Source: Lachnospiraceae bacterium
Lineage (GTDB): Bacteria > Bacillota > Clostridia > Lachnospirales > Lachnospiraceae
DNA: 64,000 nucleotides
Direction of reading: 5' to 3'
NCBI GenBank assembly: GCA_016283575.1
Contig: JAEEND010000005.1
Span: 1-64,000 of the forward strand
In this document: one piece after another, positions 1 to 64,000 of the stretch
How the letters are laid out: each line of letters begins with the position of its first letter
Numbering within the stretch: the stretch's first letter is position 1
Notes under the pieces: model-generated
What the model was told of the DNA's origin: nothing
Database searches by the model: none
What the model saw: the letters and a program-made list of their open reading frames with translations, nothing else
Program-made: the position numbers and the translations under genes

Positions 1-80
1 CGACGAGGTAGATAGGGCCAAGGTGTAAGTGCAGTAATGTACTCAGCTGATGGTTACTAATAGGTCGAGAGCTTATTCTA
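1..80 (+). rRNA. 23S ribosomal RNA, 3' end (partial)
   Basis: The first roughly 80 bases match the conserved 3' end of clostridial 23S rRNA: GAGGTAGATAGG, then GTGTAAGTGCAGTAATG, then ACTAATAGGTCGAG. The exact mature end is estimated. The gene starts upstream of the window. No 5S rRNA sequence follows before the terminator at 150-176, which is unusual for a 16S-23S-5S operon. Confidence 0.9.
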
Positions 81-149
81 ATTGATTGTTATCCCTTGGA
101 TGAAGTATCTTTCGTTTTGTATTAAGTGTTCAAGGTACTGCAGAATTTT

Positions 150-176
150 AAAGAGCTTTAAGCTCTTTTTCTTTTT
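150..176 (+). terminator. Rho-independent terminator of the rRNA operon
   Basis: An 8-bp stem, AAAGAGCT/AGCTCTTT, with a TTA loop is followed by a T-rich run. It lies about 70 bases after the 23S end and closes the rRNA transcript. Confidence 0.85.
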
Positions 177-203
177 GCAAAAAATATCCTGCGGTAATAT
201 AAT
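175..203 (+). promoter_or_regulatory. Sigma-A type promoter for the shikimate kinase-like gene
   Basis: TTGCAA (175-180) and TATAAT (198-203) are separated by exactly 17 bases. The start codon is about 30 bases downstream. The -35 lies in the T-rich tail of the rRNA terminator. Confidence 0.65.
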
Positions 204-233
204 TTCTTAAGAAGATTTACTAAGGTGACCATC

Positions 234-740
234 ATGAATGAAAATATTATATTAATTGGAATGCCCGGAGCCGGTAAAAGTACGGTATCCGTTGTACTTG
301 CAAAGAAGCTTGGCAAGAATTTTCTTGACTCAGACATTGTTATTCAGGAAAGAACGGGTAAGCTTCTGCATGAAATAATCAGTGAATCGGGCATAGATGA
401 ATTTAACAGGATCGAAGATAGCGTAAATGCTTCTTTATGCGTTACAAATACAATTATCGCCACCGGCGGAAGTGTTATATACGGAAAGAAAGCCATGGAA
501 CATTTGAAATCCATCGGTAAGATCTTCTATTTAAAGCTTTCTTATGAAGAAATCGAAGAGCGTCTCGGCGATTTAAGAAAACGCGGCGTGGTCCTTAAGG
601 AAGGCCAGGATCTCAAAGCTCTTTATGAAGAGAGAACTCCTTTATACGAGAAATATGCCGATTTTACAATAGAATGTGACGGTAAGATGTTAAGAGAAGT
701 TGTGGAAGAGATCGCGAGTATCTTAAGCCATGCTTTATAA
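234..740 (+). CDS. aroK: Shikimate kinase family protein (divergent AroK-like)
   Basis: The 168-residue P-loop kinase has the length and layout of shikimate kinase, which phosphorylates shikimate in chorismate synthesis. A Walker A motif GMPGAGKST lies at residues 9-17, a DSD motif at 32-34, an ATGGS glycine loop at about 76-80, and an ERTPLYEKYAD lid/base-contact segment near the C-terminus. Where typical shikimate kinases have F-R-R (the first Arg contacts shikimate), this protein reads F-N-R at 57-59, so the substrate is less certain than the fold. A GTG at 225 is also in frame, but AAGGTGA at 222-228 is a Shine-Dalgarno for the ATG at 234. It is a single-gene unit with its own promoter. 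Confidence 0.75.
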   Translation: MNENIILIGMPGAGKSTVSVVLAKKLGKNFLDSDIVIQERTGKLLHEIISESGIDEFNRIEDSVNASLCVTNTIIATGGSVIYGKKAMEHLKSIGKIFYLKLSYEEIEERLGDLRKRGVVLKEGQDLKALYEERTPLYEKYADFTIECDGKMLREVVEEIASILSHAL

Positions 741-853
741 TTTTTCGTGAATTGTCATATTTTATACTCTACTTAAAGTTTGCGAGATACATTTAATAAC
801 CGGCATTTTAGGAAAAATTAACTAAATATTATGCTTACAAATTTGGTTATTTG

Positions 854-882
854 TTTGATTTTTGCGAACAACATGATATAAT
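854..882 (+). promoter_or_regulatory. Promoter of cheV (extended -10)
   Basis: TTTGAT (854-859), a 17-base spacer and TATAAT (877-882) preceded by TGA form an extended -10 sigma-A promoter. The cheV start is about 48 bases downstream. Confidence 0.65.
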
Positions 883-930
883 TTCATTATATTTAAGACT
901 AAAATGTGCGTGTCACAGATAGGAGTTAGG

Positions 931-1836
931 ATGGATACAAAAATTCTTTTAGAGAACGGAACAAACGAATTAGAAGTTTTGGAATTCATATTGGACGGAA
1001 ATTCATACGGTATTAATGTTGCTAAGATTCGCGAGATTATTCCTTATACTGAAGTTACCGCAGTTCCAAATGCACATCCGAGTATTGAAGGTATTTTCAT
1101 GCCCCGTGATTTCATGATCACGGCCATTGATTTAAAGAATTGTCTGCAGCGTGGTAAATCAGAGCCCGGTGGACTTTTCATAGTAACCAACTTCAACAAA
1201 CTTGATATCGCTTTCCATGTAGATCAGGTAGTAGGTATTCACAGAGTTTCCTGGAGCGATATTATTAAACCCGGTTCCACCATTTCAACAACAGAAGATG
1301 GTATCTCTACCGGTATTATCAAATTAAATGAAAAGCTTATCATCATTCTTGATTTCGAAAAGATCGTAAGTGATATCAATCCTGAAACAGGTCTTAAGAT
1401 TCAGGAAATCGATGCTCTTGGCGAAAGAAAGAGAAATTCAGTTCCCATTCTTATCGCTGAAGATTCAGTATTATTAAATAAGCTTATTGTTGATTCTCTT
1501 AAGAAGGCCGGCTATGACAATCTTATTCATACAGAGAATGGTCAGGAAGCTTATGATATCATCCAGGATTGCAAGGCTAAGGGTTCCTTAAAAGAACATG
1601 TTCAGTGTATCATCACAGATATTGAAATGCCTTTGATGGATGGCCACAGACTTACAAAGCTTGTTAAGTCCGATGATGCAACCAAGGATATCCCCGTAGT
1701 TATCTTCTCATCTCTTGTTAATGAAGAAATGAAGAGAAAGGGTGAATCCCTCGGAGCTGATGCTCAGCTTTCAAAGCCTGAGATCGGCAACCTTGTACGA
1801 ATCATCGATGAGCTGATGTTAAACAAGCAGGAATAA
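931..1836 (+). CDS. cheV: Chemotaxis coupling protein CheV (CheW domain plus receiver)
   Basis: CheV couples chemoreceptors to the CheA kinase and adds a phosphorylatable receiver used in adaptation; it acts at the cytoplasmic receptor array. Residues about 15-155 are a CheW-like domain (LEFILDGNSYGINVAKIREI). Residues about 175-300 are a CheY-like receiver with an acidic pair after ILIAED, the phospho-acceptor D230 in ITDIEMPLMDG and a late Lys in LSKPE. The start at 931 is chosen over an ATG at 904 because AGGAG (921-925) lies five bases upstream of it. No other classical chemotaxis gene is nearby, but the acidic protein at 2562 carries FliM-like motifs. Confidence 0.93.
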   Translation: MDTKILLENGTNELEVLEFILDGNSYGINVAKIREIIPYTEVTAVPNAHPSIEGIFMPRDFMITAIDLKNCLQRGKSEPGGLFIVTNFNKLDIAFHVDQVVGIHRVSWSDIIKPGSTISTTEDGISTGIIKLNEKLIIILDFEKIVSDINPETGLKIQEIDALGERKRNSVPILIAEDSVLLNKLIVDSLKKAGYDNLIHTENGQEAYDIIQDCKAKGSLKEHVQCIITDIEMPLMDGHRLTKLVKSDDATKDIPVVIFSSLVNEEMKRKGESLGADAQLSKPEIGNLVRIIDELMLNKQE

Positions 1837-1850
1837 GAAAGACTATTAAA

Positions 1851-1877
1851 AGGTCGGTTTTTACCGACCTTTTTTTA
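1851..1877 (+). terminator. Terminator after cheV
   Basis: An 8-bp stem AGGTCGGT/ACCGACCT with a four-T loop is followed by seven T residues, 14 bases after the cheV stop. Confidence 0.9.
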
Positions 1878-1920
1878 TGATAATATATTTAGGAAGAATA
1901 TAAAGAAACGGAATAAAGAT

Positions 1921-2505
1921 ATGCGAATAGATGAAGCTGAGATGATCTTAATAGGAATAGGGGATGCTTTTGAAGATAAAGAAGATGCCCTTTCCTGCTA
2001 TAATGCCCTTGCTGAAAAGCTTGATAAAAAGAATTACTTTATAATATCCATGTGCATGGATGATATTATTTTTAAAAGTAATCTTAAACAGGACAGGATC
2101 GTCGCTCCCTTAGGGGGGAAAAGAATGAAACAGTGCCCCGATGCCTGTGAGAATAAACTTTACGATATCACTGAAAAAGAATGTCCCATATGTCATAAGG
2201 AGCTTACATATAATAATATTCTCTGTGAAAACTACATCGAAGACGGATACATGCCCATGTGGGAAAAACAGAGACTTTGGCTTACCGGTACCATGAATAA
2301 AAAGCTTCTATTGATGGAACTGGGTGTTTCCATGAAATTCCCCCAGATAATCCGCTGGCCCTTTGAACGACTGGCTTTACTTAATAATAAGGCATTTCTT
2401 CTGAGAGTTAACGAAAAACTGTGGCAGCTGCCGGAAGAGATCGGCAAGGATAATAAGGGTGAAGCCGTAAAGGAAAGCCCTCTTAAATATATAGAATTAT
2501 TGTGA
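1921..2505 (+). CDS. Degenerate sirtuin-like (Sir2 family) zinc-binding protein
   Basis: This 194-residue protein resembles the sirtuin core read by eye. It has an opening beta-strand and glycine turn (ILIGIGDAF), a segment like the usual YF-x-TTN-x-D strand, two Cys pairs (QCPDAC and ECPICH) matching the sirtuin zinc ribbon, and a C-terminal ELGV...PQIIRWPFERL block typical of the family. It is shorter than the usual 240-290 residues. The GAGxS NAD-binding motif is altered, the Asn of the TTNxD-type motif reads Cys, and the catalytic His position appears to read Leu. An active deacetylase or ADP-ribosyltransferase therefore seems doubtful. It follows the cheV terminator and no partner macrodomain is present. 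Confidence 0.6.
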   Translation: MRIDEAEMILIGIGDAFEDKEDALSCYNALAEKLDKKNYFIISMCMDDIIFKSNLKQDRIVAPLGGKRMKQCPDACENKLYDITEKECPICHKELTYNNILCENYIEDGYMPMWEKQRLWLTGTMNKKLLLMELGVSMKFPQIIRWPFERLALLNNKAFLLRVNEKLWQLPEEIGKDNKGEAVKESPLKYIELL

Positions 2506-2528
2506 AAACTACTTTAGTATGCTAAAAT
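2500..2528 (+). promoter_or_regulatory. Promoter of the acidic membrane protein gene
   Basis: TTGTGA (2500-2505), a 17-base spacer and TAAAAT (2523-2528) with an upstream TGC give an extended -10 promoter. It overlaps the stop codon of the sirtuin-like gene and lies 34 bases before the next start. Confidence 0.5.
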
Positions 2529-2561
2529 AAATTTGAAAATTTTTCATTTGCGGGGATTATA

Positions 2562-5459
2562 ATGGCTAACAATGAGGATTATTTAGACGCTCTCTTAAGA
2601 GAGGCTCAAGAGCATAACGACCCTAATTCCGCCATCAATAAGGTTAGAGAATTAAGTTCTGCCATTGATAATGAAGTAATGGGATCATTTGCTCCCGAGG
2701 AAAAAGAAGAATCTGAGGCTCCTGTCGACAATTCTGAACCGGCAGAGGCTGATTTGCTTGCAAATCTTACAGTAAGTGAAGATTCCGATTATTCCGGTGC
2801 TTCAGAAGCAGATATCGACGATCTGCTTAAGAGTATCACCGGTGAGGAAACCACTGAATCTGACGATACCAGCGCATTTTTAGATATAGAAAATTTAGTA
2901 GGTGACGTTTCTGAACCTGTAGCAGGAGAAGAAAGTGCCGAAGCTTCAAGTGATGAGGTAGCGGACATACTTTCGGCACTTGATAGTGCAGAAACACCTT
3001 CAGAAGAAAGTCGGGAAGCCTCAAACGATGAAATAGCAGATCTGCTTGCGGCTCTTGATACAGAAGAAGCACCTGCGGCAGAAGAAGCTCCTGTAATAGA
3101 AGAAGCTCCTGCAACAGAAGAAGCTCCTGCAACAGAAGAAGCTCCTGTTACAGACGAAGTGCCTGCAGAGGAAGCGATAGTGGAAGAAATGCCTGAACTT
3201 CCTCCGGAAGAACGTATAGATGCGTCGGATGCAGATGTAGCGGATTTGCTTGCTGCTCTTGAAGGTACCGACACATCCGAAACTTCCGATGGCGGTGAAC
3301 AATCGATTGAAGATATCCTTGCTGGAGTAGAAGCAAGTAACGAAGGCCCTGTGGCTGATTCTGATACTGAAACGCCTGAAGCAGCTGCTGAAATTATCGA
3401 AGAACCTGTTGAAGAAGCTGCACCTGAAATTGTTGAAGAAGCAGCACCTGAAATTATTGAAGAAGCAGTACCTGAAATTGTTGAAGAAGCAACCCCTGAA
3501 ATTGTTGAAGAAGCAACTCCTGAAGCAGTCGAAGAAGCAACTCCCGAAGCAGCTCCTGAAGAGCCTGTTTCTTTGGATATTCCCGAAGATGAAGTTACGG
3601 AAGAAGAAGCAGCTAACGAACTTGATGAAATCAGCAGAATGTTCCAAAGTGAATCACCTGAAGGCGCTTCCTCCGACGATCTTGATTTGGAAAAATTATT
3701 GAGTGAAGCAGAAGGAAAAGAAGGAACATCTGAAGAAGGTGAAGCTTCAGGTGATGTGCAGGCATCCGAAGAAAATGCGGAAGTACCTGAAGAGAGCATC
3801 GAAGCTCCCGTAGATGAAACTGTTTCCGAACCTGCAGAAGAAAGTGAAGCTATAATAGAAGCCGGCGAAGATAATACAGAAGATATGGTCGCACCCGCCG
3901 AAGAAAGCGAAGCTATGATAAATGAGTCAGACTCAGAATCTGATTCTGCTTCCGATGCCGATATAGAGGCATCCGTAGATTCTTTATTCTCTGCTCTGGA
4001 AGAAAGTGATAACGAGGCTCCGGCAGAGAGTGGCGAAGCCGTTGATGACAGCCTTTCTTTATCTTCCGATGAAATGGAAAGTTTACTTGAAAAGGCCAAT
4101 CAGGTTGAGCCTGAAGAAGAAGTAACGGAAGTGGATGTTTCCGAAATCGGCGGTATGGAAGGTGAACTTGGTTTATTCGATAAGAATGATGTTTCCCAGG
4201 GCACCGGAGACCAGGAACTTGATGAAATTTCAAATCTCTTACAGTCATTAGACAGCAATGAAGTGGAAGAATCCAACGAAGATGTTGATATGCTGGATCT
4301 TTTAAATGAAGCCGTCAATAAGTCTGTAGAGGAAGACAATCTCGAAGAAGAGCGCCGCAAGAAGGAACAGGCGGAAGCTGAATTCGAAGAAGAAAAGAAG
4401 AAGTTCGAAAAAGAAAAGAAGAAACGTAAAAAGAAGAAAAAAGAAGAAATAGATCCCGAAACCGGTGAACCTATTGTAAAGGAAAAGAAGGAAACCAAGC
4501 TTTCCAAATTCTTTGCGTTCTTAACAAAAGAAGAAGAGGAAGCCGAACCGGAAGCCCTTATAGAAGCATCCGATGCCACACCTGCGCAGGGTGAAGGCTT
4601 TGAAGATGTGCCCGGAGAAAACAAGGAAATCCTTCAGGAAATGGATAAAGAAGAAGAGGGCAAAGGTAAAAAGAAAAAGAAGAAAGATAAGAAGAAAAAA
4701 GGCAAAGGCAAAGCCGAAGAAGGCGATAAAGAAGGCGGCGACGACTCCGGAGAGGAAGGAGAAGGCGGCGATGATGGAGGCAAGAAAAAGAAAAAAGCCA
4801 AGGTTAAAAAGCCGAAGGCCGAGAAAAAGCCTCTTGAACTTGATATTGAAACCGGCAAGCCTTTATCAAAACGTAATGTTAAGCTTATCTTTATTTTAGC
4901 GGCTTCACTTCTTGTAGGTATTTATCTGCTGGTTGTTCTTTTGCCCAGCCTTATGGTTAATACTTCAGCTCGAAATGCTTATAAAGCAGGCGATTATGAG
5001 ACTGCCTACAGGATCTTCTATGGCGACAAGAAGCTGAGCAAGAACGATGAACTGATTTATAAAAAGTCTGTTTTGATTTTAAAACTTTCTCATAAATACC
5101 AGTCCTTCTCATCCTACCGTGGTATGGGCAGAGATGTGGAAGCATTGGATCAGCTCCTTCAGGCAGTAAGCGATTATGAAGCGCTTTTGATAAGTGCTGA
5201 AAGCTATGGCGTAGTATCTGAATTTAATGAAGAATTTACAAAGATCACGGATGCTCTGTCCATTTGCTACGGATTGTCATTGGAAGAAGCTAAAGAAATA
5301 AACAGTCTTCCCACGGATTTGGAATACAGCCTTAAGGTTGAATCCATCGTAAACGGCACGGACTATATTGACCCCACAAAACCTCTTCCGGGGCCTTTTG
5401 TGCCGAGCGCATCAACAGACGACCCTGTTTACGAGGATATGCTGTCGGAAGAAGAATAG
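2562..5459 (+). CDS. Large acidic membrane protein with repeated FliM-like short motifs
   Basis: I do not recognise a named family. Residues 1-590 are very rich in Glu, Asp, Ala and Ser and probably disordered. Through this stretch runs a short motif of acidic/Ser residues followed by I/V-x-D/A-L-L-x-A-L: at 4-16 (EDYLDALLREA), 80-92, 129-141, 154-166, 221-233, 247-257, 354-362, 372-383, 467-481, 500-512 (LSSDEMESLLEKA), 553-564 and 573-584. This resembles the N-terminal CheY-binding peptide of FliM/FliY (SQxEIDALL). Residues 595-760 alternate acidic and Lys-rich clusters, a likely positive cytoplasmic flank. One membrane span lies at about 774-796. The last 165 residues, outside the membrane, begin with a TPR-like helix pair (NAYKAGDYETAYRIFYG). 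The gene lies between cheV and hisH; its function is unknown. Confidence 0.8.
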   Translation: MANNEDYLDALLREAQEHNDPNSAINKVRELSSAIDNEVMGSFAPEEKEESEAPVDNSEPAEADLLANLTVSEDSDYSGASEADIDDLLKSITGEETTESDDTSAFLDIENLVGDVSEPVAGEESAEASSDEVADILSALDSAETPSEESREASNDEIADLLAALDTEEAPAAEEAPVIEEAPATEEAPATEEAPVTDEVPAEEAIVEEMPELPPEERIDASDADVADLLAALEGTDTSETSDGGEQSIEDILAGVEASNEGPVADSDTETPEAAAEIIEEPVEEAAPEIVEEAAPEIIEEAVPEIVEEATPEIVEEATPEAVEEATPEAAPEEPVSLDIPEDEVTEEEAANELDEISRMFQSESPEGASSDDLDLEKLLSEAEGKEGTSEEGEASGDVQASEENAEVPEESIEAPVDETVSEPAEESEAIIEAGEDNTEDMVAPAEESEAMINESDSESDSASDADIEASVDSLFSALEESDNEAPAESGEAVDDSLSLSSDEMESLLEKANQVEPEEEVTEVDVSEIGGMEGELGLFDKNDVSQGTGDQELDEISNLLQSLDSNEVEESNEDVDMLDLLNEAVNKSVEEDNLEEERRKKEQAEAEFEEEKKKFEKEKKKRKKKKKEEIDPETGEPIVKEKKETKLSKFFAFLTKEEEEAEPEALIEASDATPAQGEGFEDVPGENKEILQEMDKEEEGKGKKKKKKDKKKKGKGKAEEGDKEGGDDSGEEGEGGDDGGKKKKKAKVKKPKAEKKPLELDIETGKPLSKRNVKLIFILAASLLVGIYLLVVLLPSLMVNTSARNAYKAGDYETAYRIFYGDKKLSKNDELIYKKSVLILKLSHKYQSFSSYRGMGRDVEALDQLLQAVSDYEALLISAESYGVVSEFNEEFTKITDALSICYGLSLEEAKEINSLPTDLEYSLKVESIVNGTDYIDPTKPLPGPFVPSASTDDPVYEDMLSEEE
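3063..3152 (+). repeat. Five tandem 18-bp units inside the acidic protein gene
   Basis: Five copies of an 18-bp unit, GAAGAAGCTCCT plus six variable bases, encode EEAPxx repeats at residues 168-197. The third and fourth units are identical, which suggests recent slippage. Confidence 0.85.
3411..3554 (+). repeat. Six tandem 24-bp units inside the acidic protein gene
   Basis: Six in-frame 24-bp units encode EEAxPEIV-type octapeptides from residue 284 to 331. The last two units drift to EEATPEAV and EEATPEAA. Unit length differs from the upstream 18-bp array, so the two expanded independently. Confidence 0.85.
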
Positions 5460-5466
5460 GTAAAGA

Positions 5467-6072
5467 ATGATAGCTATTATTGATTATGGTGCAGGTAATA
5501 TCAGGAGTGTGGAGCAGGCATTAAATTATCTCGGGATTGAATATGTCCTGACAAGTGACGCAGATGTCATTATGAACGCGGACAGGGCAATCCTCCCGGG
5601 CGTCGGCAATTTTAAAGATGCCATGGACAATTTAAACCGCCTGAATCTCATAGAACCCATCAAGGCCTTTGTAAAGACAGGCAGACCTTTTCTCGGTATC
5701 TGTCTTGGCCTTCAGTTATTATTTGATGAAAGTGAGGAAAGCCCCGGTGTTAAAGGGCTTTCCCTTTTAAAGGGTAAATGCTTTAAAATACCTGCTTCAA
5801 AAGAATTTAAGGTTCCTCAGATCGGATGGAATTCTTTAAACTTCCCCAAGAAATGTGAATTGTTTAAGGGCATACCGGAGGGTGCATATGTTTATTTTGT
5901 GCATTCTTATTATTTGCGTGCAGAAGATGAGTCGGTGGTTTCGGCAACAACCGATTATGGCGTAAAGATCCATGCTGCGGTTTCCGATAAGAACATTTAT
6001 GCATGCCAGTTCCATCCTGAAAAAAGCTCAGCGGTGGGCCTTAAGATACTTGAAAATTTCGTAAATCTTTAG
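5467..6072 (+). CDS. hisH: Imidazole glycerol phosphate synthase subunit HisH (glutaminase)
   Basis: This is the class I glutamine amidotransferase subunit of the histidine pathway. It hydrolyses glutamine and passes ammonia to HisF. The nucleophile C79 lies in [10 protein letters not shown], and the His-Glu pair is in the CQFHPEKS segment near residue 182. At 201 residues it has the normal length. It starts eight bases after the acidic protein gene and is eight bases upstream of hisF, so the two subunits are co-transcribed. No other his genes are in the window. Confidence 0.97.
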
Positions 6073-6080
6073 GAGCAAAG

Positions 6081-6854
6081 ATGTATACAAAAAGAATCAT
6101 TCCATGCCTCGATATTAATAACGGACGAGTTGTTAAGGGCGTTAATTTTGTAAATCTTGTTGACGCGGGAGATCCGGTAGAGCAGGCGATCCTCTATGAC
6201 AGAGAAGGAGCTGATGAGCTGGTTTTCCTTGATATTACCGCATCCAGCGACAACAGAAATACTGTGGTTGATATGGTTGAAGCTGTCGCTTCAAAGCTTT
6301 TTATACCATTTACCGTCGGCGGCGGCATCAGAACCGTTGATGATTTCAAAAAGATACTTCGTGCAGGAGCAGATAAGGTGGCAGTAAATTCCGCCGCCAT
6401 CATGAATCCTCAACTGATAAGTGAAGCCGCAGATAAATTCGGCAGTCAGTGCGTAGTGGTTGCCATCGATGCAAAAAGAAGAGCGGATGGTACAGGCTGG
6501 AATATTTATAAGAACGGCGGTCGCGTAGATATGGGCATCGATGCTGTCGAATGGGCTAAAAAAGCTTACAGTCTTGGCGCGGGCGAGCTTCTTGTTACCA
6601 GTATGGATCATGACGGAGCCAAGGACGGATTTGATAATGAATTAAATAAGATCATTTCGGATTCCGTTAATATTCCTGTGATCGCTTCCGGCGGCGCAGG
6701 AAAGCCGGAGGATTTTTATGATGCCTTTACAAAGGGCGGAGCGGATGCCTGCCTTGCGGCAAGTCTTTTTCATTTTAAAGAGCTAGGCATCATGGAGCTT
6801 AAGGATTATTTACATGATAAAGGAATCAGTGTCAGGAGAAATGCAGGATTATGA
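6081..6854 (+). CDS. hisF: Imidazole glycerol phosphate synthase subunit HisF (cyclase)
   Basis: This TIM-barrel cyclase converts PRFAR plus ammonia from HisH to imidazole glycerol phosphate and AICAR. The N-terminal [15 protein letters not shown] holds catalytic D11, and VVVAIDAKR holds D130. Phosphate-binding glycine loops are seen at VGGGIRT and [11 protein letters not shown]. At 257 residues it has the usual length. An AGGAG Shine-Dalgarno lies just upstream, and its stop overlaps the ung start as ATGA. Confidence 0.97.
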
Positions 6855-7519
6855 TAGACAATTCCTGGCTTCCATATTTAAAAGAAGAATTTTCGAAGCC
6901 ATATTATAAAAGCTTATATGAATTTATTAAAAAAGAATATGATGAGAAAGTTGTTTATCCTCCCTCGGATAAAATATTCAGTGCTCTCATCGCTACACCC
7001 ATAGATGAAGTGAAGGTCGTGATTCTGGGGCAGGATCCTTATCACGAACCGGGTCAGGCTCATGGCATGAGTTTTTCCGTAATGCCGGGCGTGAAGACAC
7101 CCCCCTCGTTACAGAATATGTATAAAGAGCTTCGTGATGAAATGGGGCTTTATATTCCTAATAACGGATATCTTGAAAAATGGGCAAAGCAGGGAGTATT
7201 ACTTTTGAACACGGTGCTTACGGTCAGAAAGGGTGAAGCCAATTCTCACAAGGGAAAGGGATGGGAAGACTTTACTGATGCAGTCATAAGAGCCGTTAAT
7301 GCGCAGGATCGACCCATTGTATATTTGCTGTGGGGCTCCAATGCAAGAAGCAAAAAGAAGCTTATTGATAATCCTAAGCATCTTGTGCTTGAAACCGTGC
7401 ATCCAAGCCCACTTTCAGCCTATAACGGATTTTTCGGATGCGGACATTTCAAAGCCTGTAACGAATTTTTAGCTGAAAATGGGATAAAAGAAATTGACTG
7501 GCAGATTGAGAACATTTAA
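6851..7519 (+). CDS. ung: Uracil-DNA glycosylase (family 1)
   Basis: It removes uracil from DNA at the start of base-excision repair. The water-activating motif GQDPYH is at residues 60-65 (D62), and the DNA-intercalation motif HPSPLSAY is near the C-terminus. At 222 residues it is full length. The start overlaps the hisF stop (ATGA), so it is translationally coupled at the end of the hisH-hisF operon. The pathway link is positional only. Confidence 0.97.
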
Positions 7520-7530
7520 TTCTTATCCGG

Positions 7531-7559
7531 TTGACTCTCTTTTAATCTTATGATAAGAT
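7531..7559 (+). promoter_or_regulatory. Promoter of tRNA-Leu
   Basis: TTGACT (7531-7536) and TAAGAT (7554-7559) are separated by 17 bases and end 15 bases before the mature tRNA. A small AATCTTA/TAAGATT inverted repeat (7544-7560) overlaps it and might weakly terminate ung transcripts. Confidence 0.6.
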
Positions 7560-7574
7560 TTTCTTCGGTTGTTG

Positions 7575-7657
7575 GCCGGCGTGTCGGAATGGCAGACGAG
7601 GCAGACTCAAAATCTGTTGTTGGCAACAACGTGCGGGTTCAAGTCCCGCCGCCGGCA
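7575..7657 (+). tRNA. tRNA-Leu, anticodon CAA
   Basis: It folds as a class II tRNA. The acceptor stem is GCCGGCG/CGCCGGC with discriminator A. The anticodon stem is GCAGA/TCTGT with loop CTCAAAA (anticodon CAA at 7608-7610). A long variable arm pairs TGTTG with CAAC-type bases, and the T arm is GCGGG-TTCAAGT-CCCGC. CCA is not encoded (ACT... follows). It reads UUG codons. Confidence 0.97.
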
Positions 7658-7671
7658 TACTGAGAATGGTG

Positions 7672-7708
7672 AAACCCACGAGGCATTGATCTCGCGGGTT
7701 TTTCTTTT
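7672..7708 (+). terminator. Terminator after tRNA-Leu
   Basis: Arms AAACCCACGAG and CTCGCGGGTTT pair over 11 positions with one A-C mismatch, have an eight-base loop, and are followed by TTCTTTTT. Confidence 0.85.
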
Positions 7709-7715
7709 TATATAA

Positions 7716-7750
7716 CAAGAGCGCCAACAGATGAACTGTCGGCGCTCTTG
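7716..7750. terminator. Strong GC-rich hairpin between tRNA-Leu and the GH43 gene
   Basis: Arms CAAGAGCGCCAACAG and CTGTCGGCGCTCTTG form a 15-position stem with one mismatch and an ATGAA loop. It lies downstream of the minus-strand GH43 gene and probably terminates it, although the T-run on either strand is poor. The decamer TGAGAATGGT occurs on both sides (7661-7670 and 7755-7764). Confidence 0.5.
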
Positions 7751-7836
7751 CTATTGAGAATGGTACATTGGGGTTATGGGGTATGGTCTTAATATAAACC
7801 GTTACCATTACACAATAATTAACATATAATAATTTT

Positions 7837-8799
7837 TTATTTTACTCCTGACGGAAGGGGGATTCTTACTTTGGGATCGAGGGGTCCGTCAAAATAAAGA
7901 CTTCCATCGGGCCTAAAATATGCTTTGCAAAGATTTACCTTTCGGTCACCTGAAGGGTGAGCTATATCGGTATGAGAGTGATAAGCTACCCAAAGCTCTG
8001 TATCATCGGGGCTATATACAAAGCTGTGATGTCCAGGGCCTGAGATATATTCCTTATCGCCCTTATAAAGGATCCTGTTATTTTCAGGCTTTGTAAAAGG
8101 TCCCATGGGATCATCGGATACAGCGTATCCTATTGAATACTCTGGGCTTTCAAAATAATTGGCACTGTATGTAAGATAATATTTTCCATTATGCTTAAGC
8201 ACTTCCGGCCCTTCATTCCATCCCCAGCCTCCCTGAGGTTTTTCCCATTCAAGAAAAGGACTGATGAGCTTTTTTTCTTTTCCGATGGTTCCGCTTAGGT
8301 CATTTTTTAATTCGATCACATATATTTCGCTTACATGATTCCCGTCAACGATATTTACGGAACAGTCACGGGCGAAGTATAAATAGATCCTTCCGTCATC
8401 ATCGATCAGGATATTTCCGTCTATTGTTGCATAGCCTAAATCTAAAAACGGAGCATTCTTTATATCCTTAAAAGGTCCCGCAGGCTCATCCGATACGGCA
8501 AGCCCCAGCTTTAAGAGATTATCTTTTTTATCTCTTGCGGTATAAAGCATATAGTATTTTCCCTTAAAGATTATTACTTCGGGAGCCCAGAAACATTCAT
8601 ATCCCCAGGAATCATCATTTTTTCTGTAGCAAAGGTCATTCTTTTTCCAATCTGTCATATTGTTGCTTTCCCAGGAATAGAAGCCCTCGTCGGATGATGT
8701 GGCATACATGTAATAATGCGTGGGATCTACCTTTAACATAAAGGGATCGCCGATATTTGTGATGTTAAGATCGGGATAAAAAGTTCTTTTATCTGACAT
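7837..8799 (-). CDS. Glycoside hydrolase family 43 (arabinosidase/xylosidase type)
   Basis: This is a single-domain, five-bladed beta-propeller glycosidase of 320 residues with no signal peptide, so it probably acts on imported oligosaccharides. The family catalytic triad is visible: general base D18 in NIGDPFML, pKa modulator D127 in ATIDGNI and acid E196 in WNEGPE. GH43 enzymes mainly cleave alpha-L-arabinofuranosides or beta-xylosides; which one applies here cannot be read from the sequence. It is divergent from the GH2 gene across 248 bases, and a direct/inverted repeat element lies just upstream of its start. Confidence 0.88.
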   Translation of the reverse strand: MSDKRTFYPDLNITNIGDPFMLKVDPTHYYMYATSSDEGFYSWESNNMTDWKKNDLCYRKNDDSWGYECFWAPEVIIFKGKYYMLYTARDKKDNLLKLGLAVSDEPAGPFKDIKNAPFLDLGYATIDGNILIDDDGRIYLYFARDCSVNIVDGNHVSEIYVIELKNDLSGTIGKEKKLISPFLEWEKPQGGWGWNEGPEVLKHNGKYYLTYSANYFESPEYSIGYAVSDDPMGPFTKPENNRILYKGDKEYISGPGHHSFVYSPDDTELWVAYHSHTDIAHPSGDRKVNLCKAYFRPDGSLYFDGPLDPKVRIPLPSGVK

Positions 8800-8828
8800 A
8801 GAAAGTCCACCTTTTCTTTTTTTCTAGA

Positions 8829-8856
8829 TTGTATGGTTTAAGTGGTTTAAATACAA
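8829..8856. promoter_or_regulatory. Candidate operator: tandem TGGTTTAAR inside a TTGTAT/ATACAA inverted repeat
   Basis: Two adjacent nonamers, TGGTTTAAG (8834-8842) and TGGTTTAAA (8843-8851), are enclosed by TTGTAT (8829-8834) and ATACAA (8851-8856). The element lies 30-57 bases upstream of the GH43 start, where a regulator of the divergent glycosidase pair could bind. The regulator is unknown. Confidence 0.35.
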
Positions 8857-8978
8857 CAGAAATTATGTACTAAATAAGTTGCAAAAATTTGTGTAAAGTA
8901 ACAATAGACCCAACAAAAACCGCGTAAATACGCCGTTTTACAAAAGAGATAATATTACAGAAAGAATGTAATAAAGTC

Positions 8979-9012
8979 TTGACGTAAGGCATTAATCATA
9001 GTATTTTATAAT
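8979..9012 (+). promoter_or_regulatory. Promoter of the GH2 gene
   Basis: TTGACG (8979-8984) is followed after 17 bases by TATTTT (9002-9007), which overlaps a TATAAT at 9007-9012. The GH2 start is 36 bases further on, preceded by AGGAG. Confidence 0.5.
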
Positions 9013-9047
9013 TACAAACGAGGAAAAATAAACCATAGGAGATATGT

Positions 9048-10790
9048 ATGCATCATTATATTAAAGATTATCCGAGACCTCAGCTTGTGCGAAATAATTT
9101 TGAACTTTTAAACGGCGAATGGGAATTTGCCTTTGGTAATGCCGGGAATCAGGCCACGGATTTTGATAAGAAGATTAATGTACCATTTACCTATGAAACC
9201 AAAATGAGCGGAATAGGTGATGAAACCGTTCATAATACGGTATGGTATAAACGTTCAATAAATGTGGAGGAATTGAATGATCGCAGATTGCTTCTTCATT
9301 TTGAAGGCGTTGATTACAGAGCTTATGTTTATATAAACGGTAAACTTGTGGGAAGCCACCTTGGGGGATATGCAAGATTTTCTTTTGATATTTCCCGATA
9401 TGTGAATCCCGGTATCAATGAATTGACAGTCAGAGTTGAGGATTCTCTTTCCGCATTCCAGGCTCGCGGAAAGCAGCGCTGGATACCGCAGAATTTCGGT
9501 TGCTGGTATGTTCAGACCACCGGTATCTGGAAAAGCGTATGGATGGAATATGTTGACGAAGTTTTTGTTAAGGATTTAAAGATCACCCCTGTATTTAAAG
9601 AGGGTGAAGTGCTTATTGAATTTAACCTTGACGGTGATGTTACAAATAAGCGCGTTGAAGCTTCCATAGATATATCATTTAATGAAAAAGAAATTAATTC
9701 CGTAAAGGGTCTTGTTTCTAACGGAAGGGGCGTATTTAAGATTCCCCTTGCGCGATTCGACGTTATGGAATGGGGCTTATTCACATGGCATCCGGATCAT
9801 CCCGATTTATATGATATTTCTTTTAAACTCACTGTAGATGATAAGCCTTCCGACAGCTTCTATTCATATTTCGGCTTACGTGAAATAAGAATTGACGGAG
9901 ATGTCATTTTATTAAACAATGAGCCCTTGTATCAAAGATTGATCCTCGACCAGGGATATTGGCCGGATTCACATCTTACACCTCCTTCCGAGGAAGCTTT
10001 GATAAAGGATATCGATAACATTCTTGCTCTCGGATATAACGGATTAAGAAAGCACCAGAAGACAGAAGATGAAAGATTTCTTTACTGGTGTGATGTAAAG
10101 GGCGTTCTGGTATGGAGTGAAATGGCTTCATCCTATACCTTCAACGATGATGCCGTTGAAGAATTCACAAATCAGTGGATGGAAATCGTGAGAGAAAATT
10201 ACAATCATCCCTGTATTATTACCTGGACTCCTTTCAATGAATCCTGGGGCGTTTTAAATGTTAAGCAGGATAGAAAACAGCAGCATTTCACTGAGGGAAT
10301 TTACCATATCACCAAGGCCTTTGATGACATGAGACCTGTAATCGTTAATGACGGCTGGGAGCATACAATCAGTGATATCATTACCCTTCATGATTATGAA
10401 GCCGAAGGAGAAGTTCTTTTTAACAGATACATGGATAAAAAGAATGAGATACTTGATAATAAGGTTTACCACTGCGGACACAGATCCGCATTCTCATATG
10501 GATATGAGTACAAGGGTCAGCCCGTGATCATCAGCGAATTCGGCGGAATCGCTTTCAATGAAGAAGGGGGCTGGGGCTACGGCGACAAGGTTAACGGAAA
10601 AGAAGATTTTATCAAGAGATTTGATAATATCACCACTGCCATTAAAAAGCTTCCCTATGTATGCGGCTATTGCTATACTCAGGTTTCCGATGTTCAGCAG
10701 GAGATCAACGGTCTCATGAAGGAAACGAGAGAATTCAAAATAGAGCCTGAAATAATCAAAGAAATAAACACACGGAAAGTTATAAGATAA
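9048..10790 (+). CDS. Glycoside hydrolase family 2 (beta-galactosidase/glucuronidase type)
   Basis: This cytoplasmic exo-glycosidase of 580 residues has the GH2 layout: an N-terminal jelly-roll sugar-binding domain (to about 170), an immunoglobulin-like domain (about 180-280) and a TIM barrel. The acid/base is E398 in FNESWG and the nucleophile is E497 in ISEFGG. The size is close to beta-glucuronidase rather than LacZ. Substrate specificity is not determined; sugar-acid contact motifs were not identified. No signal peptide is present. It is divergent from the GH43 gene, which suggests joint use on plant or host oligosaccharides. Confidence 0.9.
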   Translation: MHHYIKDYPRPQLVRNNFELLNGEWEFAFGNAGNQATDFDKKINVPFTYETKMSGIGDETVHNTVWYKRSINVEELNDRRLLLHFEGVDYRAYVYINGKLVGSHLGGYARFSFDISRYVNPGINELTVRVEDSLSAFQARGKQRWIPQNFGCWYVQTTGIWKSVWMEYVDEVFVKDLKITPVFKEGEVLIEFNLDGDVTNKRVEASIDISFNEKEINSVKGLVSNGRGVFKIPLARFDVMEWGLFTWHPDHPDLYDISFKLTVDDKPSDSFYSYFGLREIRIDGDVILLNNEPLYQRLILDQGYWPDSHLTPPSEEALIKDIDNILALGYNGLRKHQKTEDERFLYWCDVKGVLVWSEMASSYTFNDDAVEEFTNQWMEIVRENYNHPCIITWTPFNESWGVLNVKQDRKQQHFTEGIYHITKAFDDMRPVIVNDGWEHTISDIITLHDYEAEGEVLFNRYMDKKNEILDNKVYHCGHRSAFSYGYEYKGQPVIISEFGGIAFNEEGGWGYGDKVNGKEDFIKRFDNITTAIKKLPYVCGYCYTQVSDVQQEINGLMKETREFKIEPEIIKEINTRKVIR

Positions 10791-10806
10791 AAGTATACTG
10801 CGGTAG

Positions 10807-10840
10807 AAAAAAGTTGCGGGGAGTCCTCGCAACTTTTTTC
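10807..10840 (+). terminator. Terminator after the GH2 gene
   Basis: A perfect-looking stem, AAAAAAGTTGCG with CGCAACTTTTTT plus inner pairs and an AGT loop, ends in a T-run 16 bases after the stop. Confidence 0.9.
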
Positions 10841-10890
10841 ACGTTGTAGTAAAATGTAAGGGCGTGAATAATCCGAAAGAGGTGTAATAA

Positions 10891-12108
10891 ATGAGTGTAA
10901 CAGATAAATTTTTAAGATATGTAAAGATCGATACGCAGTCCGATGAAGAATCTACGACTTTTCCCAGTACCGAGAAGCAGAAGGATCTTTCCAGAATGCT
11001 TCAAAAAGAATTGATTGAAATGGGAGCTTCCAATGTTTCTTTTGATGAAAAATACGGCTATGTATATGCGGAGATTCCTGAAACCAGAAAAACAGATAAG
11101 GTAATAGGTTTCATCGCCCATATGGATACTTCCCCGGAAACCTCGGGAGCCAATGTTAATCCCAAATTCACAAAGAATTATGATGGCGGCGAAATTGCCC
11201 TGGATGATAAAAAAGAATATGTATTAAGTCCTGAAAAATATCCTGAGATTCTTGATTATGTCGGTAAGACATTAATCACAACCGACGGAACGACCCTTCT
11301 TGGTGCCGATGATAAAGCCGGCGTTTCCGAGATCATGGAAATGGCTGAAATCTTACTTAAAGACAAAACCATTCCCCATGGAAAGATCAAGATCGGATTT
11401 ACTCCTGACGAAGAAGTGGGAGCGGGAGTTGATTATTTTGACGTAAAAGGATTTGGCGCCGATTACGCATATACGGTAGACGGTGGCGGAATAGGAGAGC
11501 TTGAATTTGAAAATTTCAATGCGGCTTCCCTTACTGTTAACGTATCCGGTGTTACAGTGCATCCCGGCGAAGCAAAGAATAAGATGAAGAATGCTTCACT
11601 TATTGCAATGGAATTCGAGCAGCTTCTTCCTAAATTCGAAAAGCCTGAATATACGGAGGGCTATGAAGGTTTCTTTTATCTTTCATCAATGGAAGGTGAA
11701 ACCGAAAGCGCAACATTAAAATACATAATCAGAGATCATTCTTTTGATAAATACAATGAAAAAGTAGCTCTTGCACGGAGCATTGCGGATTTTCTCAATA
11801 ACAAATACGGCGCCGGTACTGTTTCCGTAGAGATAAAAGAACAGTACAGAAACATGCGTGAGAAGATTGAAGACGGCAACATGTTTTTGGTGGATTATGC
11901 TGTGGAAGCCATGAAGGAACTGGGGATCACTCCCAAGGTTCAGCCCATAAGAGGCGGCACGGACGGAGCAAGACTTTCATATATGGGTCTTCCCTGTCCC
12001 AATATATGTACCGGCGGTCACAATTTCCATGGACGATTCGAATATATCTGCGTGGAATCCATGGAAGAGATCGTAAAGCTTTTACTTAAACTTGCCTGCA
12101 AATTCTGA
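10891..12108 (+). CDS. pepT: Peptidase T (tripeptide aminopeptidase, M20B)
   Basis: PepT is a dinuclear-zinc cytoplasmic peptidase that removes N-terminal residues from tripeptides. Zinc ligand and catalytic motifs are seen: HMDTSP, the TTDGTTLLGADDKAG segment, TPDEEVG with the catalytic Glu pair, DGG and the late GGHNFHG with the last His. At 405 residues it is full length. AGAGGTG lies before the ATG. It is flanked by a terminator upstream and its own intergenic space, so it appears monocistronic. Confidence 0.95.
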   Translation: MSVTDKFLRYVKIDTQSDEESTTFPSTEKQKDLSRMLQKELIEMGASNVSFDEKYGYVYAEIPETRKTDKVIGFIAHMDTSPETSGANVNPKFTKNYDGGEIALDDKKEYVLSPEKYPEILDYVGKTLITTDGTTLLGADDKAGVSEIMEMAEILLKDKTIPHGKIKIGFTPDEEVGAGVDYFDVKGFGADYAYTVDGGGIGELEFENFNAASLTVNVSGVTVHPGEAKNKMKNASLIAMEFEQLLPKFEKPEYTEGYEGFFYLSSMEGETESATLKYIIRDHSFDKYNEKVALARSIADFLNNKYGAGTVSVEIKEQYRNMREKIEDGNMFLVDYAVEAMKELGITPKVQPIRGGTDGARLSYMGLPCPNICTGGHNFHGRFEYICVESMEEIVKLLLKLACKF

Positions 12109-12179
12109 ATGTAATATTTCATTGTTTTTTATAGTTTATTATATCAGTAGTTCGCTTTGCGCTTTAATTGTGCCCATGG

Positions 12180-12208
12180 TTGTGGAGCCGAAGCTTTCGT
12201 TGTAAAAT
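12180..12208 (+). promoter_or_regulatory. Promoter of the DUF1905/C39-like gene
   Basis: TTGTGG (12180-12185), a 17-base spacer and TAAAAT (12203-12208) lie 33 bases before the start codon. Confidence 0.5.
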
Positions 12209-12240
12209 GAATCTATACAAAAAGAAAATGAGGACAAAAT

Positions 12241-12903
12241 ATGAAATATACTTTTAATGCCAATATTACATCAACGGACAAGGGCGGAGTTGTTAAGATC
12301 CCTTTTAATGTATGGGAAATCTGCAGAAAAGAGGGGGATGTTCCCGTTAAGGTTAAGATTAACGATACTGTTTTTGTATGTAATCTGACTCCCGAAGGAA
12401 ACGGATATTATTCCATTCCGATCCAGCCTGAAACCTTTAAAAACTTTAATGAAAAAGAAGAATATACCGTAACTTTCAGAGTGACTCAGTCAAATGCCGA
12501 GGAAAGTCCCTATTCCACATCGAATCCCATAAGAAAGATAGATTCCATGAGCGTTGTGTTACAGCCTCATGACGGTCTTTGCGGACAGGCAACAGTTGCA
12601 ATGCTTGCAGGCATCACCCTTGATGAAGCCATTAATATCATGCATGTGGGCGAGTGGCAGGCAACCATGAATAAGATCGTAAATGCGCTTAACTATTTTG
12701 GGATCGATCATTCCGAAGAGATCATCTATACAAATGGACGTACTGATATTACTCTTCCCAAGTGCTGTGTAATCATGGAGAAGATGGGACGTTTCAGTCA
12801 TTATCTCGCTTATTATGACGGCGTCGGTTACGATCCCAACTACGGAGTGGTAAGAGATTACGATCTGTCCAAAATAAACGGTTACATGGAAGTGTATGTA
12901 TAG
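12241..12903 (+). CDS. DUF1905-like domain fused to a C39-like cysteine peptidase domain
   Basis: Residues 1-85 follow the DUF1905 small beta-barrel pattern (YTFNANI..., VKIPFNVWEI, V-VKI-NDTVF, a G-YY-IPI turn, YTVTFRV). Residues about 103-220 look like a papain/C39-fold domain. Q108 sits six residues before C114 (QPHDGLCGQ), followed by an ATVAMLAG helix, H187 in SHYLAYYDG and D198 in YDPNYG, which would give a Gln-Cys-His-Asp set. No signal peptide is seen. Substrate and partner are unknown. It starts with GAGGAC upstream and lies two bases before the Nudix gene, so the two are probably co-expressed. Both domain calls are by eye. Confidence 0.6.
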   Translation: MKYTFNANITSTDKGGVVKIPFNVWEICRKEGDVPVKVKINDTVFVCNLTPEGNGYYSIPIQPETFKNFNEKEEYTVTFRVTQSNAEESPYSTSNPIRKIDSMSVVLQPHDGLCGQATVAMLAGITLDEAINIMHVGEWQATMNKIVNALNYFGIDHSEEIIYTNGRTDITLPKCCVIMEKMGRFSHYLAYYDGVGYDPNYGVVRDYDLSKINGYMEVYV

Positions 12904-12905
12904 AT

Positions 12906-13373
12906 ATGCTTAATACGACTCTTTGCTATATTGAAGACGTTTCGCAAAAGAAAATTCTTTTACTTTACAGAAATAAAAAAGAAAAGGATTTAAACGAAGG
13001 CAAATGGGTAGGAGTAGGCGGTAAATTCGAAGCCGGAGAAACGGCCGATGAATGCGTATTACGTGAAGTTTTTGAAGAAACCGGTCTGACTCTTACGGAG
13101 TATTACCTTGCCGGCGTAATAAGATTTGAATCCGACAAATACGAAGCGGAAGATATGTATCTCTACTATGCAACGGGTTTCACGGGAGAACTTATTAAAG
13201 AAACCTCCGAAGGTGAACTTCATTGGGTGGATAAGGAAAGAATCCTTGATTATCCCACATGGGAAGGGGACAGAAAATTCCTGATACCTTTATTTGAAGG
13301 AAAAAGAGATTTAAAGATGCTGGTTCGTTACGAAGGCGACGTCCTGGCAGAGTTTAAAGATTACAGCTTATAA
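12906..13373 (+). CDS. Nudix hydrolase (8-oxo-dGTP diphosphatase-like)
   Basis: This 155-residue MutT-type protein carries the complete Nudix box Gx5Ex7REUxEExGU, seen as GKFEAGE...REVFEETGL at about residues 38-60. It is expected to hydrolyse a nucleoside diphosphate linked to another group; an 8-oxo-dGTP clean-up role is typical of this length, but the substrate is not shown by the sequence. It follows the DUF1905/C39-like gene by two bases and ends before a bidirectional terminator. Confidence 0.88.
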   Translation: MLNTTLCYIEDVSQKKILLLYRNKKEKDLNEGKWVGVGGKFEAGETADECVLREVFEETGLTLTEYYLAGVIRFESDKYEAEDMYLYYATGFTGELIKETSEGELHWVDKERILDYPTWEGDRKFLIPLFEGKRDLKMLVRYEGDVLAEFKDYSL

Positions 13374-13415
13374 GCGGGCAATTTAATTGCTTTCTTAGAC
13401 ATATTGATAACTCCT

Positions 13416-13457
13416 GAAAACCCCGAGGAAATTAATTGATCCTCGGGGTTTTCAATT
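13416..13457. terminator. Bidirectional terminator between the Nudix and GH16 genes
   Basis: GAAAACCCCGAGG (13416-13428) pairs perfectly with CCTCGGGGTTTTC (13441-13453). A- and T-runs lie on opposite arms, so it can serve both converging genes. Confidence 0.85.
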
Positions 13458-13466
13458 TGATTTATA

Positions 13467-14903
13467 TTAATTTAAAGGTTCTATATCCTGGAATACAATA
13501 TTATCTATGGTTACATTTCCTCCGGCCTTAACGTAAATGCTGAATACTGCATTTTCATCATCTTCTGACTCGGTATTTTCGAAGGTGTATTTAACCTTTC
13601 CGGGGTTATCGACCTTGGGTACTGTAATTTCTTTTGAATTTATGATATTTCCGGAAGAATCCGTAATGACAATCTCAACAACGCTTTCATTGTCAGCCTT
13701 CATATCAAACATTACACCGTATTTATAATTGCCGCGGAGAAGAAGTCCTGTCTGATACAGCCTTCCGTCGGCATCGCCCGCATGGAGCTTTACACTTCTT
13801 ACATAGTGATCCACACCATCCGCATCGGTTTCAAAAGAAGGAACCGATGCATCAAGATTCTCTGTATTCCAGAAAGCAAGTCTGCCGGCACCTTCATCAA
13901 AGGTTTCGTTATATAAATGATGTCCCGTATCTTTTTTTACTGCCGTATTATAGGCTGCTTTTACAATGCTTTCATCATAACCTTCTTCTAATTGGAATAC
14001 TCTCACGAAATCCACATACATTGCAGCGGGGAAGGATTCGTCATTTATGGATGCTTTGGGATCAAAAGAACCGCCCACAGCAAGGTTTAAGATAATATAA
14101 AACGGAACATCAAAGGGAGCGGGAGCCGTATAATTAACTGTTCCCTTATCGCCTATGGCATACCAGTTTGAAAGAGTTGAGTAGCATTCGTCATCCACAT
14201 ACCATTTAAGATGCTTGGGAGTCCATTCCACTGCGTAGGTGTGGTAGTCGGAAATATCAGTGCCGTTTTCAAAAAAGTATTCTTTGTTGGAATATACGTT
14301 TTTGGGCCATACGCCGCCGTAGTGTGCAGTTCCGCCGATCTTAAAGGGAAGTCTTCCCATGGCCTCCATGATATCGATCTCTCCGGAAGCCGCCCAGGTT
14401 CCGTAAATATTCTGATCTACGGGAAGCATCCAGAATGCGGGCCACATGCCGGAGCCGCCTTCAATCTTTATCTTGGCTTCGATCCTTCCATATTTTACGG
14501 AATATAAGGGTTCATTATCATCCGTCATGGTGCGTAAGCGACCGGATGTAAACTGCTTGCCGTTTTTATCTTCTTTACGGGCTTCTATCACGAGGTTACC
14601 GTCTTTAACGGTGACATTATCATATTCGTAGGATTCAAGCTCGTTATTTCCCCAGTTTTCTATGCCGTAATCACTGCCGTTACCATGTTGCATGCACCAT
14701 TTGGTGGTATCAAGGGAATCGCCGTCAAATTCATCGTTCCATACAAGAACATATCCTTCGTCGGAACGGTCGATTTTATCAACAAAAGAAGGTGTTGCTT
14801 CTTCTTTTACCGTTTCGGCGGGGACGCTTTCTTCTTTTTCACAGGAAGCGAGGGTAAATGCGCCGAGAAGGAGAAAAAGAAGAGTCAGGTTTCTTTTTAT
14901 CAT
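13467..14903 (-). CDS. GH16 beta-glucanase lipoprotein (laminarinase/lichenase type)
   Basis: This exported lipoprotein has a signal peptide with lipobox LASC (C21). The GH16 domain spans about residues 45-310 (VWNDEFDG start) with the catalytic motif GEIDIME at 174-180: nucleophile E175, D177 and acid/base E180. The form with Met before the last Glu is typical of beta-1,3-glucanases. A C-terminal segment of about 145 residues looks like a CBM4/9-type beta-sandwich. It probably cuts beta-1,3 or mixed-linkage glucan at the cell surface, which would suit the ABC importer and GH30 enzyme at 24.3-30.8 kb. It is monocistronic. Confidence 0.9.
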   Translation of the reverse strand: MIKRNLTLLFLLLGAFTLASCEKEESVPAETVKEEATPSFVDKIDRSDEGYVLVWNDEFDGDSLDTTKWCMQHGNGSDYGIENWGNNELESYEYDNVTVKDGNLVIEARKEDKNGKQFTSGRLRTMTDDNEPLYSVKYGRIEAKIKIEGGSGMWPAFWMLPVDQNIYGTWAASGEIDIMEAMGRLPFKIGGTAHYGGVWPKNVYSNKEYFFENGTDISDYHTYAVEWTPKHLKWYVDDECYSTLSNWYAIGDKGTVNYTAPAPFDVPFYIILNLAVGGSFDPKASINDESFPAAMYVDFVRVFQLEEGYDESIVKAAYNTAVKKDTGHHLYNETFDEGAGRLAFWNTENLDASVPSFETDADGVDHYVRSVKLHAGDADGRLYQTGLLLRGNYKYGVMFDMKADNESVVEIVITDSSGNIINSKEITVPKVDNPGKVKYTFENTESEDDENAVFSIYVKAGGNVTIDNIVFQDIEPLN

Positions 14904-14995
14904 AAATTATCTCCTTAAATATTAAAAACTATATACAGTATATCATAAAATCATGATAGAATAGATGTTGTATATTGTAAAGGAGATAAGGGGTC

Positions 14996-15874
14996 ATGAT
15001 TTTAAAAGATTATCTTATTGCAAAAGCATTTTGTAAGGGCTGCGAAAAGGGTGACTACGAAAGAGACAAGACTCTCGTGGAACCCGATGATGTAGTGAAG
15101 TACAAGGATTTATCCTATGGAAAATACGGTATTTCCAATCTCCTTGATATTTACAGGCCCGAAGGCGTATCGGGAAAGCTCCCTTTGATAATAAATGTTC
15201 ATGGCGGAGGTTTTGTCTACGGTGACAAGGAATTATACAGATTCTACAGCCAGTCACTTTCACAGCTTGGCTTTGCGGTGTGCTGCTTAAATTACAGACT
15301 TGCGCCAAAATACAGATTCCCCACTCCCATAATCGATGTAAACGAAGCTGTTAAGTGGCTTACGGAACATGCTGATAAATACGATATCGACATGAACAAT
15401 GTAATAATGGTCGGTGATTCCGCCGGTGCTCAGATAGTAAGCCAGTATGCGACCTGCTATTCCAATAAGACCTATGCGGACATAATGGAAATAAAGATCC
15501 CTCAGTTTAAATTAAAAGGCGTTGGCTTAAACTGCGGCCTTTATAATATAAGTCCCGACTTAGGTGTAAAGCTTTCCGAGCTCGAGAGAGTATATTTAAC
15601 TAAGAATCCTCAGAAATACGGGGAGAAGATAAATGTTATCAATTATATAGATGAAAATTATCCGCCCACATATCTGATCAGTGCTCCCGGTGATTTTCTT
15701 ATCGGATGCATAGGCCCCATGGAAGAACTGTTGAAAAGTAAAAACGTTCCCGTAAAAGCAAAGATTTACGGAGATGAACATACATATCATGTGTTCCATT
15801 GCGATATTAAGACGGAACTTGCAAAATGCGCCAACAAAGAAGAGCTCGAATACTTAAAGGGCTTTTTGGATTAA
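14996..15874 (+). CDS. Alpha/beta hydrolase, HSL-type esterase
   Basis: This 292-residue cytoplasmic esterase of the hormone-sensitive lipase group has the oxyanion motif HGGG at 69-72, the nucleophile S142 in GDSAGAQ, a late Asp in SAPGDFL and a late His in EHTYHVF. Such enzymes remove acetyl or short acyl groups; acetyl-sugar de-esterification would fit the nearby glycosidases but is only inferred. AAGGAGATAAGGGG precedes the ATG. It is divergent from the GH16 gene and four bases upstream of the zinc-finger gene. Confidence 0.85.
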   Translation: MILKDYLIAKAFCKGCEKGDYERDKTLVEPDDVVKYKDLSYGKYGISNLLDIYRPEGVSGKLPLIINVHGGGFVYGDKELYRFYSQSLSQLGFAVCCLNYRLAPKYRFPTPIIDVNEAVKWLTEHADKYDIDMNNVIMVGDSAGAQIVSQYATCYSNKTYADIMEIKIPQFKLKGVGLNCGLYNISPDLGVKLSELERVYLTKNPQKYGEKINVINYIDENYPPTYLISAPGDFLIGCIGPMEELLKSKNVPVKAKIYGDEHTYHVFHCDIKTELAKCANKEELEYLKGFLD

Positions 15875-15878
15875 AAAC

Positions 15879-16211
15879 ATGAAAGATATTATTAACTGCT
15901 CCAAAGCTGAAAAGCTTATTCCCAAATACATAAAGGGCGAGACTACGGATGCTGAAACCATCCGCCTTCTTGATCATATCGATTCCTGTGATTCCTGCAG
16001 GGAAGAATTGACCATTCAGTATTTTATTTCAGAAGGTCTTGATAATGTTGAAGAATTAAATGATTACAACCTCTTAAAGGGATTTGACAGTAAGATTAAG
16101 ACATCAAGAACCGATATTAAGATCCGCAAAAATGCGAGAGATGGTTTTATTGCATGTATCGTGGGTATTGTAGTGGTATTGTGCATGGGAGCGTTAACGG
16201 TGGTATTATGA
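15879..16211 (+). CDS. Zinc-finger anti-sigma-like membrane protein
   Basis: This 110-residue protein has an N-terminal zf-HC2-type motif (HIDSCDSC, that is H-x3-C-x2-C) followed by a linker and one C-terminal membrane span at about 88-107. This is the shape of a short ZAS anti-sigma factor, with the zinc motif in the cytoplasm. No sigma factor gene is adjacent: the neighbours are an esterase upstream and polA downstream. Its stop overlaps the polA start as ATGA, so it is translationally coupled to polA. Function is uncertain. Confidence 0.6.
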   Translation: MKDIINCSKAEKLIPKYIKGETTDAETIRLLDHIDSCDSCREELTIQYFISEGLDNVEELNDYNLLKGFDSKIKTSRTDIKIRKNARDGFIACIVGIVVVLCMGALTVVL

Positions 16212-18802
16212 AGAAATTATTGATTGTAGACGGAAATTCCATACTTAACAGAGGTTACTACGGACTTCCCAAGATGCAGAACAAGGATGGCTGTTTTACC
16301 AACGGCGTTCTTGGTTTTATGAACATTCTTTTCAGAGTTATAAGTGAGAACGATCCTGAGTTTTTGATAGTAACTTTCGACCTTCCGAAGCCTACCTTCA
16401 GACATTTAATGTATTCTGAATATAAAGGCACAAGAAAAGAAGCGGAGCCCGAGTTTGTAATGCAGATTCCCGTGATCCATGAGCTGTTAAGATCCATGGG
16501 CGTTACGGTTCTTGAAAAAGAAGGCTATGAAGCCGACGATATCATGGGTACTCTTGCAAAGCGCTTTGCAAAAGAAGGCATGGATGTAACAATTCTTTCG
16601 GGAGACAGGGATTTATTACAGATTGCCGATGATAATATCACCATTGCAATTCCCAAAACCAAAGATAAAGTAAATACGATATATAGATATAAACCCGAAG
16701 ATGTGTTGCGGGAATTCCTTGTAACACCTGCGGAATTTATTGATTTAAAAGCTCTTATGGGAGATTCCTCCGATAATATTCCCGGAGTTCCCGGAGTCGG
16801 CGAAAAAACGGCTCAAAAACTGATGGTTGAGTATAAAAGCCTCGAAGGGATTTACGAAAACCTTGATTCAATAACTCAAAAATCACTTCATGAAAAACTC
16901 GAATCCAATAAGGACAAGGCATTTTTATCAAGAACTCTTGCTACAATCGAAATAAATGCTCCGATAGAAGTTAATATAGAAGACTGCCGTATGGATAATC
17001 TTCTTAATGAAGAATCCTTGGAAGTCCTTCGCAAGTATGAATTAAAATCCGTGATCGGTAAGCTTGAAGCCATGTCGGGGGCGAAGTTTGAAGATAAAGC
17101 TTTAGAAGATATCAAATACGAAAAGATTGATGACTTTAATAAAGCTACGGAGCTTTTGAATAAAGCCCTTAAATTAAAGGCCTTCGGTATTTTCGAAGAC
17201 GGGGACAAGGGACTCGCTCTTTCTTTTTCAAAAGAAGAAAACTATTACATAGAATACTACGGATTTTTAAATAAGGAATACGTAAAAGGCATTTTAGTAT
17301 CTCTCTCCGAAGCTTATAAAACAGAAGTCATCTCTCTTGATATCAAGAATTCCTATGATATTCTTCCCGTATACAGGGAAGGCTTCCACGATGTAATGGT
17401 GCTTTCATATTTGATTGATCCTTTAAAGGGAGAATATGATGCTATATATGTGGGAGAAAGATATCTAGGCAGTTTTTGCGACACAAGCGTCATAAACGAT
17501 AATGCGGAGGCGTATCCTGTTCTTGCCGCAAGAAATGCTCTTTTATCTAAAGACATACTTATAAATAAAGTTACCGAACTTGGAATGGCAAAGCTTTACT
17601 TTGAGATCGAGATGCCTTTAACCTATACTCTTTTCAGCATGGAAAAAGAAGGTGTTCTTGTAGACCGGGAAGCCTTGAAAGATTATTCCTCAAAGCTTTC
17701 AAAAGATATTGAAGTACTGGAAAAAGATATTTACGAAGAAACCGGCTGTGAATTTAATATAAATTCTCCGAAGCAGTTAGGAGAGATCCTTTTTGAAAAA
17801 ATGGGACTTCCGGGCGGTAAGAAAACCAAATCCGGTTATTCCACCGCGGCAGATGTATTGGAAAAGCTTGCAGTTGATAATAAGGCGGTAGCCGATATCC
17901 TGGAATACAGGGCTTTGACCAAGCTTAAATCCACCTATGCCGAAGGTCTTCAGAATTTTATTGAATCTGACGGAAGGATTCATACTCACTTTAATCAGAC
18001 CATTACCGCCACGGGACGCATTAGTTCAACGGATCCCAATCTTCAGAACATTCCAATCAGGACGGAACGTGGCCGTGAACTCAGAAAAGTATTTTTACCA
18101 AAGGAAGGCTATGTATTTATCGATGCCGATTATTCCCAGATCGAGCTCAGACTCATGGCTCACATGTCAGGGGATGATAATCTTATAGAAGCTTATAATT
18201 CCAACAAGGATATTCACAGGGCCACTGCTTCCAAGGTGTTTAAAAAGCCCCTTGAGGAAGTTACGGATTTAGACAGAAGAAACGCCAAGGCCGTAAATTT
18301 CGGGATCATCTACGGGATCAGCGGTTACGGCTTAAGTCAGGGCTTAAGTATTTCAAGAAAAGAAGCTGAAAAGTATATTGATGATTATTTTGAAACATAT
18401 CCTGCTGTTAAAGCATATGTAGACAGTCTCATCTCATATGCAAAGGATAACGGAAAAAGCATAACCCTGTTTAACAGAGTCAGACCTATTCCGGAAATAA
18501 ATGATTCTAATTTTATGCGTCGTAAATTTGGAGAAAGAGTAGCCATGAATGCTCCGATCCAGGGTACCGCCGCAGATATAATGAAGATTGCAATGATCAA
18601 TATCGAAAAGCGTCTTCGTGAAGAAAAGTTACAGTCAAAGCTCATTATACAGGTTCATGACGAAGTGCTGGTGGAGACTCTTGAATCGGAAGTTTCCAGG
18701 GTTTCTGATATTATTAAAGATGAAATGACCAATGCATATAAATTGAGAGTACCTCTTGAAGTGGATATGCATACGGGTACAAACTGGTACGAGGCGAAAT
18801 AA
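16208..18802 (+). CDS. polA: DNA polymerase I
   Basis: This repair and Okazaki-fragment polymerase has 864 residues. The N-terminal 5'-3' exonuclease domain (about 1-290) has acidic motifs such as EGYEADD and GDRDLLQ and a helix-hairpin-helix GVPGVGEKTA. The middle 3'-5' exonuclease domain has lost the D-x-E motif (FGIFEDGD is seen instead), so proofreading is probably absent, as in many Firmicutes. The polymerase domain has motif A DADYSQIELR, the O-helix RRNAKAVNFGIIYG and motif C VHDE. An ATG at 16154 is in frame, but MKKLLIVDGNS at 16208 is the family start and overlaps the upstream stop. Confidence 0.97.
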   Translation: MKKLLIVDGNSILNRGYYGLPKMQNKDGCFTNGVLGFMNILFRVISENDPEFLIVTFDLPKPTFRHLMYSEYKGTRKEAEPEFVMQIPVIHELLRSMGVTVLEKEGYEADDIMGTLAKRFAKEGMDVTILSGDRDLLQIADDNITIAIPKTKDKVNTIYRYKPEDVLREFLVTPAEFIDLKALMGDSSDNIPGVPGVGEKTAQKLMVEYKSLEGIYENLDSITQKSLHEKLESNKDKAFLSRTLATIEINAPIEVNIEDCRMDNLLNEESLEVLRKYELKSVIGKLEAMSGAKFEDKALEDIKYEKIDDFNKATELLNKALKLKAFGIFEDGDKGLALSFSKEENYYIEYYGFLNKEYVKGILVSLSEAYKTEVISLDIKNSYDILPVYREGFHDVMVLSYLIDPLKGEYDAIYVGERYLGSFCDTSVINDNAEAYPVLAARNALLSKDILINKVTELGMAKLYFEIEMPLTYTLFSMEKEGVLVDREALKDYSSKLSKDIEVLEKDIYEETGCEFNINSPKQLGEILFEKMGLPGGKKTKSGYSTAADVLEKLAVDNKAVADILEYRALTKLKSTYAEGLQNFIESDGRIHTHFNQTITATGRISSTDPNLQNIPIRTERGRELRKVFLPKEGYVFIDADYSQIELRLMAHMSGDDNLIEAYNSNKDIHRATASKVFKKPLEEVTDLDRRNAKAVNFGIIYGISGYGLSQGLSISRKEAEKYIDDYFETYPAVKAYVDSLISYAKDNGKSITLFNRVRPIPEINDSNFMRRKFGERVAMNAPIQGTAADIMKIAMINIEKRLREEKLQSKLIIQVHDEVLVETLESEVSRVSDIIKDEMTNAYKLRVPLEVDMHTGTNWYEAK

Positions 18803-19401
18803 TGAAAACTATCGGTATAACCGGAGGCGTCGGTTCGGGAAAATCCGCAATACTCGATTTTCTGAAAGAGAACTGTAACTGCGAAATCATAATAGCAGAC
18901 ATCCTTGCCAAGGATTTATGTAAAAGAGGCGAAGTTTGTTTTGAACCTTTAGTAAATCTTTTATCGGAAAAGGTTCTTAACGAAGACGGCGAGATTGACA
19001 GAAGCTTAATGGCTGAAATGATTTTTAAGGATGATGATTTAAGGCTTAAAGTGAATGCCATAATCCATCCCGCCGTAAAAGAATATATAATAAACAGGAT
19101 CGATTCCTTGAAGTTAAGCGGCACCAAAGACTTTCTTTTTCTTGAAGCGGCGCTTTTACTGGATGACGGATATCAAGACATCCTGGATGAAATATGGTAT
19201 ATATATGCTGATAGAAATGTGAGAATAGAAAGGCTTAAAGAAAGCAGGGGCTATTCTCTTGAGAAGATATTGGATATTATGGATTCTCAGCTTTCTGAGG
19301 AAGATTTCAGAAATAATACTGATTTTACAATTGATAATTCCGGAGATTTGTGTGAATCGTTAAACCGGATAAAGGAGAGGTTATCTGAGTATGGGTGCTG
19401 A
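18802..19401 (+). CDS. coaE: Dephospho-CoA kinase
   Basis: It catalyses the last step of coenzyme A synthesis, ATP-dependent phosphorylation of dephospho-CoA. The P-loop GGVGSGKS lies at residues 7-14, a DxLA motif (IIADILAK) follows, and a conserved HPAV segment is near residue 92. At 199 residues it has normal length. Its ATG overlaps the polA stop (TAATG), and its 3' end overlaps the FtsA-like gene by 11 bases. The polA-coaE pairing is common in Firmicutes. Confidence 0.95.
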   Translation: MKTIGITGGVGSGKSAILDFLKENCNCEIIIADILAKDLCKRGEVCFEPLVNLLSEKVLNEDGEIDRSLMAEMIFKDDDLRLKVNAIIHPAVKEYIINRIDSLKLSGTKDFLFLEAALLLDDGYQDILDEIWYIYADRNVRIERLKESRGYSLEKILDIMDSQLSEEDFRNNTDFTIDNSGDLCESLNRIKERLSEYGC

Positions 19402-21427
19402 AGCAAAGAACAATCTGATTTTTGGACTTGATATCGGTACGAGGAGTATTGTGGGTACAGTCGGATACATGGAAGACGACCGTTTTATAGTGGTATGCCA
19501 GAGGGTCATGGAGCATGAAACCAGAGCCATGCTTGATGGTCAGATCCATGATATAGGTCGTGTTGCCGAAACTATAAAGAAGGTTAAGGCTCAGTGCGAA
19601 GAGGTGATCTCAAAGCCTTTAAAGCAGGTATGTATTGCAGCCGCGGGTCGTGTATTAAAGACTCTTGAAACCCATGTGGACATGATCTTCGAAGAAGAGA
19701 GAGAGACCAAGGCTGAGGATATCCAGAATCTTTGCTCCCTGGGAGTTGAGAAAGCATATAAGGAATTTACATCAAATGAAAATACCGACATTAAATTCTA
19801 CTGTGTCGGATATTCCGTTGTGCATTATTATTTAAACAATTACACCATCGGCAATCTTCTCGGTCATAAGGCGAAAAGAATATCGGCCGATATGATAGCA
19901 ACATTCTTACCGGATGATGTTGTGGATGGTCTTTACAGAGCCGTTGAAATGGCAGGACTCACGGTTTCGAATCTTACATTGGAACCTATTGCGGCAATTA
20001 GCGTTGCCATTCCTGAAAAATTCAGAATGTTAAATATCTGCCTCGTGGACGTAGGTGCAGGTACCAGCGATATTTCAATCACAAGAGACGGAAGCATTGT
20101 GGCTTACGGCATGATACCCATGGCAGGGGATATGCTTACGGATAAGATTTCCAAAGCGCTTCTTACTGAATTTAATGTAGCTGAAAAAGTTAAAAGAGAA
20201 TCTTTGGATAAAGAAACCATCGAATACGAAGATATTATGGGTCTTCCTCAGACCATCACATCGGAAGAAGTATTAAATATCATTGATCCGGAACTTGAAG
20301 AAATGACTGACAAGGTTGCGGAGGAGATCATAAGACTCAACGGTGACAAGCCTGTAAGCGCGGTATTTGTAGTAGGCGGTGGCGGTATAGTTAAGGGCTA
20401 CACCGACAAGCTTTCAAAGAAGCTTGGCATTATAAGCCAGAGAGTTGCCCTGAGAGGTTCAGATGTGCTTGGAAAGATCGATTTCCTTGAAGAAGATATG
20501 TCAAAAACTTCTCTCATGGTTACGCCCATCGGTATCTGTTTAAATTATTTTGAACACAATAATAATCTCATCTATGTAAGCTTCAACGGAAAGAGAGTGA
20601 AGCTGTATGATAACGGCCATGTTACGGTAGTGGATGTTGCCATGCAGTCGGATTTCCCCAATGACGGTCTTTTCCCCAAGAGAGGCAAAGCTCTTACCTA
20701 CAGCGTAAACGGAAAGTCCAAGATATTAAAAGGCGAGATCGGCGAGTCCGCCATAATTACTGTTAATGATGCTCCTGCAGATCTTAATACAAAGGTTTCA
20801 CAAAATGACAAGATTGTCATAAAAGAATCCACCGCGGGAGTTCGTGCAAGAGTTACCATTGCGGATTTAAAGGAATACAAGAATAAATTCAGCATCGAAG
20901 TATACGGAAAGAAGATCACTCTTGAGCGTCCCGTTCTTTGTAACGGAAAGCCCGTAAGTCCGGATTATGAAATACTTGATGACGACAAGATTGAAATATG
21001 CGATTATTGTAACGGTGAACAATTATTTAAGATGCTTGATATTCCCGATAATAATGCGCTCTTTGTAAACGGAAAGATGGCAGGCCCCGATACTAAGATT
21101 TATGAAAACTTTTCTGTGGAGATCAAGGACTATACTACTAAAGCTGATGACATCGAGGAAGATAAGGCTGTAAAGGCTCCTGAAAAAGAAGAAGTTAAGT
21201 TAAATCCCGGTAAGTCCGGAAATAAGATTTTTGTTACGGTTAACAAAAAGCCCGTGGAATTATCCGGTAAAAATGAATATGTATTTGTAGACATATTCGA
21301 TTTCATAGATTTTGATCTGCAGAATCCTAAAGGAAAGAGCGTTGTTACTATCCATAACGGAAAGGATGCCCAATATATGGATCCGCTAAAAGACGGAGAC
21401 ATTCTTGAAATATATTGGAAGGATTGA
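19391..21427 (+). CDS. FtsA-like actin-fold protein with C-terminal beta-grasp-like repeats
   Basis: Residues 1 to about 390 are an FtsA/Hsp70-type ATPase: phosphate-1 loop FGLDIGTRSI, an SHS2-like insertion, phosphate-2 VDVGAGTSDISI and the adenosine motif VVGGGGIVKGY. Ordinary FtsA ends near 400-430 residues; here about 290 more follow. That region contains at least four segments ending in an NGK...D...DxDxIxI pattern (for example CNGKPVSPDYEILDDDKIEI and HNGKDAQ...LKDGDILEI), reminiscent of MoaD/ThiS-like beta-grasp domains. No ftsZ is adjacent. It is probably a cell-envelope or division accessory ATPase, not canonical FtsA. Confidence 0.75.
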   Translation: MGAEAKNNLIFGLDIGTRSIVGTVGYMEDDRFIVVCQRVMEHETRAMLDGQIHDIGRVAETIKKVKAQCEEVISKPLKQVCIAAAGRVLKTLETHVDMIFEEERETKAEDIQNLCSLGVEKAYKEFTSNENTDIKFYCVGYSVVHYYLNNYTIGNLLGHKAKRISADMIATFLPDDVVDGLYRAVEMAGLTVSNLTLEPIAAISVAIPEKFRMLNICLVDVGAGTSDISITRDGSIVAYGMIPMAGDMLTDKISKALLTEFNVAEKVKRESLDKETIEYEDIMGLPQTITSEEVLNIIDPELEEMTDKVAEEIIRLNGDKPVSAVFVVGGGGIVKGYTDKLSKKLGIISQRVALRGSDVLGKIDFLEEDMSKTSLMVTPIGICLNYFEHNNNLIYVSFNGKRVKLYDNGHVTVVDVAMQSDFPNDGLFPKRGKALTYSVNGKSKILKGEIGESAIITVNDAPADLNTKVSQNDKIVIKESTAGVRARVTIADLKEYKNKFSIEVYGKKITLERPVLCNGKPVSPDYEILDDDKIEICDYCNGEQLFKMLDIPDNNALFVNGKMAGPDTKIYENFSVEIKDYTTKADDIEEDKAVKAPEKEEVKLNPGKSGNKIFVTVNKKPVELSGKNEYVFVDIFDFIDFDLQNPKGKSVVTIHNGKDAQYMDPLKDGDILEIYWKD

Positions 21428-21434
21428 TAAGTAA

Positions 21435-22232
21435 ATGGTTTTTGCAAGTATTTCCAGCGGTAGCAGCGGAAATTCAATATACGTAGGTTCAGACACGACT
21501 CATATTCTTGTTGACGCAGGAATAAGCGGCAAAAGAATAGAAGAAGGTCTTCGGAAGATGGATATAAAAGCTTCGGAACTTGATGCCATTTTTGTTACAC
21601 ATGAACATATCGACCACACTCAGGGTCTTGGTATAATGGCAAGAAGATACGGTATTCCAATCTATGCGACTAAAGGAACCATAGAAGGCATTAAAAATAC
21701 CCAGTCTCTCGGGCGGATTGACGATGATCTGTTTATTCCGGTCAGGGCTGATGAAAAGGTATGCTTAAAGGATCTTGTCATAAATCCCATGCGCACTTCC
21801 CATGACGCCAACGAACCCTGCGCATACAGGATCAAGTGCGAAGATAAGCAGATAGGGATCATTACGGACCTCGGTACTTATGATGAATATACCATTGAGT
21901 CTCTTAGGGGCATGAACCTTCTTTTTGCAGAGGCAAATCATGATGTGCGTATGCTGGAAGCAGGGCCTTATCCCTATGTATTAAAAAGAAGGATCCTATC
22001 TGACCGGGGACATTTAAGCAATGAAAACTCCGGAAGGATGATCTCAAGATTATTGCATGATGATTTAAGTCATATTATTCTTGGACATTTAAGTAAAGAA
22101 AACAACCTGCCGGAGCTTGCTTTCGAAACGGTAAGGCTTGAGATCGAAGCCTCCGACAATTGTTATCACGGAAATGATTTTAGGCTTTCGGTTGCAAAAA
22201 GAAGCGAACCCATGGAAGCCATTACCATATAA
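21435..22232 (+). CDS. MBL-fold metallohydrolase (YycJ/WalJ-like)
   Basis: This 265-residue beta-lactamase-fold protein has the zinc motif HEHIDH (in FVTHEHIDHTQG) and later conserved His/Asp residues in TDLGTY, EANHD and LGHLSKEN. The N-terminal FASISSGSSGNSIYVG is typical of YycJ/WalJ, a putative 5'-exonuclease-like protein usually found beside walRK. Here it follows the FtsA-like gene by seven bases and no walRK genes are near, so it is probably in the polA-coaE operon. Confidence 0.88.
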   Translation: MVFASISSGSSGNSIYVGSDTTHILVDAGISGKRIEEGLRKMDIKASELDAIFVTHEHIDHTQGLGIMARRYGIPIYATKGTIEGIKNTQSLGRIDDDLFIPVRADEKVCLKDLVINPMRTSHDANEPCAYRIKCEDKQIGIITDLGTYDEYTIESLRGMNLLFAEANHDVRMLEAGPYPYVLKRRILSDRGHLSNENSGRMISRLLHDDLSHIILGHLSKENNLPELAFETVRLEIEASDNCYHGNDFRLSVAKRSEPMEAITI

Positions 22233-22245
22233 ATAAGGAGCGGTT

Positions 22246-22518
22246 ATGAATAAAACAATTATCACAGTTGTGGGAAAAGATACAGTCGGTATCATTGCAA
22301 AAGTCTGCACATATCTTGCGGATAACAATATTAATATCCTGGATATTTCCCAGACCATCGTGCAGGATTATTTCAACATGATGATGATCGTGGATATGAA
22401 CAATTCCCAAAAGAAATTCGGAACCATCGCCGACGAACTTGAAGAAGTGGGCAAGGGTATCGGAGTAATGATTAAGTGTCAGCAGGAAGATATATTTAAT
22501 TCCATGCACAGAATTTAG
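22246..22518 (+). CDS. ACT domain protein (UPF0237 family)
   Basis: This single 90-residue ACT domain starts with [31 protein letters not shown], the classical small-molecule-binding fold. Family members are usually encoded next to the UPF0210 protein, as here 13 bases downstream. It is presumably an amino-acid-sensing regulatory partner of that protein. AAGGAGCGG precedes the start. Confidence 0.92.
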
Positions 22519-22531
22519 TGAGGTTAACTTC

Positions 22532-23896
22532 ATGATTAATATGTTTGAAGTCAACGAAACCAATGACATGATCGAGAAAGAGAACCTGGATGTAAGAACC
22601 ATTACTCTCGGTATCAGCCTTCTTGACTGTATTGACAGTGACGTTGATAAAGTATGCGAAAATATTTACCGTAAGATTAAGGAAAAAGCCGCAAATCTCG
22701 TGGAAGCGGGAGAGATGATCTCAAGGGAATTCGGTATTCCCATTGTAAATAAGCGTATTTCCGTTACTCCCATTGCTTTGGTGGGCGGAGCTTCCTGCAA
22801 GACAAGCGATGATTTTGTTAAGATTGCAAAGACTCTCGATAAGGTAGCAAAAGAAGTGGGAGTTAACTTCCTCGGAGGATATTCGGCTCTTGTTTCAAAA
22901 GACATGACCCATGCCGATGAGCTTCTTATACGTTCAATTCCCAAAGCTCTTTCCGAAACTGAAAGAATATGTTCTTCCGTAAATTTAGGCTCTACTAAAA
23001 CCGGTATAAACATGGATGCCGTGAGACTTATCGGTGAAATAGTAAAAGAAACCGCAGAACTTACCAAGGAAGATGATTCCCTTGGCTGTGCAAAGCTTGT
23101 GGTATTCTGTAATGCTCCCGATGACAATCCCTTCATGGCAGGTGCATTCCATGGTGTTACCGAAGGTGATTGCGTGATCAACGTAGGCGTATCCGGCCCC
23201 GGCGTAGTTAAAAATGCTTTGGAAAAGGTTAGAGGAGAGAGCTTTGAAGTTCTCTGTGAGACCATTAAGAAAACTGCCTTTAAGGTTACCCGCGTAGGAC
23301 AGCTTGTTGCAAAAGAAGCATCGAGAGTATTAAATGTACCCTTCGGTATTGTGGACTTATCTCTGGCACCTACTCCTGCCATTGGTGATTCCGTAGCTGA
23401 TATTTTATGTGAGATCGGTCTTGAATATGCCGGTGCACCCGGTACCACGGCAGCCCTTGCATTACTTAACGATCAGGTTAAGAAGGGTGGCGTAATGGCA
23501 TCCTCCTGTGTAGGCGGACTTAGCGGTGCTTTTATTCCCGTCAGTGAAGATCAGGGCATGATCAATGCAGTTAATGCAGGAGCCCTTACAATAGAAAAGC
23601 TCGAAGCCATGACCTGTGTATGTTCCGTAGGTCTTGATATGATAGCTATTCCCGGCGACACAAAAGCCACCACAATTTCAGGCATCATTGCCGACGAAAT
23701 GGCGATCGGCATGGTAAATCAGAAGACAACAGCCGTAAGAATCATTCCTGTAATCGGAAAAGGAGTGGGAGAGACAGTGGAATTCGGAGGATTACTTGGA
23801 TATGCACCAATAATGCCCGTGAACAATTTCTCCTGCGATGCTTTCGTAAACAGAAAAGGCCGCATTCCCGCCCCTGTACACTCGTTTAAAAACTAA
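22532..23896 (+). CDS. UPF0210 family protein (PFL-like)
   Basis: This 454-residue protein belongs to the UPF0210 family, structurally related to pyruvate-formate-lyase-like folds but without a demonstrated reaction. The family is recognised from its length, its pairing with an ACT protein, and blocks such as [23 protein letters not shown] and [22 protein letters not shown] Shine-Dalgarno lies 10 bases before the ATG. It ends the polA-coaE-FtsA-like-metallohydrolase gene run and is followed at once by tandem hairpins. Confidence 0.92.
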
Positions 23897-24030
23897 GCAA
23901 CAATTTGAGCTCTGCTCAACTTGTTGCGCCCGATAATAAAAGCAACCGACAGGTTGCTTTTATTATAAAGCAACAATTTTAGCTTGTTGCGCTCGATAAT
24001 TAAAGCAACCGACAGGTTGCTTTAATTATA
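23895..24030. repeat. Two tandem double-hairpin units with compensatory changes
   Basis: Each unit has a GCAACAA...TTGTTGC hairpin, then a 15-bp hairpin with a GACA loop. The long stems are at 23933-23947/23952-23966 and 23996-24010/24015-24029. The two stems differ at one pair only: A-T in the first and T-A in the second, so pairing is kept. The first short hairpin has an extra inner TGAGC/GCTCA stem that is absent from the second. No T-run follows, so these are not simple terminators. Confidence 0.8.
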
Positions 24031-24055
24031 AAGCATAGAGTAATAATAAGCCTTT

Positions 24056-24084
24056 ATCCCCCTGTTTCGGCAGGGGGATTTTTG
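24056..24084 (+). terminator. Terminator downstream of the tandem hairpins
   Basis: A 9-bp stem ATCCCCCTG/CAGGGGGAT with loop TTTCGG is followed by a T-run. It probably ends the transcript of the UPF0210 gene and the hairpins. Confidence 0.88.
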
Positions 24085-24114
24085 TTTGCTTTTCAAAATG
24101 TCGCCGTTTTCTGA

Positions 24115-24126
24115 AAAAACGTTTTT
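24115..24126. promoter_or_regulatory. LacI-type operator O1
   Basis: A perfect 12-base palindrome AAAAACGTTTTT with the central CG typical of LacI/GalR-family operators. It lies about 75 bases upstream of the promoter -35. Confidence 0.6.
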
Positions 24127-24199
24127 AACGGCCTTTTGTCATATTGCACAAAAATAACGTGCCCGATTTGTGAAATAGACAGAAAGTCGTCCAAATGCG

Positions 24200-24228
24200 T
24201 TGACGTAAAAACGTTTCTATGACATTAT
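24200..24228 (+). promoter_or_regulatory. Promoter of the sugar ABC importer with internal operator O2
   Basis: TTGACG (24200-24205), 17 bases and CATTAT (24223-24228). The palindromic AAACGTTT at 24209-24216 lies between the two boxes, an ideal place for repression. Confidence 0.65.
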
Positions 24229-24237
24229 TTAATCGTT

Positions 24238-24247
24238 AAAACGTTTT
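24238..24247. promoter_or_regulatory. LacI-type operator O3
   Basis: Palindrome AAAACGTTTT just downstream of the expected transcription start. With O1 and O2 it forms a three-site array suited to the LacI regulator encoded at 28507. Confidence 0.65.
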
Positions 24248-24298
24248 TATAAAAATTTGTGTTACACAAACTTACTCTTGCTTTTGAAGGGAGAACTT

Positions 24299-25792
24299 AT
24301 GAAGAGTAATGGATTTATAAATAATCTAGCCACAAAAATGGATAAGGATGCAGGATCCAGAAAAACCGGTCTGGTTGTTTCTCTAATTGCAAGCGTTATC
24401 CTTTTTATCTTAAATCTTCCTTTCGCTTCATGGCTGGTACTTGCAGATCCTCAGTCAATGGTTAACAGCCAACAGCTTAAGGATGAAGTAATAGCAACAC
24501 TTCATATGCATTACAGTATTTTGAATATTATGGATTTTGTTCAGAGATCAAAGATCGGTATCATAGGACTTTTCTCAGCATGCCTCTTTGCTCTGTGCGT
24601 AGCAGCTGATATATTTTTTATCATTTCAGCGGTAAAGATCATAAGAAACAGGATTACCGATAAAGGCCTGCTTGGTCTTATCGGAACTGCCAAGGTCGGA
24701 TTTATCCTTGAACTTCTTCTTACAATAGGAACCATGATCCTTCCTGTATTTGCAAAGCACAATGTACATTATGACCTGTTCAGACCCGGTTACGCTCCCG
24801 TGGTTGCAGGAATAATAGCAGTAATCACATATTTCTTATTAAAGGTTTTTGAAGCAAAAGAAAGAGAAAAGTACAGAGAGCACGGTATTTTGAAAGAATT
24901 CAAAAAGAATTGGGTCCTTTTCCTGATGCTTGTACCTGCTTTTGTGTACCTGATCATCAATAACTACCTTCCCATGGTTGGTGTATACTTCGCATTTACC
25001 AATTTCAATTTCAGAGACGGACTTTATGCTTCACCTTATGTAGGTTTTAAGAATTTCGAATTCTTTTTAAAAGCAGATCTTTGGCACCTGACCAAGAACA
25101 CACTTCTTTACAACATTGTGTTCATCGGACTTGGAAACATTTTACAGATCTTCTTTGCAATACTAATAAGTCAGGTAACCGTTAAGTGGTTTAAGAAATC
25201 ATCTCAGACACTTATGTTCATGCCCTACTTCGTATCATACGTTATCCTGAAGGTTTTGGTTTACAACCTTTTCGAGTATAACAGCGGTTTGATCAACGGT
25301 CTTCTGACAGGAACAGGCGGTGGAAAGATTGACTTTTATAACACGCCATCTTACTGGCCGTACATTATTACCTTCTTCTATATGTGGAAGGGCATAGGAT
25401 ACGGAATGGTTGTATACCTTGCTACCATAACCGGTATCGATACAGAACTTTATGAAGCAGCCAAGGTTGATGGTGCCAACGTGTTCCAGCAGATCCGTTA
25501 CATAACCCTTCCTCACATAAAGCCCACATTCATTATTCTTTTGCTTTATGCTTTAGGTTCCATCATGAAGGGGCAGTTCGAATTGTTCTACCAGATGGTA
25601 GGTAACAACGGCGTACTCTTCGGTGTAACCGATATCCTTGACACTTACGTATACAGAATTACCACAACTCAGCCTCTTTCCATCGGAACAGGTACTGCGG
25701 CAGGTTTATACCAGTCACTGTTCGGCTTGGCAATCGTTGTTATTACCAATGAAGTTGTTAAGAGAAAGAATCCTGATTTTGCATTGTTCTAA
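24299..25792 (+). CDS. Sugar ABC transporter permease (LplB-type) with an extra N-terminal membrane domain
   Basis: Residues about 200-497 are an LplB/MalF-like permease, from LFLMLVPAFVYLIINNYLPM to the EAA loop EAAKVDGANVFQQIRYITLP that contacts the ATPase. The first 200 residues add four predicted membrane spans at about 24-49, 86-112, 130-152 and 165-184; this block is not part of usual permeases of about 300 residues. The start at 24299 is chosen over an in-frame TTG at 24257 because AAGGGAG lies five bases before it. It is the first gene of the importer. No ATPase gene is present, so a shared MsmX-type ATPase is expected. Confidence 0.88.
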   Translation: MKSNGFINNLATKMDKDAGSRKTGLVVSLIASVILFILNLPFASWLVLADPQSMVNSQQLKDEVIATLHMHYSILNIMDFVQRSKIGIIGLFSACLFALCVAADIFFIISAVKIIRNRITDKGLLGLIGTAKVGFILELLLTIGTMILPVFAKHNVHYDLFRPGYAPVVAGIIAVITYFLLKVFEAKEREKYREHGILKEFKKNWVLFLMLVPAFVYLIINNYLPMVGVYFAFTNFNFRDGLYASPYVGFKNFEFFLKADLWHLTKNTLLYNIVFIGLGNILQIFFAILISQVTVKWFKKSSQTLMFMPYFVSYVILKVLVYNLFEYNSGLINGLLTGTGGGKIDFYNTPSYWPYIITFFYMWKGIGYGMVVYLATITGIDTELYEAAKVDGANVFQQIRYITLPHIKPTFIILLLYALGSIMKGQFELFYQMVGNNGVLFGVTDILDTYVYRITTTQPLSIGTGTAAGLYQSLFGLAIVVITNEVVKRKNPDFALF

Positions 25793-25806
25793 GGGAGGAG
25801 AGAGTA

Positions 25807-26712
25807 ATGGATAACACTAAAAAGAAAGTAAAAATCGGCGCTGCCGGTCATGCAATGAATGCCATTGCATTCATATTGCTTACCTTAGGCTCCGTGATAT
25901 GCGTACTTCCCTTTATTATTATCGTTTCCGGTTCTTTTACCGATAATACTACGATTTTAAGAGAAGGCTACAGCTTATTACCCCGAAATATAACCTTAAG
26001 CGCTTATCGTACGATTTTTAAAGCGCCCCAGGATATTTTCCAGGCATACAAGATGACATTCATCTACACGATTTTGGGAACAGGCATCGGATTAATGGTT
26101 ATTACCATGACATCCTATGTAATTTCAAGAAACGAATTTAAATACAGAAACCAGGTTTCATTCCTTATTTATTTCACCAGTATCTTCGGAGGCGGTATGC
26201 TTCCCTGGTATCTGATGTATGCCAATGTACTTGGCATGAAGGGAAAAATGTTCCCTATCTGGTTCCCTGCATTAATGAGTCCTTTCCTTGTAATCTTAAT
26301 GAGAACCTTCATTAAAGGTTCCGTGCCGGATGCTATTACCGAATCCGCAAAGATTGACGGAGCGGGACATGTGACGATCTTTTCAAGGATCGTACTTCCG
26401 GTACTTGGCCCCGGACTTGCAACAGTCGGTCTTTTCCTGGCTCTCGGTTACTGGAATGACTGGTACAGAGCATCCATGTTTTCGGTTAACAGTAAAACCT
26501 GGACTTTGCAGTTTTATCTTTATGACTTGCTTAATGCATCAACTGCCATTAAGCAGATGTCGCAGAATTCAAGTATTTCCACGAAGGACCTGCCTACGGA
26601 ATCCGTTAAGATGGCCATGGCGGTTGTTGCAACAGGACCCGTGCTTTTATTCTATCCCTTCGTCCAGAAATACTTTGTAAGCGGTATCACCGTAGGTGCC
26701 GTAAAAGGTTAA
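25807..26712 (+). CDS. Sugar ABC transporter permease (YtcP/LplC-type)
   Basis: This second membrane subunit of the importer has 301 residues and six likely spans. Its EAA loop ESAKIDGAGHVTIFSRIVLP is at about 178-197, and the C-terminus GITVGAVKG is typical of the YtcP/LplC group. GGGAGGAGAG lies just before the start, 14 bases after the partner permease. It pairs with the 24299 permease to form the channel. Confidence 0.93.
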   Translation: MDNTKKKVKIGAAGHAMNAIAFILLTLGSVICVLPFIIIVSGSFTDNTTILREGYSLLPRNITLSAYRTIFKAPQDIFQAYKMTFIYTILGTGIGLMVITMTSYVISRNEFKYRNQVSFLIYFTSIFGGGMLPWYLMYANVLGMKGKMFPIWFPALMSPFLVILMRTFIKGSVPDAITESAKIDGAGHVTIFSRIVLPVLGPGLATVGLFLALGYWNDWYRASMFSVNSKTWTLQFYLYDLLNASTAIKQMSQNSSISTKDLPTESVKMAMAVVATGPVLLFYPFVQKYFVSGITVGAVKG

Positions 26713-26772
26713 CTTGGTATTGGGGCATAGTGCCTTAATATAGATAAATTCATATCATTAAGGAGGACAGTT

Positions 26773-28365
26773 ATGAAAAGAAAAATTTTAAGTATCTTAC
26801 TTGCAACATGCTTAACTGCAGGCCTTGTAGGATGCGGTGGCGGAAATTCCGTATCAGTTTCCGTTACTGAAGAAGTTTCTGCTTCCACAGAAACTCCCGC
26901 TTCCACAGAAGAAGCAAAAGAGCTTGATTTATCCGAACGTGTAGACTTAGTATTCTACGTAATGGGTGAAGCTCCCCAGGACGAAGAACTTGTAGAAGAT
27001 GAAATCAATAAGATCTTACTTGACAAGTTCAATGCAACTGTAGATATGCAGTTCTCTACATGGACAGAGTTCCAGCAGAAGTACACTCAGGAAATCACTT
27101 CCCAGGGTGCAGACCTTATTTACATCGCTAACTGGTTATCTTTCGGTCAGCTTGCACAGAGCGGTGCATTCGTAGCACTTGATGATCTTCTTAACACTGT
27201 TGGTACAGAAGTAAGAGATCTCGTTGGTGAAAACGCACTTAACATGTGTTCCGTAAACGGTTCTGTTTATGCAGTTCCCAACACATGGGCTGAATATACT
27301 TCAAACGGTATCAAGTATCGTGAAGATTTAAGAGCTAAATATGATCTTCCTGTTCCCAATTCACTTGAAAACATGGAAGCATACTTCGATGGTATCATGG
27401 CTAACGATCCTTCTCAGGGAATCCTTACAGTAACCACAGAAGAATCTACCGGCTTACAGACAGCATTCGATGCAGCTTGGGTTCTTAATATTAAGTATCC
27501 TTGGGTAGCAACCAACGGACTTCCTTATGGTCTTGCTGCTAACTATGATACTCCTTCAGATGTTTATGATTACTGGTTCTCAGATGACTTCGTAGAAGAT
27601 ATGAAGATGTTAAAGAGATGGGCTGACAAGGGTTACTGGTCAAGATCCGCATTATCTGATACCAACAAGTCTGACGCTTATAAGACAGGTCTTTGCGTAG
27701 CAGAAGTTGCAGGTCAGAACCCCAACAAGCAGATTACCGCTATCCAGGAACTTGAAGAAGGCGGAGAAGGCTGGGAATCCGAATATATTGCATATGGTGA
27801 AGTTACAAAGGCTATCTATCCCGGACATGCTACACAGAACGGTACAGCAATCGTTAACGGCTGCAAGAACCCTGAAAGAGCTATGCTTGTATTACAGGCA
27901 TTCCTTTGCGACGAAGAACTTAACCACCTTATCTCTTATGGTATCAAGGGTACTCACTACGATGTAGTAGATGGTATCTACGAAAACTTAAGCGATACAT
28001 TCCCTTACGAAGGTTTCAACACATGGAACTTACGTAACGGCGACACAAAGCTTCCTCAGAAGACTGACGTTAAGTTACAGGAATACTTCGACAAGTATGA
28101 TGCAATCGCTAAGACAACAAAGTTCCCTAACGTTAACATCTATGATGGTTTCGCAGAAAACTACGAAGATTACACAGCTGAAAGACAGGCAGTATCTAAC
28201 GTTATGAGAACATACCTTGCTCCTCTTCAGGCAGGTCTTGTTGATGATGTTGATGCAGCAGTAGAAGAATTCCGTACAAAGGTTAAAGATGCCGGACTCG
28301 ACACATGTCGTGAAGGTTTCGAAAAGCAGTGGGCAGCTTACTGCGACGCTTACGGATATAAGTAA
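26773..28365 (+). CDS. Extracellular sugar-binding lipoprotein (LplA-type)
   Basis: This 530-residue solute-binding protein of the ABC importer has a signal peptide with lipobox LVGC (C21), then a Ser/Thr/Glu linker and the two-lobe binding fold (YVMGEAPQDEELVEDEINKI is the usual LplA-like opening). It is tethered to the outer face of the membrane and delivers an oligosaccharide to the two permeases. AAGGAGGACAG precedes the start. Its codons favour GTA, CTT and AAC-type choices strongly, as expected of a highly expressed gene. Substrate is inferred only: beta-glucan oligosaccharides, from the GH30 neighbour. Confidence 0.92.
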   Translation: MKRKILSILLATCLTAGLVGCGGGNSVSVSVTEEVSASTETPASTEEAKELDLSERVDLVFYVMGEAPQDEELVEDEINKILLDKFNATVDMQFSTWTEFQQKYTQEITSQGADLIYIANWLSFGQLAQSGAFVALDDLLNTVGTEVRDLVGENALNMCSVNGSVYAVPNTWAEYTSNGIKYREDLRAKYDLPVPNSLENMEAYFDGIMANDPSQGILTVTTEESTGLQTAFDAAWVLNIKYPWVATNGLPYGLAANYDTPSDVYDYWFSDDFVEDMKMLKRWADKGYWSRSALSDTNKSDAYKTGLCVAEVAGQNPNKQITAIQELEEGGEGWESEYIAYGEVTKAIYPGHATQNGTAIVNGCKNPERAMLVLQAFLCDEELNHLISYGIKGTHYDVVDGIYENLSDTFPYEGFNTWNLRNGDTKLPQKTDVKLQEYFDKYDAIAKTTKFPNVNIYDGFAENYEDYTAERQAVSNVMRTYLAPLQAGLVDDVDAAVEEFRTKVKDAGLDTCREGFEKQWAAYCDAYGYK

Positions 28366-28401
28366 GATGTATCAATGAGGGTATTGAATCTATTCAATCT
28401 C

Positions 28402-28429
28402 TTGATAATAATCTAATCTATGCTATAAT
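28402..28429 (+). promoter_or_regulatory. Promoter of the LacI regulator
   Basis: TTGATA (28402-28407), 16 bases and an extended -10 TGC-TATAAT (28424-28429). A perfect ATTGAAT-CT-ATTCAAT palindrome (28383-28398) lies directly upstream. A 9-bp hairpin CAGGGAGGA/TCCTCCCTG (28439-28462) follows in the leader. Confidence 0.6.
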
Positions 28430-28506
28430 CTTTCCGTGCAGGGAGGACATATATCCTCCCTGTGTGGAAAATTATGCAAAGGAAACTGTTAGAAATGAGG
28501 AGCACA

Positions 28507-29508
28507 ATGTCCGGTAACAAAGTAACAATTAAAGATGTAGCGCGGGAAGCGGGAGTTTCTATCTCAACGGTATCCAATGCTTTAAATAACGTTGATGTTC
28601 TTCTTCCTGAGACCAAGAATCATATATTGGAAGTTGCACACCGCCTTCATTATGTTCCCAATCTTAACGGAAGAAATCTAAAGGCCAAGGCAACAAATGC
28701 CATAGGCTTATTTGTCACATCCATTACTGGTGATTATTACAGCGCTCTTGCAGATTCCATCTATCAAAGCTGCAGGAACAGAGGTTACGACTTACATATT
28801 TTTATCAGCGATAATTCAGAAGCAATTATGGCCCAGATTCTCGGCAGGAGAATAGACGGGGCTGTAATATTGGATGAGCATGTGGGAGAATCCGAAATTG
28901 CCATCCTTGAAGACAGCGGCATGCCCATAGTATTTGTGGACAGAGAAGTAGAGTCAGATAATCTGGCAAGCGTTGTCTTTGATTCGTATCATGAAGGTGA
29001 ACTTGTAGGGAATTTTCTTTTGGAAAAGGGAAATAAGACCTTCATGCTTATTAGAGGAGAAAGAAATAACTTCGACAGTATCGAACGTGCAAGAGGATTT
29101 TTAAATGTCCTTAATAATGCGGGCGTTACTGTGGATGATAAATATATCTTCGATGGTCTGTTTAACAGAGAGGTTACATATAAGGGAATGCTGGAGTTTT
29201 TGGATAAGAAGCTTCCTCTTCCCGATGCGATCTTTGCTGAAAACGATGCATCCGCCATCGGAGCAATGGAAGCATTGCTTGACAGGGGATTTAAAATTCC
29301 TGAAGATGTTTCCGTAATCGGATGCGATGACATTGAAATATCCAAGCTTTTTAGACCTTCGCTTTCTACCGTAAGAACATCTTACGAGAAGCAGGGTGCA
29401 CTTGCCATAGATCAGCTTATTTCCATGTTGAAAGAAGGGGCAAAGGGAACGAAGATCATTCTTCGTGGTTCCGTTGTGTCCCGCGAATCCACTATAGAGA
29501 GGAAATAA
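28507..29508 (+). CDS. LacI family transcriptional regulator
   Basis: This 333-residue repressor has an N-terminal helix-turn-helix (VTIKDVAREAGVSISTVSNALNN, residues about 5-27) and hinge helix, then a periplasmic-binding-like sensor domain (IGLFVTSITGDYYSALADSIYQ onward; VIGCDDIEISKLFRPSLSTVR near the end). An in-frame GTG at 28462 exists, but GAGGAG at 28497-28502 fits the ATG at 28507. It probably controls the importer promoter through the AAAACGTTTT sites at 24.1-24.25 kb and responds to an imported sugar. Confidence 0.93.
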   Translation: MSGNKVTIKDVAREAGVSISTVSNALNNVDVLLPETKNHILEVAHRLHYVPNLNGRNLKAKATNAIGLFVTSITGDYYSALADSIYQSCRNRGYDLHIFISDNSEAIMAQILGRRIDGAVILDEHVGESEIAILEDSGMPIVFVDREVESDNLASVVFDSYHEGELVGNFLLEKGNKTFMLIRGERNNFDSIERARGFLNVLNNAGVTVDDKYIFDGLFNREVTYKGMLEFLDKKLPLPDAIFAENDASAIGAMEALLDRGFKIPEDVSVIGCDDIEISKLFRPSLSTVRTSYEKQGALAIDQLISMLKEGAKGTKIILRGSVVSRESTIERK

Positions 29509-29514
29509 ACCATA

Positions 29515-30834
29515 ATGAAGTGTTATGTAAGCGATAAAGAAAGAAAGCTTTCTTTATCACATGTTGATATGCAGTCCGGTTCTGCCGGCGAGATGAATCA
29601 GTTAAAGATTTATCCCGGAAAGACCTATCAGACAATAATCGGTATGGGTGGCGCACTGACAGAGGCTTCTGCCTATACCTATTCTTTAATGAGTGATGCA
29701 AAGAAGAAGGAACTGATCGATCTTTATTTTGGAGAAAATTCCAATAAGTATAATCTTTGCAGACTCCATATTCAGAGCTGTGACTTTGCTCTTGATAATT
29801 ATGCTTATGTAGAAGATAAGGATGATAAGGATCTTACAACTTTCAGTCTTGAAAGAGATAAGAAATATATTATTCCTTTTGTTAAGGATGCTTTGGGCAA
29901 GAACCCTCAGATTTCATTCCTCGCATCTCCCTGGAGCCCCCCCGCATTCATGAAATCCAATAATGACATGAATCACGGCGGAAAGCTTTTGGCTGAATAC
30001 AATAAGATGTGGGCAGATATCGTAGTTAAATTCGTAAAAGAATACGAAGCGCTCGGTATTAAAGTTGAAAGACTTACCGTTCAGAATGAGCCCGCAGCTG
30101 TTCAGACCTGGGACTCCTGTATTTATTCAGGAGAAGAAGAAGGCGAATTTGCCGTTAAATTCTTACGTCCCGCATTAGATAAAGCCGGATACAAGAATGT
30201 TAAGATCAATATCTGGGATCATAATAAGGAACTTATTGTAGACAGAGCTGATGCAAGCTTTTCGGTAGCAGGAGCCGATGAAGCGATTTCCGGTATTGCA
30301 TTCCACTGGTATTCAGGAGATCATTTTGAAGGCCTTCAGAGAGTAAGAGAGGATTATCCCGATAAAGAACTCATCTTCACTGAAGGATGTGTTGAATATT
30401 CCATATTTAAGTCCGATAACCGGGTTCAGTTTGCGGAAAAATATGCACATGATATACTTGGCGATTTCCTTGCGGGCGGTAATGCCTTTATTGACTGGAA
30501 TGTGATCCTTGATAAGAAGGGTGGCCCCAACCATGTAGGTAATTTCTGCGATGCTCCCGTTATGTGCGATCAAGATAATGATGAGATAGATGTAAAGCTT
30601 TCATATTATTACATCGGTCACTTCTCAAGATTTATTAAACCCGGTGCAAAGAGAGTGCTTGTATCCAAGTTCACATCGGATATCGAAGCTGTCGGATTTG
30701 TAAATCCTGATGGCGAAAAGATTATGGTTGTACTTAACAGATCCGAAAAGGATGTGGCATTTACCGTATATGACGGTGAAAAGAATGCCGATGTTAAGAG
30801 CGATTCACATTCAATCATGACTCTTTGTTGGTAA
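29515..30834 (+). CDS. Glycoside hydrolase family 30 (glucosylceramidase/beta-1,6-glucanase type)
   Basis: This 439-residue retaining beta-glycosidase has a TIM barrel plus a small side beta-domain. GMGGALTEASAY and SPWSPPAFMKSN are family blocks; the acid/base is E192 in QNEP and the nucleophile is E290 in FTEGC. There is no signal peptide, so it acts inside on imported sugar. It starts seven bases after the LacI gene and is probably co-transcribed with it. GH30 enzymes include beta-glucosidases and beta-1,6-glucanases, which would suit breakdown of beta-1,3/1,6-glucan fragments released by a GH16 enzyme; the linkage is not shown here. Confidence 0.92.
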   Translation: MKCYVSDKERKLSLSHVDMQSGSAGEMNQLKIYPGKTYQTIIGMGGALTEASAYTYSLMSDAKKKELIDLYFGENSNKYNLCRLHIQSCDFALDNYAYVEDKDDKDLTTFSLERDKKYIIPFVKDALGKNPQISFLASPWSPPAFMKSNNDMNHGGKLLAEYNKMWADIVVKFVKEYEALGIKVERLTVQNEPAAVQTWDSCIYSGEEEGEFAVKFLRPALDKAGYKNVKINIWDHNKELIVDRADASFSVAGADEAISGIAFHWYSGDHFEGLQRVREDYPDKELIFTEGCVEYSIFKSDNRVQFAEKYAHDILGDFLAGGNAFIDWNVILDKKGGPNHVGNFCDAPVMCDQDNDEIDVKLSYYYIGHFSRFIKPGAKRVLVSKFTSDIEAVGFVNPDGEKIMVVLNRSEKDVAFTVYDGEKNADVKSDSHSIMTLCW

Positions 30835-30861
30835 TTAGACTCTGATTAGTTTTATTTTTAT

Positions 30862-30908
30862 AAAAGCATCTGAGACTTCATCATGTGTCTCGGATGCTTT
30901 TCTTTTGG
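30862..30908 (+). terminator. Terminator after the GH30 gene
   Basis: A 15-bp stem (30862-30876 with 30887-30901, one G-T pair) and a 10-base loop are followed by TCTTTT. Confidence 0.9.
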
Positions 30909-30920
30909 TTTTTTAGTATG

Positions 30921-30946
30921 AAAAAAGCGCCCAAAACGGGCGCTTT
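30921..30946 (-). terminator. Terminator of the DUF4430/ECF-S operon (minus strand)
   Basis: Stem AAAGCGCCC/GGGCGCTTT; read on the minus strand it is followed by six T residues. It lies two bases past the ECF S stop. Confidence 0.88.
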
Positions 30947-30947
30947 A

Positions 30948-31463
30948 CTAATCTATTATGTACTTATTTGAAAGCCTAAAGGTTTTATATAAAGGGATTA
31001 TCAAAAATCCGCAGATAAAATTGCTGATTCCGTGGACCATGTCCCATGGAAGACCTGCAGCTATCCATGCGATCATTCCCCTGAAATCCAAATGGAACAT
31101 CAGAGCCTGATACGGTGAATACATGGTGCCGTACAGAAAGCCATGAAGAGCACATACAACGGAATAAACGAAAGGTGCCAGGACTTTATTCATGTTCTTT
31201 GGAAGAAGCATCGTGACGCCCCACAGAACAAGCCATAAATACAAATACGGCCACCACCACATGGCAAAGCCGTTTGTAAGTCCCGTAAGTAAAATAAATA
31301 CATAAATAGGGTAGAGAGCTTTAAATCCGTAACACAGGGTTAAAGCCATGACGAATACTCCGATGAGATGCACATTTGGCATGAATTCCATGATTATTTT
31401 CGAAGAATACATGACCGCACCCAGAAGAGCGAATATCGTCATTTCCTTTAAGGAAAGTTTCAT
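30948..31463 (-). CDS. ECF transporter S component, probably for a cobalamin-type substrate
   Basis: This 171-residue integral membrane protein has about five or six spans (from LKEMTIFALLGAVMYSSKIIMEFMP to GISNFICGFLIIPLY) and has the size and style of an energy-coupling-factor substrate-binding subunit. It would work with an ATPase and EcfT encoded elsewhere. Its ATG immediately follows or overlaps the stop of the DUF4430 lipoprotein gene, so the two form one operon. The cobalamin riboswitch upstream is the main ground for the predicted substrate. Confidence 0.8.
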   Translation of the reverse strand: MKLSLKEMTIFALLGAVMYSSKIIMEFMPNVHLIGVFVMALTLCYGFKALYPIYVFILLTGLTNGFAMWWWPYLYLWLVLWGVTMLLPKNMNKVLAPFVYSVVCALHGFLYGTMYSPYQALMFHLDFRGMIAWIAAGLPWDMVHGISNFICGFLIIPLYKTFRLSNKYIID

Positions 31464-31906
31464 TATTTTTCTACCTTGAATTCGTATGTTGCACCTGCTT
31501 CAACATTAGTATCGGATACACCTGTCATGGCATATTCACCATTAATGTAGAATGCCCAGTAAGTCTGGTCAACATCATAGTCAGCAGTGATGCCGTTTAC
31601 GGTTTTAACGTAAAGACCGTATTCGCTTTCTTCACCTGCAATGAGGTTAACTTTTAAAAGAGCATCTCCAACGGTTGTTTCATCGGTATTGACCGTGAAC
31701 TCGGTTTTGTTACCTTCTGCATCAACAACATTGAAAATAAATTGGGTGTTACCCACACCGATTTCTCCGCCTTCTACGGAAACCATAACATTTTCGTTAA
31801 CGGCAGGAACTTCATTCTTTGCGCATCCGGCAAGAGTAAGTGTAGTAGCCGCAATCAACACACTTGCAAGAAGCAAAGAAATCTTATTTAAGATTTTTTT
31901 CTTCAT
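31463..31906 (-). CDS. DUF4430 (transcobalamin-C-like) lipoprotein
   Basis: This 147-residue surface lipoprotein has a signal peptide with lipobox LAGC (C28). The mature part is a DUF4430 domain, related to the C-terminal domain of transcobalamin and intrinsic factor, with the hallmark YWAFYINGEYAMTGV...VEAGATYEFKV. The start at 31906 follows AAGGAGAC on the minus strand; an ATG 48 bases further upstream lacks such a site. It is inferred to capture a corrinoid and hand it to the ECF S component. It lies directly downstream of the riboswitch. Confidence 0.85.
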   Translation of the reverse strand: MKKKILNKISLLLASVLIAATTLTLAGCAKNEVPAVNENVMVSVEGGEIGVGNTQFIFNVVDAEGNKTEFTVNTDETTVGDALLKVNLIAGEESEYGLYVKTVNGITADYDVDQTYWAFYINGEYAMTGVSDTNVEAGATYEFKVEK

Positions 31907-31974
31907 TTTTTGTCTCCTTATAATAAGTGTTTTTATATTGTCTTTCTTTATCAAGGCCCTCGCACAAAAGAAAG

Positions 31975-32130
31975 CACTTGATGTCGGGTATTTCGACTTA
32001 ATGCGGTCATTCGCCTTCTCGGTTTCCCAATGGCTTTTTCTTTCCCTGCGGCAGGAAATAGAATGACTGTATGCATAACACGGCGGCGTGCCCGTACAGG
32101 ATTTTCACCTGTTTCCCCGTTCATCAAGTG
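31975..32130 (-). promoter_or_regulatory. Cobalamin riboswitch
   Basis: Read on the minus strand, CACTTGATG (32130-32122) and CATCAAGTG (31983-31975) form a 9-bp closing P1 stem. Inside are GGTGAAAATCC (32109-32099), CGGGCACGCCGCCGTG, then AAGCCATTGGGAAACCGAGAAGGCG, and a variant B12 box, AAGTCGAAATACCCGAC, all in the order of the cobalamin aptamer. Downstream a CTTTCTTT/AAAGAAAG helix (31971-31940 region) may be part of the expression platform. It precedes the DUF4430/ECF-S operon, so adenosylcobalamin should lower its expression. Confidence 0.9.
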
Positions 32131-32164
32131 ATAGGCTACCATGATTCCATGAAAGAATCAAGGA

Positions 32165-33367
32165 TTACACTATTATAAGAGGTTTTTTGAATTCATGGAT
32201 GCTTGTTCCCTTAATTTTGCCATAAAGAGAAGAAGCAAAGATGTCATAATCAATAATTAATTTGGTTTCTTTATTTAATGAATCATAAACTGCCGGAATC
32301 TTTGTCAAAAGCTTTAATTCGGAAGAATCGGATATCTTCTTTAAAAGCCCTTCCGAATCCTTTTTAAAGCCAAGAACACGGATATATTGAAGATGGGAAA
32401 GTAAATCTTTTAAAGCTTCATTATCTCCCTTTATTCCAAGCATAATATGTAAAAGGGCGCGGTTTATTCTTGCCCTTGTAACTTCCTTGGTCTTTAACTT
32501 TTCCGCAAGCTCGGTAAAAGAAGATGCATCATGGAGATTATTCTTTATCTTATCCGAAAGTTCTCTTGATACCTGATTATATTCCTCGTAATTATCTTTA
32601 TTAACTAAAAGAGAGTACATAAGCGTATCGGAAAAGTCATCGGGAAAAATCGGAATTTCCCGGTTGATGATATCCAATGAGTTTTCCGGTATGAAGTCAG
32701 AAATTGCTTCAGTCTTTTCTTTATGATCATGTGCAGAACTTAAAAGAGCTTCCCTTATTGCGGTTGCGGAAGGAAGGGTATTTTTATTTAAGCCTTTTTC
32801 GGTATATGAAGAGCCTTTTCTTTTTATCACGACGGGAGTTATCTTTGAATTCAGCGTATCTAATGCCATTAAATAGTTGATGGCAAGGATATTATTGGGT
32901 TTATCAAGAATATCATTATATTCGGGAAAGAGACCGACTCTTGCCTTAGCAAAAGTAAGCCCTTGCTTTAAGCCTGACTTCAATGAATCTGAATCGATGG
33001 TTCCTGCTTTCCGTAATTTCGAAGCAGCTTCTTTTAAAAGAGTAAGATCGTCACATTCCGCACCGAATACGAGATAATCTACTGAATTAAGGGCATTAAG
33101 TATATAGACTGCGCCGTAAGAAAAAAGGTCGGCATCCCCGGTAGCATAGGGCAGCGGAAGAAGCAGACTAAGATCTGAGCCGTTAAGAAGTGATATTCCG
33201 GCTCTTACTTCTTTTGAAAAGATCGCGGGTTCACCACGCTCGACAAAATCACCGCTCATGAGAGTGATGATGGAGTCAACATTCAGATCTTTTCGTATTT
33301 TATCAAGTTGATATTTGTGTCCCGTATGAAAGGGATTGTATTCACATATTACGGCTGCGGTTTTCAT
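32165..33367 (-). CDS. tmcAL: tRNA(Met) cytidine acetate ligase
   Basis: This 400-residue enzyme activates acetate with ATP and acetylates the wobble cytidine of elongator tRNA-Met. The N-terminal nucleotidyltransferase motif VICEYNPFHTGHKYQL (HxGH type) and MSGDFVERGEPAIF are diagnostic of the family formerly DUF795. The gene is divergent from pta. Its -10 box lies only six bases before the ATG, which suggests a leaderless mRNA. The 3' end overlaps the likely promoter of the riboswitch operon. Confidence 0.93.
   Translation of the reverse strand: MKTAAVICEYNPFHTGHKYQLDKIRKDLNVDSIITLMSGDFVERGEPAIFSKEVRAGISLLNGSDLSLLLPLPYATGDADLFSYGAVYILNALNSVDYLVFGAECDDLTLLKEAASKLRKAGTIDSDSLKSGLKQGLTFAKARVGLFPEYNDILDKPNNILAINYLMALDTLNSKITPVVIKRKGSSYTEKGLNKNTLPSATAIREALLSSAHDHKEKTEAISDFIPENSLDIINREIPIFPDDFSDTLMYSLLVNKDNYEEYNQVSRELSDKIKNNLHDASSFTELAEKLKTKEVTRARINRALLHIMLGIKGDNEALKDLLSHLQYIRVLGFKKDSEGLLKKISDSSELKLLTKIPAVYDSLNKETKLIIDYDIFASSLYGKIKGTSIHEFKKPLIIV
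32172..32177 (-). promoter_or_regulatory. Probable -10 box for the riboswitch transcript
   Basis: TATAAT on the minus strand, about 42 bases before the riboswitch P1 stem and inside the last codons of tmcAL. No good -35 was found at 16-18 bases, so this is tentative. Confidence 0.35.
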
Positions 33368-33373
33368 AAGAGT

Positions 33374-33402
33374 ATTGTAACACCTCGAAGAGCAATTAAC
33401 AA
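33374..33402 (-). promoter_or_regulatory. Promoter of tmcAL
   Basis: On the minus strand TTGTTA (33402-33397), a 17-base spacer and TACAAT (33379-33374) are followed by ACTCTT and then the ATG. The predicted transcription start coincides with the start codon. The -35 overlaps a TTAACAA-A-TTGTTAA palindrome (33396-33410). Confidence 0.6.
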
Positions 33403-33455
33403 ATTGTTAAAAAAAACACAAATAACATTGTATTTAATTTAGTACAAGAAGTTTA

Positions 33456-33484
33456 TTGTGAATTGTTAATCCATCTTGTATATT
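33456..33484 (+). promoter_or_regulatory. Promoter of pta
   Basis: TTGTGA (33456-33461), 17 bases and TATATT (33479-33484), giving a leader of about 90 bases. The leader holds a TTTCGGG/CCCGAAA hairpin followed by TTTT (33509-33531), possibly an attenuator, and the Rex-like site below. Confidence 0.5.
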
Positions 33485-33547
33485 ATTTAAAAGAGTAAAT
33501 ACTTTCTTTTTCGGGCATCCCCCGAAATTTTAAAAATTATATGATAA

Positions 33548-33565
33548 CTGTTAAGAATTTAACAA
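33548..33565. promoter_or_regulatory. Rex-like redox operator upstream of pta
   Basis: CTGTTAA-GAAT-TTAACAA matches the clostridial Rex consensus TTGTTAANNNNTTAACAA at 13 of 14 fixed positions. It ends just before the AAGGAGG ribosome-binding site of pta. Rex represses fermentation genes when NADH is low. The site call is by pattern only. Confidence 0.5.
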
Positions 33566-33580
33566 TACAAGGAGGAACAT

Positions 33581-34582
33581 ATGTCATATATAGATAAGGT
33601 GAAGCAGATGGCCAAGATGGATAAGAAGACGATCGTGCTTCCCGAAACCAATGATAAAAGAGTTCTTATCGCTGCAGCTTCCATTATTAAGGAAGGCATT
33701 GCCGATATTATTATGGTTGGCGATGAAGAAAAGATCATGGATGGTGCCAATTGGCTGGAAGTAGATCTTACAGGCGTTAAGGTCGTTAATCCCGCAAAGT
33801 GCGATAAGTTTGAAGAATATGCAAATCTTTTTTATGAAATCCGTAAAGATAAAGGTATGACACTTGAAAAGGCAAGAGAGATCTTATTAAGCGATTATAT
33901 TACTTTCGGTGTAGTAATGGTTAAAAATAATGATGCTGACGGTATGGTTGCAGGATGTTGTCATCCTACGGCGGATACTTTAAGACCTTCACTTCAGATC
34001 TTAAAGACTGCTCCCGGCGTTAAGCTTGTATCAGGTTTCTTTATCATTGATGTACCGGATTGTGAATATGGTGAAAACGGCGCATTTCTTTTTGCAGACT
34101 GCGGTCTTAATCAGGATCCTACGGCAGAAGAACTTGCGGCAATTGCTGATACTAGTGCAAAGAGCTTTAAGGCTCTTATCGGTGCTAAGCCCCTTATTGC
34201 AATGCTTTCACATTCCACAAAGGGTTCCGCTAAGCATGCTCTTGTAGATAAGATGGTAGAAGCAACAAGAATTGCCAAGGCACAGTATCCCGGACTTACC
34301 ATTGACGGTGAATTACAGCTTGATGCTGCAATCGTGCCTTCCGTTGCAAAGAGTAAGGCTCCCGGTTCAGAAGTTGCGGGACATGCCAATGTATTGATAT
34401 TCCCCAACCTTGATGCAGGTAATATCGGTTATAAACTTGTTCAGCGTCTTGGAAAAGCTGAAGCATACGGCCCTATGTTACAGGGTATTTCTAAGCCCGT
34501 TAACGATTTGTCCCGTGGATGCTCATGGGAAGATATCGTAGGTGTTGTAGCCCTTACAGCAGTACAGGCACAGCTGGTTTAA
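33581..34582 (+). CDS. pta: Phosphate acetyltransferase
   Basis: It interconverts acetyl-CoA and acetyl phosphate in the acetate fermentation branch. The 333-residue protein has the short single-domain Pta form: KKTIVLPETNDKRVLIAA at the start, the GMVAGCCHPTADTLRPSLQI substrate block and a late GYKLVQRLGKAEAYGP...GISKPVNDLSRG block. AAGGAGG lies five or six bases before the ATG. Acetate kinase (ackA), its usual downstream partner, is absent; a terminator follows and then yceD-rpmF. Confidence 0.96.
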   Translation: MSYIDKVKQMAKMDKKTIVLPETNDKRVLIAAASIIKEGIADIIMVGDEEKIMDGANWLEVDLTGVKVVNPAKCDKFEEYANLFYEIRKDKGMTLEKAREILLSDYITFGVVMVKNNDADGMVAGCCHPTADTLRPSLQILKTAPGVKLVSGFFIIDVPDCEYGENGAFLFADCGLNQDPTAEELAAIADTSAKSFKALIGAKPLIAMLSHSTKGSAKHALVDKMVEATRIAKAQYPGLTIDGELQLDAAIVPSVAKSKAPGSEVAGHANVLIFPNLDAGNIGYKLVQRLGKAEAYGPMLQGISKPVNDLSRGCSWEDIVGVVALTAVQAQLV

Positions 34583-34597
34583 GCACATAAAGAACAG

Positions 34598-34624
34598 AGC
34601 ATCCTGCGGGATGCTTTTTTCTTT
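34598..34624 (+). terminator. Terminator after pta
   Basis: AGCATCC/GGATGCT stem with a TGCG loop and a T-run, 16 bases after the stop. Confidence 0.88.
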
Positions 34625-34679
34625 TTAAATATGTATTAAAATACCCTCTGTAATTTGCAATGATATTTGGAAAAATATC

Positions 34680-34708
34680 TTGACAAATTTTTAGTACATG
34701 GATATAAT
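34680..34708 (+). promoter_or_regulatory. Consensus promoter of yceD-rpmF
   Basis: Perfect TTGACA (34680-34685), a 17-base spacer and perfect TATAAT (34703-34708), 27 bases before the yceD start. It is the strongest promoter seen in the window. Confidence 0.85.
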
Positions 34709-34734
34709 CAATCAAGTGTGGATAGGAGCGAGTT

Positions 34735-35256
34735 ATGTTCATTAACTTAACCGAGTATTTCGAAGGCAAGGATGTAAGCCGAGAACTTCGAATCACTCCC
34801 GAAGCTGATTCAATTAACCGGGACGGAATCGAATATCCTATATTAAAAAAGGAAGATCTGATCCTTACAGTCACCAATTTAGGAGACGGAAGATTGAATC
34901 TCAAAGGCGAAACCCATATGGAACTGGGCGGCACCTGTGACAGATGCCTTGCCGATGTTACTATACCTGTTGAACTTCAGTTTGACTACGTGGTATCAAA
35001 GCCCGACGGTTATCATGAGATCAGTGATGATGAAGAGGCTTTTATGGACGGGTTTGAACTTGACACCGAAGCTTTTATTTACAATGAAATGATTATGAGT
35101 CTGCCGATGAAAGTTTTATGCAAAGAGACTTGTAAGGGACTTTGTCCGGTGTGCGGTAAAAACCGTAACATGGGAGATTGTGGATGCGACACTTTTGTCC
35201 CCGACCCCCGTTTGGCAGCTATAAAGGATATCTTTAACGCGAATAAGGAGGTGTAA
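34735..35256 (+). CDS. YceD/DUF177 family protein
   Basis: This 173-residue protein belongs to the YceD family, nearly always encoded just before rpmF and linked to 23S rRNA accumulation in other organisms. A CDRC pair (in CDRCLADVTIPVELQFDYVV) and a C-terminal CKETCKGLCPVCGKNRNMGDCGC cluster suggest metal binding. TAGGAGCG precedes the start. The stop lies within the Shine-Dalgarno spacing of rpmF, three bases before its start, so the two are tightly coupled. Confidence 0.9.
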   Translation: MFINLTEYFEGKDVSRELRITPEADSINRDGIEYPILKKEDLILTVTNLGDGRLNLKGETHMELGGTCDRCLADVTIPVELQFDYVVSKPDGYHEISDDEEAFMDGFELDTEAFIYNEMIMSLPMKVLCKETCKGLCPVCGKNRNMGDCGCDTFVPDPRLAAIKDIFNANKEV

Positions 35257-35258
35257 CG

Positions 35259-35441
35259 ATGTCTATTTGTCCCAAGAATAAGTCTTCAAAAGGTAGAAGA
35301 GATAAGAGAAGAGCTAATTGGAAGATGAGCGCTCCTACATTGGTTAAGTGCCCTAAGTGTGGTTCATTAATGATGCCTCACAGAGTATGCAAGTCTTGCG
35401 GTACTTACAACAAGAAGCAGATCGTTGAAGTTGAAGCTTAA
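35259..35441 (+). CDS. rpmF: 50S ribosomal protein L32
   Basis: This 60-residue basic protein has the L32 form: the N-terminal CPKNKSSKGRRDKRRANWK and a zinc ribbon CPKCG...CKSCG (four Cys retained, the zinc-dependent paralogue type). GGAGGTG precedes the ATG. It is co-transcribed with yceD and followed by a strong terminator. Confidence 0.97.
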   Translation: MSICPKNKSSKGRRDKRRANWKMSAPTLVKCPKCGSLMMPHRVCKSCGTYNKKQIVEVEA

Positions 35442-35452
35442 TATTGAAAATT

Positions 35453-35482
35453 AACCCAAAAGTTTATCTTTTGGGTTTTTTA
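35453..35482 (+). terminator. Terminator after rpmF
   Basis: 10-bp stem AACCCAAAAG/CTTTTGGGTT, TTTAT loop and T-run, directly after rpmF. Confidence 0.92.
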
Positions 35483-35508
35483 ATATATTTTTGCCGGTGT
35501 TTTTTTGC

Positions 35509-35538
35509 AGGGACTTTAGAAAACTAAAGCCCTTTTTT
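35509..35538 (+). terminator. Second terminator between rpmF and plsX
   Basis: GGG-A-CTTTAG pairs with CTAAAG-CCC around an AAAA loop (one bulged A), followed by TTTTTTC. It is in tandem with the preceding terminator. Confidence 0.75.
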
Positions 35539-35539
35539 C

Positions 35540-35568
35540 TTGCTTTTTACACTTCACTCTAGTATAGT
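35540..35568 (+). promoter_or_regulatory. Promoter of plsX
   Basis: TTGCTT (35540-35545), a 17-base spacer and TATAGT (35563-35568). A six-codon open frame with its own AAGGAG (35584-35604) lies in the leader. Confidence 0.5.
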
Positions 35569-35622
35569 AAAAGGAGTTGTAATATGGCTAAAGTGGAGAA
35601 ATAATGCAAAGGGGAAATACCG

Positions 35623-36633
35623 ATGAACGACTGCGTAAAGGTTGCATTGGATGCCATGGGCGGTGATAATGCACCCGTAGAAATTGTTAAGGGCGGAATA
35701 GAAGCACTTAATGAAAACCCGAAGGTTTTCTTATATCTTATAGGTCAGGAAGCTTCCATTAAAAATGAGCTTTCTAAATATACCTATGATGAATCCAGAA
35801 TTAAGATTGTCAATGCAGAAGAGGTGATCGATCCCAATGAGCCTCCGGTAATGGCGATTCGTAAAAAGAAAGATTCTTCCATCGTGAAGGGTCTTGAACT
35901 TGTGCGTAATAACGAATGTGACGCTTTCCTTTCAGCAGGTTCTTCGGGAGCCGTTCTTGTAGGCGGACAGGTGATCGTGGGACGTATCAAAGGCGTTGAA
36001 AGACCGCCTCTTGCCCCTCTTATTCCTACAGAAAAGGGCGTTTCCTTGTTGATCGACTGCGGTGCCAATGTGGATGCAAGAGCAAGCCATCTGGTGCAGT
36101 TTGCCAAGATGGGTTCCGTTTATATGGAAAACATTGTGGGAGTAAGTAACCCCAAGGTCGCAATCGTAAATATCGGTGCAGAAGAAGAAAAGGGAAATGC
36201 CCTTGTAAAAGAAGCATATCCTTTACTTAAGAGTCAGACGGATATTAACTTTGTCGGAAGCATTGAAGCCCGTGATATTCCCAAGGGCGATGCGGATGTT
36301 ATCGTATGTGAAGCCTTTGTCGGAAACGTAATTCTTAAGATGTACGAAGGTACGGCAGCTTCTTTGGTAAAGATAATCAAAAAAGGTATGATGTCTTCCT
36401 TGAGAAGCAAGATTGGCGGCTTACTTGTAAAGCCTGCCCTTAAAAAGACATTAAAGGGCTTCTCCCTTGAAGATTACGGCGGAGCTCCTCTTCTTGGACT
36501 TAACGGTCTTGTCATTAAGACTCACGGAAGCTCCAAGGCCAATGAGATAAGAAATTCCGTTCTCCAGTGCGTGCTTTTCGCAGAACAGGATATAAACGGA
36601 AAAATAACTAAGAAAATACATATGGTGGACTAA
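35623..36633 (+). CDS. plsX: Phosphate acyltransferase PlsX
   Basis: It makes acyl phosphate from acyl-ACP for the PlsY step of phospholipid synthesis. The 336-residue protein opens with VALDAMGGDNAP, the PlsX signature, and has FLSAGSSGAVLVGG and VCEAFVGNVILK blocks. AAGGGG lies upstream. It is followed three bases later by acpP, its acyl carrier substrate protein; plsY and gpsA lie at 60.8-62.5 kb. Confidence 0.96.
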   Translation: MNDCVKVALDAMGGDNAPVEIVKGGIEALNENPKVFLYLIGQEASIKNELSKYTYDESRIKIVNAEEVIDPNEPPVMAIRKKKDSSIVKGLELVRNNECDAFLSAGSSGAVLVGGQVIVGRIKGVERPPLAPLIPTEKGVSLLIDCGANVDARASHLVQFAKMGSVYMENIVGVSNPKVAIVNIGAEEEKGNALVKEAYPLLKSQTDINFVGSIEARDIPKGDADVIVCEAFVGNVILKMYEGTAASLVKIIKKGMMSSLRSKIGGLLVKPALKKTLKGFSLEDYGGAPLLGLNGLVIKTHGSSKANEIRNSVLQCVLFAEQDINGKITKKIHMVD

Positions 36634-36636
36634 ATT

Positions 36637-36882
36637 ATGGAATTTGATATTCTGAGAAAGATTGTTGCAGAAGTTATGGGGGCTGATCCCGAAGAATTAA
36701 GTGCCGAAACACTATTTGTTGAGGACCTGGGTGCGGATTCTCTTGATATTTGCAGAATTCTTATGAAAATCGAAGAGGATTTTAAGGTTGTGCTGCCGAG
36801 AGAATGCATTTCATCGGTTAACAGTATCGAAGATGCACACAACATGATCAAGTCCATAACTCCCGGAATCAAAGCGGAATAA
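36637..36882 (+). CDS. acpP: Acyl carrier protein
   Basis: This 81-residue acidic carrier has the phosphopantetheine attachment serine in the motif LGADSLDI (about residue 37). It shuttles acyl chains in fatty-acid and lipid synthesis. It lies between plsX and rnc in the conserved Firmicutes order. The sequence is a little atypical at CRILMKIEEDF (usually VELVM), but a four-helix ACP form is kept. Confidence 0.93.
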   Translation: MEFDILRKIVAEVMGADPEELSAETLFVEDLGADSLDICRILMKIEEDFKVVLPRECISSVNSIEDAHNMIKSITPGIKAE

Positions 36883-36893
36883 GGGAGAATAAA

Positions 36894-37595
36894 GTGAATC
36901 AGGAATTATTAATTTCGGAACTTGAGGAAAAAATCGGCTATGTGTTCAAGGATAAGAACCTTCTTCTTGAAGCCGTGACTCACAGTTCCTATACCAATGA
37001 AATGAAGATCAACAAAAGAGGCCATTACGAACGTCTCGAGTTTTTGGGTGATGCAGTGCTGGAACTTTTATCCAGTGAGTTTCTTTATATGAAATACCCT
37101 AATGTCCCGGAAGGGGGACTTTCCAAGAAACGTGCTTCCATGGTGTGTGAGCAGTCGCTTTCCATCTGTGCAAGAAGCATGGAACTTGGAAAATTCATCT
37201 TTTTTGGCAAAGGCGAGGAACATGCCGGGGGCAGAGAAAGGGATTCCATCCTTGCAGACGTGGTAGAAGCTGTTTTAGGCGCAATCTACCTTGATGCAGG
37301 CCTCGAAAAAGCAAAAGAATATGTGGATACAAGAGTTCTTAACTTCTTGAAGGAACAGGAACTTTTTGTGGATTCAAAGACTATTCTTCAGGAATATGTT
37401 CAGCACATGCCGAACGGGGAAAATCTTCATTACGAAATCGTAAGTGAAGAAGGTCCCGAGCATGATAAATCCTTTACAGCTCAGGTCTTACTTGATGATA
37501 AGGTTTTGGGTATCGGAAAGGGAAAGACCAAGAAAGCGGCTCATCAGCAGGCTGCCTTTGAGGCAATTAAAAAAATCGAAAGCAGTAACAAATAG
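36894..37595 (+). CDS. rnc: Ribonuclease III
   Basis: It cleaves double-stranded RNA in rRNA processing and RNA decay. The catalytic motif ERLEFLGDAVLEL (about residues 43-55) and the second acidic cluster in DVVEAVLGAIYLD are present, followed by a C-terminal double-stranded RNA-binding domain (KTILQEYVQ...; KTKKAAHQQAAFEAIKK). At 233 residues it has normal length. It starts with GTG, supported by GGGAGAA upstream. It precedes smc. Confidence 0.96.
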   Translation: MNQELLISELEEKIGYVFKDKNLLLEAVTHSSYTNEMKINKRGHYERLEFLGDAVLELLSSEFLYMKYPNVPEGGLSKKRASMVCEQSLSICARSMELGKFIFFGKGEEHAGGRERDSILADVVEAVLGAIYLDAGLEKAKEYVDTRVLNFLKEQELFVDSKTILQEYVQHMPNGENLHYEIVSEEGPEHDKSFTAQVLLDDKVLGIGKGKTKKAAHQQAAFEAIKKIESSNK

Positions 37596-37622
37596 ATTAT
37601 TGCTTCATGAAGCGAGTATAAG

Positions 37623-40600
37623 ATGTATTTAAAGAGTATTGAGGTTCACGGGTTTAAATCATTTGCCAATAAAATAATGTTTAAGTTTGAAGAGGGTATC
37701 ACCGGTATTGTCGGTCCCAACGGAAGCGGAAAGAGTAACGTTGCCGATGCCGTAAGGTGGGTTCTCGGAGAACAGAGGATCAAGCAGCTTAGAGGTGCAT
37801 CCATGCAGGATGTTATTTTTTCCGGTACGGAAATGCGTAAACCCCTAAGCTATGCTTATGTTGCCATAACACTTGATAATTCAGATCACGCTCTTGCAAT
37901 AGATTATAACGAAGTAACCATCGCAAGAAGGATCTATCGTTCCGGCGAAAGCGAATACCTTATTAACGGTACCGTATGCCGCCTTAAAGATGTTACGGAG
38001 CTTTTTTATGATACAGGTATCGGTAAAGAAGGTTATTCCATTATCGGACAAGGTCAGATCGATAAGATCCTGAGCGGTAAACCCGAAGAAAGACGTGAGC
38101 TCTTTGATGAAGCCGCAGGTATAGTTAAATTTAAAAGAAGAAAAGAAACAGCGGAGAAGAAGCTTGAATCCGAAGAAGGAAATCTTGTCCGTGTTAATGA
38201 TATTCTTACGGAACTTGAAAAACAGGTTAAGCCCCTTGAAAAGCAGGCGGAAGTCGCTAAGGTTTATTTAAAGAAGAAAGAAGAATTAAAATCCCTGGAT
38301 GTTAATGTTTTTCTTCTTGAAAATGAACGTTTAAAGGGTCAGTTGGAAGAAGTTAATCGAAATTTCGAAATTGCGAAAAACGATTATGATGAGACCAATG
38401 CCAAATACGAAGGCATAAAGGAAGAGTATTCTCAGATAGAAGAAAAGGTTACGGAACTTAACGAAAAGATCGAAACCGCAAGATCCGACCTTTCAAATTC
38501 CAATGTTTTAAGAGAAAAGCTGGAAGGCGAGATCTTAGTTCTTCGCGAACAGATCAAATCTCTTCGTACCAATGAAGATATTTTAAGAAAGCGTCATGAA
38601 GAGATACTTTCCGATATTGAAAAGAGAAATGAGAACATCGGACTTGTTCTTTCCGAAAAGAAGGAAAATGATGAAAAGATCGCTTCTTTAAATGAATCCA
38701 AGAAAGAAGTTACCGATTTACTCAAAAAAGAACAGGATCTTATTTTTGAATTATCGGAAAAAATAGAAGAAGGCAAGAATACCATTATCGGTGAACTTAA
38801 CAAGAGAGCCGGTATCAAAGCCGAAATGGGTCGATATGATACCATGAAGGAACAGATAAATATCCGTAAGGCAGAGCTTAATTCCAAGCTTCTTCGTGCA
38901 AAATCCGATGAAGAAAAACAGGATGAAGATATTCTTCGCTTAAAAGAAAAGTGTGAACAGATTTCCAAAGAACTTGAAGATATGAACACGGAGCTTCTTA
39001 AAAAAGAAGAATTCGTGGAACATGTTCGTGAGGAAATCCAGAATTATGATAAAGAATTACGTGAGACTCAGGTTTCCTATCATCAGGATAAATCCACCCT
39101 TGAAGCCTTGACCAATCTTACCGAAAGATATGAAGGTTACGGCGGTTCCGTACAGAAGGTCATGGAACAGAAGGATAAGGAATCAGGCATAATCGGTGTA
39201 GTAGCGGATATAATCAAAGTTAGCGAGAAATATGAGACCGCTATCGAAACTGCTCTCGGCGGTAACATTCAGAATATCGTAACCGATAACGAAAATACCG
39301 CAAAGAAGATGATCGGCTTCTTAAAAAAGAATAAGCTTGGACGTGCAACCTTCTTACCTTTAACAAGTATCAAGGATCCGCAGGAATTTAAGACTCCGGA
39401 AGTATTAAAAGAAACCGGTGCCATCGGTATGGCGGATGAACTTGTTGATACAGATAAGAAATATAAAGATGTAGCCAAGTCAATGTTAGGCAGAATCGTG
39501 GTGATCGATACCGTTGATAATGCCATTGCCATTGCAAAGAAATATCATTACGGCATCAGAATGGTTACTCTTGAAGGAGAACTTTTTGTACCCGGCGGTG
39601 CAATTTCCGGCGGTGCCTTCAGAAACAATTCAAATCTCTTGGGTCGAAGACGTGAGATCGAAGCTCTTGAAAAGAAGACCAAAGAGGCCTTAAAGAAAAT
39701 CGATGAGATCCTGGATAAGATCGAAGAAAAGAAGGCTGAACGTAACAAATTACGTGTTGAAGTCGAAGAATACAAGGTTAATATCCAGAAGAAATATATT
39801 GAGCAGAATACAGCCAATTTGAATGTTTCTCAGGCTGAAGAAAAACGTAACGAAGTAATTACCGGTTCCAAGAACCTTCAGCACGAAGGGGTTGAAATCG
39901 AGCAGCAGATCAAGGATATCGAAGTAAGAAAAGAAGAGATCATCACAGCTCTTGCGGATTCCGAAACTCTCGAAAAGACCCTTACCCGTGACATTGCCAA
40001 ATATCAGGAAGAACTTGATGCTTCAAGAGAAAAAGAAAATGAATTCTTCAATGAAGCTGCCCGCTGGGATCTTGAGATCAGCAAGATCGAGCAGAAACAG
40101 GATTTCGTTAACCAGAACCTGCAGCGTGTGGAAGATGAGATCAAGCGCTATGAGATCGATGCTAAAGAAGTTCTCGAGCGCGTTGAAAAAAGCGAAGAGG
40201 ATATCACATTTAAAGAAAAGAACATATCCGAAATTGAGCTTACCATCGTTGAATCCCATTCTTCTCAGGATAAGAGGGAAACAGAACTTTCCGAAGATAT
40301 TGCTTTGCGCGATGAATTAAATAATAAGCAGAAGAACTTCTTCTCAAAGAGAGAAGAATTATCCGATAAGATCACAAAGCTCGATAAGGAAATGTATCGA
40401 CTTACTTCTCAGAAGGAAAAGTTTGAAGATTCCATTGAATCCCAGATCAATTACATGTGGGATGAATATGAGATCACATTAAATGACGCATCAGGCTTAC
40501 GAAATGAAGAGTTTACCGACCTTTCCGGCATGAAGAAGGAAATTACCAAGGTAAAAGAAGCCATCAAGAAGCTGGGTGATGTCAATGTCAATGCCATTGA

Positions 40601-41183
40601 AGAATACAGAGCGTTGATGGAAAGATATACCTTCTTAAAGAGCCAGCATGACGATCTTGTGGAAGCCAAGAAGACTCTTGAAGAAATAATCAAAAAGCTG
40701 GATGAAGAAATGCGTAAGCAGTTCACTGAAAGCTTTAAGGATATCAATACCGAGTTTGATAAGGTGTTTAAAGAACTGTTCGGCGGCGGTAAGGGCACAC
40801 TTGAACTTATCGAAGACGAAGACATTCTTGAAGCAGGCATAAGAATTATCGCACAGCCCCCGGGAAAGAAGCTTCAGAACATGATGCAGTTATCGGGTGG
40901 CGAGAAGGCTCTTACTGCAATAGCCCTTCTTTTTGCGATACAGAACTTAAAGCCTTCACCCTTCGCGCTTCTTGACGAAATTGAAGCGGCCCTGGACGAA
41001 TCAAACGTTGACAGATTTGCAAAATACCTTCATAAACTTACCAAGCATACACAGTTCATTGTTATCACTCACAGAAGAGGTACAATGGAGCGATGCGACA
41101 GACTTTACGGTATTACAATGCAGGAAAAGGGTGTATCCGCTCTTGTCAGCGTAAACCTTATAGATAAGGATTTGGACGATTAG
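37623..41183 (+). CDS. smc: Chromosome segregation ATPase SMC
   Basis: This 1186-residue condensin ATPase organises and segregates the chromosome. It has the N-terminal Walker A GPNGSGKSN at about 32-40, long coiled coils (about 170-500 and 670-1010), a hinge at about 510-660 with glycine-rich loops (GAISGGAFRNNSNLLG at its end), the ABC signature LSGGEKALTA at about 1090 and Walker B FALLDEIEAALDESNV. It is full length. It lies between rnc and ftsY, as in many Firmicutes. Confidence 0.98.
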   Translation: MYLKSIEVHGFKSFANKIMFKFEEGITGIVGPNGSGKSNVADAVRWVLGEQRIKQLRGASMQDVIFSGTEMRKPLSYAYVAITLDNSDHALAIDYNEVTIARRIYRSGESEYLINGTVCRLKDVTELFYDTGIGKEGYSIIGQGQIDKILSGKPEERRELFDEAAGIVKFKRRKETAEKKLESEEGNLVRVNDILTELEKQVKPLEKQAEVAKVYLKKKEELKSLDVNVFLLENERLKGQLEEVNRNFEIAKNDYDETNAKYEGIKEEYSQIEEKVTELNEKIETARSDLSNSNVLREKLEGEILVLREQIKSLRTNEDILRKRHEEILSDIEKRNENIGLVLSEKKENDEKIASLNESKKEVTDLLKKEQDLIFELSEKIEEGKNTIIGELNKRAGIKAEMGRYDTMKEQINIRKAELNSKLLRAKSDEEKQDEDILRLKEKCEQISKELEDMNTELLKKEEFVEHVREEIQNYDKELRETQVSYHQDKSTLEALTNLTERYEGYGGSVQKVMEQKDKESGIIGVVADIIKVSEKYETAIETALGGNIQNIVTDNENTAKKMIGFLKKNKLGRATFLPLTSIKDPQEFKTPEVLKETGAIGMADELVDTDKKYKDVAKSMLGRIVVIDTVDNAIAIAKKYHYGIRMVTLEGELFVPGGAISGGAFRNNSNLLGRRREIEALEKKTKEALKKIDEILDKIEEKKAERNKLRVEVEEYKVNIQKKYIEQNTANLNVSQAEEKRNEVITGSKNLQHEGVEIEQQIKDIEVRKEEIITALADSETLEKTLTRDIAKYQEELDASREKENEFFNEAARWDLEISKIEQKQDFVNQNLQRVEDEIKRYEIDAKEVLERVEKSEEDITFKEKNISEIELTIVESHSSQDKRETELSEDIALRDELNNKQKNFFSKREELSDKITKLDKEMYRLTSQKEKFEDSIESQINYMWDEYEITLNDASGLRNEEFTDLSGMKKEITKVKEAIKKLGDVNVNAIEEYRALMERYTFLKSQHDDLVEAKKTLEEIIKKLDEEMRKQFTESFKDINTEFDKVFKELFGGGKGTLELIEDEDILEAGIRIIAQPPGKKLQNMMQLSGGEKALTAIALLFAIQNLKPSPFALLDEIEAALDESNVDRFAKYLHKLTKHTQFIVITHRRGTMERCDRLYGITMQEKGVSALVSVNLIDKDLDD

Positions 41184-41186
41184 TAA

Positions 41187-42107
41187 ATGGAAGAAAACAA
41201 AGGCTTTTTTAAAAGATTAAGAGAGGGACTTACCAAGACCCGCAGCGGTTTTGTGTCAGGACTTAATAATCTTTTTAAGGCATCTGAGATCGATGATGAT
41301 TTTTACGAAGAACTGGAAGAAATTCTTGTTATGGGTGATGTGGGCGTTAAGACCACGGAAACCATCATCGAAGGATTAAAGGATGATGTTAAGAAAAATC
41401 ATATAAAAGAAGCGGCAGAATGCAGGGAATTGTTGATAAACCGATTAAAGTCCGTTATGGAAGTCCCGGAAGGAGCTTATGATTATCTTGATCGAAAGAC
41501 TGTGGTCATGGTAATAGGTGTTAACGGAGTGGGAAAAACAACCACTGTGGGAAAGCTTGCGGGACGCATGAAGGAAAGTGGCAAGAAGGTTTTGGTAGCC
41601 GCTGCGGATACCTTCAGAGCAGCAGCCAACGATCAGCTTGTAAAATGGGCTGAAAGAGCAGGCGTAAGCATTGTTTCTTCCGTAGAGGGTACGGATCCAG
41701 CCAGTGTTGTATATGACGCTGTCACCGCTGCAAAAGCCCGTGATGTGGACGTTCTTATCTGTGATACGGCAGGACGTCTTCATAATAAAAAGAATCTTAT
41801 GGAAGAGCTTCGTAAGATGAATAAGATCGTGGATCGGGAATTTCCCGAAGCTCACAGAGAAACCTGGGTGGTTCTTGATGCTACTACAGGTCAGAATGCT
41901 CTTAATCAGGCACGGGAATTCGGGCTTGTTACGGATTTAAACGGCATTGTCTTAACTAAAATGGACGGAACGGCCAAGGGCGGTATTGCCATTGCCATTA
42001 CTTCCGAATTAAATATTCCGGTTAAATATATCGGCGTTGGAGAAGGAATTGACGATCTTCAAAGATTTGATACCGATGAATTTATAGATGCACTTTTCAC
42101 TAACTAA
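41187..42107 (+). CDS. ftsY: Signal recognition particle receptor FtsY
   Basis: This SRP-GTPase receptor brings ribosome-nascent chain complexes to the membrane. The 306-residue NG-domain form has an N-terminal helical bundle, the G1 loop GVNGVGKTTTVGKLA, DTFRAAA, DTAGR (G3), TKMDGTAKGG (G4) and GVGEGIDDL (G5). The acidic A domain is minimal, as in other Firmicutes. It starts three bases after smc. Confidence 0.97.
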   Translation: MEENKGFFKRLREGLTKTRSGFVSGLNNLFKASEIDDDFYEELEEILVMGDVGVKTTETIIEGLKDDVKKNHIKEAAECRELLINRLKSVMEVPEGAYDYLDRKTVVMVIGVNGVGKTTTVGKLAGRMKESGKKVLVAAADTFRAAANDQLVKWAERAGVSIVSSVEGTDPASVVYDAVTAAKARDVDVLICDTAGRLHNKKNLMEELRKMNKIVDREFPEAHRETWVVLDATTGQNALNQAREFGLVTDLNGIVLTKMDGTAKGGIAIAITSELNIPVKYIGVGEGIDDLQRFDTDEFIDALFTN

Positions 42108-42125
42108 AAGGATGGTAAAGTCAAA

Positions 42126-43343
42126 ATGGATGAATTGACATTGGAGAAATTTGAAGAAGCCGCTGAGAAGGTAAAAGAAGTCACTCTTGATACCAAGCTC
42201 ATCTACAGCGACTATTTCAGCGAGAAAACCGGCAACAAGGTTTATTTAAAACCTGAAAACATGCAGTTCACGGGAGCTTATAAGGTAAGAGGCGCATATT
42301 ACAAAATGAGTACTCTTTCCGATGAAGACAGAAAAAAGGGTATTATTACCGCATCGGCAGGTAACCACGCTCAGGGTGTGGCATATGCGGCTAAATGCTA
42401 CGGCGTTCCCGCAACGATAGTTATGCCCACAACAACACCTTTGATCAAGGTTAATCGCACAAAAAGCTATGGTGCGGAAGTTGTTTTATACGGAGATGTA
42501 TATGATGAAGCCTGTCAGAAGGCTTATGAACTTGCAGATGAACATGGTTATACATTTATTCATCCCTTTGATGATTTCGGAGTAGCGACCGGTCAGGGAA
42601 CCATCGCCATGGAGGTAATAAAGGAGCTTCCTTTGGTTGATGTGATTCTTGTTCCCGTCGGAGGAGGCGGACTTGCAACCGGTATTTCCACCCTTGCAAA
42701 AATGCTTAATCCCAAGATCAAAGTATATGGTGTAGAACCTGCAGGAGCCAATTGCCTTGAAGAATCCCTTAAGGCAGGAAAGGTAGTATCTCTTCCCGGA
42801 GTGAATACCATTGCAGACGGTACTGCGGTAAAGAGACCCGGGGATAAACTGTTCCCTTATTTACAGAAAAATCTTGACGGGATCATCACCGTACCCGATG
42901 AGGATCTGGTAGTTGCCTTCCTTGATATGGTTGAAAACCACAAAATGGTAGTTGAAAATTCCGGTTTACTTACAGTAGCAGCTCTTTATAAGCTTGATTG
43001 TAAGAATAAGAAGGTGGTAAGCGTATTATCGGGCGGTAACATGGATGTCATCACCATGTCATCAGTTGTACAGCAGGGACTTATCTTAAGAGACCGTATC
43101 TTTACGGTATCCGTTCTTTTACCTGACAAGCCCGGCGAACTTACCAAGGTTTCATCGGTTATCGCAAAGCAGAACGGCAATGTAATCAAGCTTGAGCATA
43201 ACCAGTTTGTTTCCATTAACAGAAATGCCGCCGTTGAGCTTCGAATCACCATGGAAGCCTACGGCACCGAGCATAAAAAGCAAATCATGGATGAACTTGA
43301 AAAAGAAGGCTACAGACCTAAGCTTGTTCAGACCAAAATGTGA
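42126..43343 (+). CDS. ilvA: Threonine ammonia-lyase with ACT domain
   Basis: This PLP enzyme deaminates threonine to 2-oxobutanoate. The PLP lysine is in FTGAYKVRGAYYK (about residue 52), the phosphate-binding glycine loop is PVGGGGLATG, and SGGNMD is near 300. A C-terminal ACT domain (about 325-405, TVSVLLPDKPGELTKVSSVIA) gives effector control. The form matches the about 405-residue clostridial type. It lies between ftsY and ylxM, where Firmicutes normally have no such gene, and overlaps the AraC regulator gene. Confidence 0.92.
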   Translation: MDELTLEKFEEAAEKVKEVTLDTKLIYSDYFSEKTGNKVYLKPENMQFTGAYKVRGAYYKMSTLSDEDRKKGIITASAGNHAQGVAYAAKCYGVPATIVMPTTTPLIKVNRTKSYGAEVVLYGDVYDEACQKAYELADEHGYTFIHPFDDFGVATGQGTIAMEVIKELPLVDVILVPVGGGGLATGISTLAKMLNPKIKVYGVEPAGANCLEESLKAGKVVSLPGVNTIADGTAVKRPGDKLFPYLQKNLDGIITVPDEDLVVAFLDMVENHKMVVENSGLLTVAALYKLDCKNKKVVSVLSGGNMDVITMSSVVQQGLILRDRIFTVSVLLPDKPGELTKVSSVIAKQNGNVIKLEHNQFVSINRNAAVELRITMEAYGTEHKKQIMDELEKEGYRPKLVQTKM

Positions 43344-43345
43344 TC

Positions 43346-44134
43346 ATGTACGAAAGAATCGGTTATTTAAAAGAAAAGTTCAGACTTTTTCATTTGAAGG
43401 ATAAAAGCGACAAGACCTACGATTTTCATTATCACGATTTTTCAAAGATAATTTTCTTTTTGGACGGTGATGTGAAATACATAATCGAAGGTAAGACCTA
43501 TGAATTAAAGCCCTATGACATAGTCCTTGTTCCCAAGAATGAAATTCATAAGCCCTGTATCGGAAATGACCGGGAATATGAAAGGATTGTGTTATATCTG
43601 GCACAATCCTTTTTTGATGATGACAGGCTTAAGGGAATTTTTGATCTTGCAAAAGAAAATCATACCAATGTATTAAGGCTATCACCCAAGGACAATACCA
43701 GAGTCTTTTCCATCATGAAGGAAGCCTTCGATAAATGGGAAGAGGGCAAGGAATTTTCGGATCTTTATTCAAAACTTCTTGTTACGGAAGCTTTGCTTAT
43801 GTTAAATGAGTCCGTTAAAACCCACGGCTTTATTTTTGAAGGAAGCGTTATGTTTAACGAGCGTATAGTCAAGGCATGTGAGTATATAAATACCCATCTT
43901 CATGAAGATCTCAATGTGGACAGGCTTTCACGGATGTTCTTTTTAAGCAAATACCATTTTATGAGGCTTTTTAAAGAAGCCACGGGTTATTCCGTTCATC
44001 AATATGTGCTTGAAAAAAGAATACTTTATACCGAAGCTCTGGCAGAATCGGGAGAGAAAATCACAAGGGCCTGTTTAATGGCGGGCTTCAAGGATTATTC
44101 CACATATTTGAGAGCCAAAAAGAAAAGAAATTAA
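43346..44134 (+). CDS. AraC family transcriptional regulator
   Basis: This 262-residue regulator has an N-terminal cupin-like sensor domain (HYHDFSKIIFFLDGDVKYIIEGKTYELKPYD...) and a C-terminal double helix-turn-helix (about 165-262, NVDRLSRMFFLSKYHFMRLFKEATGYSVHQYV). A GTG at 43340 is also in frame and overlaps the ilvA stop; neither start has a clear Shine-Dalgarno, so coupling to ilvA is likely. Effector and targets are unknown; ilvA is a reasonable candidate target. Confidence 0.88.
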   Translation: MYERIGYLKEKFRLFHLKDKSDKTYDFHYHDFSKIIFFLDGDVKYIIEGKTYELKPYDIVLVPKNEIHKPCIGNDREYERIVLYLAQSFFDDDRLKGIFDLAKENHTNVLRLSPKDNTRVFSIMKEAFDKWEEGKEFSDLYSKLLVTEALLMLNESVKTHGFIFEGSVMFNERIVKACEYINTHLHEDLNVDRLSRMFFLSKYHFMRLFKEATGYSVHQYVLEKRILYTEALAESGEKITRACLMAGFKDYSTYLRAKKKRN

Positions 44135-44150
44135 TGTAAAGTATTTTTAC

Positions 44151-44179
44151 TTGACAAGGGTATCTTTATCGTGTATTAT
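44151..44179 (+). promoter_or_regulatory. Promoter of ylxM-ffh-rpsP genes
   Basis: Perfect TTGACA (44151-44156), 17 bases and TATTAT (44174-44179), 17 bases before the ylxM start. AAGGTG (44184-44189) is the Shine-Dalgarno. Confidence 0.8.
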
Positions 44180-44196
44180 GGCTAAGGTGTTTAATT

Positions 44197-44538
44197 ATGG
44201 ATAAAATTATCGAGCGGGGAATGCTCTTTGATTTTTACGGAGAGCTCCTTACGGACCATCAGAAAAACATATACAGCGAGGCTGTTTACAATGACCTTTC
44301 CCTTTCGGAATTGTCCGAAGAAACAGGGATTTCACGCCAGGGAATACACGATCTTATAAAAAGATGCGACAGACAGCTTTCGGAATATGAAGATAAATTA
44401 AAGCTTATTGAGAAATTTCAAAGCATTAAGAAAAAGCTTAAAGAACTTGAAATTCTGGTGGATGGTGACAATACCGTTGATTCTTCTCTGAAGCTTGAAC
44501 TTAAAGAGGGATTCAATAAGATAATCGAGGATTTATAA
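44197..44538 (+). CDS. ylxM: YlxM family DNA-binding protein (UPF0122)
   Basis: This 113-residue helix-turn-helix protein is conserved just upstream of ffh. LTDHQKNIYSEAVYNDLSLSELSEETGISRQGIHDLIKRCD is a sigma-70 region 4-like helix-turn-helix, followed by a coiled-coil tail. It is linked to SRP function in other bacteria. The next base after its stop starts ffh, so the two are tightly coupled. Confidence 0.93.
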   Translation: MDKIIERGMLFDFYGELLTDHQKNIYSEAVYNDLSLSELSEETGISRQGIHDLIKRCDRQLSEYEDKLKLIEKFQSIKKKLKELEILVDGDNTVDSSLKLELKEGFNKIIEDL

Positions 44539-45894
44539 ATGGCATTTGACAGCTTGTCTGAAAAGCTCCAGAGCGTATTTAAAAACCTGCGCGGCAAGGG
44601 TAAGCTTTCGGAAGAAGATATAAAGGCAGCTTTAAAAGAGATCAAAATGGCTTTGCTTGAAGCCGATGTTAACTTTAAGGTTGTTAAGGAATTTATAAAC
44701 AACGTATCCGAGAAGGCTTTGGGACAGGAAATCTTAGACGGACTTAATCCCGGCCAGATGATCGTAAAAATAGTTAATGAAGAACTCACATCTTTAATGG
44801 GTTCGGAAGTAACGGAACTTACCTTTAAGCCCGGCAAAGAACTTACGGTTTTCATGCTGTGCGGTCTTCAGGGTGCAGGTAAGACAACAGCTTCTGCCAA
44901 GCTTGCTTTAAGATTAAAGCAGAAGAGTAAGAAAACACTTCTTGCTGCCTGTGACGTATACAGACCCGCAGCGATCGAACAGTTAAAGGTAAACGGTAAA
45001 AAGGTTGATACTGAGGTTTTTGAAATGGGAACCGATGTCAAGCCTTCTAAGATTGCCAAAGAAGCTTATGATTATGCCGTTAAAAATAATTTTAACGTGC
45101 TTATCTTAGATACAGCCGGACGTCTTCATATTGATGAAGATATGATGGCTGAGCTTATAGAGATAAAAGAAAAGGTTCCGGTATTTAAAACCATTCTGGT
45201 TGTGGATGCCATGACCGGTCAGGATGCGGTTAATGTAGCATCCGAATTTAATGAGAAAGTAGGCCTCGACGGAGTTATTCTTTCAAAGACCGACGGTGAT
45301 ACCAGAGGCGGTGCGGCCCTTTCCGTTAAGCGTGTTACCGATAAGCCGATTCTTTTCGTATCAAACGGCGAAAAGCTTGATGAACTTGAAGCTTTTTATC
45401 CCGACAGAATGGCCAACAGAATCCTGGGCATGGGAGATGTATTATCCCTCATCGAAAAAGTGGAGGAGGCCAACAAAGACCGTGACTTATCCAAGGATAA
45501 GGAAATGGCTTCCAGAATGAAAAAAGGTAAGTTCGATTTTAACGATTACCTTGAAAGCATTAAGCAGATGCGTAAGCTGGGTGGTCTTGCATCCATTATG
45601 GGAATGCTTCCCGGTATGGGCGGAAAAGCCATGGCTGATTTCGATTCGGATGAATCGGAAAAGAAGATAAAACAGACAGAAGCGATCGTTCTCAGCATGA
45701 CCAAAAAAGAACGTGAAAATCCCAAGCTCATGAATCCTCAGAGAAAACACAGGATCGCCAAGGGCGCGGGAGTTGATATTGCCGATGTCAATCGCTTCAT
45801 CAAACAGTTCGAGCAGTCACAGAAGATGATGAAGCAGCTTCCCAACATGATGGGCGGCGGATTCAGAGGTAGAAAAGGCAGATTTCCATTTTAA
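44539..45894 (+). CDS. ffh: Signal recognition particle protein Ffh
   Basis: Ffh binds signal sequences and 4.5S/6S SRP RNA and docks on FtsY. The 451-residue protein has an N domain, a G domain ([43 protein letters not shown]) and a Met-rich M domain ([28 protein letters not shown]). It is full length. It sits in the conserved ylxM-ffh-rpsP order. Confidence 0.98.
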
Positions 45895-45950
45895 TTGAGA
45901 ACTCGCTTTTTTATATATTATTAAATTTTTTATTTTTGGAGGAAACAAAA

Positions 45951-46196
45951 ATGGCAGTAAAAATCAGATTAACAAGAATGGGTCAGAAGAAGGCTCCCTT
46001 CTATAGAATCATCGTTGCAGATTCAAGATCACCCAGAGACGGTAAGCTCATCGCTGAAATCGGAACATACGATCCCAACGTTGAACCCGCAGCAGTAAAG
46101 GTTGATGAAGAAGCAGCTAAGAAGTGGCTTGCTAACGGCGCACAGCCTACAGAAGTTGTTAGCAGACTCTTCAAGAATGCCGGAATTACAAAATAA
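45951..46196 (+). CDS. rpsP: 30S ribosomal protein S16
   Basis: This 81-residue S16 opens with [25 protein letters not shown]. The start at 45951 is fixed by GGAGG at 45938-45942; an in-frame TTG at 45936 lies inside that site and is rejected. It is followed by khpA in the usual order. Confidence 0.97.
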
Positions 46197-46227
46197 TATC
46201 GGATAAAAGCTAATAACGGAGGCAGAT

Positions 46228-46461
46228 ATGAGAGAATTGGTTGAAGTAATCGCAAAAGCTCTTGTTGATAACCCCGATGAGATCTATGTTAATGAACGTA
46301 CAGAGGGTAAGAATGTGATCATTGAATTACATGTTGCCCAGTCTGATATGGGAAAAGTAATCGGCAAACAGGGCAGAATTGCAAAGGCAATTCGTGCGGT
46401 TGTTAAGGCAGCAAGCTCTAAGGATAAAGACAGCGCCAGAGTTGATGTCGAAATTATATAA
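46228..46461 (+). CDS. khpA: RNA-binding KH protein KhpA (YlqC)
   Basis: This 77-residue single KH domain has the RNA-binding loop GKVIGKQG (GxxG type) at about 46-53. It works with KhpB in envelope and small-RNA functions in other Firmicutes. It lies between rpsP and rimM, its standard place. GGAGG lies upstream of the ATG. Confidence 0.94.
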   Translation: MRELVEVIAKALVDNPDEIYVNERTEGKNVIIELHVAQSDMGKVIGKQGRIAKAIRAVVKAASSKDKDSARVDVEII

Positions 46462-46466
46462 TGGTG

Positions 46467-46494
46467 GGGCACCTTTTTGGTGCCCTGTTTCTTT
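46467..46494 (+). terminator. Attenuator-like hairpin between khpA and rimM
   Basis: GGGCACC/GGTGCCC with a TTTTT loop, then TGTTTCTTTC. The T-run is broken, so read-through into rimM is likely. It would lower rimM-trmD expression relative to rpsP. Confidence 0.6.
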
Positions 46495-46506
46495 CAAAGG
46501 AGAAGA

Positions 46507-47016
46507 ATGGAAGAAGAATTGTTTTCGGTGGGAGTGATAACCAATGCTCACGGTGTTCATGGTGAATTTAAGGTTTATCCCACAACAGATGACGCAAAAA
46601 GATTTAAGAAGCTTAAAGAAGTGTTGCTTGAAACGAAGACCGGTAATGTATTAAAGCACGTACAGTCCGTTAAATTCTTTAAGCAGTTTGTAATACTCAA
46701 GCTTGAAGGCATTGATGATATGGATACGGCGCTTACTTTTAAACAGAAGCACCTTTTTGTTACCCGTGAAAATGCCGTTAAATGCGAAAAAGACGAATAT
46801 TTTATATCCGACCTGATCGGTTTATCCGTATATTCCGATGAGGATGTTCTTTTGGGTGAAATTTCAGAAGTGTACCAGACCGGTGCCAATGATGTTTATG
46901 AAATAAAGAAACAGGATGAAACAACATTCCTTGTTCCCGCCATAAAAGAATGCATATTGAATGTGGATATTGAAAATAAAAAGATGGTTATTCATCTGAT
47001 GGAAGGCTTGATTTAA
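46507..47016 (+). CDS. rimM: Ribosome maturation factor RimM
   Basis: It assists 30S head assembly and binds S19. The 169-residue protein has the N-terminal beta-barrel (FSVGVITNAHGVHGEFKVYP) and a C-terminal PRC barrel (DLIGLSVYSDEDVLLGEISEVYQTGANDVYEI). AAAGGAG immediately precedes the ATG at 46507, so the longer in-frame form from 46477 is rejected. It abuts trmD. Confidence 0.95.
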   Translation: MEEELFSVGVITNAHGVHGEFKVYPTTDDAKRFKKLKEVLLETKTGNVLKHVQSVKFFKQFVILKLEGIDDMDTALTFKQKHLFVTRENAVKCEKDEYFISDLIGLSVYSDEDVLLGEISEVYQTGANDVYEIKKQDETTFLVPAIKECILNVDIENKKMVIHLMEGLI

Positions 47017-47756
47017 TGATTTTTCATGTAATGACCCTTTTCCCCGAGATGATCGAAGGCACTATGAACTGCAGTATCATGGGCCGGGCTCTTGAAAAGA
47101 ATTTAATATCTTTGGATGCCGTTCAGATAAGGGATTATACTCTTGACAGACATAATAAGGTTGACGATTATCCCTACGGCGGAGGCGCGGGCATGCTTAT
47201 GCAGGCGCAGCCCGTTTATGATTGTCACAAAGCCATTCAGGAAAAAATATCAATTGATGGAAGAAAGAAAGCAAGAGTTGTTTATATGTCCCCCTGGGGA
47301 AGGACCTTTGATCAGAAGCTTGCTGAAGAATTTGCAAAAGAAGATGATCTTATTTTCCTATGCGGTCATTATGAGGGCATAGACCAGAGAGTTTTGGATG
47401 AGATAGTTACTGACTATGTATCCCTCGGCGATTTTGTATTAAGCGGAGGCGAATTACCCGCCTGCGTTATGATAGATTGTATTTCAAGACTGATACCCGG
47501 AGTCTTAAGCAATGACGATTCCGCAGTTACCGAATCATTTTCTTTCGGGCTCCTTGAATACCCGCAGTATTCCCGCCCCGAAGAATGGAACGGCATTAAG
47601 GTGCCGCCTGTTTTGCTCAGCGGTCATCATGAGAACGTTGAAAAATGGCGCCATGAAATGAGCCTTGAGATCACTAAAAAATACAGGCCCGACATGTATG
47701 AAAAATACATGGAAGAGCATCCTGTTGTTACGAAAAAAACGCGACGAAAAAAGTAG
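47016..47756 (+). CDS. trmD: tRNA (guanine-N1)-methyltransferase TrmD
   Basis: It methylates G37 of tRNAs next to the anticodon, preventing frameshifts. The SPOUT trefoil-knot features are present: DYPYGGGAGMLM, FLCGHYEGIDQRV and DFVLSGGELPA. At 246 residues it is full length. Its ATG overlaps the rimM stop (TAATG). A promoter for rplS begins at the end of the gene. Confidence 0.97.
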   Translation: MIFHVMTLFPEMIEGTMNCSIMGRALEKNLISLDAVQIRDYTLDRHNKVDDYPYGGGAGMLMQAQPVYDCHKAIQEKISIDGRKKARVVYMSPWGRTFDQKLAEEFAKEDDLIFLCGHYEGIDQRVLDEIVTDYVSLGDFVLSGGELPACVMIDCISRLIPGVLSNDDSAVTESFSFGLLEYPQYSRPEEWNGIKVPPVLLSGHHENVEKWRHEMSLEITKKYRPDMYEKYMEEHPVVTKKTRRKK

Positions 47757-47785
47757 TTGCAGAAACTAAAAACTTGTGCTAAAAT
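47757..47785 (+). promoter_or_regulatory. Promoter of rplS
   Basis: TTGCAG (47757-47762), 17 bases and TAAAAT (47780-47785). The -10 lies within a perfect palindrome GTGCTAA-AA-TTAGCAC (47776-47791). Confidence 0.55.
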
Positions 47786-47791
47786 TAGCAC

Positions 47792-47858
47792 GTTGTGAGT
47801 ACGGGTGGTCCTCTGCTACGTAGTGTATTATGAACATCCGAGATTTAAGGAGGATACT
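47792..47858 (+). promoter_or_regulatory. Putative L19 leader (autoregulatory 5' UTR of rplS)
   Basis: The 67-base leader contains GTACGGGTGGTCCTCTGC and, just before AAGGAGG, TATGAACATCCGAGATTT, resembling the Firmicutes L19 leader motif as I remember it. Ribosomal protein L19 would bind it to repress rplS. Not checked against a model. Confidence 0.5.
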
Positions 47859-48206
47859 ATGAACGACATTATTAAGAACATTGAAGCTGCTCAGATGAAG
47901 GAAAGCGTTCCTGAATTTAACGTAGGTGATACCGTTAAGGTTTACGCTAAGATCAAGGAAGGCGAAAAGGAAAGAATTCAGATTTTCGAAGGCACTGTTT
48001 TAAAGAGACAGGGCGGAAGCAACCGTGAAACATTCACAGTAAGAAAGTTATCTAACGGCATCGGTGTTGAAAAGACATGGCCTCTTCACTCCCCTAACGT
48101 AGACAAGATCGAAGTTGTTCGTAAGGGTAAAGCAAGAAGAGCTAAGTTAAACTACTTAAGAGGACGTATCGGTAAGGCCGCTAAGGTTAAAGAAATTGTA
48201 AGATAG
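47859..48206 (+). CDS. rplS: 50S ribosomal protein L19
   Basis: This 115-residue L19 has the blocks [18 protein letters not shown], the [15 protein letters not shown] strand and the C-terminal [10 protein letters not shown]-like segment ([20 protein letters not shown]). The start at 47859 follows AAGGAGG; an in-frame ATG at 47805 lies upstream in the leader and is rejected. A strong terminator follows. Confidence 0.97.
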
Positions 48207-48214
48207 TTTACATT

Positions 48215-48243
48215 AAGGGAGCATTTGATGCTCCCTTTTTTGT
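48215..48243 (+). terminator. Terminator after rplS
   Basis: 10-bp stem AAGGGAGCAT/ATGCTCCCTT with a TTG loop and a T-run. Confidence 0.92.
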
Positions 48244-48303
48244 TCCGTTAAATCCAAAAATCCCATTCATAAGAGAAAATTTGTTCACTTGTGACCTTCT
48301 TTT

Positions 48304-48312
48304 TGCTATAAT
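48304..48312 (+). promoter_or_regulatory. Extended -10 promoter directly before the first lepB
   Basis: TGC-TATAAT with only TGTTTC between it and the ATG at 48319, so transcription should start at or next to the A of the start codon. No -35 at normal spacing; the extended -10 may compensate. No Shine-Dalgarno is present. Confidence 0.6.
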
Positions 48313-48318
48313 TGTTTC

Positions 48319-48903
48319 ATGAGAAAAAAAGGCTTGGATTTCAGGAGAAAAAGACGTAAAAGAATAAACAGGGGCATCCTTAAGGAGATTGGCTCCTGGG
48401 CTTTTGTAATAGCTGTATCCGTATTTTTGGCATTTGTTATTGTATATACCTTTGGTGTCAGAACCGTGGTATACGGTAACTCCATGGAGCCGAAGCTTTA
48501 CGGCGGACAGCAGGTTCTTATCAACAGATTTGTATATGTGATTTCTGACCCTGATTTCGGGGACGTGGTGGCATTCTTGCCAAACGGTAACGAAAATTCT
48601 CATTATTATATCAAAAGAATAATCGGTACCCCCGGTGATACGGTTCAGATAAGGAACGGCTATCTTTATCTTAACGGCGTAAAACTCAGTGAAGGGGAAG
48701 AGTATGATAAAATAGCCGACGCAGGCATTGCGGAAAATGAGATCACTCTCGGTGAGGATGAATATTTTGTCCTGGGTGACAACAGAAATTTCAGCGAAGA
48801 TTCCCGTTCCGGAAATGTGGGTGTCGTAAAGAAAAGATATATGTTAGGAAAGGTGTGGTTCCGTATTTCCAAGGACCTGCAATTCATGGGATTTGTAAGA
48901 TGA
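48319..48903 (+). CDS. lepB: Signal peptidase I (first copy)
   Basis: This membrane-bound Ser/Lys protease removes signal peptides. The 194-residue protein has a very basic N-terminus, one membrane span at about 26-46, the catalytic Ser in GNSMEPKL (about residue 55), the Lys in YYIKRIIGTPGD and box E GDNRNFSEDSR. The start has no Shine-Dalgarno and a -10 box six bases away, suggesting a leaderless mRNA. It overlaps rbgA by ATGA. A second signal peptidase lies after rbgA. Confidence 0.94.
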   Translation: MRKKGLDFRRKRRKRINRGILKEIGSWAFVIAVSVFLAFVIVYTFGVRTVVYGNSMEPKLYGGQQVLINRFVYVISDPDFGDVVAFLPNGNENSHYYIKRIIGTPGDTVQIRNGYLYLNGVKLSEGEEYDKIADAGIAENEITLGEDEYFVLGDNRNFSEDSRSGNVGVVKKRYMLGKVWFRISKDLQFMGFVR

Positions 48904-49778
48904 TAGTTCAATGGTATCCCGGGCACATGAATAAGGCCCGGAAAATGATGGAAGAGGATATAAAGCTTGTAGATATGGTAATTGAGGTTCTTGATGCAAG
49001 AGCTCCCATTGCAAGCAGAAATCCGGATATAAAGAAGCTCTCCCGCGGAAAACCCGATCTTATTCTTTTGAATAAGGCGGATCTTGCCGATGAGAGAGCA
49101 TCAAAGGAATGGAAAAAATATTTTGAAGATGAGAAAACAAGAGTAGTATTCTTAAATTCAAAGAATAAAGAAGGCCTAAGAGAAGTGCTTCCCGCGGTGA
49201 AAGAGTTAACCCGTGAAAAAACGGAGCGGGATTTAAAGCGCGGTATTAAGAATCAGCCTGTAAGAGCCATGGTAGTGGGCATTCCCAATGTAGGTAAATC
49301 AACTTTCATTAATGCCTTTGCAGGTAAGAATATTGCAAAAACCGGCAATAAACCAGGGGTTACCAAGGGAAAGCAGTGGATAAAATTAAGTAAGGATTTA
49401 GAGCTTCTCGATACGCCGGGAATTCTCTGGCCCAAATTCGAAGATCAGGAAATCGGTAAAAAGCTTGCTTATTTAGGTTCTATCAATGATGAGATCCTTG
49501 TTACGGAAGAACTGGCAGGCGCTTTATTACTTTATTTATTTGAGAATTATGCCGATTTATTAAAAGAGAGATTCGATATTACGGCCGGGGATGTTCTTAC
49601 CGAATCGGAAGAACAGTTCAGTACCAAAGAATCCAGAATGCTTGATAAAATTGCCATTAAACGCGGCATATTAAAACCGGGCGGAGTTCCCGATTATTTT
49701 AAAACCTCCGGCATGGTGCTAGATGAATTCAGAAACGGAAAAATCGGAAAAATTACTCTGGAGAGACCCAATGAATAA
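48900..49778 (+). CDS. rbgA: Ribosome biogenesis GTPase RbgA (YlqF)
   Basis: This circularly permuted GTPase is needed for late 50S assembly. The 292-residue protein has motif G4 (LLNKADL) first, then G1 GIPNVGKST and G3 DTPGILWP, with the N-terminal VQWYPGHMNKARKMM block that is the family hallmark. The ATG at 48900 overlaps the lepB stop; a longer in-frame start at 48855 is rejected. The last codons overlap the second signal peptidase gene. Confidence 0.96.
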   Translation: MIVQWYPGHMNKARKMMEEDIKLVDMVIEVLDARAPIASRNPDIKKLSRGKPDLILLNKADLADERASKEWKKYFEDEKTRVVFLNSKNKEGLREVLPAVKELTREKTERDLKRGIKNQPVRAMVVGIPNVGKSTFINAFAGKNIAKTGNKPGVTKGKQWIKLSKDLELLDTPGILWPKFEDQEIGKKLAYLGSINDEILVTEELAGALLLYLFENYADLLKERFDITAGDVLTESEEQFSTKESRMLDKIAIKRGILKPGGVPDYFKTSGMVLDEFRNGKIGKITLERPNE

Positions 49779-50310
49779 GAAGCTTAAAGATTTTTTATCA
49801 ACCAGTTTATATTTATTATGCGTACTTGGTGTATGCCTGCTGATACTTAAATATGTGGGGCAGCGTACCGATGTATACGGACGCTCCATGATGCCCACAT
49901 TACAGGACGGAAACAGCATAATCCTCGATAAGATCACTTATCGTCTTCATGATCCGGAACGCTTTGATATTATAGTATTTCCTTTCAGAGATTCTTCCAA
50001 TAAGAATTATATTAAAAGGATTATCGGATTACCCGGTGAAACGGTTCAGATCGATACTGACGGAAATATCTATATTAATGGCGAGATTCTTTCCGAATCC
50101 TACGGACGTGAAGTAATGACCAATCCCGGCAGAGCCATTTCTTCAATAACTCTCGGAAGCGACGAATATTTCGTGTTAGGTGATAACAGAAATGATTCGG
50201 AAGACTCGAGATTCACCGAGGTCGGAAATGTAAAAAGGTCCGAAATACTGGGAAGAGCCTGGTTCAGAATCTGGCCCTTTAACGAGATGGGTTTGGTAAA
50301 TAAAAAATGA
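49771..50310 (+). CDS. lepB: Signal peptidase I (second copy)
   Basis: This 179-residue paralogue of the 48319 gene has one N-terminal membrane span (about 10-30), the catalytic Ser in GRSMMPTL, the Lys in NYIKRIIGLPGE and box E GDNRNDSEDSR. The start at 49771 overlaps the end of rbgA by eight bases and follows GGAGAG. It probably differs from the first copy in substrate preference or expression. It overlaps rnhB by ATGA. Confidence 0.93.
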   Translation: MNKKLKDFLSTSLYLLCVLGVCLLILKYVGQRTDVYGRSMMPTLQDGNSIILDKITYRLHDPERFDIIVFPFRDSSNKNYIKRIIGLPGETVQIDTDGNIYINGEILSESYGREVMTNPGRAISSITLGSDEYFVLGDNRNDSEDSRFTEVGNVKRSEILGRAWFRIWPFNEMGLVNKK

Positions 50311-50969
50311 GCGACACACTTTCCAAAGAAGAAAAGAAGGCTTTAAAGCTTCAAAAAGAAATAGAGAGAACAGAATCTCTTAAAGTATATGAAAAAGAAT
50401 ATGAAAACCTTGGATTTGTATGCGGTATAGATGAAGTGGGAAGAGGTCCGCTGGCAGGACCTGTTGTAGCCTGCGCCTGTGTATTGCCTAAGGACAGTAA
50501 GATTCTGTATCTTAATGATTCCAAGAAGCTTTCTGAAAAGAAACGAGAAGAATTATATGACGTTATCATGAAAGAAGCCGTATCTGTAGGCATCGGTATG
50601 CGTTCTCCCGAAAGAATAGACGAGATAAACATATTAAATGCCACCTATGAAGCCATGCAGGAGGCAATATCCAAGCTTTCCGTAACACCGGCGGTTTTAT
50701 TGAATGATGCGGTTACTATTCCTGGAATCGATAAGAGCATTAAGCAGGTGCCCATAATCAAAGGAGATGCTAAAAGTGTTTCCATTGCCGCAGCAAGCAT
50801 TGTTGCCAAAGTAACAAGGGACCGTTTAATGGTTGAATATGATAAAGAATATCCCGAATATAAATTTGCCAAGAACAAGGGATATGGAACAAAAGACCAC
50901 ATCGATGCCTTGAAGGAAGTCGGGAAATGTCCCATACACAGAGATTCTTTTATTAAAAACTTCGTGTGA
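50307..50969 (+). CDS. rnhB: Ribonuclease HII
   Basis: It removes ribonucleotides from DNA and RNA-DNA hybrids. The 220-residue protein has the active-site motif GIDEVGRGPLAGPVVA, NDSKKLSEKKRE and the late GDAKSVSIAAASIVAKVTRD block, then CPIHRDSF. It is full length and in the conserved position after rbgA, here after the second lepB. ATGA overlaps are seen at both ends. Confidence 0.96.
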   Translation: MSDTLSKEEKKALKLQKEIERTESLKVYEKEYENLGFVCGIDEVGRGPLAGPVVACACVLPKDSKILYLNDSKKLSEKKREELYDVIMKEAVSVGIGMRSPERIDEINILNATYEAMQEAISKLSVTPAVLLNDAVTIPGIDKSIKQVPIIKGDAKSVSIAAASIVAKVTRDRLMVEYDKEYPEYKFAKNKGYGTKDHIDALKEVGKCPIHRDSFIKNFV

Positions 50970-50977
50970 GGTTTTAT

Positions 50978-52585
50978 ATGGATTTATCCTTTTTATCCGG
51001 GGCCATGAGCCTGCAGGGAAACAGTGAAATACAGTCCGCAGAAATGAAGGAGGACCAGAGCGTTGCCCTTCTTAAACTGCTGTCCGGATTAAATAATGGT
51101 GAAACACTGCTTTCAACTGTGATCGGTGAAAAGGATGGCCAGGTTCAGTTAAAGCTTGCGGAAGGCATTGTTATAAATGCAAAGCCTGAAAAGAATGTAA
51201 TGCTCTCACCGGGAAGCAATGTATTCCTGCAGGTGCAGAAGAGAGCTGATAATACCATTGCTTTACGGCCTCTTTATCAGAACAATAATCAGGAAAATAC
51301 TGCCGAGGCGGCTCTTCGTGCCGCAAGTCTTCCGTTAAACGAAAGGGCTCTCGAGCTTGTCGCACGGAAGATGGAGTATTTTAATCCCATAGACAGAAAT
51401 TCCCTTATAGCATCCTACAGAGAAATAAATGAACATCCCGAAGTTCCCGTTAAATATATTGTGGACCTTCAGAATATGGGTATCGAACGCACCTCCGAAA
51501 ACATAAATCAGTATAAGGCCTACATGAACATGGAAAATTCCGTTACCGAGGCCTTTGGTGTTATAGAAGAAACCATGGTTTCGGAGCTCGCAGATTCTTT
51601 TGCAGGTGATGCTGCCGGTGAAAACAGCATTAAGCTTACGGATTCGCTTATTAAATTTGCCGACAATCTTTCTGAAACGAACAGTGTCTTTGTTTCACGG
51701 GATGAAGTTAATGAATTGATCAATAAAATGGATCTTTCCGGTAAGGAACCTGTAAATTTAAAAGCTTTGTCTGAAGAAAATCTTAAAGCGGATGCAGGAA
51801 ATCTTGAAGCTTTATCATTGATTCCGGATGAAGAAAACAATGATACCACCGGAGTTATAAAAACTGATTCCTATGAACCGAGGGACGTATTAAAGGCTTT
51901 TTTAACGGATATAAAAGAAGCGGCATTAACAGGAAATACCGATAAATTAAGAGATTTGATCAAGGATGAATCGGTTACGCGTTTATTTAATAAGACCTTT
52001 TCATCACAGTTTTATTTGAATGAAGAAAATATTGATTCCAAGCAGGAAATAAAGGATCTGTACAGACGCATTTATGATGGCACCAATAATCTCATTAATG
52101 CACTTAATGAATCGGGGATAGAGAATGCAAATCTTCAGGCGCCGGTACATAATCTTTCGGAAAATGTCAATTTCATGAATGCCTTGAATAATTTCGTGCC
52201 CTATGTGCAGATTCCTTTTAATGGCGAAGCAGGACGTGAAAACGGCGAATTATATGTATTTAAGAATAAAAGAGGCTTATCGGATGCGGGAGGAGCACTA
52301 AGCGCCTTTATACATCTTGATATGGATAATCTCGGCCCCACCGATGTATTTGTTTCATTGGCGGGAGAAAAGGTTACGACCAATTTTCGCGTTTCCAACG
52401 ACGAGGTGCTTAATCTTATAGAAGCAAATATCGGATTACTTAATAAACGTCTCAATGAGAGAGGATATTCTTTTGAAATGGATATTGCTGTTTCGGAAGA
52501 AAAGAAGACTCCCATTGAAACGGTGCTTGATATGGAAAAGGGCAAGGTCCTTTTATCAAATGTGACTTTTGACGCAAGGGTTTAA
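50978..52585 (+). CDS. YlqG-like protein with FliK-type C-terminal domain
   Basis: This 535-residue protein lies in the ylqG position (after rnhB, before ylqH). Most of it is low-conservation, Asn/Glu/Leu-rich sequence. The last 115 residues (ELYVFKNKRGLSDAGGALSAFIHLDMDNLGPTDV..., two beta-strand and helix units) resemble the hook-length-control FliK C-terminal domain, which in flagella acts on FlhB. The start at 50978 is chosen because GAGG lies just before it; an in-frame GTG at 50966 overlaps rnhB. Function is unknown. Confidence 0.7.
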   Translation: MDLSFLSGAMSLQGNSEIQSAEMKEDQSVALLKLLSGLNNGETLLSTVIGEKDGQVQLKLAEGIVINAKPEKNVMLSPGSNVFLQVQKRADNTIALRPLYQNNNQENTAEAALRAASLPLNERALELVARKMEYFNPIDRNSLIASYREINEHPEVPVKYIVDLQNMGIERTSENINQYKAYMNMENSVTEAFGVIEETMVSELADSFAGDAAGENSIKLTDSLIKFADNLSETNSVFVSRDEVNELINKMDLSGKEPVNLKALSEENLKADAGNLEALSLIPDEENNDTTGVIKTDSYEPRDVLKAFLTDIKEAALTGNTDKLRDLIKDESVTRLFNKTFSSQFYLNEENIDSKQEIKDLYRRIYDGTNNLINALNESGIENANLQAPVHNLSENVNFMNALNNFVPYVQIPFNGEAGRENGELYVFKNKRGLSDAGGALSAFIHLDMDNLGPTDVFVSLAGEKVTTNFRVSNDEVLNLIEANIGLLNKRLNERGYSFEMDIAVSEEKKTPIETVLDMEKGKVLLSNVTFDARV

Positions 52586-52869
52586 TGAGAATGGAAGAGA
52601 ATAAAAAACCAAAACAGGCCGTAGCCCTTGAATATGATCCCAATGATGTGGCCCCCAGGGTCATTGCTTCGGGGCAAGGGTTTATTGCAGAAAAGATCAT
52701 TGAAAAAGCGGAAGAAGAAAATATTCCCGTTCATAAAGATGAAAAGCTTGCAAAGACTCTTTCAAAGCTCGAAGTAGGAGATGCAATTCCGCCCGAATTA
52801 TATGAAATAGTGGCGGAGGTGCTGGTATTTGTGGATGCCATGGATAAAATCAAGGGGAAGATGAAATAG
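52585..52869 (+). CDS. FlhB C-terminal-domain-like protein (YlqH)
   Basis: This 94-residue stand-alone copy of the FlhB/EscU cytoplasmic domain has KPKQAVALEYDPNDVAPRVIASGQGFIAEKIIEKAEEENIPVHKDEKLAKTL, as in FlhB after its NPTH cleavage site, but without the NPTH motif and membrane part. It starts on the stop of the YlqG-like gene (TAATG), so the two are made together. This pairing mirrors the FliK-FlhB partnership. Its role outside the flagellum is unknown. Confidence 0.85.
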   Translation: MRMEENKKPKQAVALEYDPNDVAPRVIASGQGFIAEKIIEKAEEENIPVHKDEKLAKTLSKLEVGDAIPPELYEIVAEVLVFVDAMDKIKGKMK

Positions 52870-54447
52870 ATGAATTCAGGGGAAAAAATAAACAGATTTC
52901 TTACAGGTGGTTTGTTAATACTGGTAGCTTTAATATCAGGCTTTTTAACCGTAAATGCCTTCAGATATTCTTATATTTCCGCACCGACTTACGTAGGTTA
53001 CAATTGGCCGAGAATCATAGCCGATTCGACTTTTAAGAATTTTTTATTATGTTTGTGCGGCATGATCCTATTTTCTTTAATTAAATATTTTACGGACAAG
53101 TATCCCGATTTTTCGAGGACTTTTTCCGGTGTTTTATTTATTATGACTGCGATCATATACATAATCATCGGTATTATCTATGTGAAGAATTCTCCCTATT
53201 ATCCCTCGGGAGATCAGTTAAATACCACTGCCTGCGCGTATTATAACCTTCAGGGAGATTACATCATGTATTCACCCCTTGGCTATATAGGTATTTATCC
53301 TCAGCAAAAGGGACTTGTTTTTCTTTACGAGATCTTTTTCAGATTATTCGGGCCCTTTAATTATACTCCTGTTTATATATTGCATCTGTTTTGCAACATA
53401 GGCGCCATGTCCTTATGCTTTATTACCCTTCGTGAGCTTACTAAAGATGCGGCAGTTTTATTTACCTACAATTTTTTTGCAATTATGTTTTATCCCATGT
53501 TTCAATATGCAACATATGCATACGGAGATTTGCTCTCGATATTTTTTACCGCACTTTTATGGTTTTCTCTGGTTAAATTTTATAAGAATAAAAAGAAACG
53601 GTATTTAATATTGATCGCTTTATCGGCTTACTTTTCTTTTGCCACAAGGGCATCGGCGATAATTGCCATAATTTCACTTGTGATAACACTTTTGCTTATT
53701 TTCATAAAGGACAAAAAACTAATATATGTATCAGCTTTAATATTAGTAGTTTTCGTGCCCCTGGTTCTTAATACGGCATTAAATAAGTATTATGAATATA
53801 AATCAGGATATGACTACCATACGGGAGTTCCCGTAACAGCATTCATAGCCATGGGACTGATGGAAACGGACGGTGCCATGGGTGTCTATAATAATTACAA
53901 CCAGAAGGTTTATACTGTTTATGACGGGGATAAAAAGCTTGCATCCGAAGAAGCATCCGCCTATATCGATTCAAGGCTTGATGAATTTAAAGAGAATCCT
54001 CAATATGCCAGGGATTTTTTCCTTGAAAAAGTGCGTATGCAGTGGCTTGAACCCATATACGAGGTTAATACCCATACTCATTCTTTTAAGGAGGATGCGC
54101 CTCTTTACGGAATATATATGGATATGTATTACGGTTCGTTATTCTATACTATTTTTAAATTCATGAACCGGCATCAGTCCTTTATGTATTTTTATTTATT
54201 TGCTTTTGCGACGATATCGCTTGTAAAGCTGTTTAAAAAGAAGGAAAGCGTGGAACCGTCACTACTGTTTCCGCTCATAATGTTTGTCGGGGGATTTTTA
54301 TTCAGTATTATCTGGGAAGCCAAAGCAAGATACAGTCTTCCTTATGCTTTCTTTTTGATCATATTTATTCCCATGGGGATGAAGAATATATATGATTTTG
54401 CTCGGGATATGGTAAACAAAACTGAATTCATTAAACAAAAACATTGA
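52870..54447 (+). CDS. Polytopic membrane protein, GT-C glycosyltransferase-like
   Basis: This 525-residue protein has about 11-12 membrane spans and a long extracytoplasmic loop near residues 310-420. After the second span a YPSGDQLNTTACAYYNLQGDY segment resembles the acidic first loop of GT-C enzymes that use lipid-linked sugars (acidic residue before the motif). A YSPLGYIGIYPQQKGL motif follows. It may glycosylate wall polymer or protein; the donor is not shown. It starts directly after the YlqH stop. yraN overlaps its 3' end. Confidence 0.65.
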   Translation: MNSGEKINRFLTGGLLILVALISGFLTVNAFRYSYISAPTYVGYNWPRIIADSTFKNFLLCLCGMILFSLIKYFTDKYPDFSRTFSGVLFIMTAIIYIIIGIIYVKNSPYYPSGDQLNTTACAYYNLQGDYIMYSPLGYIGIYPQQKGLVFLYEIFFRLFGPFNYTPVYILHLFCNIGAMSLCFITLRELTKDAAVLFTYNFFAIMFYPMFQYATYAYGDLLSIFFTALLWFSLVKFYKNKKKRYLILIALSAYFSFATRASAIIAIISLVITLLLIFIKDKKLIYVSALILVVFVPLVLNTALNKYYEYKSGYDYHTGVPVTAFIAMGLMETDGAMGVYNNYNQKVYTVYDGDKKLASEEASAYIDSRLDEFKENPQYARDFFLEKVRMQWLEPIYEVNTHTHSFKEDAPLYGIYMDMYYGSLFYTIFKFMNRHQSFMYFYLFAFATISLVKLFKKKESVEPSLLFPLIMFVGGFLFSIIWEAKARYSLPYAFFLIIFIPMGMKNIYDFARDMVNKTEFIKQKH

Positions 54448-54802
54448 AAGAGAAAAAAGAAACAAGAGAAAAGTCGGCGGAGAATATGAAAATATTGCTG
54501 CAAATTTCCTGCGAGAGAAAGGCCTGAGTATTTTATACAGGAATTTTTATTCAAGAGCCGGAGAGATCGATATCATAGCTCTCGATGGAGAAACTTATGT
54601 ATTTACTGAAGTTAAGTTCAGAAGGAATGAAAGATACGGTTTCCCTGAGGAGAGCGTAAATTTTAAAAAGCAGCAACGGATACGGCGGGGCGCCAGAGTT
54701 TATCTTTATTTAAATCATATAAATGAAAACGCCGTCAATGTGCGTTTTGATGTGGTAGCGGTGTCTGATTCCGATATAAAATGGCTGAAAGCGGCTTTTT
54801 GA
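54422..54802 (+). CDS. yraN: UPF0102/YraN endonuclease-like protein with a non-standard start
   Basis: The frame encodes VGGEYENIAANFLREKGL, then ILYRNFYSRAGEIDIIALDG and VFTEVKFRRNERYGFPEE, the full YraN nuclease-like pattern (E, GEIDIIA, EVK), ending at TGA 54800-54802. No ATG, GTG or TTG lies between the upstream in-frame stop at 54413-54415 and this conserved core. Possible starts are CTG at 54422 (126 residues) or ATT at 54443 (119 residues), the latter overlapping the TGA of the membrane protein gene. YraN usually closes the rnhB-ylqGH cluster, as here. Either a rare initiator is used or the start was lost by mutation. Confidence 0.8.
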   Translation: MNSLNKNIEREKRNKRKVGGEYENIAANFLREKGLSILYRNFYSRAGEIDIIALDGETYVFTEVKFRRNERYGFPEESVNFKKQQRIRRGARVYLYLNHINENAVNVRFDVVAVSDSDIKWLKAAF

Positions 54803-54887
54803 TGAAATATTAAATAAATTTTAAAAAATTACGAATAATAATCCATTGATTTCACTGATAGGATGGCTCTGAAAATAGGAGGGATTT

Positions 54888-55580
54888 ATGGCTAATATAC
54901 TTGTATGCGACGACGATCATGAAATAGTTGATGCTATTGAGATTTATCTTTTACAGGAAGGTTTTGATGTATTTAAAGCCTATGACGGAATGGAAGCGCT
55001 TGAGATACTTAAGAATAACGATATCCAGCTTCTCATTATTGATGTCATGATGCCCAAGCTTGACGGAATACATGCTGTCATGAAGATAAGAGAGACTTCC
55101 AGTATTCCGATCATCATTCTTTCGGCTAAAACTGAGGACTCCGATAAGATCCTCGGATTAAATGTCGGTGCTGACGATTATCTTCCGAAGCCCTTCAATC
55201 CTCTTGAGCTTGTGGCAAGAGTTAAATCTCAGTTAAGAAGATATACCAAGCTTGGAAATATGGCCCTTGAATCACAGACCATTTATTCAGTGGGCGGTCT
55301 TGTAATCAATGATGATACCAAGGAAGTTACGGTGGATGATGAGCCCGTAAAGCTTACACCCATTGAATATAATATTCTTTTACTCCTTGTTAAAAATCAG
55401 GGAAGAGTATTTTCAATCGATCAGATCTATGAAAAAATCTGGAATGAACAGGCCTTCGGTGCAGATAATACCGTAGCGGTTCATATTCGTCATATCAGAG
55501 AAAAAATAGAGATCAATCCCAGAGAGCCCCGTTATCTTAAGGTTGTATGGGGAGTTGGTTATAAAGTAGACAAGATGTAG
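54888..55580 (+). CDS. OmpR/PhoB-type response regulator
   Basis: This 230-residue regulator has a receiver domain with an acidic pair in CDDDHE, phospho-acceptor D52 in LLIIDVMMPK and a Lys in LPKPFNP, followed by a winged-helix DNA-binding domain (LTPIEYNILLLLVKNQGRVFS...; VHIRHIREKIE...YLKVVWGVGYKV). TAGGAGGG lies before the start. It pairs with the kinase gene nine bases downstream. Targets are unknown. Confidence 0.95.
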   Translation: MANILVCDDDHEIVDAIEIYLLQEGFDVFKAYDGMEALEILKNNDIQLLIIDVMMPKLDGIHAVMKIRETSSIPIIILSAKTEDSDKILGLNVGADDYLPKPFNPLELVARVKSQLRRYTKLGNMALESQTIYSVGGLVINDDTKEVTVDDEPVKLTPIEYNILLLLVKNQGRVFSIDQIYEKIWNEQAFGADNTVAVHIRHIREKIEINPREPRYLKVVWGVGYKVDKM

Positions 55581-55588
55581 GGATAGCC

Positions 55589-58090
55589 GTGGGAAACAAT
55601 AAAAAGAAAAGAAAATCCGAAGTAAACAGTGTCGGTTTTTTTACAAAAATCAAAAACAGTCTTTTGGTAAGAAAGTATGCGCTTATAGTGTTGCAATCTC
55701 TTTTTGCAACACTGATAGGGGTATGCTTTTTTTCTTACAGAGCATCGGGAGTTTTATATATAAATGATGCTTCTGCCGAGGTAACATCGGAAATCCCCTC
55801 TTTGGAACAGCTTCGAGGGGATTATTATGAATCGGAGATATTTAAAAAGAATTTCCTTCATGCGACGGAAAACTTAATAAGCTATGTCTATTTCAGAGAT
55901 GAATTCGAAACAAAGGGTGAGTACGATCCCGAAAAGACCATTGATCTTACGGATTATATATCTGAAAGCGATGCGGATAAGTTTGACTATTCGGTTTTAT
56001 ATAATATTGCGGATATGGTTCGCTGGGGACAGGGCGGTATTGAAACAAAATACAGGACCTTCAGTACCATAGAAGAGTATTATGACTATTTTGAATATGG
56101 AAGCACTTTGACCGGCACGGATATCGATAAATTGATGTATGCATCTCCCGGTAAAGTCTATATGCTTAACTGTCTTGGAGACAGATATGTATCAACGGAA
56201 GGCTATACCTTAGGGCATTATGCATCCAATGAAGAAACCTATGACATATTATTAAATGCCTTTATTACGGCTGCCGAGACCTTATATCACGATCATACTC
56301 TTTATTTATCCTATAAAGAAAACTATGACACTGAAAAGACCAATATGCGATATGCATATACCGGAGGCTCAGGTTCCTTTAAAACATTTTACACCAATGT
56401 TGACGGCATAACCGACAAGTCTTCTCCCGAGAAAAAGAGAGATACCTTTAAGGGTATGGGTAAATATCTTTATTATTCTCAGAAGAGTCTGGACTTTTTA
56501 AATAATACGCCTCTTGAGTACGGTGAAATCAAGGATTATATCAATAGTAGATTCATTGATTTTAAAAGCGATGCGGAATTCTGGATCGCCCTTGATACGG
56601 AATTCCCCGTAGATGATGTTTTTGCATCCAATTACAGGGCTTTTAAGAATACAGCCGCATACATTCCCTGGCTTGTGCTTGTAGGCGCTCTTTCTCTTAT
56701 CGGATTTGTGGGACTGTTTTTTGGAATAATCCTGAATGAAAAGAAGAGATATGAAACTGAAGATCACGAGAAGAGCTTAACCGATTTTGACAGACTTCCC
56801 ATAGAAGTATCCCTGTTATTCTTTATATTGATGGTATTTATCCTGATAATCAGTGAGACCATGCTGGTATGGAATCTGTCCATATTTATGTCGGATACTT
56901 CCTTTAACCTTCCGTCCATAATGCTTCTTTTCGTGGATATGATCATACTCCTTTCTTTCTTTTACGGTTATGTAAAGAGAGTTATATATAAGAACTTCTG
57001 GGAGCAGAGTATTACATCACTTATCGCGCCTTTCTTTAAAAGGTACTATGACAGGATGAAGAAGAGGTGGTGGTTCTTTTACGATGATTCCAATATCATC
57101 GTAAGAACCTGGGTTACCTATTTATTGTTCCTTGTATTTAATGCATTCTGGGCGCTTATGCTGTTTTTCAGCAATCATCCCATTATCTCTTTTATCGTGC
57201 TGTTTGTCCTCGATATGGCAGTGGGATTTTTAATGTCCGAAAGAAACCGTCAGAGAAGAGATATTGTCGCAGGCATCCACAAGATCAATAACGGTGATTA
57301 CGATTACCAGATAGAATTAAAGAAAATGCACGGAGAAAACCTGGCTTTGGCCGATGCCGTTAATGATATCGGACGAGGCATAAAGGATGCGGTTGATATT
57401 TCCATTAAGGATGAAAAGCTTAAAGCGAGCCTTATTACCAACGTATCCCATGATATAAAGACACCTTTAACATCCATCATCAATTATGTGGATCTTCTTA
57501 AGAGGGAAAATATTGATGATGAAAAGGTAAAGAAATATATTGCGGTTCTTGATGAAAAGAGTCAGCGTCTTAAGACACTTACCTTTGATCTGGTGGAAGC
57601 AAGCAAGATTTCCTCGGGAAATATTACCATGGAATTTGCAAGGCTTAATTTTATCGAACTCATAAGCCAGTCCATGGGTGAATTTGAAGAAAAATTTGCG
57701 GAACGCGGTCTTACTGTTGTGACCGATATTCCCAAGACTCCGGTATTTATAATGGCTGACCCCGGCAGACTTTGGCGTGTTATCGAAAATCTTTTTAATA
57801 ATATTTTCAAATATGCGCTGGAAAATACACGAGTTTATCTTGATTTAACACTTGATACGGATAATAATGTTACAATGTCTGTTAAGAACATTTCCAAACA
57901 GCAATTAAACATTCCGGCGGAGGAGTTGACGGAAAGATTTATCCGAGGCGACGTATCAAGAAGTACGGAAGGGTCCGGCCTGGGACTTTCCATTGCCAAG
58001 AACCTTACAATACTTCAAAACGGAGAGTTCAATATCTTCCTGGAAGGAGATCTGTTTAAGGTTTCAATTACTTTCCCGACGGTGGAATGA
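55589..58090 (+). CDS. Sensor histidine kinase with large extracytoplasmic domain
   Basis: This 833-residue kinase has an N-terminal span (about 28-50), an extracytoplasmic domain of about 300 residues with no family I recognise, then about five further spans (between 355 and 550), a HAMP-like linker, the H-box NVSHDIKTPLTS (H621), the N-box NLFNNIFKYAL and the G-box GSGLGLSIAKNL. The start is GTG with AGGGAT upstream. The stop overlaps the DUF512 gene (ATGA). It is longer, with more spans, than a typical two-span kinase. Confidence 0.92.
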   Translation: MGNNKKKRKSEVNSVGFFTKIKNSLLVRKYALIVLQSLFATLIGVCFFSYRASGVLYINDASAEVTSEIPSLEQLRGDYYESEIFKKNFLHATENLISYVYFRDEFETKGEYDPEKTIDLTDYISESDADKFDYSVLYNIADMVRWGQGGIETKYRTFSTIEEYYDYFEYGSTLTGTDIDKLMYASPGKVYMLNCLGDRYVSTEGYTLGHYASNEETYDILLNAFITAAETLYHDHTLYLSYKENYDTEKTNMRYAYTGGSGSFKTFYTNVDGITDKSSPEKKRDTFKGMGKYLYYSQKSLDFLNNTPLEYGEIKDYINSRFIDFKSDAEFWIALDTEFPVDDVFASNYRAFKNTAAYIPWLVLVGALSLIGFVGLFFGIILNEKKRYETEDHEKSLTDFDRLPIEVSLLFFILMVFILIISETMLVWNLSIFMSDTSFNLPSIMLLFVDMIILLSFFYGYVKRVIYKNFWEQSITSLIAPFFKRYYDRMKKRWWFFYDDSNIIVRTWVTYLLFLVFNAFWALMLFFSNHPIISFIVLFVLDMAVGFLMSERNRQRRDIVAGIHKINNGDYDYQIELKKMHGENLALADAVNDIGRGIKDAVDISIKDEKLKASLITNVSHDIKTPLTSIINYVDLLKRENIDDEKVKKYIAVLDEKSQRLKTLTFDLVEASKISSGNITMEFARLNFIELISQSMGEFEEKFAERGLTVVTDIPKTPVFIMADPGRLWRVIENLFNNIFKYALENTRVYLDLTLDTDNNVTMSVKNISKQQLNIPAEELTERFIRGDVSRSTEGSGLGLSIAKNLTILQNGEFNIFLEGDLFKVSITFPTVE

Positions 58091-59454
58091 TCAGGAGTAC
58101 TATTTTGGCCAATAATTTAAACAAAGAAAATGCAAATCATATTATTAAAAATGTAATACCCGGTTCTTTTGCCTACAAAGCGGGATTAAAACCCGGCGAC
58201 GAGCTCATCTCAATCAACGGTGAGCCCATTGTTGATATTTTTGACTATAGATACAATATACTTTCCAAAAAGCTTGATATTGTCGTAAAAAGAAACGGTG
58301 AGGAGCTTTCGGTAGTTCTTTTTAAGGATTCCGACGATTCCGACCCGGGTCTTGAATTTGAAGGCGGTATTATGGACGAATACAGAAGGTGCAAGAATAA
58401 CTGTATTTTCTGTTTCATTGACCAGATGCCTCCAGGAATGAGAAAGACCCTTTACTTTAAAGACGATGATTCAAGACTTTCTTTTTTACAGGGTAATTAT
58501 GTGACTCTTACCAATTTGAGTGAAGCGGATGTGGAGAGGATCATTCGTTTCAGAATGGAGCCCATAAATATCTCTTTTCAGACTACCAATCCTGAACTTC
58601 GATGCAAAATGCTGAATAACCGCTTCGCGGGAGAATCCCTTAAGATCGTGGACCGTTTTTATGAAAATGAGATTGTAATGAACGGTCAGATAGTATTATG
58701 TAAGGGTGTAAATGACGGTGAAGAGTTACGTCGAAGCATTGAAGATCTGATGAAATATCTTCCGTATCTTGAAAGCGTTTCCGTAGTGCCCGTGGGCTTA
58801 TCAAAATACCGCGACGGCTTATATCCGTTAGAATCCTTTACAAAAGAAGATGCCATTGAAGTCATCGATATGGTCGAACATTATCAGAAGATCACCTATG
58901 AACAGTATGGGCTTCATTTTATCCATGCAAGTGATGAATGGTATATTCTTGCAGGTCGTGAAATGCCTGAAGAAGAAAGGTATGACGGATACTTACAGCT
59001 TGAAAACGGCGTCGGTATGATCAGATTATTATGCGACGAATTTGATAATGCCTTTAATTCTTTTAAACCAAGCTTACTGAGAAAACTGTTTTTAAAGCAT
59101 GAAGCCACTTTGGTCACGGGAAAGCTTGCATATCCCATCATGAAGCGATTTGCGGATATGGTCATGAATTCTTATCCCAAGGTAAAAATTGATGTGGTTG
59201 CCATCACCAACAACTTCTTTGGTGAAAAGATCACTGTCTCGGGACTTCTTACGGCTCAGGATATAATAGCCCAGTTAAAGGAAAGAGGCTATTATAAAAC
59301 CGTAATGCTTCCGAACAATGTCTTAAAGGCGGACGAAGATATATTCTTAGATGACTTAAGCCTTAAAGAGTTCGAGGATTCTTTACAAGTAAAGACCTGC
59401 GTTGTAAAATCAAGCGGTCAAGAATTATTATATGCAATGCTGGGATTAATCTAG
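58087..59454 (+). CDS. DUF512 protein (PDZ-like plus radical-SAM-like)
   Basis: This 455-residue protein has an N-terminal PDZ-like region (VIPGSFAYKAGLKPGDELISINGEP, about 20-85), then a Cys cluster RCKNNCIFCFIDQMPPGMRKTLYFKDDDSRLSF resembling a radical-SAM iron-sulfur site (C-x3-C-x2-C spacing), then the DUF512 domain (DEWYILAGREMPEEERYDGYLQLENGVGM...). Its reaction is unknown. It is usually next to der, as here. Its start overlaps the kinase stop, so it is translationally coupled to the two-component system, an unusual link. Confidence 0.88.
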   Translation: MIRSTILANNLNKENANHIIKNVIPGSFAYKAGLKPGDELISINGEPIVDIFDYRYNILSKKLDIVVKRNGEELSVVLFKDSDDSDPGLEFEGGIMDEYRRCKNNCIFCFIDQMPPGMRKTLYFKDDDSRLSFLQGNYVTLTNLSEADVERIIRFRMEPINISFQTTNPELRCKMLNNRFAGESLKIVDRFYENEIVMNGQIVLCKGVNDGEELRRSIEDLMKYLPYLESVSVVPVGLSKYRDGLYPLESFTKEDAIEVIDMVEHYQKITYEQYGLHFIHASDEWYILAGREMPEEERYDGYLQLENGVGMIRLLCDEFDNAFNSFKPSLLRKLFLKHEATLVTGKLAYPIMKRFADMVMNSYPKVKIDVVAITNNFFGEKITVSGLLTAQDIIAQLKERGYYKTVMLPNNVLKADEDIFLDDLSLKEFEDSLQVKTCVVKSSGQELLYAMLGLI

Positions 59455-59490
59455 TATAATTTGATTAAGATTAAGTAAATGAGGATAGAT

Positions 59491-60825
59491 ATGTCAAATA
59501 AAAGAAAGCCCATAGTGGCAGTGGTGGGGCGCCCCAATGTAGGTAAATCCACATTGTTCAATGCCCTCGCCGGAGAAATGATCTCAATAGTAAAGGATAC
59601 CCCCGGTGTTACAAGAGACAGAATATATGTTGATGTAAACTGGCTTGATTATTCATTTACTCTTGTTGATACAGGCGGTATCGAACCTGACAGTAATGAT
59701 GTCATCCTTAAACAGATGCGTGAGCAGGCGGAAATGGCAATCGAAACAGCGGATGTCATTCTTTTTATGGTGGATGTAAAGCAGGGTCTTGTTGATTCCG
59801 ATCAGAGAGTCTGTGATATGCTTCGCCGTTCCGGTAAGCCCGTATTACTGGTTGTCAACAAAGTGGATGACTTTAATAAATATATGCCCGATGTTTATGA
59901 GTTTTATAATCTCGGCATCGGCGATCCTTATCCCATTTCTTCGGTTAACAGACTGGGATTCGGCGATTTTCTTGATGAAGTTGTTAAGAATTTTAAGATC
60001 GACCCAAATTCCGATGAAGAAGATGACAGGATCAAGGTTGCCGTGATCGGTAAACCAAATGTCGGTAAGAGTTCACTTATTAATAAGATTCTCGGTGAAA
60101 ACAGGCTTATTGTTTCCGATATTGCCGGAACCACAAGAGATGCCGTAGATACTGATGTGATCTATGAAGGCAAGGAATATGTATTCATCGATACAGCCGG
60201 TGTCCGTCGTAAAAAGAAGATTCATGAAGATTTAGAGCATTATATGATAGTAAGAACCGTAAGTGCCGTTGAAAGAGCGGATGTATGTGTTCTTATGATC
60301 GATGCAAAAGAAGGCGTTACCGAACAGGATGCCAAAGTTGCGGGAATTGCCCATGACCGTGGCAAAGCCATTGTGGTTGCTGTTAATAAGTGGGATGATG
60401 TTGAGAAAGACGATAAGACTATTTATCGATTTACTGAAAATGTGCGAAATGTCCTTTCATTTATGCAATATGCGGAGATCATATTTATTTCCGCAAAGAC
60501 GGGACAGCGTATCAATAAGCTTTTTGAGACGATAGATGCCGTATATGAAAATCATAACATGAGAGTCGGCACCGGCGTTCTCAATGAGATCATGACCAAG
60601 GCAGTTGCCATGCAGCAGCCTCCCACGGATAAGGGTAAGAGACTTAAGTTATTTTATATTACCCAGGCATCCGTTAAGCCTCCCACATTTGTTATCTTTG
60701 TAAATGACAAGCAGCTTATGCATTTCTCATATACAAGATATATTGAGAATCAGATACGAGAGACTTTTGGATTTAAAGGAACACCCCTTCATTTCATCAT
60801 AAGGGAGCGAAAGGAAGATAAGTAA
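59491..60825 (+). CDS. der: Ribosome biogenesis GTPase Der (EngA)
   Basis: This double GTPase is needed for 50S assembly. It has G domain 1 (GRPNVGKST at about 12-20, DTGG, NKVD), G domain 2 ([17 protein letters not shown]) and a C-terminal KH-like domain ([12 protein letters not shown]-type end [20 protein letters not shown]). The start at 59491 follows GAGG at 59482-59485; the in-frame ATG at 59479 would place that site inside the gene. 444 residues is the usual size. It begins the der-plsY-gpsA run. Confidence 0.97.
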
Positions 60826-60827
60826 AA

Positions 60828-61475
60828 ATGGTACGGGTTTTATGCATTGTAATAGGGTATCTTTTCGGGATGATACAGACATCCTTCATCCTTGGAAAAA
60901 TAAAGGGTATTGATATCAGAGAACATGGAAGCGGAAACGCAGGCACCACCAATACTTTAAGAGTACTCGGTAAAAAAGCCGGCCTCATTGTTTTCGTCGG
61001 GGATCTTTTAAAGTCCATCATAGCCCTTACTTTAGTGAGATTTCTGATCACGCCTTCATATCCTGAAATTAAATATTTGCTTTTATTTTATACAGGATTC
61101 GGCGCGGTGATCGGTCATAACTTTCCTTTCTATCTTAAATTTAAAGGAGGAAAGGGTATTGCAGCCACAGGCGGCATGATACTTTCACTGCACTGGATAT
61201 TTGTCCCCTTTGGATTGTTTTTCTTTTTCGGAACCTTTTTCCTGACTCATTATGTGTCTCTTGGTTCCCTGATACTATATTTAACCTTCTTTATTGAGGT
61301 TGTATTATTCGGTCAGATGGGTATTTTCGAAGCCACTCAGCCGGTACTTTATGAAATATACGCAGTATGCTTTGTCATGATGGCAATGGCATATTGGAAA
61401 CATAAAGATAATATTGTGCGTCTTCTTCATCACGAAGAAAGAAAGACTTATTTAACAAAAAAGAACGAAATTTAG
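60828..61475 (+). CDS. plsY: Glycerol-3-phosphate acyltransferase PlsY
   Basis: This membrane enzyme transfers the acyl group from PlsX-made acyl phosphate to glycerol-3-phosphate, the first step of phospholipid synthesis. The 215-residue protein has about five spans and family motifs IDIREHGSGNAGTTN, GHNFPFYLKFKGGKGIA and a late HKDNI...RL segment. It lies between der and gpsA; GpsA makes its glycerol-3-phosphate substrate. Confidence 0.96.
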   Translation: MVRVLCIVIGYLFGMIQTSFILGKIKGIDIREHGSGNAGTTNTLRVLGKKAGLIVFVGDLLKSIIALTLVRFLITPSYPEIKYLLLFYTGFGAVIGHNFPFYLKFKGGKGIAATGGMILSLHWIFVPFGLFFFFGTFFLTHYVSLGSLILYLTFFIEVVLFGQMGIFEATQPVLYEIYAVCFVMMAMAYWKHKDNIVRLLHHEERKTYLTKKNEI

Positions 61476-61484
61476 GAGAAGAGT

Positions 61485-62507
61485 ATGAAAAAAATCGGTA
61501 TTATCGGCGCAGGTTCCTGGGGAATAGCTTTGGCAGCGCTTTTAGAAGAAAACGGACATGATGTTACTGTCTGGTCCAAATTTGAAGATGAAGTAAACAT
61601 GTTAAAAGAAAACCACGAACATGTGACCAAGCTTCCGGGTGTTAAGTTATCTGAAAAGATAAAGCTTACCACCGATTTAAAGGGCACCATCGAATCTTGT
61701 GAGATCCTCGTAATGGCAGTTCCTTCTCAGTTTACAAGATCTACTTCCCATATGATGAAAGAATTTGTTAAGGATGGTCAGATCATTGTTAATGTTTCAA
61801 AAGGTATTGAAGATGTGACCTATAAGACTCTTTCCGAAATCATAGAAGAAGAGATACCAAATGCGGAAGTTGCTGTTATGTGCGGACCTTCCCATGCAGA
61901 AGAAGTGGGAAGAAAGATCCCCACTACAATAGTTGTGGGTTCTCATAAGAGAAGCATTGCGGAGACTCTTCAGAATGTATTTATGAATGATGTATTCAGA
62001 GTTTATACTTCTCCGGATGTTCTCGGCATGGAAGTGGGCTCTGCTCTTAAAAACGTCATCGCCCTTGCTGCCGGTATGTGTGACGGTCTTGGTTACGGAG
62101 ATAATTCCAAGGCTGCTTTGATCACAAGAGGTATAGCAGAAATATCAAGACTTGGGATCGCTATGGGCGGTAAGGCCGAAACCTTCTTTGGATTAACAGG
62201 TATCGGAGATCTTATAGTAACCTGTCAGAGTAAGCACTCAAGAAACCGAAAGGCCGGAGAACTTATTGGACAGGGAAAAACCATGCAGGAAGCCATGGAT
62301 GAAGTAAAGATGGTTGTTGAAGGTGTTTATTCCACAAAGGCTGCCATCGGTCTTGCCAAGAAATACAATGTTGAATTACCTATTATTGAACAGGTTAACG
62401 CCATTCTTTTCGAAGGAAAGGATGCCCGTTCAGCCGTAAACGAACTGATGCTCAGAGACAAAAAGATTGAGATAGAATGTTCCTTTCCGGAACATACTAA
62501 CGACTGA
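61485..62507 (+). CDS. gpsA: NAD(P)-dependent glycerol-3-phosphate dehydrogenase
   Basis: It reduces dihydroxyacetone phosphate to glycerol-3-phosphate for phospholipids. The 340-residue protein has an N-terminal Rossmann motif IGIIGAGSWGIALAALL, the GPSHAEEV block, the catalytic Lys region GSALKNVIALAAGMCDGLGYG and a late TGIGDLIVTCQSKHSRNR. AGGAGAAGAG precedes the start. A 9-bp TGATAATAA/TTATTATCA hairpin (62505-62535) spans its stop codon and the gap to the next gene. Confidence 0.97.
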   Translation: MKKIGIIGAGSWGIALAALLEENGHDVTVWSKFEDEVNMLKENHEHVTKLPGVKLSEKIKLTTDLKGTIESCEILVMAVPSQFTRSTSHMMKEFVKDGQIIVNVSKGIEDVTYKTLSEIIEEEIPNAEVAVMCGPSHAEEVGRKIPTTIVVGSHKRSIAETLQNVFMNDVFRVYTSPDVLGMEVGSALKNVIALAAGMCDGLGYGDNSKAALITRGIAEISRLGIAMGGKAETFFGLTGIGDLIVTCQSKHSRNRKAGELIGQGKTMQEAMDEVKMVVEGVYSTKAAIGLAKKYNVELPIIEQVNAILFEGKDARSAVNELMLRDKKIEIECSFPEHTND

Positions 62508-62550
62508 TAATAAAGCATGAAGTTGATTATTATCAAGATGGGAGAATACT

Positions 62551-63363
62551 TTGGAGAATAATTTTAAATCAACAGGCGAATATATCGCATCAGAAGAATT
62601 AATGTCATCCGTTAACATTGCTATGGCTCTTGAAAAGCCCCTTCTTATAAAGGGAGAGCCCGGCACGGGAAAGACAATGCTTGCAAAGGCAGTGGCCGAT
62701 GCATTAAATAAAAAGCTTCTTGTGTGGAATATTAAATCAACTACAAAGGCTCAGGAAGGTTTATATACCTATGATACCATTCAGCGTCTTTATGACAGCC
62801 AGTTCGGTGGCGAGAATGTTGATGATATTTCCCATTATATTAAGCTTGGTAAGCTGGGAGAAGCCTTTGATTCCGATGAACAGGTAGTGCTGTTGATAGA
62901 TGAAATAGATAAGGCAGATCTTGAATTCCCCAATGACTTATTATGGGAACTTGACCAGATGGAATTCTATATTTACGAAACCAAGAAAACCGTAAAGGCC
63001 AAGAAACGCCCCATCGTTATCATTACATCCAATGCGGAAAAAGAACTTCCGGATGCTTTTTTGCGTCGTTGCATTTTCCATTATATCGATTTCCCCAATC
63101 AGGAACTCATGGAAGAAATCGTAAAGACCCATGTTCCTGATATTGAAGAGAAAATGCTAAAGAATGCCATGGATACTTTTTATGAAATAAGATCCTATTC
63201 TCAGTTACGTAAAAAGCCCGCAACCAGCGAACTCATTGACTGGCTCAATGCCATGATGATAGGCGGGATCGATCCGGATATCATCAGAAAAGAGCTTCCT
63301 TTTGTGGGAGTGCTTATTAAAAAAGACGAAGATTTGGAAGTTATAAGAAGAAGGGTAGACTGA
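62551..63363 (+). CDS. MoxR-type AAA+ ATPase
   Basis: This 270-residue AAA+ protein has Walker A GEPGTGKTM (about 35-43), Walker B LLIDEIDKAD (about 112-121), sensor 1 ITSNAEKELPDAFLRRC with the arginine finger pair, and a short lid. It starts with TTG, supported by GGGAGAA upstream. The MoxR/CoxD group acts as a chaperone with VWA proteins to insert metal cofactors or assemble complexes; the VWA partner begins three bases downstream. The specific client is unknown. Confidence 0.9.
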   Translation: MENNFKSTGEYIASEELMSSVNIAMALEKPLLIKGEPGTGKTMLAKAVADALNKKLLVWNIKSTTKAQEGLYTYDTIQRLYDSQFGGENVDDISHYIKLGKLGEAFDSDEQVVLLIDEIDKADLEFPNDLLWELDQMEFYIYETKKTVKAKKRPIVIITSNAEKELPDAFLRRCIFHYIDFPNQELMEEIVKTHVPDIEEKMLKNAMDTFYEIRSYSQLRKKPATSELIDWLNAMMIGGIDPDIIRKELPFVGVLIKKDEDLEVIRRRVD

Positions 63364-63366
63364 TAA

Positions 63367-64000
63367 TTGTTTTCTAAATTTTTCTATACATTAAAGGCCA
63401 AAGGTCTTGATGTATCATTAAGCGAATGGATAACTTTAAATCGTGCTGTTTCCATGGGCCTTGAAGGCACCAGTCTTACAGGGTTTTATTATGTTGCCCG
63501 TGCAATCTTAGTTAAAAACGAAACTGATTTTGATAAATTCGATCTTGCCTTTGAAGAATGTTTCAAAGGCATAAAATCCGATAATGCAAATATTACTGAC
63601 AGAATGCTTGAATGGCTGGATAAATCCGAAATGATGGAGCTCCTTCATGAAGAGGAGCGCTTCTGGCTTAATCAACAGGAAGATCTTCATATCGACAAAG
63701 AAGATGTGGAGACCAAATTCAAGGACAGACTTAAAGATCAGGATTCCGAACATAACGGCGGTAATTACTGGATAGGTACCATGGGTAAAACCAGCTTTGG
63801 TAACATGGGTGGCAATATCGGAGGGATCCGTGTAGGCGGTACAACCGGTTATCAATCGGCCTTTGCCGTGGTGGGAGCGAGAAAATATAAGGACTTCCGC
63901 GATGACAAAATGCTTGATAACAGGCAGTTTCAACTGGCATTTCGCAAACTGCGTCAGTTTTCATCAAAACTTGATATTCCCAAAACAGAACTTGATATTA
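63367..64000 (+). CDS. VWA domain (CoxE-like) protein, 5' part
   Basis: An open frame runs from a TTG at 63367 to the window end without a stop; 211 codons are visible. The N-terminus (FSKFFYTLKAKGLDVSLSEWITLNRAV) and the Gly-rich GGNYWIGTMGKTSFGNMGGNIGG segment, followed by FQLAFRKLRQFSSKL, match the region before the metal-binding VWA domain in CoxE-like proteins, whose MIDAS part should lie beyond the window. It pairs with the MoxR ATPase. A frame on the opposite strand (63508-63933) is a shadow. Confidence 0.85.
   Translation, partial: MFSKFFYTLKAKGLDVSLSEWITLNRAVSMGLEGTSLTGFYYVARAILVKNETDFDKFDLAFEECFKGIKSDNANITDRMLEWLDKSEMMELLHEEERFWLNQQEDLHIDKEDVETKFKDRLKDQDSEHNGGNYWIGTMGKTSFGNMGGNIGGIRVGGTTGYQSAFAVVGARKYKDFRDDKMLDNRQFQLAFRKLRQFSSKLDIPKTELDI

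Follow-up and report, generated by a model that had tools for sequence, protein, structure and literature searches.

A membrane-anchored acidic protein with FliM-like peptides encoded next to cheV in motile Lachnospiraceae: a candidate docking protein for phosphorylated CheY

Gene content of the locus and architecture of the protein

The window (the whole stretch of DNA that was analysed, 64,000 nucleotides) carries near its start a cheV gene (904..1836, + strand, likely start at 931) that encodes a CheW domain and a receiver. It is directly followed by a terminator-like hairpin (1848..1873, +) of 11 pairs and then a T run, identified by consensus match only. An ORF encoding a 194-aa Cys-containing protein (1921..2505, +) lies between cheV and the gene under study (2562..5459, +), which encodes a 965-aa acidic protein with a single membrane span (type II by inferred topology). 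As the terminator-like hairpin follows cheV, simple co-transcription of the gene with cheV is disfavoured in this genome. Both the ORF and the peptides quoted from it in an earlier note on this DNA were found as that note described them.

From the N to the C terminus, an acidic tail, a lysine-rich stretch, the membrane span and an outer helical domain follow one another. The tail (residues 1-595) has 199 D+E versus 13 K+R, and the lysine-rich juxtamembrane stretch (596-765; 4347..4856, +) has 50 K/R and 51 D/E, arranged in blocks. The span (about 775-797; 4884..4952, +), already proposed in the earlier note, was recovered by both hydropathy and the structure model. It leads into an all-helical outer domain (4953..5456, +) with hairpins that look TPR-like in the model, the mean pLDDT of which was 93.6. 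Since the basic stretch precedes the span, the protein is probably oriented N-in and C-out, and its tail is probably cytoplasmic and disordered.

No Pfam or NCBIfam family matched the 965-aa protein at E ≤ 1. At the same threshold, neither the FliM domain (PF02154) nor a phosphatase domain (CheZ, CheC, CheX or FliY) was detected with Pfam, and no LysM or FimV family domain with Pfam and NCBIfam. FliM is encoded in the same genome by a separate gene on contig C15, and the ORFs that we take to be CheC-like and CheD-like are separate genes in the flagellar region L094. The outer-domain profile gave a best E of 0.11 against PDB sequences (FliS), with nothing better, and a related-locus search with the outer domain as query returned no match. 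Homologues were detected with the outer domain and the membrane span as the query part.

FliM-like motifs in the acidic tail

The loose pattern [IVLMF]xx[LIMF][LFMI] is found at 12 sites in residues 1-595, compared with a mean of 2.5 and a maximum of 9 in 2000 shuffles. The core FliM-like form [SN]xx[DEQ][IVLM]xx[LMI][LIMF] has 5 sites in the same residues versus 0.1 in shuffles. All sites listed here are on the + strand. The N-terminal peptide NNEDYLDALLREA (residues 3-15; 2568..2606) is directly followed by a conserved DPNSAINKVRE. The motifs ASEADIDDLLKSI (80-92; 2799..2837), ASSDEVADILSAL (128-140; 2943..2981), ASNDEIADLLAAL (153-165; 3018..3056) and ASDADVADLLAAL (221-233; 3222..3260) come next; the second and third of these are tandem copies, and none of the four is kept in position within the genus. 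Looser matches are GGEQSIEDILAGV (244-256; 3291..3329), NELDEISRMFQSE (352-364; 3615..3653), SDDLDLEKLLSEA (371-383; 3672..3710) and DIEASVDSLFSAL (467-479; 3960..3998). Towards the end of the tail lie the conserved FliM-like peptide LSSDEMESLLEKA (500-512; 4059..4097), supported by both the genus alignment and the matrix described below, and the conserved peptides QELDEISNLLQSL (551-563; 4212..4250) and NEDVDMLDLLNEA (572-584; 4275..4313), the latter identified from the genus alignment.

A FliM/FliY matrix was built from 37 N-terminal 13-mers of 19 genomes (L094-L112, including this genome), with the window protein left out. With a standard background, 3 sites in the window protein reached at least 8 bits, namely ASNDEIADLLAAL, the best match (16.5 bits), QELDEISNLLQSL (12.3 bits) and LSSDEMESLLEKA (10.3 bits), compared with 1 site in the 17,572 aa of the 45 other ORFs in the window. 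Among the ORFs of at least 100 aa in the flagellar region L094, the matrix picked out FliM and FliY only. When the tail's own acidic composition was taken as background, 2 sites still reached at least 8 bits (shuffled mean 0.012), and the score of site 500-512 went down to 5.3 bits.

Searching the 2.2-Mb draft genome with an exact DNA pattern of the motif gave two matches, one at the N-terminus of fliM and one in the gene 2562-5459. Over six genomes the pattern occurs at 29 places (by position, 3 in fliM, 11 in this gene family and 15 elsewhere), and the reversed pattern at 8. The FliM of this genome starts with LSQNEIDSLLAAL and its FliY with LSQDEINALLSGM. Exact LSQxEIDALL is absent from the window protein; its peptides are LSQxEIDALL-like by sequence similarity alone. 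The likeness to FliM/FliY claimed in the earlier note is above chance in the matrix, shuffle and other-ORF comparisons.

Conservation of the motifs within the genus

The protein was found in 13 of the 18 genomes of the genus that were searched, the window included, and in all 6 high-quality ones, and the window protein was aligned with its 12 same-genus homologues. Mean identity in these homologues was 0.41-0.65 at sites 3-15, 500-512, 551-563 and 572-584, compared with 0.25 for the whole tail and 0.14-0.28 for the remaining eight of the twelve sites. The conserved stretches of the tail are NNEDYLDxLL with DPNSAINKVRE, 500-512, 532-544 (MEGELGLFDKNDV), 551-563 and 572-584. Site 500-512 fits [LMF]Sxx[DE][IM]xx[LM][LI] in all 13 genus sequences and has SQ, as in FliM, in 6 of them. 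Its counterparts in the homologues include LSQDDIEKLLNNA, MSQEEIEALLNQA, MSESEITDLINGA, MSEDEIEKMLSAA and similar peptides; LSQDDIEKLL, MSQEEIEALL, MSESEITDLI, MSGEDIEKML or the like stand there in the 12 homologues.

The tail evolves fast in its repetitive middle part, where the position of the array is not conserved in the genus. The form SNDEIADLLAALD at residue 153 lies inside a 75-bp tandem duplication, has an identity of 0.14 and is not kept in position. Thus, the count of about twelve motifs given in the earlier note holds for the loose pattern, but as a stable set it is overstated, since the longer middle array is not positionally conserved and four of the twelve sites are clearly conserved.

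Motifs across the wider protein family

FliM-type matches of at least 6 bits numbered 50 in a one-per-genus set of 60 proteins (the window protein and those of 59 loci; L063 was skipped as too short), versus 1.3 in shuffled sequences and 7 with the reversed matrix; 14 of these 50 sit in a single protein, that of L038. A second set of 76 proteins, from loci fetched through CheV, gave 77 such matches versus 2.1 shuffled and 6 reversed. The counts from the two groups of loci (L031-L090 and L149-L228) are not independent, as both share genomes. At least one match was present in 23 of the 60 and 43 of the 76 proteins; the FliM-type peptides are thus frequent in the family and not universal. Some of the 50 and 77 matches are the N-terminal YLDxLL peptide itself.

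The YLDxLL-type N-terminus is commoner among the homologues than the FliM-type peptides. It was present in 45 of 61 proteins by a narrow pattern and in seven more by eye, several of the remaining ones being truncated at contig ends, and in 66 of the 76 proteins of the CheV-fetched set. The arrays of other lineages differ, for example in having DPNKxLSADEIAALFAQA repeats. In G112, an assembly gap of 100 N interrupts the gene, and the frame just before it starts with the FliM-type MANDDPNKKLSPEEIAALFA where others have YLDxLL.

Distribution among genomes

We surveyed 200 genomes of the window's family with the outer-domain profile, taking E < 1e-30 as a strong match; the relatives are mostly named Lachnospiraceae. 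A strong homologue was found in 84 genomes, compared with a FliM match in 110, CheA in 109 and CheV (E ≤ 1e-40) in 95. Flagellar genes were present in all 84 homologue-bearing genomes, with a clear FliM in 81 and flagellin in the other three (G042, G147 and G174). A FliM match of any strength was found in 82 of the 84, that of G042 being weak and under the family cut-off. Among the 90 genomes with no FliM match, two have the homologue (G147 and G174), both with flagellin. The earlier note had reckoned that homologues common in genomes lacking chemotaxis genes would speak against its reading. The survey did not turn against that reading: all 84 carry flagellar genes, and CheA is present in 82 of them. 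A role in non-motile cells was set aside, as no strong homologue occurred in any genome shown to lack flagella. In Eubacterium rectale, which has motile and immotile subspecies, the number of CheV copies is reduced in the immotile one (PMC7278147).

CheV (E ≤ 1e-40) was matched in 80 of the 84 homologue-bearing genomes, two of these matches being partial (G097 and G110), and the four others (G011, G100, G147 and G170) are drafts. The homologue is present in 81 of the 89 genomes with an ordinary FliM and in none of the 19 with a divergent FliM, yet 13 of these 19 have CheV. Eight ordinary-FliM genomes show no homologue, so that the protein may be dispensable for swimming, although several of the eight are incomplete drafts. 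Seven of them also show no CheV, and in the remaining one, G014, cheV sits at the end of a contig. Altogether 15 of the 95 CheV-bearing genomes, including G014, show no homologue.

Weak partial matches in G028, G073 and G183 (E 3e-5 to 1.3e-4), none of which has a FliM match, were taken as chance and left out of the 84. When the profile was run against 246 genomes of the order, 26 matches were strong, all of them in the window's family. Three weak partial matches outside the family in the same search (E 8e-6 to 9e-5) were likewise taken as chance.

Association with cheV

Neighbourhoods were examined for 60 of the 82 genomes matched in an outer-domain search. In 53 of the 60 loci, cheV lies upstream on the same strand; among the other seven, L033, L038, L063, L081 and L083 run into contig ends, and L041 and L056 truly depart from this arrangement. 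The distance from cheV to the gene, approximate because the N-terminal peptide served to place gene starts, was measurable in 46 loci, and in 17 of them it did not exceed about 120 bp. No clear start could be assigned in 7 of the 60 loci and in 10 of the 76 fetched through CheV. In the reverse direction, the gene was found downstream in 76 of 80 CheV-fetched loci (the best 80 of 557), a set in which the truncated L209 was kept; the contigs of the other four (L161, L166, L194 and L213) end early, with no outer domain seen. The tie to cheV drawn in the earlier note is therefore borne out by position (53 of 60 loci) and by co-occurrence (80 of 84 genomes).

Relatives of the 194-aa ORF occupy the same place in many loci and are missing in others, and hisH, hisF and ung lie downstream in most loci. 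Since the whole block including hisH, hisF and ung is conserved, adjacency to cheV is weaker evidence than it appears. In addition, cheV and the gene sit together, so both can go missing jointly from an incomplete assembly. The pair lies next to a 23S rRNA gene in 2 of the 10 relatives tested.

Candidate receivers for the peptides

The FliM peptide LSQxEIDALL is a binding site for CheY-P and is also found in FliY, as stated in two reports (PMC6700473, PMC9126983). The CheY of this genome, encoded at 14236-14598 of L094 on the minus strand, has an aromatic residue (F) at the position of Tyr106. CheV has Gln at this position in 52 of 53 one-per-genus sequences (the other one having a gap), in all 80 named loci (the best 80 of 557) and in all 14 sequences from genomes without the membrane protein. 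In total, each of the 146 sequences that have a residue at this position has Gln, with some genomes counted in two sets. As CheV has Gln at the aromatic switch position, CheY-P is a likelier ligand of the FliM-type peptides than CheV. The earlier note had proposed a CheY- or CheV-like receiver as the partner; for the FliM-type sites the second of these now appears unlikely. The YLDxLL peptide could have CheV as its ligand. The CheV receivers of genomes that have the protein differ from those of genomes lacking it mostly at positions 99, 105 and 115 (E. coli CheY numbering), a comparison which phylogeny confounds. In Vibrio cholerae, CheV4 also has no aromatic residue, and its normal placement depends on the membrane hub HubP, according to PMC8789113.

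Proposed role and alternative explanations

We propose that the gene encodes a membrane-anchored, multivalent docking protein for CheY-P that forms part of the CheV branch of chemotaxis, a reading drawn from sequence comparison to which we give about an even chance. Its FliM-like peptides would bind the same face of CheY-P as the N-termini of the motor's FliM and FliY. With several such sites tethered close to the receptor arrays that contain CheV, CheY-P would be retained or enriched at the membrane, and this would lower, delay or localise the supply that reaches the motor. Tandem duplication would tune the number of sites per lineage, a second partner may dock on the conserved N-terminal peptide, and the outer domain may position the protein or sense something outside. 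Several observations weigh against docking. In 37 of the 60 proteins only YLDxLL and weaker LL motifs remain, YLDxLL being without FliM's Glu; eight of the twelve motifs are not kept in position; site 500-512 scores low against the tail's own composition; and the gene adjoins cheV, not cheY, with a terminator-like hairpin in between in the window.

It is rather doubtful, and yet worth considering, that CheV itself is the main partner, with the N-terminal YLDxLL, together with the conserved LL peptides that precede the lysine-rich region, binding the CheV receiver and tethering CheV arrays to the membrane or pole, and the FliM-like sites being secondary. Neighbourhood and co-occurrence are indeed with cheV, and YLDxLL is more widespread than the FliM-type peptides. 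The receiver differences at 99, 105 and 115 point the same way, though phylogeny confounds them, and so does the dependence of V. cholerae CheV4 on HubP (PMC8789113). Against this, CheY explains the FliM-type peptides best, and 15 of the 95 CheV-bearing genomes, one of them with cheV at a contig end, show no such protein.

The long acidic repetitive cytoplasmic tail, the one span and the helical domain resemble HubP/FimV, and every genome in which the protein was found has flagellar genes. A landmark of that kind for the pole or the flagellar site would be a large acidic hub in the membrane that uses many weak peptide sites to place flagella and/or arrays and has receivers as only some of its clients. 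This reading is nevertheless improbable, since no FimV or LysM family was matched (Pfam and NCBIfam, E ≤ 1), the inferred topology is opposite to that of FimV, and a hub role alone leaves the specific FliM-like peptides unexplained. We consider it still less probable that acidic, leucine-containing low-complexity repeats gave rise to the motifs incidentally, with the conserved function residing in the outer domain. The repetitive, fast-evolving middle of the tail and the finding of homologues through the outer domain would suit such an origin; the shuffle, reversed-matrix and other-ORF controls and the positional conservation of site 500-512 and the N-terminal peptide argue against it.

To return to the docking protein, a bolder and only tentative extension is that it represents an undescribed class in chemotaxis, a membrane-tethered capacitor for CheY-P made of tandemly expandable FliM peptides and paired with CheV, which would set the gain or the delay of signalling from array to motor in motile Lachnospiraceae and might respond to a signal through the outer domain. 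If true, the circuit that governs chemotaxis in motile gut bacteria would gain a new layer, with a peptide copy number varying by lineage, and CheV would have a concrete role beyond the receptor array. Synthetic peptides 3-15 and 500-512 should then bind activated CheY or CheV.

Comparison with known systems

The likeness to FliM/FliY lies in the peptide pattern, with an LDxLL-type peptide at the N-terminus of this family and an LSQxEIDALL-type peptide at the N-termini of FliM/FliY. However, FliM and FliY are motor proteins with a single copy each, whereas the window protein has several copies, is membrane-anchored, is encoded outside the motor operon and has no FliM or SpoA domains. The C-terminal CheY-binding peptide of CheZ has a consensus that resembles the SNDEIADLLAALD form, but CheZ is a soluble phosphatase and the window protein has no such domain. 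The peptide is thus already known, and a membrane-tethered array of FliM-type peptides appears, as far as we found, to be new; no description of such a membrane protein was met in the literature searched, whose partial coverage makes this weak evidence of absence.

HubP/FimV proteins have an acidic repetitive cytoplasmic region, a single membrane span and a TPR-like domain, and the topology of FimV is opposite to that inferred for the window protein. The acidic tail, span and helical domain are all present in the latter, but its helical domain is the outer one by inferred topology. The window protein also differs in showing no FimV/LysM match, in belonging to a different phylum and in having FliM-like peptides. 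The V. cholerae hub with its CheV4/MotV connection is likewise membrane-anchored and linked to CheV placement and motility, as PMC8789113 describes it. CheF, the archaeal CheY-P adaptor, is distinct from FliM too and has more than one binding site for CheY-P, two in its homodimer, according to PMC9126983; it differs from the window protein in fold and binding mode, and it is located at the archaellum motor.

CheV receivers and the divergent FliM class

We examined the aromatic switch position, equivalent to Tyr106 of CheY, in the CheV receivers and found it to be Gln in all 146 sequences having a letter there, with some genomes being counted in two sets. Gln throughout at this position suggests that the examined CheV lineage signals in a mode unlike that of CheY.

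A divergent FliM class was identified within the window's family and is carried by 19 genomes. The LSQxQIDxLL-type peptide was kept in all seven divergent FliM sequences read (G013, G038, G057, G085, G104, G113 and G195; loci L113 and L243–L248), and the search of 200 family genomes detected the membrane protein in none of the 19 genomes with this class.

The membrane-protein gene and its surroundings

Two homologues of the membrane protein, from L075 (genome G054) and L077 (genome G127), start with a short zinc-ribbon-like CxxC...CxxC segment, which is followed by YLNTL in L077; the L075 homologue gave a weak Zn_Ribbon_1 match, and the YLDxLL peptide was not seen in it. On the minus strand, antisense to the region coding for the acidic tail, lies a 436-codon open frame (2789–4099), which is probably a shadow of the codon usage of the tail and not a gene.

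Between cheV and the membrane-protein gene, a Cys-containing protein is encoded in the window (194 aa, 1921–2505, plus strand) and in locus L031 (about 280 aa, 1287–2126). A Pfam search with both proteins returned no match above the cut-off; we presume a resemblance to SIR2-like deacetylases.

Draft contigs, that of the window included, often begin a few hundred bases 5′ of cheV, and in 2 of the 10 relatives tested the 3′ end of a 23S rRNA was located just 5′ of the gene (L149:1–280 and L154:1–203). This arrangement probably causes cheV and its neighbour gene to be lost jointly from drafts.

Flagellin array in G000

Contig C24 of genome G000 carries a tandem flagellin array of unusually large size, with 10 Flagellin_N matches, all on one strand, within 15 kb (704–15269). 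An eleventh match lies about 5 kb beyond this stretch on the same contig, and one further match is on contig C22.
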